A DNA stretch of 22,286 nucleotides from a virus. Below are positions 1-22,286 of the stretch, piece by piece; the stretch's first letter is position 1; each line of letters starts with the position of its first letter. The stretch is taken from IMG/VR virus record IMGVR_UViG_3300028394_001408, positions 1 to 22,286 of that record; one strand, written 5' to 3'. Both the position numbers and the translations under genes were made by a program. A model generated the notes under the pieces. It made no database searches. It saw nothing but the letters and a program-made list of their open reading frames with translations, and had not been told where the DNA came from.

Positions 1-18
1 TCTAAAAACGAAAAAAAC

Positions 19-429
19 TTATTTTTTATCTTTTGGATTATCATAATCGTCTTTCACTATGTTATACGTTGTTTTGAACTTGTCAAAAGCAATGGCTAAT
101 CCGGGATATTCCTTACACATTTTTTCAATTCGATTAATATCTGGCATACAGTCTACAAACTCTTCGTTCTTCCAACTAAACGTTGAGGCATTAATATTGC
201 CAATAGTATATGTGCCACCCATAGCAGTTCCAGCACTGCCGCTACCAGTAATAGTGTAATTGGATGTGCTTCCGTTAACTGTTATTATATTTGAAGATGC
301 CATAGTGTCATACGCATTGCTTGTTAGCGTAATTGTATCAGGAAAAAATGTAGTAATTTCCTGTGCTATAAACCCAACATCATTACTTGATGTTGTTGAG
401 CAATCCAGTGGCGCTGAAGAATCGTTCAT
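19..429 (-). CDS. Ser/Thr/Gly-rich conserved phage protein, function unknown
   Basis: A 136-residue protein of unknown function. The open frame runs further upstream, but I chose the ATG at 427-429 because AAGGGA lies 5 nt before it and the extra upstream residues are only the antisense-like extension over the glycosyltransferase gene. Residues 1 to about 90 are rich in Ser, Thr, Gly and Asn with short beta-like repeats, as seen in fibre or virion surface proteins. The last 45 residues change character: they are charged, with a segment DINRIEKMCKEYPGLAIAF and a basic end. I associate this C-terminal segment with T4-like marine phage proteins, from memory only. It overlaps the end of the glycosyltransferase gene by 47 bases. 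A virion role is inference; no catalytic motif is visible. Confidence 0.7.
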   Translation of the reverse strand: MNDSSAPLDCSTTSSNDVGFIAQEITTFFPDTITLTSNAYDTMASSNIITVNGSTSNYTITGSGSAGTAMGGTYTIGNINASTFSWKNEEFVDCMPDINRIEKMCKEYPGLAIAFDKFKTTYNIVKDDYDNPKDKK

Positions 430-1480
430 GTAAATCCCTTGCTTGTTTATGTACAGTAGGAACAAACTTTTTATAGTTTTCCATAAACTGAATAATTTTA
501 TTACACAAGTCTGGACGATAAACAGTGTACGAATCAAAACTTTCTGTCCATGTACTTGGATATTTGAATGTGTCGTAATACATTTCTGTGTAACTGAGTC
601 TATCTGGAACCATGGGAATAGCATCTACTACAGCACCCTCGTAACAACTAATACCTAGGGTTTCTTGTAAGTTAGCACTAAACACAATCTTAGCCTCACC
701 TAACAAATTATGATATTCATTTTTTGTTAAGAACTGATCTTGACATACAACAAATTCATATTGTGGTAAGTGTTCTTTTAAATCTCTAAAGATCTCAACT
801 TGTTTTTCTGGAGCAATACGATGAGGGAAAAGAATAAGATCACGCTTGGGCATGTTCTTATACATGGTCAATGTATCTTGCATATACTCCATGGGCCAGC
901 CTGTACGTACAATCCTTGGTTCTTCACCGTTTAGAATTTCTTCTAAATGTTCGCTGTACCAAGGATTCTCTGTAGGATAATCATTTAGTAAATTTGTATA
1001 GAACATTTTGATATGAAAGTCTGTGGCAAAGTAGTTGTGATCAAATGCGTGAAAGAAACTCTTCTCTGCATTGCGTACCCAAGGCTTATTGCCAACTAGT
1101 CGACCTAAAAAGTCTTGTGGATCATAACTGCCAGCATGCCATAAGCCATGTGTAGTTACTGGAATGCCCAGCAACTCACTCATATACTTTAAGTTTATGA
1201 TGCCCGGATGCCAAGCATCAGTAAAAATAAAATGATCGCCAGCCTTGACGGATCCTGCACAAAAAAGTCTTCCAAGCTGTTCAACTTGGCTTGCCTTATA
1301 GATATTAGTGCCCCCAAAATTGAGAAATGCACCAGGAGTAGTGGCGCTAGGAATATCGCTAGGACCCGATACAATGTGAACTTCATGGCCTGCCTTTCGT
1401 AAGAGTTCAGGTACATGAGTCTTCCACTGACCCGTGTACCTTGTCTCAACTGATTCTAAATCAACTAAGAAAACGTTCAT
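383..1480 (-). CDS. GT-B fold glycosyltransferase (family 1/4-like)
   Basis: A 365-residue retaining-type glycosyltransferase with the two-lobed GT-B layout. The N-terminal lobe begins MNVFLVDLESVETRY and contains a GHEVHIVSGPSD strand-turn; the C-terminal lobe contains FPHRIAPEKQVEIF (the R..PEK nucleotide-sugar region) and QETLGISCYEG, which fits the E-x7-E motif of retaining GT-B enzymes. It should transfer a sugar from a nucleotide-sugar donor; the acceptor cannot be read from the sequence. Start chosen at 1480, where ATG overlaps the TAA of the preceding gene (TAATG); an upstream Met at 1564 lies inside that gene in another frame and gives a Gln/Arg-rich, non-family extension. The location in a unit with DpdA and sugar-type oxidoreductases makes modified DNA a possible acceptor, but a host or virion glycan is equally open. 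Confidence 0.88.
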   Translation of the reverse strand: MNVFLVDLESVETRYTGQWKTHVPELLRKAGHEVHIVSGPSDIPSATTPGAFLNFGGTNIYKASQVEQLGRLFCAGSVKAGDHFIFTDAWHPGIINLKYMSELLGIPVTTHGLWHAGSYDPQDFLGRLVGNKPWVRNAEKSFFHAFDHNYFATDFHIKMFYTNLLNDYPTENPWYSEHLEEILNGEEPRIVRTGWPMEYMQDTLTMYKNMPKRDLILFPHRIAPEKQVEIFRDLKEHLPQYEFVVCQDQFLTKNEYHNLLGEAKIVFSANLQETLGISCYEGAVVDAIPMVPDRLSYTEMYYDTFKYPSTWTESFDSYTVYRPDLCNKIIQFMENYKKFVPTVHKQARDLHERFFSATGLLNNIK

Positions 1481-1716
1481 TAATCTCTGAACCTTGGCTT
1501 GTTGTTGAACGAGCCGTTGTGTCTTGGCTTGTTGCCTTGATAAGGCTTGCGCTCTCCGTTCCATTGTTTCTTAGGACGCTTACTGTATTCAAAGTCACGC
1601 CAAATTTGGCTTTCCTTATTGTACAAGTCAGTCGGACTAAAGGGTTTAAGTTCAATCCTGCAAAAATCTAGCAGGGCCTCAAGGTCATCAAAAATCCTAA
1701 CGACTTCTTGTTTCAT
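1480..1716 (-). CDS. Small conserved phage protein with basic Asn/Arg-rich tail
   Basis: A 78-residue protein of unknown function. The first half (MKQEVVRIFDDLEALLDFCR and the following ELKPFSPTDLYNK) looks like a short helical domain. The second half, from about residue 47, is a disordered-looking basic tail rich in Arg, Lys, Asn, Gly and aromatic residues (KPYQGNKPRHNGSFNNKPRF), the composition of RNA- or DNA-binding tails. AAGGAAA precedes the ATG, but part of it can pair into a small hairpin (see 1717-1729). Its TAA overlaps the ATG of the glycosyltransferase gene by one base, so the two are probably translationally coupled. The N-terminal half looks like a protein I associate with T4-like cyanophages; a nucleic-acid-binding role is inference. 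Confidence 0.75.
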   Translation of the reverse strand: MKQEVVRIFDDLEALLDFCRIELKPFSPTDLYNKESQIWRDFEYSKRPKKQWNGERKPYQGNKPRHNGSFNNKPRFRD

Positions 1717-1729
1717 AGGAATATTTCCT
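1717..1729 (-). promoter_or_regulatory. Small hairpin covering the ribosome binding site
   Basis: On the mRNA strand AGGAAATATTCCT lies directly before the ATG at 1716. AGGAA can pair with UUCCU (5 bp, 3-nt loop), which would hide the Shine-Dalgarno AAGGAA of the small basic protein. The pairing is seen in the sequence; a regulatory effect is inference, and a 3-nt loop with a short AU-rich stem is only marginally stable. Confidence 0.3.
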
Positions 1730-1733
1730 TATT

Positions 1734-2129
1734 TTAATATTTGATAAAACTACCATTTTCTCCGTCTTCGGAGATCTCAATCCAAATCTCGCGACTTGGA
1801 TACTTTTGTGAAATCTGTTGATATAAATCTTCAGACATCATTTCACAACTCTTGTAGTCAAGGCTCAAAACGGAACCTTGACCATTATACAGCGATTCAA
1901 GCCATCGTTTGAACTGGATGAACTCGATGTCCCGATCATCGTGTTGCACATTGATCCACACCCTGAAATGAAAGATGTGGCGATGAGGATAACCCAAAAA
2001 TGATACGTCATATTCGTCTCCAGTGGCCAAGTTAGGATTTGTAAGGGCCGCTGGATATTTATGTATGCCTTCTTTGCGGAAGGTAACCCATATCATTTTA
2101 ACTGGTCGAATGTCTTGTCTAATAATCAT
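1734..2129 (-). CDS. Putative QueD/6-pyruvoyl-tetrahydropterin-synthase-fold protein
   Basis: A 131-residue protein. Read against the QueD/6-PTPS pattern it aligns along its length: F-R-K-E-G-I-H-K-Y-P matches the first zinc His region (F..AAHRLP), PHRHIFHFRVWINV matches the HGH zinc motif and its strand, RDIEFIQFKRWLES matches the 'G.iiDF..LK' segment, MSEDLYQQI matches 'PTSE.LA.wi', and IWIEISEDGENG matches the strand bearing the catalytic Glu. The catalytic Cys expected 4 residues before HxH is absent, and the 'LDH' position reads LDY, so the classic reaction is doubtful. Start taken at 2129, where ATGA overlaps the preceding stop; an ATG at 2096 is the alternative. Its presence in the DpdA unit supports a 7-deazaguanine link. 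The assignment rests on manual alignment; marine T4-like phages carry similar proteins of unknown function. Confidence 0.5.
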   Translation of the reverse strand: MIIRQDIRPVKMIWVTFRKEGIHKYPAALTNPNLATGDEYDVSFLGYPHRHIFHFRVWINVQHDDRDIEFIQFKRWLESLYNGQGSVLSLDYKSCEMMSEDLYQQISQKYPSREIWIEISEDGENGSFIKY

Positions 2130-2644
2130 AGTTTTGTATCTTGTGTATATTGATCCCAATGTGTATACTTGTCCATACGCATTAAGTCATGTAGTTGATG
2201 TGTCCATACACCAGGATTTGTAGAACCCCAAGTACGGTCGTCTAGTTTAAGTGTTGTATTATAATTAAATTGATTAATGTAAGGCAATTTTACACTAATC
2301 ATCGGAACAAATTTATGATTTTCAGTAAGGCCGCTTTCAAGTAGTCCTTCCGCTTGCGCTACATCTAAATCCAATGTACACCAGTAGTCAGCGTCTAAAC
2401 ATGATCTAATCATAAGTTCCCAAGGCCGCCACTTTTCACCATCGTTAATGCCAATGTTGGGAAAACTTTGACTAGTCCCAAAGTAAATTTGTTGTACTTT
2501 GTGTTCCTTGGCCAATAACAATATTTGATCCACGGGCTGTACGCCTACAACAAATAGTGTAAACATGTTATAGCATACAGTATGCTCAACTTCGTAGCCT
2601 GTAAAAAAATTAACTTCTTGACGTTGTTGTGTATCTAGTCCCAT
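2126..2644 (-). CDS. Conserved T4-like phage protein, function unknown
   Basis: A 172-residue protein that I recognise only as a type of hypothetical protein found in marine T4-like phages. It begins MGLDTQQRQEVNFFTGYEVE, has a hydrophobic strand (TLFVVGVQPVDQIL) and a YFGTSQSF turn typical of an alpha/beta domain, then ends with STNPGVWTHQLHDLM and a charged tail. There are no Cys clusters, signal peptide or membrane segment, and no catalytic motif I can name. It overlaps the upstream dehydrogenase gene by 10 bases and shares an ATGA overlap with the downstream QueD-like gene, so these products are probably made together. A partner role for either neighbour is inference. Confidence 0.75.
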   Translation of the reverse strand: MGLDTQQRQEVNFFTGYEVEHTVCYNMFTLFVVGVQPVDQILLLAKEHKVQQIYFGTSQSFPNIGINDGEKWRPWELMIRSCLDADYWCTLDLDVAQAEGLLESGLTENHKFVPMISVKLPYINQFNYNTTLKLDDRTWGSTNPGVWTHQLHDLMRMDKYTHWDQYTQDTKL

Positions 2645-3513
2645 TTAATATAACCTCTACTGTAACCATTTGGACGATCCGCACCATCCGCAAATGCTTG
2701 TTGCCATTCAGTGTTACGATTATAACACCTTGTCCAGAAAGAATCAACTTCAAGATAGCCGTTTTCAATCATCCATACTGCATCTTTCATACACTGATGA
2801 AAATTTGGATTGCGTGGACTTGGTTTAATAGTAGTTGTAGCTTTCCAAAGTTGTTGCTGTGCTTCTTCCCTACTTACTGCCTTGCCAACTGCATCAACGA
2901 TTAAGGCGTTGTTATTTAGGTTTATGTCTATACCTAACGCATATTTGCCACTCAAGTCAATAACCACATCATAACTTTCAGTAGTACCAAGTAACAATCG
3001 ATCGCCCCACAGATCAATATTACTTGACCCTACCACATCAACACGTTCACAATGTTTAAATTTGGTCAATGTATGATAGGCCACCCACGCTAGAAATCCA
3101 CTGCCAATAATCAGTATTTTATCTTTTCTAGAACAATCCGCAACATCCACAGCATTAATGCCACAAGCAACTGGCTCGATAATATAACGTGGATGAGCTT
3201 CGGGTACAAAAACATATTCATCTGCACGTACATTGTATATGTCTGCGTATGCAGGTTCTCCTCTTGTTGCAACATAATCGCCAAAGTTTACATTAGTAAT
3301 GTTGGCACCAATACCAATTACTTGGCCCAGTCCTTCGTGACCTTGCATACCTAGTGGTAACGGACCAAAGTTACCTTGCATCATATCAATGTCACTGCGA
3401 CACACGCCGGTCATAACAGCACGAACACAAATTTCATCTTCAGTTAACGGAGGAATATCGTATGTTACTTGTTCAAAGTAACCTTGCCCAGTTGTTTGCA
3501 AACATCTTGTCAT
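2635..3513 (-). CDS. Zinc-type medium-chain dehydrogenase (alcohol/polyol dehydrogenase-like)
   Basis: A 292-residue member of the medium-chain dehydrogenase/reductase family, which oxidises or reduces alcohols, polyols or sugars with NAD(P). The GroES-like domain carries the catalytic zinc ligands Cys38 (GVCRSDIDMMQG) and His59-Glu60 (GHEGLGQVIGIG), then GDYVATRG and IIEPVACG. The Rossmann segment KILIIGSGFLAWVA has Ala where the third Gly of GxGxxG is usual. The four-Cys structural zinc lobe is missing and the protein is about 50 residues shorter than typical members (about 340), mostly in the cofactor domain. The ATG overlaps the TGA of the Gfo/Idh/MocA gene (ATGA), so the two enzymes are coupled. 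In bacteria a zinc dehydrogenase and a Gfo/Idh/MocA domain also occur fused as 'bi-domain oxidoreductases' near surface-polysaccharide genes; a sugar-type substrate is inferred from that. Confidence 0.85.
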   Translation of the reverse strand: MTRCLQTTGQGYFEQVTYDIPPLTEDEICVRAVMTGVCRSDIDMMQGNFGPLPLGMQGHEGLGQVIGIGANITNVNFGDYVATRGEPAYADIYNVRADEYVFVPEAHPRYIIEPVACGINAVDVADCSRKDKILIIGSGFLAWVAYHTLTKFKHCERVDVVGSSNIDLWGDRLLLGTTESYDVVIDLSGKYALGIDINLNNNALIVDAVGKAVSREEAQQQLWKATTTIKPSPRNPNFHQCMKDAVWMIENGYLEVDSFWTRCYNRNTEWQQAFADGADRPNGYSRGYIKWD

Positions 3514-4394
3514 AGTTTTTCAATCACAGTGTGTATCCAAGTGTCTTGTTCGTATTGATCTGTCCAGAATTTAGCATCGTCAACACGTTCAACTGCTTCT
3601 TTGATCATGGCTTGATAGGCTTCTTCAGGGCACCATCCTAGTTCAAAACGTTCTGCACTGTTATCCAGCGTGATAAATTCAATAGAACTGTCTTCAGTAT
3701 CCATACTGCGCCAATTGGCCGCACAGGTCCATTTATCAGTAAAGTTAATAACGCATACGTCGTCAACGTCATACGTACCTTTGGGATTAACAGTACCATA
3801 ATCAGTGCTGTCAATGTCCTCCAACTTCCATGCGGCCAGTGTAGTTGTTCCGTTGACTATATCTGCTCTCCAGTGCGGGTTCATGGCAATATATAGACTT
3901 AGCAAATGCGGCATCAAGTCACGACTAACGCCGCCGAACGCTAACTTCTTAGTAGTAAACCAACTACCAGGACTGGGAATACAATTTTTACGTATCCATT
4001 TAATTTTTACGGTTTTGGCTTGACTGGCTAACATTTTTAACTCAGCAATATTACTGCGCCACATGTTGTTTTTAACCATCATGAAGCGTGTATACTTAAA
4101 TGTTTCTATTAAAATATTCCAACTGTTACTATCGGCTACTCCAGGTTTTTCAATAAACACAATTTTGCTAACTGGTGCTACTTTTGCGGCAATTTCAAAG
4201 TGTGTGAAATTTGGAGTGCATATATGCACAGTATCAAACGGTGCATATACTAATATAGCCGCATCAACACTTGGCAACATTGCACCTTTGCTAGTGTCGT
4301 GGTCTACTGTAATAACTTCATGGCCAAGTTTTTCTAGTACAGTTTTATACAACTGTCCAATACCCATGCCAATAACTAGACTACGCTTGCTCAT
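3510..4394 (-). CDS. Gfo/Idh/MocA-family oxidoreductase
   Basis: A 294-residue NAD(P)-dependent oxidoreductase of the glucose-fructose oxidoreductase / inositol dehydrogenase family. The N-terminal Rossmann fold starts SLVIGMGIGQLY, followed by DTVHICTPNFTH and the family signature EKP (residues 82-84, in VFIEKPGVAD), whose Lys contacts cofactor and substrate. The C-terminal alpha/beta domain contains FGGVSRDLMPHLL, matching the usual 'GG...D...H' active-site region. Family members act on sugars, inositols or nucleotide-sugars. It is 40-60 residues shorter than common relatives. It is translationally coupled to the downstream zinc dehydrogenase (ATGA) and overlaps the upstream small gene by 14 bases. 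The substrate cannot be read from the sequence. Confidence 0.87.
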   Translation of the reverse strand: MSKRSLVIGMGIGQLYKTVLEKLGHEVITVDHDTSKGAMLPSVDAAILVYAPFDTVHICTPNFTHFEIAAKVAPVSKIVFIEKPGVADSNSWNILIETFKYTRFMMVKNNMWRSNIAELKMLASQAKTVKIKWIRKNCIPSPGSWFTTKKLAFGGVSRDLMPHLLSLYIAMNPHWRADIVNGTTTLAAWKLEDIDSTDYGTVNPKGTYDVDDVCVINFTDKWTCAANWRSMDTEDSSIEFITLDNSAERFELGWCPEEAYQAMIKEAVERVDDAKFWTDQYEQDTWIHTVIEKL

Positions 4395-4626
4395 TTTTCT
4401 TTTCTTCGTATTTTTTAAACATACGAGTCACATCTTCCATACGTTGCTGGAATATATGCGGAGCATTTTCAGCCGCACGAATCATGTCAGATTCACTAGG
4501 ATAGTGGCGTAAACAATATCTTGCACCATCTTTAATTGTTTTTGGAACTCGAGGAGTAGACAGGATCTCAAGTAAAAACTTTTGAGTCTGTACTACTGCT
4601 CGATATCTTTCATCAGGTAATGTCAT
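4381..4626 (-). CDS. BPSL0761-like small protein
   Basis: An 81-residue protein of unknown function. It begins MTLPDERYRAVVQTQKFLLE and carries ARYCLRHYPS, a pattern I associate with the BPSL0761 family of small bacterial and phage proteins (roughly 'DERtrAv..tr.FL.el' then 'LRHYPs'). The sequence looks all-helical, ending in a charged stretch. The start is the ATG at 4624-4626; the frame extends two codons to a TTG that I did not use. It overlaps the DpdA gene by 14 bases upstream and the Gfo/Idh/MocA gene by 14 bases downstream. The family name is from memory and gives no function. Confidence 0.7.
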   Translation of the reverse strand: MTLPDERYRAVVQTQKFLLEILSTPRVPKTIKDGARYCLRHYPSESDMIRAAENAPHIFQQRMEDVTRMFKKYEEKKNEQA

Positions 4627-6178
4627 TTTCAACTTCTATTTCTAGTTGATCAAGTTTATTAATTTCGTCTTCACTGAACTCTTCAGTGTGTTCTTTCTCT
4701 AATTGTACACTGGTAGTACCCACTTCGTCAAACAAATTGGCAAATTGACTATGTGCATTAATGGCTTTCTTACCACTGGCGCCACGTGTACCAATAACTC
4801 GATTCCAAAAGAATCGAAACTCGTCAATGACTTTTAATGCAGTGCCTTTGTCGCTTGTGGCGAATAATGCTTCAACAATGTCTTTAAAGAATATTTGATC
4901 AAAACGCTCATCAACTAGCATATTTGGACAACAACCGTTATCATATTGACGATTAGCTTCTTGTACAGCGTTCAAATGCATCCAAACATTATGACCCATC
5001 ATAATACCATAACTAAAACTATCCCAACTGGTTTTGTTAATCTGACCAAATTTATTTTTATCATTTGGTCCGTAAATACAAATTTCGTTAAGTTTAATTT
5101 GATCAATAATAGGACTAGTGTCAAAATATTTTAAAATGCGGTCTTGTATAACTGCATCTTTATACAGTCGTGTATCGTTAGCATACTTTTTATCGTCTGC
5201 ACTAGATGTCATTCTATATGTCCACTTTTTACGATCTTCTGTTTCAGTTTGAACGTAAATTTGACCATTAGCAGTTGCTAGGAACGGACTTGCACAGTCA
5301 AAGCTGACGCTAAAATTTTCATTGTGATATTTGCGTACAGCACGTTGAATATCTGTTAGTAGCACAGCCCACTCTAATTTACTTGTACCAAGAAAGTGCA
5401 TCCAGTCTTGATGTCCTTTTTCTAATAAGCCGTCAAATCTCAGTTCAACTAAACGTCTTAGCACAAGTTCAATATCACACATGTTCTGGCCACCCATCCC
5501 CCATCCATTAAATGCACGATCACCATATTGTTTAGGGTCACAATATTTTTTCATACGATCATACCAGTCATCAGCTTGGTCATGCCGTTCGCCTTGTAAC
5601 ACATTTAAGAACTTACAGTTACCATTGCGATTGTTAACAAAATAATCATTGTTAATATATGTTCCGTTGACTGCATCTGCATAACTACCAATGCCAATCA
5701 GTTTAGGACTTTCTGGATTTTTAGCAGTCCAACTGGGAATATCAAGACACATACCATAATCCATTAACGTGTCCATCCAAGCAAGAACTTGTTTACGTTT
5801 TTTCATTGCTCTTGGGCAATTGGGATTTTTCCAGTCACCGGTCCACTTGCCTTTACCAATTTGGAATCCACCTGAGTCACCCAATACCCAACTTGTGTTA
5901 CGATCTCTATTACGGAACATGTCTTCTTTAGGATCAAATTTAGTAAGGTCCAAATTTGCATGACCAGCACTATACAAACACCAGTGATAGTAAAATGCAC
6001 CTTTGTCCGGATCTAGATAGTTTAAACTTTCTGCCCCGTGTGCAAACGATGCTGGGATTCTACTTGGATCAACGTAGTTAAAATGTCTTTGTTTACCTAC
6101 AAACGTAGAGTAAAAAGTAGACGTTGCCGGTAAAAATTTGGCATAGTCACTTTGAGTGGCAGTTAAGTTCCGGTTCAT
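4613..6178 (-). CDS. dpdA: DpdA-like tRNA-guanine-transglycosylase-fold DNA 7-deazaguanine transglycosylase
   Basis: A 521-residue TGT-fold protein. TGT enzymes swap guanine for a 7-deazaguanine base in tRNA; the DpdA branch does so in DNA. Visible motifs in order: LGDSGGFQIGKG with Asp101 matching the first catalytic Asp (DSGGFQ), YGMCLDIPSW with Asp146 in the base pocket region, NVLQGERHD (QG motif), GWGMGGQN (GG loop), HFLGTSK, and SVSFDCASPF with Asp294 matching the nucleophile (MFDC..PTR), then MGHNVWMHL matching the TGT 'HN' helix. The CxCxxC zinc site of tRNA TGT is not recognisable; only CIYGPND is near. The protein is about 140 residues longer than bacterial TGT and ends in an acidic tail. 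ATG overlaps the clamp stop (TAATG). DpdA fits better than tRNA TGT because of the length, divergence and phage context. Confidence 0.82.
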   Translation of the reverse strand: MNRNLTATQSDYAKFLPATSTFYSTFVGKQRHFNYVDPSRIPASFAHGAESLNYLDPDKGAFYYHWCLYSAGHANLDLTKFDPKEDMFRNRDRNTSWVLGDSGGFQIGKGKWTGDWKNPNCPRAMKKRKQVLAWMDTLMDYGMCLDIPSWTAKNPESPKLIGIGSYADAVNGTYINNDYFVNNRNGNCKFLNVLQGERHDQADDWYDRMKKYCDPKQYGDRAFNGWGMGGQNMCDIELVLRRLVELRFDGLLEKGHQDWMHFLGTSKLEWAVLLTDIQRAVRKYHNENFSVSFDCASPFLATANGQIYVQTETEDRKKWTYRMTSSADDKKYANDTRLYKDAVIQDRILKYFDTSPIIDQIKLNEICIYGPNDKNKFGQINKTSWDSFSYGIMMGHNVWMHLNAVQEANRQYDNGCCPNMLVDERFDQIFFKDIVEALFATSDKGTALKVIDEFRFFWNRVIGTRGASGKKAINAHSQFANLFDEVGTTSVQLEKEHTEEFSEDEINKLDQLEIEVENDIT

Positions 6179-6909
6179 TATTTGCTTTGTGCTGGAAGAA
6201 TATAGTTGTATTCTGTAATACCACTATCTACAGTGATTTGCATAGCGCCTTGATCACTGATACGCATGGTTGCAGTTCCAGCTAATCCAAGGATACTGAT
6301 AACTTGATTAACGGGCCACATCCATGAGTGCTTTAGTTTGCCACCAACATCGTGTTGGAACACAAACGATCCAGCATGTGTGCTTGCATCACCAAAGAAA
6401 AATACCAAATTTCCGTCTTCTGTTTTAACTTGGAACACTTGTTCTTCAGAGTGTACTTGTGCTTGAAGTTTCAATCTAGCAATGGATGCAAGCGAAGGTT
6501 CAAATTCAATGTCCCATCCATTGCCTTTAAACTTAACACTCTTAAGTTTCTCGTTAATAACTTCAGTACTCATAAAACGATAATCGTTTACAAAGTCACT
6601 TGTTGTATTTTCAAAATGCAAACTTGTTGGAATCTCTGCACCGTTACGTGTAGATTTAATAACATTGATCTTTGCATTTTCTTTGTACTCTGGGTTTTTT
6701 AAATGCAATGCTAATTTATCCAAGTTAGGCATGCCAAAAACACCACTGAACTCATTTACTGGTGAGTGTGTTTTAGCATTAAGAATAACGCTACGGTCTT
6801 CTGCCATTGCCTCAATAGTTGTTGCCAACTCTTCTCCTGTGACCTTAACAGTACTCAAAAAGCCCAAACTGTGTGTATGTGTTACGATGTCTTGTAAAAT
6901 GTCTTTCAT
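6178..6909 (-). CDS. 45: DNA polymerase sliding clamp (gp45-like)
   Basis: A 243-residue protein read as the trimeric processivity clamp of a T4-type replisome. T4 gp45 is 228 residues and made of two similar beta-alpha-beta domains. Here the first domain has VNEFSGVFGMPNLDKLALHL, comparable to the gp45 'DFDVAIYDLNGFLGIL' segment. The second has FEPSLASIARLKLQA, a strand-rich middle (NLVFFFGDAS), a helix (WPVNQVISILG) and the final strand ITEYNYILPAQSK, a typical clamp ending. The start has a strong AAGGAG 6 nt upstream and a perfect sigma70-like promoter just before it. It sits downstream of the polymerase gene, and the polymerase ends in a clamp-binding-like peptide. Overall identity to gp45 looks low, so the call rests on strand order and context. 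Confidence 0.78.
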   Translation of the reverse strand: MKDILQDIVTHTHSLGFLSTVKVTGEELATTIEAMAEDRSVILNAKTHSPVNEFSGVFGMPNLDKLALHLKNPEYKENAKINVIKSTRNGAEIPTSLHFENTTSDFVNDYRFMSTEVINEKLKSVKFKGNGWDIEFEPSLASIARLKLQAQVHSEEQVFQVKTEDGNLVFFFGDASTHAGSFVFQHDVGGKLKHSWMWPVNQVISILGLAGTATMRISDQGAMQITVDSGITEYNYILPAQSK

Positions 6910-6926
6910 AATTATCTCCTTGTTGT

Positions 6927-6955
6927 ATTATAAGTTAGTTTTTACTGTGTGTCAA
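6927..6955 (-). promoter_or_regulatory. Sigma70-type promoter for the clamp/dpdA unit
   Basis: On the minus strand TTGACA (6950-6955) and TATAAT (6927-6932) are both exact consensus with a 17-bp spacer. Transcription would start near 6920, only about 10 nt before the clamp ATG, and the ribosome binding site AAGGAG (6916-6921) would be at the very 5' end of the transcript. The -35 box lies in the last codons of the radical SAM gene. It resembles the promoter at 12229-12257 and is likely read by the host polymerase early in infection. Confidence 0.72.
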
Positions 6956-8432
6956 CTGTTTGTTCAAGTAATCTTATCAAAGGATCATAATATTCTTTGA
7001 TAGGATCGTTAATACATCCTGTTGTTTTAATTGAAGGCGATTTTTTACGATATTTTTCAATTTTAGCATTTAATTCAACAGTTAAGTCAACCGCTTGCTT
7101 AAAATTGTTAATATCAGTATTGTCATCTTTTGTCCAAAAATATGGTTGTTTCATATCAGGTATTTGATAACCATATTTTTGATAATTTAAATCCATATCA
7201 CTCCTATTGTAATTAGGAGATATATCAGACATTGGGTTTAATATTAGTGGGATTGTGTGTAGTTTTGTAATTGGACAGTTGTCTTGAATACACCACTCTA
7301 CAGTATCTCTAACACTTTTTGAATCTTCTCCTGGAAGTCCAACAATATATCCAGCGTCAACCCATACATCATCTTTCCATGCTTCACGCATTTTCCAAAG
7401 AGTTTCTTTTCTTTTTTCTGCTGGCATTCCCTTACCGATGGCTTTAGATGCAACTGGATGAAATGAATCAACACCAATCCATGTAGAATATAATCCTATT
7501 TGTGTTAACAGTTCAATTTGTTCTAAATTTATAGCAATTACATCTAGTCTAGTATAAGCTCTAAGTGATAATTTAAATGGCAGTTTGTTGGTAACTTCTG
7601 CAATGTGTTCTAATTTTGTAGTGGAATCATTTAAAGTGTCATCAGAAACCCAGTAATTAGTTACACCCCATTGGTCATAATTACTCATAAATTCTTTATA
7701 TAAGACATCTTTGTCTTTAATATACTGAGAAATATCTTTTTTACCAATTAACGGATACGAACAAAAGCTACATTTAAATCTACACCCTCTTGTGAATTCA
7801 ATGTTCATTACTTCATTGGGTTTTATAAAATCTGTTTTTTGATAGTTTGTTTGACTTAATTTAAAATCCCAAGTTGGACCAGCTGCCGCTGTATTGTGTT
7901 TAATAACTTTAGGCCATATTCTTTTTTTAGTTTTAAAACTATCCAATAATTCTATAATTTGAACTTCACTGAGACCAGCCATGAAATAATCTACTGGTGC
8001 ATCAGCATAGTCATCAATTTTGTGTCCACCTACTATTGTTTTAATATTTGGGTTTATATTCTTAGCAACATCTATCCATTGATTTAAATTATTGGTCATA
8101 GCATCGTATATTAATCCTTTATTTGGAAACACATCATCAATAGTAGTAGTTGATGCAAAGTCTAACAATCTAGAAGCACGTTTGCTATTTGTAAATGGGG
8201 TTCTGTAAGGCCACCAAGTAGTGCTAAATCCTATTAGTAAAGTATCACTACCTACAGCTGAATTACATATTTTTCTCCAATACTCTAGACTTAGCTCACT
8301 ACTAAAGTCTAATACTAAACAACTATACCCGTTATCTTTTAAATGACTGGCCAAACGATAACATCCGTATCCACGCATCCATACAGGGTATGAAGTTGTA
8401 TCTGAAAATAATATAACGTTATATCCGTTCAT
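6942..8432 (-). CDS. Radical SAM protein with B12-binding-like N-terminal domain
   Basis: A 496-residue radical SAM enzyme. The iron-sulfur cluster motif is TRGCRFKCSFC with Cys217, Cys221 and Cys224 (CxxxCxxC). The N-terminal 170 residues look like the cobalamin-binding-type Rossmann domain found before many radical SAM cores: a first strand with NGYSCLVLDF, IGFSTTWWPY, then TIVGGHKI and VDYFMAGLSEV, the usual 'VGG..vd.vv.GegE' region with the GEGE end altered. After the cluster come WVSDDTLNDS, LSLRAYTRLD and YIVGLPGED, matching later strands of the SAM barrel. Substrate unknown; it is far too large and different to be QueE. It overlaps the upstream sugar dehydrogenase gene by 14 bases. It could act on a sugar, a modified base or a peptide; nothing in the sequence decides. 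Confidence 0.87.
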   Translation of the reverse strand: MNGYNVILFSDTTSYPVWMRGYGCYRLASHLKDNGYSCLVLDFSSELSLEYWRKICNSAVGSDTLLIGFSTTWWPYRTPFTNSKRASRLLDFASTTTIDDVFPNKGLIYDAMTNNLNQWIDVAKNINPNIKTIVGGHKIDDYADAPVDYFMAGLSEVQIIELLDSFKTKKRIWPKVIKHNTAAAGPTWDFKLSQTNYQKTDFIKPNEVMNIEFTRGCRFKCSFCSYPLIGKKDISQYIKDKDVLYKEFMSNYDQWGVTNYWVSDDTLNDSTTKLEHIAEVTNKLPFKLSLRAYTRLDVIAINLEQIELLTQIGLYSTWIGVDSFHPVASKAIGKGMPAEKRKETLWKMREAWKDDVWVDAGYIVGLPGEDSKSVRDTVEWCIQDNCPITKLHTIPLILNPMSDISPNYNRSDMDLNYQKYGYQIPDMKQPYFWTKDDNTDINNFKQAVDLTVELNAKIEKYRKKSPSIKTTGCINDPIKEYYDPLIRLLEQTVDTQ

Positions 8433-9198
8433 TAGTTTTTATCATATTATTGTATTCAATTGCTGTTTCTAATAAATCAAAACTTTGATTAATTGATTGT
8501 GCATATTGAACAAATGCCAATGTATCTTTAGGGAAGCAATGCCCACCCCATCCTCTTTCACCATCAATACCTGGCACCATACTGTGACTAGTACCAATCC
8601 TTACATCCTGACATACTAGATGTCTTACTACTTCAAAATCTTGCCCAGTTGTTTCACACAAGTCATACAAGTGATTAAAGAATGAAACTTTAATAGCAAG
8701 AAAACTATTAGTAGCATATTTGACCATTGCGGCTTCTTCTGGCGTACACTTGTGTATAACTTTTAAATTGACCAGTGAGTCTTTAAAAAGTAAATGCCAA
8801 AAGTTAGCCGGATCATCTCCACCAATAATCATATACTTTTGAATGGCAAAATCCTCAACAGCTGACTTTGCCCTTAAAAATTCTGGACTAAACACAATAC
8901 TATGGTCTGGATATTTTTCTAAAACATCTTTTAGTAAATTGGGACTAATAGTACTTTTTATTAAAATAGGCATAAAAATTGGCACTTGATCAATTACATT
9001 AACGATATTGCTAATGTCACAATTGCCAGAATCATCACTTGGTGTGTTAACGCAAATAACAATTCCGTCAGCATCAATGTGTTGTGCAACAGTAACTTCA
9101 GTGTATTTAGGATCAACGACAATAATCTCGTTTTTATTTTCTAAAGCACCTTTGACTGCTTTACCAACATAGCCGTAACCTGCTACAATTATCTTCAT
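8419..9198 (-). CDS. Truncated UDP-glucose/GDP-mannose dehydrogenase-like protein
   Basis: A 259-residue nucleotide-sugar dehydrogenase homologue. The NAD-binding motif is GYGYVG (residues 7-12); VICVNTPSDD and SPEFLRAKSA match the family 'v.vpTP' and 'PEFLreGsA' segments; Lys160 and Asn164 lie in the central helix; GWGGHCFPKDT holds the catalytic Cys221. The enzyme would oxidise the 6-hydroxyl of a UDP- or GDP-sugar to a uronate. The chain stops about 30 residues after the catalytic motif, so the third domain, which completes the nucleotide-sugar site in the usual 390-450-residue enzymes, is absent. Start chosen at 9198, one base after the polymerase stop (TAATATG); the upstream Met lies inside the polymerase gene. 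No frameshift remnant of the third domain is visible downstream, where the radical SAM gene begins at once. Confidence 0.85.
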   Translation of the reverse strand: MKIIVAGYGYVGKAVKGALENKNEIIVVDPKYTEVTVAQHIDADGIVICVNTPSDDSGNCDISNIVNVIDQVPIFMPILIKSTISPNLLKDVLEKYPDHSIVFSPEFLRAKSAVEDFAIQKYMIIGGDDPANFWHLLFKDSLVNLKVIHKCTPEEAAMVKYATNSFLAIKVSFFNHLYDLCETTGQDFEVVRHLVCQDVRIGTSHSMVPGIDGERGWGGHCFPKDTLAFVQYAQSINQSFDLLETAIEYNNMIKTNERI

Positions 9199-9199
9199 A

Positions 9200-11866
9200 T
9201 TAGAATTCAAACAGTTTATTAAACGTGTTTTTCTCCTCGGTACTCTTAATGTCCCAATCCAACACACCAATCAAGTTGTCCAGTTTGTTGTCAATAATTG
9301 TTTGCTCCATCTCAGTGTGGTCAAATGGTAAATCTTTAAACCATTGTGGCAAACGCAATTCATCAACTGGATATGCCACACTGGTAAATGCCATTGGATT
9401 ATCTTTAATTTTACATACAATAACTTTAGCACCATCAGTAATGTTGGCACTGTATTTGTCATCATACATACGCTTGAGCGTGTTCCAGTTAATACTTGCT
9501 CTAACGTGTCCAGGCAAGTTTGCTTTGCCAGCCTTGCGTTCTTTTTCTTGATATTCAGTAATGTTGTTGGCACGTTTAGGCGAACCTTTTTCCCAACCTG
9601 GTCTTGCTTTGAATTCAGTTCTAAATGCAGTAATATGCTCTAACACTTCTTTCTCAGTTGCACCAGTTAGTACTTTCTCCAATACATCACTTAAAAAGTT
9701 TTGTATAAATTCTGGAGTATCACTGCGTTTAAGGTCAAGTCCCATGGCTTTGATCTTGCCTGGCTTACCATCTACGTCACTGCGTTTGCCTTCTTTATCA
9801 TAATACAGCACAGCATAACGTTTCTTAGTAATAAACAAACCTTTACTTGCAACAATTTCACGACCAGCTTTAATAACCTCGCCGCGTGTTTTTGGACAGT
9901 GAAAACTGTCCGACATAAACTGTGGAAACGTATTGTTAACTTCAGATGCAATTTGATCATACAGTTGTACTACGGTTTCTTTCGTCCACGGAATCGCTCC
10001 CGAGTCGATATCTTTTTTAAGCGTCTTATAAGCACTAAAATAACAACTATCGGTATCACCATATATAATAGCTTTTCCCACATGATTATATTCTCCAGTA
10101 ACAATTTCATTGACCTTAGATGCCATGTGCTTGCAAATTGTACGTCCAGTTAGAGTAGTACTTTGACCAATACGATTATCAAAGAATCTACAACCAGGAT
10201 TAAGAATAGCACCATACAAACTGTTCAAGTTAATCTTCTTGACTAGTTGACGTTTGTCCCAGTATTCTTCTTCAATTTTATTTCCAGCATTAATGGCGTC
10301 TTTGAGTTTGGCCTGCATTTCTTTACGTTCTTTATACCAACGTGCAAGAAGTCCAGGGATAACGCCTTCTGTATTATGTGTAAAGATTGTGCCGTTAGCA
10401 CTGAGCATCCAAGGTTGATTGCTTTCAAATATAAGCCTGTATACCTCTGCGCTACTTAGTACGTCATTATCTCCATTTTCCCAATCAATAACAATCTCTG
10501 TGCCAACTTCTTTGTTCATTACACTGGTATATTCTAATGCGGCAAATATACCTTCCCATGAACCAGCAAACGATTTACCTTTGGCAATTAAGCCTTGTAT
10601 ATGGTCATTGGTCATTGTTTGACGTAATTGTCCAACGATAGTTTCTGGACCCATGTTAAGCGCACGAATTGCTGACGGATACAAGCTGTTAATGTCCAAT
10701 GATCCAATCCAATCTTGTAGACCTTCTTTTGGATGTGCAACATATGCACCAGCCGCTTGATTCTCTTCACGTTCACTCATCTTAGTTCGACTTGGAACAA
10801 CCATGCCTCTACGATGTGCTTCATTAATAATGGCCTGTTCAGTTACAGCCACAGCACCCATTGTGGTCTGTAGTAGCACAGTATTTTCATGTGCTAGTGT
10901 GTTGGCTAGATCCAAAAACTTTAGTTTCTTATCCAGTCTATCCAACAGTGACGTATCTTGTCTGTTGTATTCAATAAATGTTTTAAAATCATTATTGTAT
11001 AATTGATCCAACGTGCCTTCGTATTGTGTTTTTCGTTCACCCAGTTCATATTCGGCAATGGCATCCAGTCTATATGTATGACGTTCTTCATATGTGTATC
11101 TGCGATACAACTCCAAACTGTCCAAGTGTACACGACCCACAAAGTCATATGTTACACTTTGACGCCCAAACTTTTCATACTCACGGCGTTTGGGGAATTG
11201 ATTGAACAAACAAAAACGTCTAGTATCGTCTTTGCTCAATACCTTAGTAACACGATTAACTGTATAGGGAATATCATAACCTTCGCTGTTCCAACCAGTT
11301 AGTATATCTGCATCTTGTATGAGATCCAAAAACGCATCCAACATTTCACCTTCTGTTTTAAACAGCATGGTGTTGGGAAAGTCTTTAATTTCTTCTTGGG
11401 CCTGTTCCCATGTTAATGTCTTTGGAGGAACAGCAAAACACACTAGGGTTTCCAACCACTGTAAGTGTACGGCAATACTGGTAATTGGCATGAACGCATC
11501 GTCGGGTGTACTATAACCACGTTCAGGGTCAAAGTCTACCTCAATGTCGAAAAACGCCACATTTAGTTTTGGGGGATCTGCGTTAACGTAATTTTCACTC
11601 AAACACACAAACACTTGGTTAATGTCTGCTTCATAAATCTTTTTGTTTGAGTGTATCTTTAGTTCTTTGTGAAAGTCTTTTTGTGTTTTACATACAACTT
11701 TGCTAACAGGGTTGCCGTAAATACTTGTGTGCTTGCCCTTTTGGTCGTCATAGTAAAAGGTGTAGCGAGCCGGAATATCTCTAAATACCCGTTCGCCTTT
11801 CTTGTTGCGTTCAACCACACGAACCATATCATTGGCGCGGTCAAACCATGCGTCTACATAACTCAT
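9200..11866 (-). CDS. 43: Family B DNA polymerase, T4 gp43 type
   Basis: An 888-residue replicative polymerase with 3'-5' exonuclease, close to T4 gp43 in length (898). Exonuclease motifs: Exo I FFDIEVDF (Asp107, Glu109), Exo II NSEGYDIPY (Asp198), Exo III YNRQDTSLLDR (Asp304). Polymerase motifs: A, SLDINSLYPSAI (Asp391); B, KKINLNSLYGAI (543-554); C, YGDTDSCYFS (Asp604, Asp606). All catalytic acids are present, so both activities should work. The C-terminus NTFNKLFEF resembles the clamp-binding tail of T4-type polymerases. Good ribosome binding site (TGGAG, 5 nt before ATG). Just upstream is a hairpin like the gp43 translational operator. The gene follows the DsbA-like gene after about 80 bases and is probably read from the same promoter. 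Confidence 0.97.
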   Translation of the reverse strand: MSYVDAWFDRANDMVRVVERNKKGERVFRDIPARYTFYYDDQKGKHTSIYGNPVSKVVCKTQKDFHKELKIHSNKKIYEADINQVFVCLSENYVNADPPKLNVAFFDIEVDFDPERGYSTPDDAFMPITSIAVHLQWLETLVCFAVPPKTLTWEQAQEEIKDFPNTMLFKTEGEMLDAFLDLIQDADILTGWNSEGYDIPYTVNRVTKVLSKDDTRRFCLFNQFPKRREYEKFGRQSVTYDFVGRVHLDSLELYRRYTYEERHTYRLDAIAEYELGERKTQYEGTLDQLYNNDFKTFIEYNRQDTSLLDRLDKKLKFLDLANTLAHENTVLLQTTMGAVAVTEQAIINEAHRRGMVVPSRTKMSEREENQAAGAYVAHPKEGLQDWIGSLDINSLYPSAIRALNMGPETIVGQLRQTMTNDHIQGLIAKGKSFAGSWEGIFAALEYTSVMNKEVGTEIVIDWENGDNDVLSSAEVYRLIFESNQPWMLSANGTIFTHNTEGVIPGLLARWYKERKEMQAKLKDAINAGNKIEEEYWDKRQLVKKINLNSLYGAILNPGCRFFDNRIGQSTTLTGRTICKHMASKVNEIVTGEYNHVGKAIIYGDTDSCYFSAYKTLKKDIDSGAIPWTKETVVQLYDQIASEVNNTFPQFMSDSFHCPKTRGEVIKAGREIVASKGLFITKKRYAVLYYDKEGKRSDVDGKPGKIKAMGLDLKRSDTPEFIQNFLSDVLEKVLTGATEKEVLEHITAFRTEFKARPGWEKGSPKRANNITEYQEKERKAGKANLPGHVRASINWNTLKRMYDDKYSANITDGAKVIVCKIKDNPMAFTSVAYPVDELRLPQWFKDLPFDHTEMEQTIIDNKLDNLIGVLDWDIKSTEEKNTFNKLFEF

Positions 11867-11878
11867 TTATTCTCCATA

Positions 11879-11896
11879 TGCAATTTACGGCTTGCA
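11879..11896 (-). promoter_or_regulatory. Hairpin next to polymerase RBS, possible gp43-type translational operator
   Basis: In the mRNA, UGCAA-GCCGUAAA-UUGCA forms a perfect 5-bp stem with an 8-nt loop, three bases before the UGGAG ribosome binding site of the DNA polymerase gene. T4/RB69 gp43 represses its own translation by binding a hairpin with a 5-bp stem and 8-nt loop at the same place. The geometry is seen directly; the loop sequence differs from the T4 AAUAACUC, so binding by this polymerase is inference. Confidence 0.5.
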
Positions 11897-11946
11897 AATA
11901 CCATCTTTGCTGTTTGTGGCCAGCGTACCCTACTCAGTTAATGTAT

Positions 11947-12204
11947 TTAGATTTTTTTGGTAATATCTAAAATTGCTTCAATCTCAGCCCAATCTTCATT
12001 GTGGGAACTCCAGTCACCTTTATGTGCGATTTTAATTGCACGGTTAATAATACTGGTTTTGATATTCAATTCTTCTGCAACTGCCTTAACAGTTTCTTTC
12101 AAACCTTCTTGCAAGTCTTCAACTTCACGCAATACTGTTGAGCCTTCGTTGATTAATCTTTCCAATTTTGCCTTTTCTTCTGCACCGTAGCTACGTCCTG
12201 ACAT
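11947..12204 (-). CDS. dsbA: DsbA-like small double-stranded DNA-binding protein
   Basis: An 85-residue protein comparable to T4 DsbA (89 residues), a small DNA-binding protein reported to act at late promoters. It is predicted helical: an acidic/basic N-terminal part (MSGRSYGAEEKAKLERLINE), a middle helix ETVKAVAEELNIKTSIINRA and AIKIAHKGDW, and an acidic C-terminal helix. The middle matches the order seen in T4 DsbA (a helix, 'eLgv....fnrll.lyHK', then an acidic helix). It is the first gene after a perfect consensus promoter and has AGGAG 5 nt before its ATG, so it should be made early and strongly. It is not the disulfide oxidoreductase of the same name: there is no CxxC. Confidence 0.68.
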   Translation of the reverse strand: MSGRSYGAEEKAKLERLINEGSTVLREVEDLQEGLKETVKAVAEELNIKTSIINRAIKIAHKGDWSSHNEDWAEIEAILDITKKI

Positions 12205-12228
12205 GTAAGTCTCCTAATGTATAAGCCT

Positions 12229-12257
12229 ATTATATACTAATTATCTGTTTGTGTCAA
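12229..12257 (-). promoter_or_regulatory. Sigma70-type promoter for dsbA-like/polymerase unit
   Basis: On the minus strand TTGACA (12252-12257) and TATAAT (12229-12234) are exact consensus with a 17-bp spacer. The start would be near 12222, giving a leader of about 18 nt that includes the TAGGAGAC ribosome binding site. It lies immediately after the terminator that ends the late unit, so it begins a separate transcription unit. Its layout is the same as that of the clamp promoter. Confidence 0.8.
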
Positions 12258-12279
12258 TGCCTAAGATATTTTAAAGACA

Positions 12280-12306
12280 AAAATGGCAGAACGAATCTGC
12301 CATTTT
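12280..12306 (-). terminator. Intrinsic terminator closing the late module
   Basis: A perfect 11-bp inverted repeat (AAAATGGCAGA / TCTGCCATTTT) with a 5-nt loop, 7 bases after the stop at 12314. On the minus strand it is followed by TGTCTTTAAAAT, a modest U-rich tract continuing the U run in the stem. The near-symmetry means it could also stop plus-strand transcription, but no plus-strand gene exists here. Confidence 0.82.
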
Positions 12307-12313
12307 GTTAATA

Positions 12314-13969
12314 TTATACGCTAAATTTTTGATTCGCCGCCGCACCACCAGCTGCCTGTTCAGCGTCAGCAATTGCTTTTTGGATCTCTGGATCGTCTTG
12401 GAAAGCACTTCCATCATCGCCCATCAATTCTTTTTTAATTGCATCAATCTCAGTAGTCAATGCTTTGATATCATCTACATCTGTTGCTCCTGGAGTCGGT
12501 GTTGTACCACCTTGATCAGCGTGTGGATTCTCTTTTCTAGGAGTTGGCGTTCCAGTTTGTACTGCTGGCACAACTGCTGGAGCTTCTTCTGGCTTGCCGC
12601 TTAATGCGTATGCTGTTCCGCCTGCAACTGCCGCGGCACCAAGACCAGTTTTAATTGGATTAGCTTTAACAACTTTTGCTGTGTTGTATGCGGCACGTTG
12701 TGTTACCGGTGCCTTGGCCAATTGTTTTGCAAACTGTTTAGAACTTTGACTAGTCATTTGTGGGGCACCAGCTTTTGTTAGTTTACCAGTGGCAACCGGA
12801 GCACCTGAAAATCCTGTCTTAGCCGCTTGGTATGCACCTCTGACACCGTCAACGGCTTTGCCACCATATTTAACTGCGGCATCCCACAGTCCTTCATCAA
12901 CACGAGTTTCAATCATTAATAACCTATCTCTTAGAGCCGCATATTTTTCAGCTTCGGATAAACGTGATTCTTCTTTTGGCACAGCATTTGCACTAATTGG
13001 ATCACTGGCCGGCACTTTCTCCAGCGCCGCTTTTAATGAAGCCGCATTAGATTCTGGAGCAGCCGCAGTAGCACCTTTACCTGGCGCCTTGCTTGCACTT
13101 GCCTGTAATTTTGCAGTGATCTCTTTTAATCTAGCAAGTTTTTCTGCTTTGAATTTTGCACTTGCTTCAGCACCTTGAGTAGAAGGTAGACCGGCATTCT
13201 TTTTAAGGTTTGCTAGGTCTGCTGCCGCTTCTTCTCCAGGATTACCTACTCCTGTGGCAGCACTAGTACCGCCGCCGGCATTGGCTCGCATGGCTGCACC
13301 TTGTTCAGCATCGTCTCTGTCTGCTTGATTAGGATCAACTTTCTGTGGTACTGGTGTTGCCGCTTGAGCAGGAGTCGCTGCCGCTTGACCTTGTTGTGCT
13401 GGATCTTTTGCCATATTTGACGCCGCACCTGTTTGTGGTGCCGCCGCTGGATCACCACCGCGCATTTTTGCTGGAGACGCCGCTGGAGCCGCAAATGTTG
13501 ATGCATCACCTTGTGTACCAGCACCAACTAAATTTTTAATTTTGTTAAGATTATTAGCGCCAAAATTCATTCTTTTGGCAATGGCTTGATCTTCTGGATC
13601 TTTAAAATAACTAAATGGTGGTTTAGGGCCAGGCATTCTAGCTAAAATATAAGGATCTTGCCTATTGGCTTTGCCCAACCATGTGTCTTGTTCAGGACTA
13701 AATTGAAATTCTTCAGCTTCATCTAATTTATAACCAAATTCTTGAATTAAACCACGTGCAATTCCACTTTTAAACATAGATGATTCATCTATATCTGAAA
13801 CTTTATAGTATTTGACAGAGTGGCTCTCTTCCGCCACACTTGGTTGACTATCAATGTTTTGATTGTGATTTTGTGTCGGAGTATGATCATACTCAGCAGG
13901 ATCACTAGCTTCGTTCATGCTCTTAGCTTCAATTTGATCCATTCTTGCAATTAATTTTTGTAAGTCCAT
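12314..13969 (-). CDS. Large Ala/Pro/Gln-rich virion-type protein, function unknown
   Basis: A 551-residue low-complexity protein. It begins MDLQKLIARMDQIEAKSMNE, similar in pattern to the start of the neighbouring 13987-15609 product. A short ordered region (about residues 50-145) includes IARGLIQEFGYKLDEAEEF and LARMPGPKPPF. Then come long Ala/Gln/Pro stretches, a charged helical part (YAALRDRLLMIETRVDEGLW) and, near residue 450, a hydrophobic Gly/Ala segment GLGAAAVAGGTAYALSG that could sit in a membrane. The C-terminal 60 residues are acidic and helical. The gene follows AAGGAAAA and ends just before the terminator. I recognise no enzyme domain. A virion or injected-protein role is inferred from context and composition. 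Confidence 0.75.
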   Translation of the reverse strand: MDLQKLIARMDQIEAKSMNEASDPAEYDHTPTQNHNQNIDSQPSVAEESHSVKYYKVSDIDESSMFKSGIARGLIQEFGYKLDEAEEFQFSPEQDTWLGKANRQDPYILARMPGPKPPFSYFKDPEDQAIAKRMNFGANNLNKIKNLVGAGTQGDASTFAAPAASPAKMRGGDPAAAPQTGAASNMAKDPAQQGQAAATPAQAATPVPQKVDPNQADRDDAEQGAAMRANAGGGTSAATGVGNPGEEAAADLANLKKNAGLPSTQGAEASAKFKAEKLARLKEITAKLQASASKAPGKGATAAAPESNAASLKAALEKVPASDPISANAVPKEESRLSEAEKYAALRDRLLMIETRVDEGLWDAAVKYGGKAVDGVRGAYQAAKTGFSGAPVATGKLTKAGAPQMTSQSSKQFAKQLAKAPVTQRAAYNTAKVVKANPIKTGLGAAAVAGGTAYALSGKPEEAPAVVPAVQTGTPTPRKENPHADQGGTTPTPGATDVDDIKALTTEIDAIKKELMGDDGSAFQDDPEIQKAIADAEQAAGGAAANQKFSV

Positions 13970-13986
13970 TTTACGTTTTCCTTGAA

Positions 13987-15609
13987 TTATTTCAATGCTT
14001 GTTTTGCCATTGCACCAGCTGCCGGAGCAACTGCTCTCACAGCCGCCCCCACATTACCTGATGGTGCTGGAGTTGCCGCTTGTGCTGGCGCCTTAATTCC
14101 AGCCGCAGCCAATGCTGTTCTTGTATTTTTACCAATTACACCATCAACTGTTAGACCTTTAGCCTGCTGGAAGGCCTTAATTTCATCTGGTGTTGTTGGA
14201 TACTTAGTTGGATTGGGAATTGTACCTTTGCCAGCCGCTGGTGTTGCCGCTTGTCCAGCTTCGTCTGGAGCAAACGCACCTGTCTTTACTTTATAGTCTC
14301 GTGCCAGTTGAGCACCAGCCAAACCCATCGTTGCCGCAGTGCCAACCCCTGGAATAAAACTTGTTACTGCACCAAGACCACTTAGTCCAGCACCAATGTA
14401 ATCACCTTTCGTAGCACGGTCATATGCATCGTATGCACCAACTGCCGCACCAACTCCCGGAATTAATCTACTGGCCATCTTGCCACCAACTGAACCTGCA
14501 ACTTTTGCAGCCGGAGCCGCTGCCGCTACCGCTACTTCGCTGATTGGGTGTCCCATAACAATTTTTGTATTGTTATACTGAACATAAGCACGACCTTCTT
14601 TAAGGTCTACAACTTTACCAAACACTGATTTCTTCAATACGTTACTGTATACTTTAACTGGTGAACCAACTTTAACACTGCCGTATGCGCTTTCTGCTAG
14701 TTGTTCACTAACTGGTGCGCCTGTTTCGTGTACACTTATTTTTTTAGCTGGATCACGCATTTGTATTTTACGGGCAATGGATTCAGCATGATTTCTTGTA
14801 CCAAATACTTTCCAAGTTTTTCCATTGATAGCAACTGCATAGTTGTTAGTTTCGTGACCTAACTCGTGCTCCATTTCTTGTCGCTTAAATTCTCGATGAC
14901 TGCTGCCGTCCATACCAGCAATACTAGAATCATAATCACGTTCGTATGCGTCTTTACCAAAACGACCTTCTTCAATCTTTTCGCAGTCGTTAACACGCTT
15001 GCCGGCATTCTTACCTGTACCTGGCTGTGTGCCTACCTTTTTATGACCTGGCCAGCACTTTTGTGCTCCAGCCACTTCCGCTACATCTTTTTCTTTCTTG
15101 CTTAACTTTTCTGTTTCACGACGTGCTTTGTCACTTAGGTTAGTTACTTTACCACGACCATCTTTTTTAGCAGTGGACTTTTTCCACTCGCCCTCGTCTT
15201 TCCAACTTGTAACATTGCCGTCTTTGTCTCGTACTTCAGTACGGTCTTCATCCATTGGAACAAGTTCTTTTTTGTGTTTGATGTCGCCTTGCTTTTCAGC
15301 TTTCTTTTTATCTTTGTGTGGACCAGCACCAGCTTTAGGTGCATTTTTGGCAACAAAGTTACGCACTGCTGGTTTGTCTTTGGTAGTCTTACCTTCTTCA
15401 AGTTTGTCTAAAACACGACTTACTATACGTTTAACTTCTATCTTTTTCTGAGCATGTTGTTCGTTAATGTTTTGCAACACTTCATTGTTAACTGCTTTAA
15501 AATATTGCTCAGTCTTGCTGACAGTGGAAGCAGATACACTTTCAGTTATAACTGCTTTTTGTTGTACTCCACTGTTGTCAACAATGGATAAAAGTTTTTT
15601 CATGTCCAT
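13987..15609 (-). CDS. Lys/Ala-rich virion-type protein with peptidoglycan-binding domain
   Basis: A 540-residue multi-part protein. Start taken at 15609, one base after the upstream stop (TAATATG); the frame extends upstream only inside the neighbour. Parts: an N-terminal MDMKKLLSIVDNSG; a highly charged Lys/Glu region; CWPGHKKVGTQPG with a second Cys further on, a short Cys-bounded basic motif; a central region with YAVAINGKTWKVFGTRNHAE; a small beta domain (YGSVKVGSPVKVYSN to GHPISEV); a Gly-rich hydrophobic region (LIPGVGAAVGAYDAY and FIPGVGTAATMGLAGAQLA); and, at about residues 473-504, a PG_binding_1-type repeat (IKAFQQAKGLTVDGVIGKN). The last suggests contact with the cell wall, as in tail-tip or injected proteins. 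No muramidase catalytic motif is visible here. Confidence 0.78.
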   Translation of the reverse strand: MDMKKLLSIVDNSGVQQKAVITESVSASTVSKTEQYFKAVNNEVLQNINEQHAQKKIEVKRIVSRVLDKLEEGKTTKDKPAVRNFVAKNAPKAGAGPHKDKKKAEKQGDIKHKKELVPMDEDRTEVRDKDGNVTSWKDEGEWKKSTAKKDGRGKVTNLSDKARRETEKLSKKEKDVAEVAGAQKCWPGHKKVGTQPGTGKNAGKRVNDCEKIEEGRFGKDAYERDYDSSIAGMDGSSHREFKRQEMEHELGHETNNYAVAINGKTWKVFGTRNHAESIARKIQMRDPAKKISVHETGAPVSEQLAESAYGSVKVGSPVKVYSNVLKKSVFGKVVDLKEGRAYVQYNNTKIVMGHPISEVAVAAAAPAAKVAGSVGGKMASRLIPGVGAAVGAYDAYDRATKGDYIGAGLSGLGAVTSFIPGVGTAATMGLAGAQLARDYKVKTGAFAPDEAGQAATPAAGKGTIPNPTKYPTTPDEIKAFQQAKGLTVDGVIGKNTRTALAAAGIKAPAQAATPAPSGNVGAAVRAVAPAAGAMAKQALK

Positions 15610-15610
15610 A

Positions 15611-16690
15611 TTATTTTTTCGCTTGGTTTTTCCACATAGCGGCAGCGGCAATTTTCTCACCTTTCTCACCACCACCAGCAGCCTTAGCTACTTTGTCAAA
15701 ACTCTTGCCTGGCTTGCCAATGTCTTTACCTGCTGTTGCTTTTTTAGCAACTGCTGATTTTTCTTTAGCTGTCATACCAGCACTTGGTTTACCTTCCATG
15801 TAACTACCACATTCTTTTAGACCGTGTACTGGACATTTTTTGCCCTTGGCTGTGTGATTGCATTTTCCCTCACCAAGTGCCGCACTTGCTCCTGCTTTCT
15901 TTAAATCTGCGCCGGTGGCTCTCATTCCTGGTACTGTAGTCTTTGCTGTTGCCGAAATACCAGATTTTTGTGGTGCACCACTTATTGCTGTTTCTTTAAC
16001 TGGTAAGCCAGCTGCCTTACGACGTGAACCAATAACTTCGTCTTTTTCAGATTCTACTTTACCATCTTTGTCGTAATCTTTTTTAGCTTTCTTAGCTTCA
16101 TCTAAATCTTTTTTACGGAAGCTATCAACAGTATCACCTTTGCTCTTGGCATCACGTTCAACGCGATCTCTTACATCGCCTTCTGTTTCGCCTTCTTCAG
16201 CTTCGTGTGTGGAACCTTTTGTGACTTTACCGTCTTTGCTTGTTGTCTTGGCAAAGTATTGTGATTTTTCAGACTTAGTAACAGCACCCTTCTTCTTGTC
16301 AGAAGCACGGGCTTCACTAATTTCTTCTTTCTTTTCTTTCTTTTTGGCTTTGTCAGCTTGAACTTTCTTGAGATCTTTGATCTTTTCTTTAGCTTCGTTT
16401 AGCTTGGCTTTTAAAACACGCTTTTGACTTTCTGTATAAACATCGCTGTCATCAATAGCCTGTCCGTATTCACTAAACTTCATTTCATATTCCAAGTAGT
16501 GATATACTGAAGCAATATAATCAGCTGACTTTGTAATTTTAGCCTGTACCCAACCTTCAAGTTGTGTATTAGATTCCATCATTTTAAATAGCTTCAAGCT
16601 ATAGTTTGCCAATTTGTATAGATCAGCTCGGGCCATTGCGCCTTCATTGTCTGGTCTGTTGTCAAATTGTGGTTGCTGATCGATGTGCAT
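15611..16690 (-). CDS. Lys-rich virion-type protein with EF-hand-like and Cys/His motifs
   Basis: A 359-residue protein of a type I associate with T4-like marine phages. An ordered helical N-terminal domain (ARADLYKLANYSLKLFKMM, WVQAKITKSADYIASVYHYL) is followed by a long Lys/Glu coiled or disordered stretch. Residues 205-218 read DYDKDGKVESEKDE, close to an EF-hand or dockerin calcium loop. Residues 277-294 hold Cys277, His279, Cys286, His289 and Cys294 (KCNHTAKGKKCPVHGLKECG), which could bind a metal. The C-terminal 50 residues are Gly/Ala/Lys-rich. The ATG at 16690 has a CGGAG site; an internal Met at residue 19 (MARADLY) is an alternative start. Function unknown; a structural role is inferred from neighbours. 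Confidence 0.78.
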   Translation of the reverse strand: MHIDQQPQFDNRPDNEGAMARADLYKLANYSLKLFKMMESNTQLEGWVQAKITKSADYIASVYHYLEYEMKFSEYGQAIDDSDVYTESQKRVLKAKLNEAKEKIKDLKKVQADKAKKKEKKEEISEARASDKKKGAVTKSEKSQYFAKTTSKDGKVTKGSTHEAEEGETEGDVRDRVERDAKSKGDTVDSFRKKDLDEAKKAKKDYDKDGKVESEKDEVIGSRRKAAGLPVKETAISGAPQKSGISATAKTTVPGMRATGADLKKAGASAALGEGKCNHTAKGKKCPVHGLKECGSYMEGKPSAGMTAKEKSAVAKKATAGKDIGKPGKSFDKVAKAAGGGEKGEKIAAAAMWKNQAKK

Positions 16691-16712
16691 GTTGTAAACT
16701 CCGTTATCGTTA

Positions 16713-16719
16713 TATTTAG
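16713..16719 (-). promoter_or_regulatory. Weak candidate late promoter (CTAAATA)
   Basis: CTAAATA on the minus strand, 22 bases before the start at 16690 and overlapping the stop of the preceding gene. It differs by one base from the ATAAATA core of T4-type late promoters. The same 7-mer also occurs inside genes (for example at 9114-9120), so it is weak evidence on its own. Confidence 0.22.
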
Positions 16720-16952
16720 CGTTTTAAGGGTGAACCACCAAATATGCTGGTTTTCATGTCCAGCGCATTTTTAGCAGTCCCATCTTTATTCTTTGCTTGC
16801 ATTGCTTTAGGCGGGTTAGGATTACCACCTTTTCCGTATTTCTTACGTGCTTTTTTATCGCCTATAGCAAGGTTAGGGCTTACTACAGTTCCCATCATTG
16901 CTGATGTTGTAGTTCCCCCATCTGACTCGGCAATAATTTCAACTATTTTCAT
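16716..16952 (-). CDS. Small virion-type protein with CTS-like N-terminus
   Basis: A 78-residue protein of unknown function. The start is the ATG at 16950-16952, one base after the endolysin stop (TAATATG); an in-frame TTG four codons upstream was not used. The N-terminus MKIVEIIAESDGG resembles the T4 capsid-targeting sequence (MKTYQEFIAEA in the internal protein IPIII), including an IAE|S that fits the (I/L)xE cleavage rule of the T4 prohead protease. The rest is Gly, Asn, Pro and Lys-rich (KKARKKYGKGGNPNPPKAM) and probably unstructured, as expected for a small packaged basic protein. The packaging role is inference. Confidence 0.68.
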   Translation of the reverse strand: MKIVEIIAESDGGTTTSAMMGTVVSPNLAIGDKKARKKYGKGGNPNPPKAMQAKNKDGTAKNALDMKTSIFGGSPLKR

Positions 16953-16953
16953 A

Positions 16954-17586
16954 TTAACTTTCAAAAATCTCTAATGCTTGATTCCAATGTGCAATACGAT
17001 CATCTAACCCAATTGTACCGCCGTTGATTCTCTTGCTCAATGTAACTATATCACCAGCATCACTCCACTGATTTAAGTTATTTTTCTTCCAAAACCAGCA
17101 AGCACTCAGTGTAGCATACTCTGGATGTGCCACTAGATCAGGGTCTTCTACTACGTGGTCATCACCAAATACATCGTGACTGAAAGCTGTATAGTTAGCT
17201 CTACCAGTAAGTTGAACTAGTCCACGTCCACGAAACTTCCAACCGTCTCCGCTAGCTTCAGGGCCGTTGCCCATTCTTCCAGAATATACTCTGTTGGCAA
17301 TTAGTTCTGGTTTACGCTCGTACGGCTTTGCAACTTCTTCTGTTACAAAGTATTTACGGAATGTACCGTTTAAACCTTTTGCGCTATAGTTTAAGTTTTC
17401 TTGTAATATTGTGAAATCTGCACTTTCATGTTGACACTGTGCCACAAATCCTGCTACGCGAGCTGGTGTGTTAATGTCAAATGCTGGTAAATGCTTGCTT
17501 AGTGCATCAAACCAAGGAGCTGGGTTTCTGTTTTTATGCAAACAAGCAGATAATTTTTCTAAAGTAAAATCAAAGTCAAAATCCAT
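16954..17586 (-). CDS. GH19-family endolysin (chitinase/lysozyme fold)
   Basis: A 210-residue single-domain lysin that should cut peptidoglycan glycan strands to release progeny. Family 19 motifs are clear: FVAQCQHESADF with the catalytic acid Glu54, ENLNYSAKGL, ANRVYSGRMGNGPE, GWKFRGRGLVQLTGRANY, ACWFWKKNNLN and SKRINGGTIGLDDR. There is no signal peptide or membrane segment, so it would depend on a holin, which I do not see in this window. GGAG lies before the ATG, and a candidate late promoter (17607-17614) stands 21 bases upstream. The length fits compact GH19 phage endolysins. Confidence 0.95.
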   Translation of the reverse strand: MDFDFDFTLEKLSACLHKNRNPAPWFDALSKHLPAFDINTPARVAGFVAQCQHESADFTILQENLNYSAKGLNGTFRKYFVTEEVAKPYERKPELIANRVYSGRMGNGPEASGDGWKFRGRGLVQLTGRANYTAFSHDVFGDDHVVEDPDLVAHPEYATLSACWFWKKNNLNQWSDAGDIVTLSKRINGGTIGLDDRIAHWNQALEIFES

Positions 17587-17606
17587 GTGTTTCTCTCCAG
17601 TTAGTG

Positions 17607-17614
17607 TATTTATT
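17607..17614 (-). promoter_or_regulatory. Candidate T4-type late promoter for endolysin
   Basis: AATAAATA on the minus strand matches 7 of 8 bases of the T4 late promoter TATAAATA. Transcription would start near 17601, leaving a leader of about 15 nt that holds the CTGGAGAG ribosome binding site. The motif overlaps the stop codon of the upstream gene. AT-rich DNA makes chance matches possible, but the placement before a lysis gene fits late expression. Confidence 0.42.
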
Positions 17615-17912
17615 TGTTTTTAGAACCAACTGGTTGTTCGCCAGTCATATATGGCAAACTAAACCACAGTTGGAACCATTCAGGAGTGCCAGGTTTAATA
17701 TTATGTTGTTTCATAAGTTCACCTTTGCTATTTCCCGTGCCACTAATGTTACTACCCTGTAACCCTTTGTATTCTTGTAGTCTAGCTGAACTTCCAAGAC
17801 CAGCTAGATATTGTAATGCCTTTAATTCGTGTGTGGGATCATCAGGAGCAAGATAACAGTCATCTTGACTGTCTTGATTCAAATGCTCTGTTTTGATCTT
17901 GTATTGTTTCAT
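17610..17912 (-). CDS. Small conserved phage protein, function unknown
   Basis: A 100-residue hypothetical protein. It begins MKQYKIKTEHLNQDSQDDCY, continues LAPDDPTHELKALQYLAGLG and ends with KPGTPEWFQLWFSLPYMTGE, a segment I associate with small proteins of T4-like marine phages. The N-terminal half looks helical and acidic, the C-terminal half aromatic. Its ATG overlaps the upstream stop (ATGA), so it is coupled to the HxGH nucleotidyltransferase gene. No catalytic or binding motif can be named. A virion role is possible from location only. Confidence 0.75.
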   Translation of the reverse strand: MKQYKIKTEHLNQDSQDDCYLAPDDPTHELKALQYLAGLGSSARLQEYKGLQGSNISGTGNSKGELMKQHNIKPGTPEWFQLWFSLPYMTGEQPVGSKNK

Positions 17913-18898
17913 TTAGTTAAGTTAAATGCTTTTAAATTTTTACGTAATGTGCCTGGACCAACATCTGCTGTGCTGTTTTGTTTAGTAACAATACCAACAC
18001 CTGCGGCTTCTTCGCCTACTGCTTTATCAGTTTTGTATACGTCTCTTGTTGCTTTAAATGTTTTTAATTTGCTTAACTCATCTGGACGTAACTGGACATT
18101 GTTTTTGATCTTCTGTACCAGCATCATAATGTCTGGAGGAATGTCTGATGATTTTGCTACATTAGGTGCTTTTGAAATAGCAGTTGCCGCCGGCTTGGCC
18201 AAGAAGCTCATAATGCCTTCTGCCGCAGCCTTTTCTTTCTTGGCTCGTACTTTAGGCTTGCTAAAGTCTTGCATACGTTGTAGTGCTGTTGCCATTAGGT
18301 CACGTACTTCCTGATCGCTTAGTTGTGGACTCATTGCATCACGCCAAACGTTAAACTTTTCTTGGTCATTCATATTTGGATCAACTAGTGCTTGACGCAT
18401 TGGTGTAGCACGTGGACCTTCTTCTTCTCTACTAGGGTCATTTGTATCTTGACGAGCAATGACTTTCATATGCTCTAGACCAAATTGCTTATATGGTTCA
18501 ATGCCTGATTTGTCAGGACGTACTAGATACTGGAAAGCATTAACTTGATCAGCACCAACTACTACAGTTACGTCACTGTAGCCCATAGTGGCTAATTTTT
18601 TAAGAACTCTGTTTAAGTCAGGCATTTCTTCAGTTGCAGTTTTAAATACTTGCGGATTGTTTGGAAATACCTTGTTATAGATTTGAAGTTTTTCTTCTGG
18701 GCTTAATGGATCGTCTTTGCCCATTGTACGACTAATAACAAAATATGGATCAGATCCTGACTCGTTTGCCTGTGTCAATACGCTACTGGCAAGGAACATA
18801 TGTCCTTTGTGTCCCATACCACGGCCCCAGCCTACTACTGCGCTTTTACTTTCACCTGTACGATCTAAACTTTCAAAAAATAATTCTCTTAATAGCAT
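17909..18898 (-). CDS. HxGH nucleotidyltransferase (cytidylyl/NMN-adenylyltransferase-like)
   Basis: A 329-residue protein with an N-terminal nucleotidyltransferase domain of the HIGH superfamily. GWGRGMGHKGHMFLASSVL holds the HxGH motif (His30, His33); VISRTMGKDDPLSPEEK and YNKVFPN match the next segments of phage and bacterial NMNAT-like proteins; VTVVVGADQV is the central strand; RATPMRQAL stands where the ISGTxxR motif is expected. Such enzymes transfer AMP or CMP to a phosphate-bearing substrate (NMN, pantetheine phosphate, glycerol phosphate); which one is not visible. The C-terminal 120 residues are Lys/Ala-rich. Start at 18898 (TAATATG junction). The N-terminus MLLRELFFESLD resembles those of three other late genes. 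It is the third member of a coupled cassette. Confidence 0.82.
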   Translation of the reverse strand: MLLRELFFESLDRTGESKSAVVGWGRGMGHKGHMFLASSVLTQANESGSDPYFVISRTMGKDDPLSPEEKLQIYNKVFPNNPQVFKTATEEMPDLNRVLKKLATMGYSDVTVVVGADQVNAFQYLVRPDKSGIEPYKQFGLEHMKVIARQDTNDPSREEEGPRATPMRQALVDPNMNDQEKFNVWRDAMSPQLSDQEVRDLMATALQRMQDFSKPKVRAKKEKAAAEGIMSFLAKPAATAISKAPNVAKSSDIPPDIMMLVQKIKNNVQLRPDELSKLKTFKATRDVYKTDKAVGEEAAGVGIVTKQNSTADVGPGTLRKNLKAFNLTK

Positions 18899-18899
18899 A

Positions 18900-20060
18900 T
18901 TAATCTTTCCTTGGCGCCCAGTTGCCTTGGTCAATTGTTTTTACAAATTGTCCTGGCAAATCACGTTTAAACTCTCCACCTGGGTGAGCTTGTACATAAC
19001 CTTCTGGTTTAGTTTGTTTAATGCCACCGTGTGTGCCAGCGTTAAGCGCATTAATTAATTTCATTTTTGCTCTAGTCAATTGTTCCACAGCGTTTAGTGT
19101 TGGGTTAAGTCCTGGGTGATTTAATATCTTTTCAGCTTTGCCACCAGTTGGGAATTGTTGTCTAACCCATTGTTCAAACTTACTCTTAACGCCTTCAATA
19201 CGTAAATTTTGATTAAAGAAAGAATATAATACATCACCCGGTTTAGCAAGACCTGGTTGTCCAGCAATAAAGCTATCTATACTTTCAGCGTTTTGTTCTA
19301 TAAATTGTTCAGCTTGATCCAAGTCGCTTTGCTCAAACTGTGGTGCTTCTTGTACATAGGTTGTGCCCTGTACCAGCACTTCAGCTGTTGATAATTCTTC
19401 AGCATTTGGATAACGTGATTCACTGCCATCACCTAGCTTGTCATAAAAGCCAGTTGCCGCAACCATAACCTTGGCTGATTTAATTTTAGCACCCAAGTCA
19501 CTATCTTGAGGAATGTGGAATGTTGTTATGTTTGGTTTAAAATCGTAAGTTTTTGTTTTGGGATTTAATACAGGCATTGCTGAACTACCATCTGGTTTTG
19601 ATCCAGGATAAAATAATAGTCCGCCTTCAATAAATCCTTTTTCTGGACTTATGCTTTCAAAATAACTCCACAAACTTGCCAATTGATCAGCATACCCTTG
19701 GCGTTGTTTTTCTTTACCCGGCTCAGCTTTGCCAGTGTTTAAAATAAAATTACTAATGTCTTTAGGGCTAGTCATTACAGTACTAACACCGTTAGTAGTT
19801 TCTTTCTTGCCACGCTTTAAGTAGTCCCATGCATTTTTAGGAATTAACATAAAACGACCAGCTTCATCACGGCCCCAATATATAACTGGACTACCGTCCC
19901 ATTTTAATTCTATACTGCCGCCTTGTTGACTCATTTTACGCATACGTTCAACGGCATGTAATCCACCAACACTGCCATTAGTAAAAACTAAATCTTCAAT
20001 GTGTTGATATTTGCGACCTACTGCTGGAGCTGCCGCTTCAAATAGTTCTCTTAATCTCAC
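18900..20060 (-). CDS. KxDG ligase-like protein (DUF6267-type)
   Basis: A 386-residue protein with ligase-like signatures. HIEDLVFTNGS and SIELKWDGSPVIYWG resemble marine T4-like phage proteins that I recall as DUF6267. Lys53-Trp-Asp55-Gly56 fits motif I (KxDG) of the covalent nucleotidyltransferases (RNA/DNA ligases and capping enzymes), where Lys carries AMP. GRFMLIPK could be motif III, KGFIEGGLLF (Glu145) motif IV, and AKIKSAKV motif V. RNA- or DNA-ligase activity is inferred from these short motifs. The start codon is GTG (20058-20060) within a GTGA overlap, with AAAGGAT upstream. The N-terminus MRLRELFEAA resembles a capsid-targeting sequence. The C-terminal 150 residues are helical, with no domain I can name. 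Confidence 0.72.
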   Translation of the reverse strand: MRLRELFEAAAPAVGRKYQHIEDLVFTNGSVGGLHAVERMRKMSQQGGSIELKWDGSPVIYWGRDEAGRFMLIPKNAWDYLKRGKKETTNGVSTVMTSPKDISNFILNTGKAEPGKEKQRQGYADQLASLWSYFESISPEKGFIEGGLLFYPGSKPDGSSAMPVLNPKTKTYDFKPNITTFHIPQDSDLGAKIKSAKVMVAATGFYDKLGDGSESRYPNAEELSTAEVLVQGTTYVQEAPQFEQSDLDQAEQFIEQNAESIDSFIAGQPGLAKPGDVLYSFFNQNLRIEGVKSKFEQWVRQQFPTGGKAEKILNHPGLNPTLNAVEQLTRAKMKLINALNAGTHGGIKQTKPEGYVQAHPGGEFKRDLPGQFVKTIDQGNWAPRKD

Positions 20061-20824
20061 GACAGCATCCTTTTCATACGACTAAACCACTCGTTAGTTC
20101 CTACAGTAGGAGTTGCGGCTTGCCAACTTGCTGAACTACGGGCCTTGTCAAATATTTCATTACGCTTTGCTTCATCAGGAATTGCGGCTAAAATGGATTC
20201 AACACTGCCTAAACTATCTGCATTGGCACCCTTGCCCAACAAATATTGTGCAATCTCATCCAAGTCATCACTTAAAAAGTCTGCCTTCTTGCCTTGCTCA
20301 TCTCGCTTATACAGTCCTTCATCTGGACTCCATAATAGACCTTGACTAGATGCAAGACTATTCATCATCATTTGTTTATTGACGCCTTTGTAAGGACTAC
20401 CAGCGGGAATTTTGTGTCTGTGGAACGCGGCAACTTTTTCTGCCTTGCGTACCACTTTAATATCTACTTGATGAAACTTGCCTTGAAATGGCAACAATAT
20501 ATGTACAGTAACACCAGCTTTGTATGTTTTAACACCTTTGGATTGCAAATAGTCATCAAGTGCTTGTCTAGCGGCTTTGTCTTCGTCAGCAAGTTTTTTC
20601 ATTTTAGGAATGTCAAAAAACTTTTTAACTAGATCCATGTCGGTCATTACATCTAAATCGCCACTCATTTTTCCAGGAGTAGGAGTTGCCGCGCTGCCAA
20701 TAATGTGAACTTTTAAACCAGTACCTTGTAGTAATCTATCAGTGGCTTGGTCCAGTTCAGGAGCAATCGCTTGATCAAACGGTTCTGATTCTGGCCAAAT
20801 ATTACCGCCTTCTATAAGTATCAT
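20057..20824 (-). CDS. Pol-beta-fold nucleotidyltransferase
   Basis: A 255-residue protein with the nucleotidyltransferase (pol-beta) signature: IIGSAATPTPGKMSGDLDVM gives the G-S turn (Gly43-Ser44) and the D-x-D pair (Asp56, Asp58); HQVDIKVV supplies the third carboxylate (Asp121). These bind two metals and a nucleotide, so the protein should transfer a nucleotide to a hydroxyl or another acceptor. The loop between GS and DxD is a little longer than usual. The middle of the protein includes FHRHKIPAGSPYKGVN and a helical C-terminal half. The ATG overlaps the upstream TGA (ATGA) and AAGGAAA precedes it. Its stop overlaps the GTG of the ligase-like gene. Target unknown; tRNA or other RNA ends would suit the ligase partner. 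Confidence 0.8.
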   Translation of the reverse strand: MILIEGGNIWPESEPFDQAIAPELDQATDRLLQGTGLKVHIIGSAATPTPGKMSGDLDVMTDMDLVKKFFDIPKMKKLADEDKAARQALDDYLQSKGVKTYKAGVTVHILLPFQGKFHQVDIKVVRKAEKVAAFHRHKIPAGSPYKGVNKQMMMNSLASSQGLLWSPDEGLYKRDEQGKKADFLSDDLDEIAQYLLGKGANADSLGSVESILAAIPDEAKRNEIFDKARSSASWQAATPTVGTNEWFSRMKRMLS

Positions 20825-21219
20825 TTGTAATTTCCTTCACGCATATTGAGCATTTCAGCTTCGTGGATTTTCTTACAAACTTCTTCAATCATCTCTTCTT
20901 CTAGAGAATCTCTAAGTTCTCTCAATGGAAATTCTTTTTGGTAAATGCCATATGCTTTTTCCACTACTGGTTTAAAAACCCTGTGACTGAAATTATTGCC
21001 CTGATCAAAGTTCTTTTTGCATAAACGTATTACAGGGAAAAAGTTCTTACGATAAAAGTCATCGTTGTTGTGCATAAAATAGATAAGGTCTTCTGCTAGG
21101 TCAAATGTTAGTTCATCATCAACCCTGCCTGTGTCGTTTGGCCCGTGTTTCATGCTGATCTTATCAAGCCCAAACTCTTTATCTATTTTATTTCTGTCAA
21201 ATAATTCTGTTATTTTCAT
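20821..21219 (-). CDS. Conserved phage protein with CTS-like N-terminus, function unknown
   Basis: A 132-residue protein. It begins MKITELFDRNKIDKEFGLDK and continues with a helical core: DLAEDLIYFMHNNDDFYRKN, then FFPVIRLCKKNF, VVEKAYGIYQKEFPLREL and a charged C-terminal helix ending MREGNYK. I associate this type with marine T4-like phage hypotheticals. No enzyme motif is visible. It leads the nucleotidyltransferase/ligase cassette and is coupled to it by ATGA. A candidate late promoter lies 42 bases upstream, so it probably heads a late transcription unit. Its N-terminal motif resembles those of the endolysin-adjacent small protein and of two cassette enzymes. Confidence 0.78.
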   Translation of the reverse strand: MKITELFDRNKIDKEFGLDKISMKHGPNDTGRVDDELTFDLAEDLIYFMHNNDDFYRKNFFPVIRLCKKNFDQGNNFSHRVFKPVVEKAYGIYQKEFPLRELRDSLEEEMIEEVCKKIHEAEMLNMREGNYK

Positions 21220-21236
21220 AATTTTACCAAGTCAAC

Positions 21237-21250
21237 AAGCCGCATGGCTT
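21237..21250 (-). promoter_or_regulatory. Small hairpin near 5' end of late leader
   Basis: AAGCC-ATGC-GGCTT on the minus strand forms a 5-bp stem with a 4-nt loop. If transcription begins near 21255 from the candidate late promoter, this hairpin sits about 5 nt from the mRNA 5' end, where it could slow RNA decay. The pairing is visible; the function is inference. Confidence 0.25.
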
Positions 21251-21260
21251 CCCGTTGTAA

Positions 21261-21268
21261 TATTTATC
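21261..21268 (-). promoter_or_regulatory. Candidate T4-type late promoter
   Basis: GATAAATA on the minus strand matches 7 of 8 bases of TATAAATA, in the 77-base gap between two genes, 42 bases before the start at 21219. Transcription would begin near 21255. There is no recognisable -35 box, as expected for T4-type late promoters. This is the best-placed late-promoter candidate in the window. Confidence 0.45.
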
Positions 21269-21296
21269 GATATTAGCAATTAGGGAGATTGATTGT

Positions 21297-21911
21297 TTAC
21301 TGTGGTAAATCGTTTATTACGCGGTCGATTCTGTTGATTTCTGCTGTTAGAAACATGCGAACCATGGTAATACTACGCTCATCCTTGGCATAAAAATAAC
21401 TGCCGCCCCAACTCTTAGACCTACTAAGATCTCTGATGCAACTCTTAGTTAACTTAACGTGTTCTGATTTAGCCGCCCATGAGACAAAGTTTTCGTGACT
21501 ATGTGTGCTTTTACCCAAGGTTATCTTAAACCCATATTTGATTTTAGGTAAGAACACTGTATTTTTTTCCAACTTGGGTCTAACTTCATCCCCTGGTTTA
21601 GATACGTATTTTACTCTTTCAGGATCTATATTGCTAATACTGACAATGTCATTGATGTTGTTTGAATACAAACTTATTAACGGATGTTCAACCCTAACAG
21701 AAAAATCTTTTATTGTTGATAATCCGTGTTCTAGTTTTAAACAATATTCAAGATCGTCCCTATTCCTAAGTTTACTCCACAGAGGAGTATCTAAAGGTAA
21801 TGGTTTGTCTTCAATTTCAAGTAATTTTTCACGAACATACTCTAAATTAACTCCACGAAACCAACTTGCAACAGGACATACCAGCACAGTTTTGTACTGG
21901 TATTTGTCCAT
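21297..21911 (-). CDS. Conserved T4-like phage protein, function unknown
   Basis: A 204-residue protein. The start was set at the ATG 21909-21911, which gives MDKYQYKTVLVCPVASWFRG and lies 10 bases after the clpA stop; the frame opens further upstream inside that gene without a ribosome binding site. AAGGAA is present but about 16 bases before the ATG, longer than usual. Visible segments: a first hydrophobic strand, a helix, SVRVEHPLISLYSN, TVFLPKIKYGFKITLGK, and a conserved-looking end KLTKSCIRDLSRSKSWGGSY followed by FYAKDERSITMVRMFL. I associate this pattern with marine T4-like phage hypotheticals but can give no function. Confidence 0.78.
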   Translation of the reverse strand: MDKYQYKTVLVCPVASWFRGVNLEYVREKLLEIEDKPLPLDTPLWSKLRNRDDLEYCLKLEHGLSTIKDFSVRVEHPLISLYSNNINDIVSISNIDPERVKYVSKPGDEVRPKLEKNTVFLPKIKYGFKITLGKSTHSHENFVSWAAKSEHVKLTKSCIRDLSRSKSWGGSYFYAKDERSITMVRMFLTAEINRIDRVINDLPQ

Positions 21912-21921
21912 AAACAGTCGT

Positions 21922-22286
21922 TTAGTTTCCTTGAGTTGAATCTTCGAGTTCAGTTTCATGTTCTACAACTTGTACCTTTTGAGGTTTTACTTTTTTAGTT
22001 AAAGTAATTGCATCGTTTTCAACGCCAATCATTAGCAATCCGCCGTCTTTCAAATCTCCAAACAGCATCATACGACTTAGCGGTCTCTTAATCAATTGAT
22101 CAATAGTACGTTGCAATGGTCTTGCGCCCATTTTGCTATCAAAGCCCTTCTTGACAAGCAAGTTAATTGCCTCGCTACTAATCTTAATTTTAATACCTTT
22201 GTCTTTAACTTGAATACTTAGTTCAGAAATAAACTTGTTGACAATTTTTACCATTGTTTCTTTGCCAAGTTTCTTAAATGTTACAA
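21922..22286 (-). CDS. clpA: ClpA-type AAA+ unfoldase, C-terminal part (partial, runs off window)
   Basis: Only the last 120 or so residues are in the window. The frame stays open past the first Met at 22254 to the window end, reading VTFKKLGKETMVKIVNKFIS, so the gene continues to the right. The sequence matches the small C-terminal subdomain of the second AAA+ module of ClpA: FKKLGKE..VKIVNKFI, GFDSKMGARPLQRTIDQLI with the GARPL..R sensor-2 Arg region, and PLSRMMLFGDLKDGG. The chain ends in an acidic tail. Such unfoldases feed proteins to ClpP or remodel them. The ATPase motifs and ClpP-binding loop lie outside the window, so partner and activity cannot be judged. Confidence 0.85.
   Translation of the reverse strand, partial: VTFKKLGKETMVKIVNKFISELSIQVKDKGIKIKISSEAINLLVKKGFDSKMGARPLQRTIDQLIKRPLSRMMLFGDLKDGGLLMIGVENDAITLTKKVKPQKVQVVEHETELEDSTQGN

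Follow-up and report, generated by a model that had tools for sequence, protein, structure and literature searches.

How a phage base-exchange enzyme finds phage DNA and keeps up with it is the question raised by a locus in which the gene of a DpdA-like protein adjoins that of a sliding clamp. The window analysed here is the whole stretch of 22,286 nucleotides of IMG/VR virus record IMGVR_UViG_3300028394_001408, which comes from a phage in an environmental sample. On its minus strand, an ORF of 243 codons for a sliding clamp with a predicted PCNA/gp45 fold (6178..6909) is followed by one of 521 codons for a predicted DpdA-like DNA-guanine transglycosylase (4613..6178), and a family B DNA polymerase of 888 residues (PF00136; phrog_262, E 2e-203) is encoded at 9200..11866, also on the minus strand. 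Both clamp and dpdA ORFs have the extents given in an earlier note on this DNA, and their junction, GCAAATAATGAAC, contains the TAATG that it described (6176..6180, minus strand), with one base common to the clamp stop TAA and the dpdA start ATG. A clamp match is found upstream of dpdA at 85 of 88 loci, with no more than 1,397 bases between its stop and dpdA. Of the 85 loci at which the clamp stop could be located, 38 have the same 1-base overlap and the remaining 47 have a gap of 0 to 1,397 bases, in many of them with a small ORF in between.

A sigma-70 promoter of exact consensus, TTGACA-N17-TATAAT, is located at 6927..6955 (minus strand) and ends 17 bases before the clamp ATG. Two exact copies are present in the window, both on the minus strand, compared with 0.012 expected from base composition over both strands. 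With 0–2 mismatches of 12 and spacings of 15–19 accepted, the promoter is conserved in 81 of 83 clamp upstream regions, a set that includes the window and many near-copies, as against 7.1% of shuffled upstream regions. The "perfect early promoter" of the earlier note is thus exact and conserved; "early" is best read as presumed.

The DpdA-like protein has no match in Pfam, PHROG or NCBIfam, and PDB sequence searches with it, both as protein and as profile, found none; its PA5oct and Vibrio 2.275 homologues likewise gave no matches as queries against viral_contigs. A structure model (pLDDT 80.5) indicates that the product of 4613–6178 has the TIM-barrel fold of TGT: the top 14 PDB matches in Foldseek are all TGT, and alignment with TGT by VIA gives a Z of 18.9 and an rmsd of 4.7 over 305 residues. 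The Foldseek TM-scores against TGTs are low, 0.32–0.41 by query, which counts against the reading that we prefer below. Asp101 in GDSGGFQ (codon 5876..5878, minus strand) occupies the general acid/base position, D89 of E. coli Tgt, and Asp294 in FDCASP (5297..5299, minus strand) the nucleophile position, D264; both are aligned in the 11 rows shown and are invariant in all 46 rows of alignment A4 and all 14 of alignment A1. The order of motifs, DSGG, D146, QG and FD, is that of TGT and DpdA2. The TGT fold claimed from the sequence is now backed by a structure model, and the two catalytic Asp positions by their invariance across the family.

The model of the clamp (pLDDT 93) similarly suggests a two-domain PCNA fold for the product of 6178–6909, with 225 of 243 residues aligned to PCNA (VIA Z 18.1, rmsd 3.2). 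A homologue in phage Phosso is annotated "DNA polymerase III sliding clamp beta" (hhalign E 1e-41), so that the identification as a sliding clamp has gained both a structural and a homologue-based footing; a PDB search with the clamp profile returned three matches, at chance level only. Phosso gene 439 ("virion structural protein"), which precedes dpdA in that phage, was rejected as a clamp candidate, having no similarity to the clamp.

The tail of the enzyme might connect it to this clamp. Residues 478–486, QFANLFDEV (4721..4747, minus strand), fall in a stretch (465–500) modelled with pLDDT <50 and contain FxxLF[D/E], resembling the C-terminus of the phage polymerase, NTFNKLFEF (9203..9229, minus strand). 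The polymerase C-terminus carries FxxLF[DE] in 77 of 78 cases. A relaxed motif, [FY]xx[LF]F[DEG], is present in 83/83 close DpdA tails, which are close homologues and not independent, in 4/406 other ORFs and in 68/8300 shuffled tails; the expression was relaxed after inspection, a stricter form with a misplaced tail start having matched 61/88. Polymerase and DpdA peptides are also paired in PA5oct (HFDSLFGW and SFNSLFDV), in ACP17, which has a DpdA2 (PSLDDLFE and TTLDELFE), and in Vibrio 2.275 (NNTDLFDW and NNNDLFGW), where the regular expression failed and the likeness was judged by eye. Clamp ligands of T4 are reported to have common, interchangeable C-termini, of which an internal copy is functional (PMC2988020). 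In DpdA1, 9 of 10 proteins end in Q-x(1-2)-L-[FW], which resembles the beta-clamp motif, reported as QL(S/D)LF (PMC9690074), and occurs in 0/291 background ORFs; this ending was found in 4/4 proteins collected after the hypothesis had been formed. Counting against docking, none of the seven DpdA1-phage polymerases listed ends in the motif. Judged from its sequence, the polymerase-like peptide in the DpdA tail, which is new here, is a putative clamp-docking element, and it adds support to the coupling with the clamp that the earlier note had drawn from the gene overlap. No proposal of a link between DpdA and a clamp was found in the literature searched (most subscription papers lie outside it), the word "clamp" is absent from the Hutinet and EC151 papers, and no paper was found containing both "PA5oct" and "queuosine."

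It is conceivable, though we think it unlikely, that the protein is a DpdA-like base-exchange enzyme that does not bind the clamp, with dpdA merely residing in a replication operon and FxxLF having another role or arising by chance. Phosso is a counter-example to clamp tethering in that its DpdA lacks the motif and its dpdA is not adjacent to its clamp gene (gene 221); the motif is absent as well from the DpdA proteins of L089 and L090 (C-termini in this group include IVEGLF and GGIFS). The DpdA2 genes examined are in or near preQ0 clusters, the six stretches that carry them have no annotated clamp, and only three of the six DpdA2 C-termini have a clear motif, that of phage nt-1 being without it. 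Other residues of the window family's tail are just as conserved, which counts against a docking role. What argues for tethering is that the polymerase and DpdA peptides match within single phages, that only ~1% of other ORFs have the motif, and that DpdA1 has a different, beta-clamp-like motif while its gene adjoins or is near a gene for another type of clamp.

The earlier note had proposed looking for folE, queC, queD and queE. Contig L002, from the same virus, matches window positions 1–12241 at 100% and extends beyond window position 1, where it encodes FolE (15168–15938 of the contig) and QueE (16797–17648). At loci with at least 9.5 kb of downstream sequence, FolE is found in 27/27 and QueE in 26/27 (both in 26/27); in whole records, the counts are 14/16 for FolE, 15/17 for QueE and 7/16 for QueD. 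Of 16 records, just one has a QueC match over the cut-off and a second has a weaker one, and the genes seen therefore fall short of a complete base pathway. The Vibrio 2.275 homologue is followed by a run of QueF-, YhhQ-, QueC- and FolE-like genes. In the broad sense of the name, which asks for a TGT-like protein whose gene is linked to genes for 7-deazaguanine synthesis, the window family is DpdA. The scarcity of QueC and the lack of a match among the sequence families searched would suit an inactive or otherwise specialised TGT-fold protein, such as one that assists the clamp by binding DNA or one that exchanges a different base, but the invariant catalytic residues and the linkage to FolE and QueE make this very improbable.

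A profile search, which the earlier note had suggested as a check, relates the window family most closely to DpdA2: hhalign gives E 1.4e-8 and a score of 72.0, where the best of 40 column shuffles scores 21.1. Against DpdA1, E is 0.03–0.05 and the score of 23.4 is near shuffle level (best 22.7); a 264-residue Flavobacterium DpdA gives E 0.004. Identity of the window protein to the two DpdA2 proteins compared is 16–17%, and phrog_10773, which matches the KVP40 and pf16 DpdA2, does not match it at E 0.001 and reaches only E 0.13 with the Vibrio 2.275 homologue. In a tree with flagged long branches, the window family forms its own clade (100/100), as do five tRNA TGTs (100/100). Voja-6 and GR7B represent a further ring of TGT-like proteins, with Lys-rich C-termini lacking the tail motif and no annotated clamp within 7 kb of their genes. 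The TGT fold, the aligned Asp pair, the separate clade and the presence of FolE and QueE suggest that the protein is DpdA-like and belongs to a new, DpdA2-related subgroup, set apart by clade from the DpdA2 proteins and tRNA TGTs compared. Both the DpdA-like identity and the distinct subgroup of the earlier note are supported, the former also by the Vibrio 2.275 gene run and the latter by the family's own clade; grouping with tRNA TGTs, which the note had named as a refutation, is not seen with the five TGTs used.

The zinc site fared differently. The earlier note saw no such site and thought that its loss could mark a DpdA subgroup. CxCxxC is indeed absent from the window protein and from all 13 window-family proteins (0/13), but Cys367 (codon 5078..5080) and His396 (4991..4993; both minus strand and calculated from the ORF start) correspond in the alignment to two of the four zinc ligands of E. 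coli Tgt, namely the third zinc cysteine, C307, and the zinc histidine, H333. Cys367 is kept in 46/46 rows of A4 and 14/14 of A1, and His396 in 46/46 and 13/14. Because 6/6 DpdA1 and 6/6 DpdA2 proteins examined also lack CxCxxC, we reject zinc loss as a subgroup mark. Moreover, the window family keeps two of the four ligand positions and the three DpdA2 rows shown keep at most one (a cysteine at the Cys367 position in one of the three). E365, D386 and H401, near Cys367 and His396, are candidates for further metal ligands.

A tRNA-guanine transglycosylase acting on phage or host tRNA would have the same fold and catalytic Asp pair, but we reject this identity as very improbable, given the clade separate from five TGTs, the lack of a PF01702 match in 16 records when 14/14 controls match, the absence of CxCxxC, and DpdA2 as nearest relative by profile, phage nt-1 DNA being reported to contain dPreQ0 (PMC6884629).

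The computed results (the fold, the conservation of the catalytic residues, the clade, the linked genes and the shared motif) are best explained, with a probability of roughly 0.6, by an enzyme of a new DpdA subgroup that exchanges bases in DNA while tethered to the clamp. By analogy with TGT chemistry, Asp294 would attack C1' of deoxyguanosine and guanine would leave, to be replaced by a free 7-deazaguanine whose synthesis via FolE, QueD and QueE would yield a CDG-type base or, with host QueC completing it, preQ0. The modified base could then shield the phage DNA from restriction. The short peptide in the flexible tail, being like the end of the polymerase, would hang the enzyme on the phage sliding clamp, and such tethering would place base exchange behind the replication fork. 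With dpdA beside the clamp gene and a polymerase-like peptide in its product, the phage may thus modify its DNA while copying it, and riding the sliding clamp may be how the enzyme finds this DNA and keeps up with it.

Whether phage DpdA proteins are often replisome parts is a broader matter, on which we see the odds as even. Three classes have members whose putative docking peptide would suit their own type of clamp: polymerase-like FxxLF[D/E] or LDxLF where the clamp is gp45-like, and Q-x(1-2)-L-F where it is of the beta type. In two of these classes dpdA also adjoins the clamp gene or lies close to it, with the order of the genes reversed between the two. If DpdA proteins are replisome parts, 7-deazaguanine would enter freshly synthesised DNA behind the replication fork and not completed genomes. 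Up to 27% of dG is reported to be replaced in phage 9g DNA versus 0.3% of G in plasmids with dpdA only (PMC6884629), a gap that would fit, although limiting base supply explains it too. Modification is reported at 15% for 6E351A and at only 0.1% of G for the DpdA2 phage nt-1 (PMC12028318); the latter gives no hint that this phage modifies its DNA efficiently in step with replication and, with a DpdA2 lacking the motif, would also fit. The subgroup added here is large and was missed by the family models searched: in IMG/VR, 519 of 530 pattern-matched stretches encode a relative, and "hypothetical protein" is the label in 13/13 matching phage records, the PA5oct/Paride group among them.

With bacterial, archaeal and human tRNA-guanine transglycosylases, the window enzyme shares the predicted TIM-barrel fold (Z up to 18.9), both catalytic Asp and the Q195 and G230 positions, whereas its CxCxxC site is reduced to Cys367 and His396 and it has a long tail and a separate clade. 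It is like DpdA2 (Vibrio phage nt-1 YP_008125322; KVP40, pf16, ACP17, X1 and Moby) in motif order, catalytic residues, proximity to FolE and Que genes, absence of CxCxxC and, for three of six DpdA2 C-termini, an LF peptide, but differs in its clade, its clamp-linked locus and its retained Cys367 and His396 positions. DpdA1 of the phage 9g type has the same phage 7-deazaguanine setting, lacks CxCxxC in the six tested, and in 9/10 cases has an annotated clamp gene within 1.4 kb and a clamp-like C-terminal motif; its gene order, however, is dpdA, clamp, polymerase (family A where annotated), its clamp annotation and motif type are different, and it has no significant profile match to the window family. 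A close parallel for the peptide itself is the set of C-terminal clamp epitopes reported for T4 gp43, gp55 and gp33 (PMC2988020), in which a short hydrophobic-acidic peptide is likewise found in the polymerase and in another clamp client, but in this phage the other putative client is an enzyme that would modify DNA, and the motif starts 43 residues from its C-terminus.

No family was assigned to the 521-aa product of 4613-6178(-) by hmmscan against Pfam, PHROGs, NCBIfam, or PADLOC, and no sequence match was found in the PDB. Its AlphaFold2 model, built from 46 sequences (pLDDT 80.5), returned TGTs as the 14 best PDB matches in Foldseek (TM-scores 0.32-0.41 by query), and a VIA comparison with a TGT aligned 305 residues (Z 18.9, rmsd 4.7). 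Among viral models, a 596-residue protein, the same length as the Vibrio phage 2.275.O homologue, ranked best; behind it came uncharacterised phage proteins, then a Motura protein named 'tRNA guanine transglycosylase' and the nt-1 protein. The alignment places Asp101, Asp146, Gln195, Gly230, and Asp294 on E. coli Tgt Asp89, Asp143, Gln187, Gly214, and Asp264; among the rows printed, Gln187 is replaced by Ser in PA5oct and by His in nt-1, and Gly214 by Asp in pf16. In profile comparisons, the family scored 72.0 against six DpdA2 (nt-1-type) proteins (E 1.4e-8; best of 40 column shuffles 21.1), 35.5 against five TGTs (shuffle best 28.3), and 23.4 against six DpdA1 (phage 9g-type) proteins (shuffle best 22.7). 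A 24-row tree resolves the family (13 rows, 100/100), DpdA2 (six, 95/96), and TGT (five, 100/100) each as a single clade, with a deep branching order that is not firm because long branches were flagged. We therefore call the protein DpdA-like and file it under neither DpdA1 nor DpdA2.

The CxCxxC motif is absent from the family (13/13), DpdA1 (6/6), DpdA2 (6/6), and one Flavobacterium DpdA, and is present in four of five TGTs; the fifth, L130, lacks it by this pattern. Cys367 and His396 align with E. coli Cys307 and His333. Every row of the 46-row and 14-row family alignments has Cys367, and His396 is kept in 46/46 and 13/14 rows, respectively, with Gln in Vibrio 2.275. Among the DpdA2 rows printed, three in all, Cys occurs once at the first position and His is absent from the second; DpdA1 was left out of this alignment. 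Because the alignment is remote in this region, the putative Cys367/His396 half-site is a lead.

In the window, one entire IMG/VR record of 22,286 bases, the minus-strand gene order in the direction of transcription is family B DNA polymerase (9200-11866), UDP-glucose dehydrogenase-like gene, radical-SAM gene, sliding clamp (6178-6909; 243 aa), and dpdA. The earlier note had described overlapping clamp and dpdA genes under a perfect promoter, and both features are borne out: the dpdA ATG shares one base with the clamp stop (TAATG), an overlap found in 38/85 loci, and an exact TTGACA-N17-TATAAT lies 17 bases 5' of the clamp ATG. A promoter match at this position (at most two mismatches, spacing 15-19) occurs in 81/83 loci compared with 7.1% of shuffled upstreams. 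Another exact copy, at 12229-12257(-), precedes an 85-aa ORF (11947-12204) and the polymerase. The radical-SAM gene (6942-8432(-)), between the dehydrogenase and the clamp, matches PADLOC candidate model PDC-M51A (E 5e-13) and was matched in 3/88 loci only: the window, L002 (an overlapping contig of the same virus), and L009. An ORF at the window edge, 21922-22254(-), matches the ClpB C-terminal D2-small domain (PF10431, E 2e-22).

The clamp model (pLDDT 93) has a PCNA fold (Z 18.1, rmsd 3.2, 225 residues aligned). Its Phosso homologue is annotated as sliding clamp beta, and the homologues in PA5oct (36% identity) and Vibrio 2.275 (32%) lie one and two genes before the family gene, respectively. 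By BLAST, the clamp is upstream of dpdA in 85/88 loci, with no more than 1,397 bases between its stop and dpdA; the loci lacking an upstream match are L053, with 226 bases of upstream sequence, and the Phosso-like L089 and L090.

In viral_contigs, the query pattern matched 530 stretches, of which 519 encode a relative; the 80 best were retained. Family matches occur in 13 of 50,697 phage records, namely eleven PA5oct/Paride-type Pseudomonas phages, Sinorhizobium phage Phosso, and Vibrio phage 2.275.O, all annotated 'hypothetical protein'. Five contigs in genome_contigs also match. A Neomarinimicrobiota MAG contig (L126; PBPT01000016.1, 335 kb) shows the same arrangement of polymerase, clamp, dpdA, FolE, and QueE and probably represents a jumbo phage that was binned with the MAG. 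More TGT-like proteins, forming a further ring whose C-termini are rich in Lys, occur in Voja-6 and other P. putida phages and in Vibrio GR7B (L134:6905-8275, L135:6614-8230). A term search of the PA5oct-group papers found no mention of 7-deazaguanine modification (PMC10761892, PMC11079468, PMC6892783); a jumbo-phage review refers in general terms to predicted deazaguanine incorporation (PMC13282480).

L002, taken from an 18,242-base contig, contains window 1-12241 at 100% identity and extends beyond the window's low end, where it encodes FolE (L002:15168-15938; PF01227, 131 bits, cut-off 27) and QueE (L002:16797-17648; TIGR03365, E 1e-16, below the model's cut-off). Judged by eye, the CxxxC of this QueE is separated from the next Cys (GCDSYASW) by about 40 residues, unlike CxxxCxxC. 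Between dpdA and folE lie a HIT gene (L002:13952-14320; matches in 29/88 loci) and a xanthine/hypoxanthine-type phosphoribosyltransferase (L002:13276-13767; 38/88), which could salvage guanine freed by base exchange. Where at least 9.5 kb of downstream sequence is available, FolE is found in 27/27 and QueE in 26/27 loci. Whole-record searches, in which IMG/VR records may be fragments, gave FolE in 14/16, QueD in 7/16, QueE in 15/17, and QueC in 2/16, the latter above cut-off in Vibrio 2.275 and weak in G011 (E 1e-5, 20 bits, cut-off 22). QueC had no match in PA5oct or Phosso, both deposited as complete genomes. These phages can therefore probably make CDG, using their own or a host QueD; the end product may be CDG itself, a derivative of it, or preQ0 via host QueC. 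In Vibrio 2.275, QueF-like, YhhQ-like, QueC, and FolE genes form a single run 3' of the family homologue, preceded, directly after that homologue, by an amidoligase-like gene (L083:11723-12835; PF12224, E 1.8e-4, just below cut-off). For DpdA2 phages, published chemical data support modification: nt-1 DNA is reported to contain dPreQ0 (PMC6884629), although at no more than 0.1% of G, whereas 6E351A is reported to have 15% of dG modified, consistent with dPreQ1 (PMC12028318).

We propose as the most likely mechanism, from a wholly computational analysis, that FolE, QueD, and QueE would produce a 7-deazaguanine and that the 521-aa enzyme, given its fold and residues, would put this base into DNA in place of guanine through the double-displacement mechanism of TGTs. 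A putative tail peptide would park the enzyme on the clamp, such that new phage DNA would be modified as it is synthesised. Such bases are described as protecting DNA from restriction (PMC6884629).

The candidate peptide, QFANLFDEV (DpdA residues 478-486, model pLDDT <50), resembles the polymerase C-terminus, NTFNKLFEF. An initial stricter pattern, with the tail start mis-set, matched 61/88; the relaxed [FY]xx[LF]F[DEG] within the last 75 residues, fitted by eye, matched 83/83 close DpdA proteins, which are not independent of one another, versus 4/406 other ORFs and 68/8300 shuffled tails. FxxLF[DE] ends 77/78 close polymerases; in the sole exception, L004, it ends another ORF (5992-7110). More telling than these tallies are distant polymerase/DpdA pairs, identified by eye: NNTDLFDW/NNNDLFGW in Vibrio 2.275, HFDSLFGW/SFNSLFDV in PA5oct, and PSLDDLFE/TTLDELFE in the DpdA2 phage ACP17. 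Of five distant rows outside the 83, PA5oct matches the relaxed pattern and Vibrio 2.275, Phosso, L089, and L090 fail. Phosso is a counter-example, its polymerase ending TTFNDLFTF and its DpdA IVEGLF. DpdA2 termini include, by eye, SLEELFG (X1) and SLDDLFG (Moby); no clear motif was found in pf16, KVP40, or nt-1, half of the DpdA2 proteins compared. The tail (window 4640-4792(-)) also conserves GTRGxxGKK at residues 463-471 and a helix at residues 500-513 with Phe501, Leu509, and Leu512.

A C-terminal Q-x(1-2)-L-[FW] (QPELF, QDLF, and QRLF, for example) is present in 9/10 DpdA1 proteins versus 0/291 background ORFs; six were in hand when the pattern was discovered, and all four added later were positive. 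The exception, Typha, has no clamp in the 3.7-kb stretch examined. The annotated clamp gene overlaps dpdA by one base in VpKK5, Me-ZS1, and ply2008005c, lies 8 bases from it in 9g, and is within 1.4 kb in Iggy, CA8, RHEph04, Dp-1, and ZHS. The C-terminal motif was found in 0/7 polymerases listed from DpdA1 phages. The DpdA1 terminus resembles the beta-clamp motif, given in PMC9690074 as QL(S/D)LF. The window polymerase and DpdA, in turn, recall T4, whose polymerase (gp43), gp55, and gp33 are described in PMC2988020 as having common, interchangeable hydrophobic-acidic C-termini, functional also as an internal copy: in both systems such a peptide is common to the polymerase and another protein.

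Follow-up and report, generated by a model that had tools for sequence, protein, structure and literature searches.

An uncultured, T4-related virus from freshwater has a probable T4-like head-targeting tag at the start of several enzymes

For bacteriophage T4, a capsid-targeting sequence (CTS) and an L/I-x-E cleavage rule have been described (PMC9026906), and the Alt protein is cut at ITE-6 (PMC5694885). In the T4 record, Alt begins with MELITELFDE, and the internal proteins (IP) IPII and IPIII begin with MKTYQEFIAEA. In cyanophages, members of a cytidylyltransferase/NMNAT family (T4-GC190), homologous to protein B described below, have been detected by MS in the virions of S-SM1 (PMC3037559), S-CREM2 (as ORF154; PMC10665884), and S-SCSM1 (as ORF91; PMC9602691).

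The stretch of DNA analyzed here (the window) is a 22,286-nt fragment of an uncultured T4-related freshwater virus (IMGVR_UViG_3300028394_001408). The genes of interest are as follows, with slashes marking the predicted cleavage points:

12314–16690, minus strand: three large low-complexity/multidomain proteins (359, 540, and 551 aa), moderately enriched in [ILVM]xE[SATG]
16716–16952, minus strand: A78, a small basic protein of 78 aa with the leader MKIVEIIAE/SDGGTTTSAMMGTVV (leader at 16926–16952)
17909–18898, minus strand: B, a cytidylyl-/NMN-adenylyltransferase-like protein of 329 aa with the leader MLLRELFFE/S (18872–18898)
18900–20060, minus strand: C, a DUF6267 protein of 386 aa with a ligase-like KWDGSP, a GTG start, and the leader MRLRELFE/AAAP (20037–20060)
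20057–20824, minus strand: D, a nucleotidyltransferase-like protein of 255 aa with GSAATPTPGKxSGDLDVM and the short N-terminus MILIE/GGNIW (20810–20824)
20821–21219, minus strand: E, a helical protein of 132 aa with the Alt-like leader MKITE/LFDRN (21205–21219)

The longest ORFs of A78 (16952) and B (18898) begin further upstream at TTG (16964 and 18934, respectively), and the internal ATG is backed by homologs in both; the GTG start of C at 20060 is backed by homologs with ATG in the same place. Each of the three large proteins contains six [ILVM]xE[SATG] sites versus 1.5–2.2 expected (p 0.005–0.02, uncorrected), and the three proteins may be further prohead-protease substrates.

An earlier note on this DNA had proposed that A78, B, C, and E share an N-terminal motif resembling the T4 CTS. 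This was borne out: M-x-[ILVMF]-x-E-hydrophobic-hydrophobic occurs at 4/27 gene starts in the window versus 0/255 internal start-like codons (p = 7e-5, one start per gene; a post hoc count with a pattern derived from the same four). Independent support comes from the related genomes G001 (181 kb) and G003 (345 kb), where, with the window's own families excluded, the pattern is present at 9 of 589 gene starts and 14 of 4735 internal codons (p = 4.6e-4). Enrichment was calculated from one start per gene against matched internal codons, as counting every start codon within the first 60 residues overstated the effect. Across about 130 related IMG/VR loci, which form the base of our homolog comparison, 181 of 1125 distinct genes carry the pattern compared to 6 of 5508 internal Met, and it is absent from the neighboring Clp (0/48), DnaJ-like (0/36), and DNA polymerase (0/40) families. 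The four shared N-termini are thus real rather than due to chance. A fifth window gene, D, can be added; it lies between C and E (20824–20057) and starts with MILIE/GGN.

Cleavage-type motifs are found in all five proteins: IAE/S in A78, FFE/S or LRE/L in B, LFE/A in C, LIE/G in D, and ITE/L in E. In each of the four original leaders, residues 3–5 could serve as an [IL]xE site, and mostly there is a later one as well. The fit of IIAE/S and LFE/A to the T4 gp21-type rule, noted earlier, holds, but the Asp that had set the fourth leader apart is not odd, as E fits through ITE-5. The T4 precedent for this had been missed: judged by sequence, Alt (MELITE/LFDE) is the best one for MKITELFDRN.

Among homologs, the leader behaves as a module of 8–14 residues that ends in [ILVMF]-x-E. 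It can be separated from the enzyme domains, and homologs have gained it, lost it, or exchanged it. In family E, M1, I3, and E5 are conserved, and a linker of variable length stands between them and the domain; the structural model has pLDDT of about 50 over leader and linker and above 90 over the domain, and E has no fold match in PDB. Similarly, residues 1–16 of the C model fall below pLDDT 50, while the domain is at about 90. Because the leader is present, absent, or exchanged among homologs, is followed by a variable linker, and is poorly modeled, the alignments indicate a short separable leader rather than the beginning of conserved domains. Packaging may not extend to E throughout the group, since the G001 homolog is leaderless.

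The enzyme assignments suggested earlier, an adenylyl/cytidylyltransferase-like and a ligase-like protein, hold in outline, B being a HIGH-type nucleotidyltransferase and C a ligase-like KxDG protein. C matches DUF6267 (PF19782) at 2.5e-16 (60.4 bits vs. the curated cut-off of 27), and its K53-W-D-G, a possible ATP-dependent ligase motif, is invariant among homologs. The top-scoring folds in PDB come from RNA/tRNA ligases, although the matches are weak (E 0.004–0.1, TM 0.22), and a literature search for DUF6267 returned nothing. In D, a candidate polymerase-beta-type nucleotidyltransferase, G43, S44, D56, and D58 (GS...D-h-D) are invariant, with a weak NTP_transf_2 match (0.019) in only two homologs. 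Profiles of C and D found no convincing relative among PDB sequences.

Many D homologs, including most of the fused ones, have a full leader (MLLRELF...LLE/GGN), and others lack MLLRELF. Where present, MLLRELF comes in 20 different nucleotide versions, which points to selection at the protein level. Fusions of the nucleotidyltransferase (NTase) with DUF6267, sometimes also with the cytidylyltransferase, have [ILVMF]-x-E at the joint; in one three-domain fusion (L039) the joints read LFE/GGN, ITE/AAAP, and LQE/DL. All 48 distinct sequences of DUF6267 and all 40 of the NTase keep hydrophobic-x-E at this position, in both N-terminal and fused contexts, with V, M, or F allowed at P3 and a variable P2.

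Protein B matches PHROG 3041 (2e-19) and PHROG 395, and CTP_transf_like (PF01467) was detected in only four of its homologs (best 1.8e-5). Its homologs have a window-type leader, a T4-IP-like leader, or none, and one clade (MLLREFLNRTG) retains only the LRE site at residues 3–5. In all three cyanophages with MS detection, the homolog has a T4-IP-like leader: MKKFSAFLNEAE in S-SM1, MKNFSSFLTEA in S-CREM2 ORF154, and MKSFLQFLKEA in S-SCSM1 ORF91. The virion evidence from cyanophages concerns this IP-like leader and not the RELF form, which was not enriched in S-CREM2. In S-CREM2, the IP-like pattern, loosened slightly after the list was seen, is on 5/52 virion versus 0/182 other genes (p = 5e-4), and with a tighter ^MK.F..F[LI].E based on other phages, ORFs 6, 14, and 154 remain as matches. 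Other enzymes detected in S-CREM2 virions fit the same N-terminal rule: a SAM hydrolase, an APH-like kinase, and Cas9, the last with a longer version of it. In S-SCSM1, matches were too few for power (1/48 virion and 1/257 other genes).

In A78 homologs, the leader or fusion joint reads [ILVM]xE/[ST]A.AGATSA, with [ILVMF]xE kept in all 16 sequences shown, and in relatives it is nearly identical to the inferred gp23 maturation site of the same phages' major capsid protein (MCP). A tblastn search of isolates found no match to A78, D, or E. The head genes are absent from the 22,286-nt fragment. The gp21-type protease that the earlier note had proposed to look for is encoded, together with gp23, in five larger relatives, and both are presumably present in the window's phage. 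The relatives' scaffold gp22 contains 14 sites versus 3 expected. In a test set beforehand, neither leader form was in use in the jumbo phage CBB: the IP-like leader was absent, and the RELF pattern did not rise above background. This confines the leader to the clade of the window, to cyanophages, and to T4.

We propose, with a probability of about 0.8, that these proteins share a capsid-targeting leader that contains a prohead-protease site and is equivalent in function to the Alt and IP propeptides of T4, and that the mature proteins are delivered with the DNA. This proposal draws on the leader sequence, its separability, site conservation, the protease and capsid protein in relatives, and the packaging seen for one homologous family in cyanophages. 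Late in infection, the leader would dock each protein onto the prohead core, and the gp21-type protease would cut after [I/L/V/M/F]-x-E, removing 5–15 residues and, in fused proteins, separating whole domains. The mature HIGH-type nucleotidyltransferase, polymerase-beta-like nucleotidyltransferase, ligase-like DUF6267 protein, and two small proteins would remain in the head, enter with the DNA, and act in the new host. Given the T4-like tag and the relatives of one enzyme inside cyanophage virions, these enzymes probably reach the next cell inside the viral particle.

The leader might instead target the head and stay uncut, with x-E as part of a docking helix. In the T4 CTS, targeting and processing depend partly on different residues, and with Asp at position 10 processing is blocked while targeting still works (PMC9026906); the window's E has Asp after LF, and ITE-5 is its only fitting site. 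However, internal fusion joints retain [ILVMF]xE without a preceding leader helix, and the MCP maturation site recurs in A78 relatives, neither of which is expected from docking alone, and we regard this alternative as unlikely.

Docking onto a non-head complex, such as an intracellular enzyme assembly or the tail/baseplate, seems less likely still. The leader is found chiefly in one gene cluster, whose products might form one complex, but it is also borne by an 80-aa protein within the cluster of head genes and by unrelated proteins in other places; B homologs are in purified virions, and the likeness to the Alt and IP leaders is close. Least probable, and only barely credible, is that chance, N-terminal composition bias, or the mere first residues of conserved domains account for the motif. 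It is short and degenerate, and some G003 matches (e.g., MEIKELFPTLV) appear unrelated. Nevertheless, the matched controls largely refute this explanation, and the strict hydrophobic-x-E conservation, the low model confidence over the leader, the leaderless homologs, and the lack of a leader in the comparable phage CBB also stand against it.

If the capsid-targeting reading is correct, the sequence rule may predict which phage proteins travel inside the head, making non-DNA cargo injected by phages a question testable from sequence. The leader would explain the recurrent cytidylyltransferase/NMNAT in cyanophage virions, and T4-type head proteases may also split fused cargo enzymes. More tentatively, at somewhat under even odds in our estimation, this clade may pre-load its virion with three nucleotidyl-transfer enzymes, in many members as a polyprotein split by the head protease inside the prohead. 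Entering along with the DNA, this kit would repair or modify RNA or proteins of the host within the first minutes of infection. The proposed polyprotein forms are leader-NTase-DUF6267 and leader-NTase-DUF6267-cytidylyltransferase.

The proposed leader system would be a variant of the T4 kind. Like the Alt propeptide, family E (MKITELFD) has M-x-[IL]-[IT]-x-E-L-F, which in Alt is at the N-terminus of a virion-carried enzyme; Alt, however, is an ADP-ribosyltransferase, whereas the leaders here are on non-homologous proteins with predicted cleavage. The leaders of IPI, IPII, and IPIII (MKTYQEFIAE/A) have 10 residues ending in [I/L]xE/A or S, to which MKIVEIIAES in the window and MKIYEIITEA in G001 are close and cyanophage B homologs (MKKFSAFLNE/A) very close, whereas the window leaders mostly have 8–9 residues with E at position 5 and are borne by nucleotidyltransferases. 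The accessible text of the T4-GC190 papers draws no connection to a capsid-targeting leader, and leaves open virion carriage or co-purification. Finally, the gp23 maturation site xE/S.[ST]AGATSA(G/A)N(I/V) is shared by A78 relatives, the relatives' MCPs, and the CBB MCP, although A78 is a protein of 70–180 aa otherwise unrelated to MCP.

The minus strand of the 22,286-base IMG/VR virus record carries late-type genes, with starts assigned by simple rules, and the four N-termini that the earlier note had read as a shared packaging signal were all found there as stated. They follow the pattern M-x-[ILVMF]-x-E-hydrophobic-hydrophobic (the leader), and in all four residues 3-5 (ITE, LRE or IVE) give a possible site under the T4-type (I/L)xE rule. 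A fifth gene (D) lies amid the four:

16716-16952, minus strand, A78, small basic protein (78 aa)
17909-18898, minus strand, B, cytidylyltransferase-like (329 aa), start MLLRELFFES
18900-20060, minus strand, C, ligase-like DUF6267 protein (386 aa)
20824-20057, minus strand, D, nucleotidyltransferase-like (255 aa), start MILIEGGNIW
20821-21219, minus strand, E, helical protein (132 aa), start MKITELFDRN

Elsewhere in the window, positions 1-9270 encode, after the DNA polymerase gene, sugar/nucleotide-type enzymes, read from translations by eye without family search:

1-9270, UDP-glucose dehydrogenase-like, radical-SAM B12-type, Gfo/Idh-type oxidoreductase, zinc-type alcohol dehydrogenase-like and glycosyltransferase-like proteins

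Counting one start per gene against start-like codons within genes, the leader occurs at 4/27 gene starts versus 0/255 internal codons in the window (p 7e-5; the pattern was derived from these four). Two large relatives, counted with the window's own families left out, give 9/589 versus 14/4735 (p 4.6e-4); the matches include MKVYEIVSEAAV, MKIYEIITEAKV, MKIKELLTESLN and a protein of 80 aa with the N-terminus MILRELFYIDP. Among the fetched loci it is present in 181 of 1125 distinct genes versus 6 of 5508 internal Met codons. By family, 47 of 50 E sequences have it, with zero matches in the neighboring Clp-like, DnaJ-like and DNA polymerase families. Internal codons control only partly for N-terminal composition, for which the gene starts of jumbo phage CBB served as control; there the pattern is at background level only, the leader being unused in CBB. 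CBB belongs to the group (Phosso, Atu_ph07, Rak2-like) with the DNA polymerases nearest to the clade's; in this analysis no member of the clade itself was found among known isolates.

The 80-aa protein is encoded within the head-gene cluster of both the 181-kb (G001) and 345-kb (G003) relatives, and may be a component of the prohead core that bears this leader:

L147 4620-4860 (G001) and G003 92877-93182, MILRELFYIDP protein, upstream of an acidic gp67-like protein and gp21

Its CBB counterpart (180229-180459) starts MLDEIFEAKDD.

Homologs taken from viral_contigs bear on whether the motif is simply the start of each conserved domain. In E, alignment shows conserved M1, I3 and E5, then 0-30 unalignable residues before the domain, and pLDDT rises from about 50 in the first 40 residues to above 90 in the domain; E of G001 lacks the leader. 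For C, pLDDT is below 50 for the first 16 residues and about 90 for the domain. D starts MILIEGGN in the window and MLLRELFxNxxxPLLEGGN in many homologs, whose MLLRELF has 20 different nucleotide encodings. In many cyanophages B starts with MKKFSAFLNEAE or MKSFLEFITEA in place of the window's MLLRELFFES, while in S-WAM2, MED4-213 and S-CAM3 it begins at the domain itself. Given this variability and the diverse encodings, the motif is not simply the domain start, and selection operates at the protein level.

About half of the C homologs are fused behind D, and at locus L039 D, C and B form one 1564-residue reading frame. Every joint carries hydrophobic-x-E (C, INE|AAAP, LLE|ASAP, ITE|AAAP; D, LLE|GGN; B, LQE|DL; "|" marks the inferred cut). 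P1 is E and P3 is I/L/V/M/F in 48/48 distinct C and 40/40 distinct D sequences, and P2 is unconstrained (N, F, L, T, K, S, others). The T4 gp21 rule is likewise L/I-x-E (PMC9026906), but here V, M and F are also accepted at P3. Since the P1/P3 pair is kept whether the leader or another domain lies upstream, few explanations other than a processing site would fit it, and the joints of fused cargo thus appear to bear processing-type sites too.

A gp21-type prohead protease, sought beyond the window, which is itself too short for head genes, is present together with a gp23-type capsid protein in five larger relatives (G001, G003, G005, G006, G011; PF03420 and PF07068 matches over cut-off). The adjoining gp22-like protein contains 14 [ILVM]xE[SATG] motifs versus about 3 expected, as would be expected of a scaffold destroyed by the protease. 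The gp23-type capsid proteins (MCPs) of five relatives carry KYLME|SPTAGATSAGNVATLNRV or close variants directly upstream of the conserved domain, a position and motif at which they are probably cut; CBB has LRE|SATAGATSAGNIATLNKV, and A78 relatives xE|SATAGATSAANIGTVDAP. A 29-residue MCP-site profile, searched against all ORFs of the window, G001 and G003 plus A78 homologs, matched only MCPs (about 1e-23) and A78 members (7e-8 to 2e-3; one weak at 0.22), the first unrelated ORF scoring 0.93. In G001 and in G003 alike, MCP and A78 are the only two proteins that contain the core string. The window's A78 (IAE|SDGGTTTSAMMGTVV), a diverged member, was missed by the profile.

Three Ala/Lys-rich multidomain proteins (window 12314-16690), built from small shuffled domains (DUF7230, PG-binding, LPD15-like) that occur fused to A78 in relatives, have an excess of [ILVM]xE[SATG] motifs. 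A 100-aa protein (window 17610-17912) and its G003 relative (176689-176902) have (L/V)xE|[YF]KGLQ directly before the conserved part, preceded by an LAG(L/V)-like stretch, possibly another core-binding motif; IRRLAGLKI forms the C-terminus of the G001 gp22-like protein. In G003 a Dps-like ferritin gene, recognized by eye, lies between B and A78 within the cassette (176901-177339).

Published proteomes place B relatives in virions. T4-GC190, found in S-SM1 virions (Sullivan et al., 2010; PMC3037559), has the N-terminus MKKFSAFLNEAE, and S-CREM2 ORF154 (MKNFSSFLTEA) and S-SCSM1 ORF91 (MKSFLQFLKEA) were also detected. In S-CREM2, leaders like those of T4 IPII/IPIII occur on 5/52 detected versus 0/182 other genes (p 5e-4, with the pattern slightly loosened after inspection), the five including clean cases on a SAM hydrolase (ORF6) and an APH-like kinase (ORF14); the S-SCSM1 proteome has too few leader cases for enrichment. 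The S-CREM2 Cas9 has a stretch resembling a capsid-targeting sequence, FASFMAE|AA, behind a longer N-terminus (LRFASFMAE|AAVDQ):

L190 (OR473000) 7704-10313, minus strand, annotated Cas9, MS-detected virion protein

Within the literature covered, which is incomplete, we found no paper tying these proteins to a capsid-targeting leader.

B matches PHROG 3041 and is predicted to be a HIGH-type nucleotidyltransferase. In C, K-W-D-G-x-P is invariant, and the structures in PDB that its model resembles most, though weakly, are tRNA/RNA ligases (E 0.004 and up, TM 0.22); D has an invariant GS...D-x-D. The reading of a packaging leader on late proteins seems right in kind: a cassette of nucleotidyl-transfer enzymes bears a leader of the T4 type, for capsid targeting and prohead-protease cleavage. 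The earlier note was incomplete in detail, lacking the Alt precedent and the sites at fusion joints. In T4, IPII/IPIII start MKTYQEFIAEA and Alt starts MELITELFDEDT, with Alt cut at ITE-6 (PMC5694885). Alt and the window's E have ITELFD in common, so the fourth case, considered odd for its Asp, is instead the closest of the four to T4. As a guess, three head-carried nucleotide-moving enzymes would suit the repair or modification of the host's RNA or proteins early on, a cargo logic for B, C and D comparable to that of T4 Alt.
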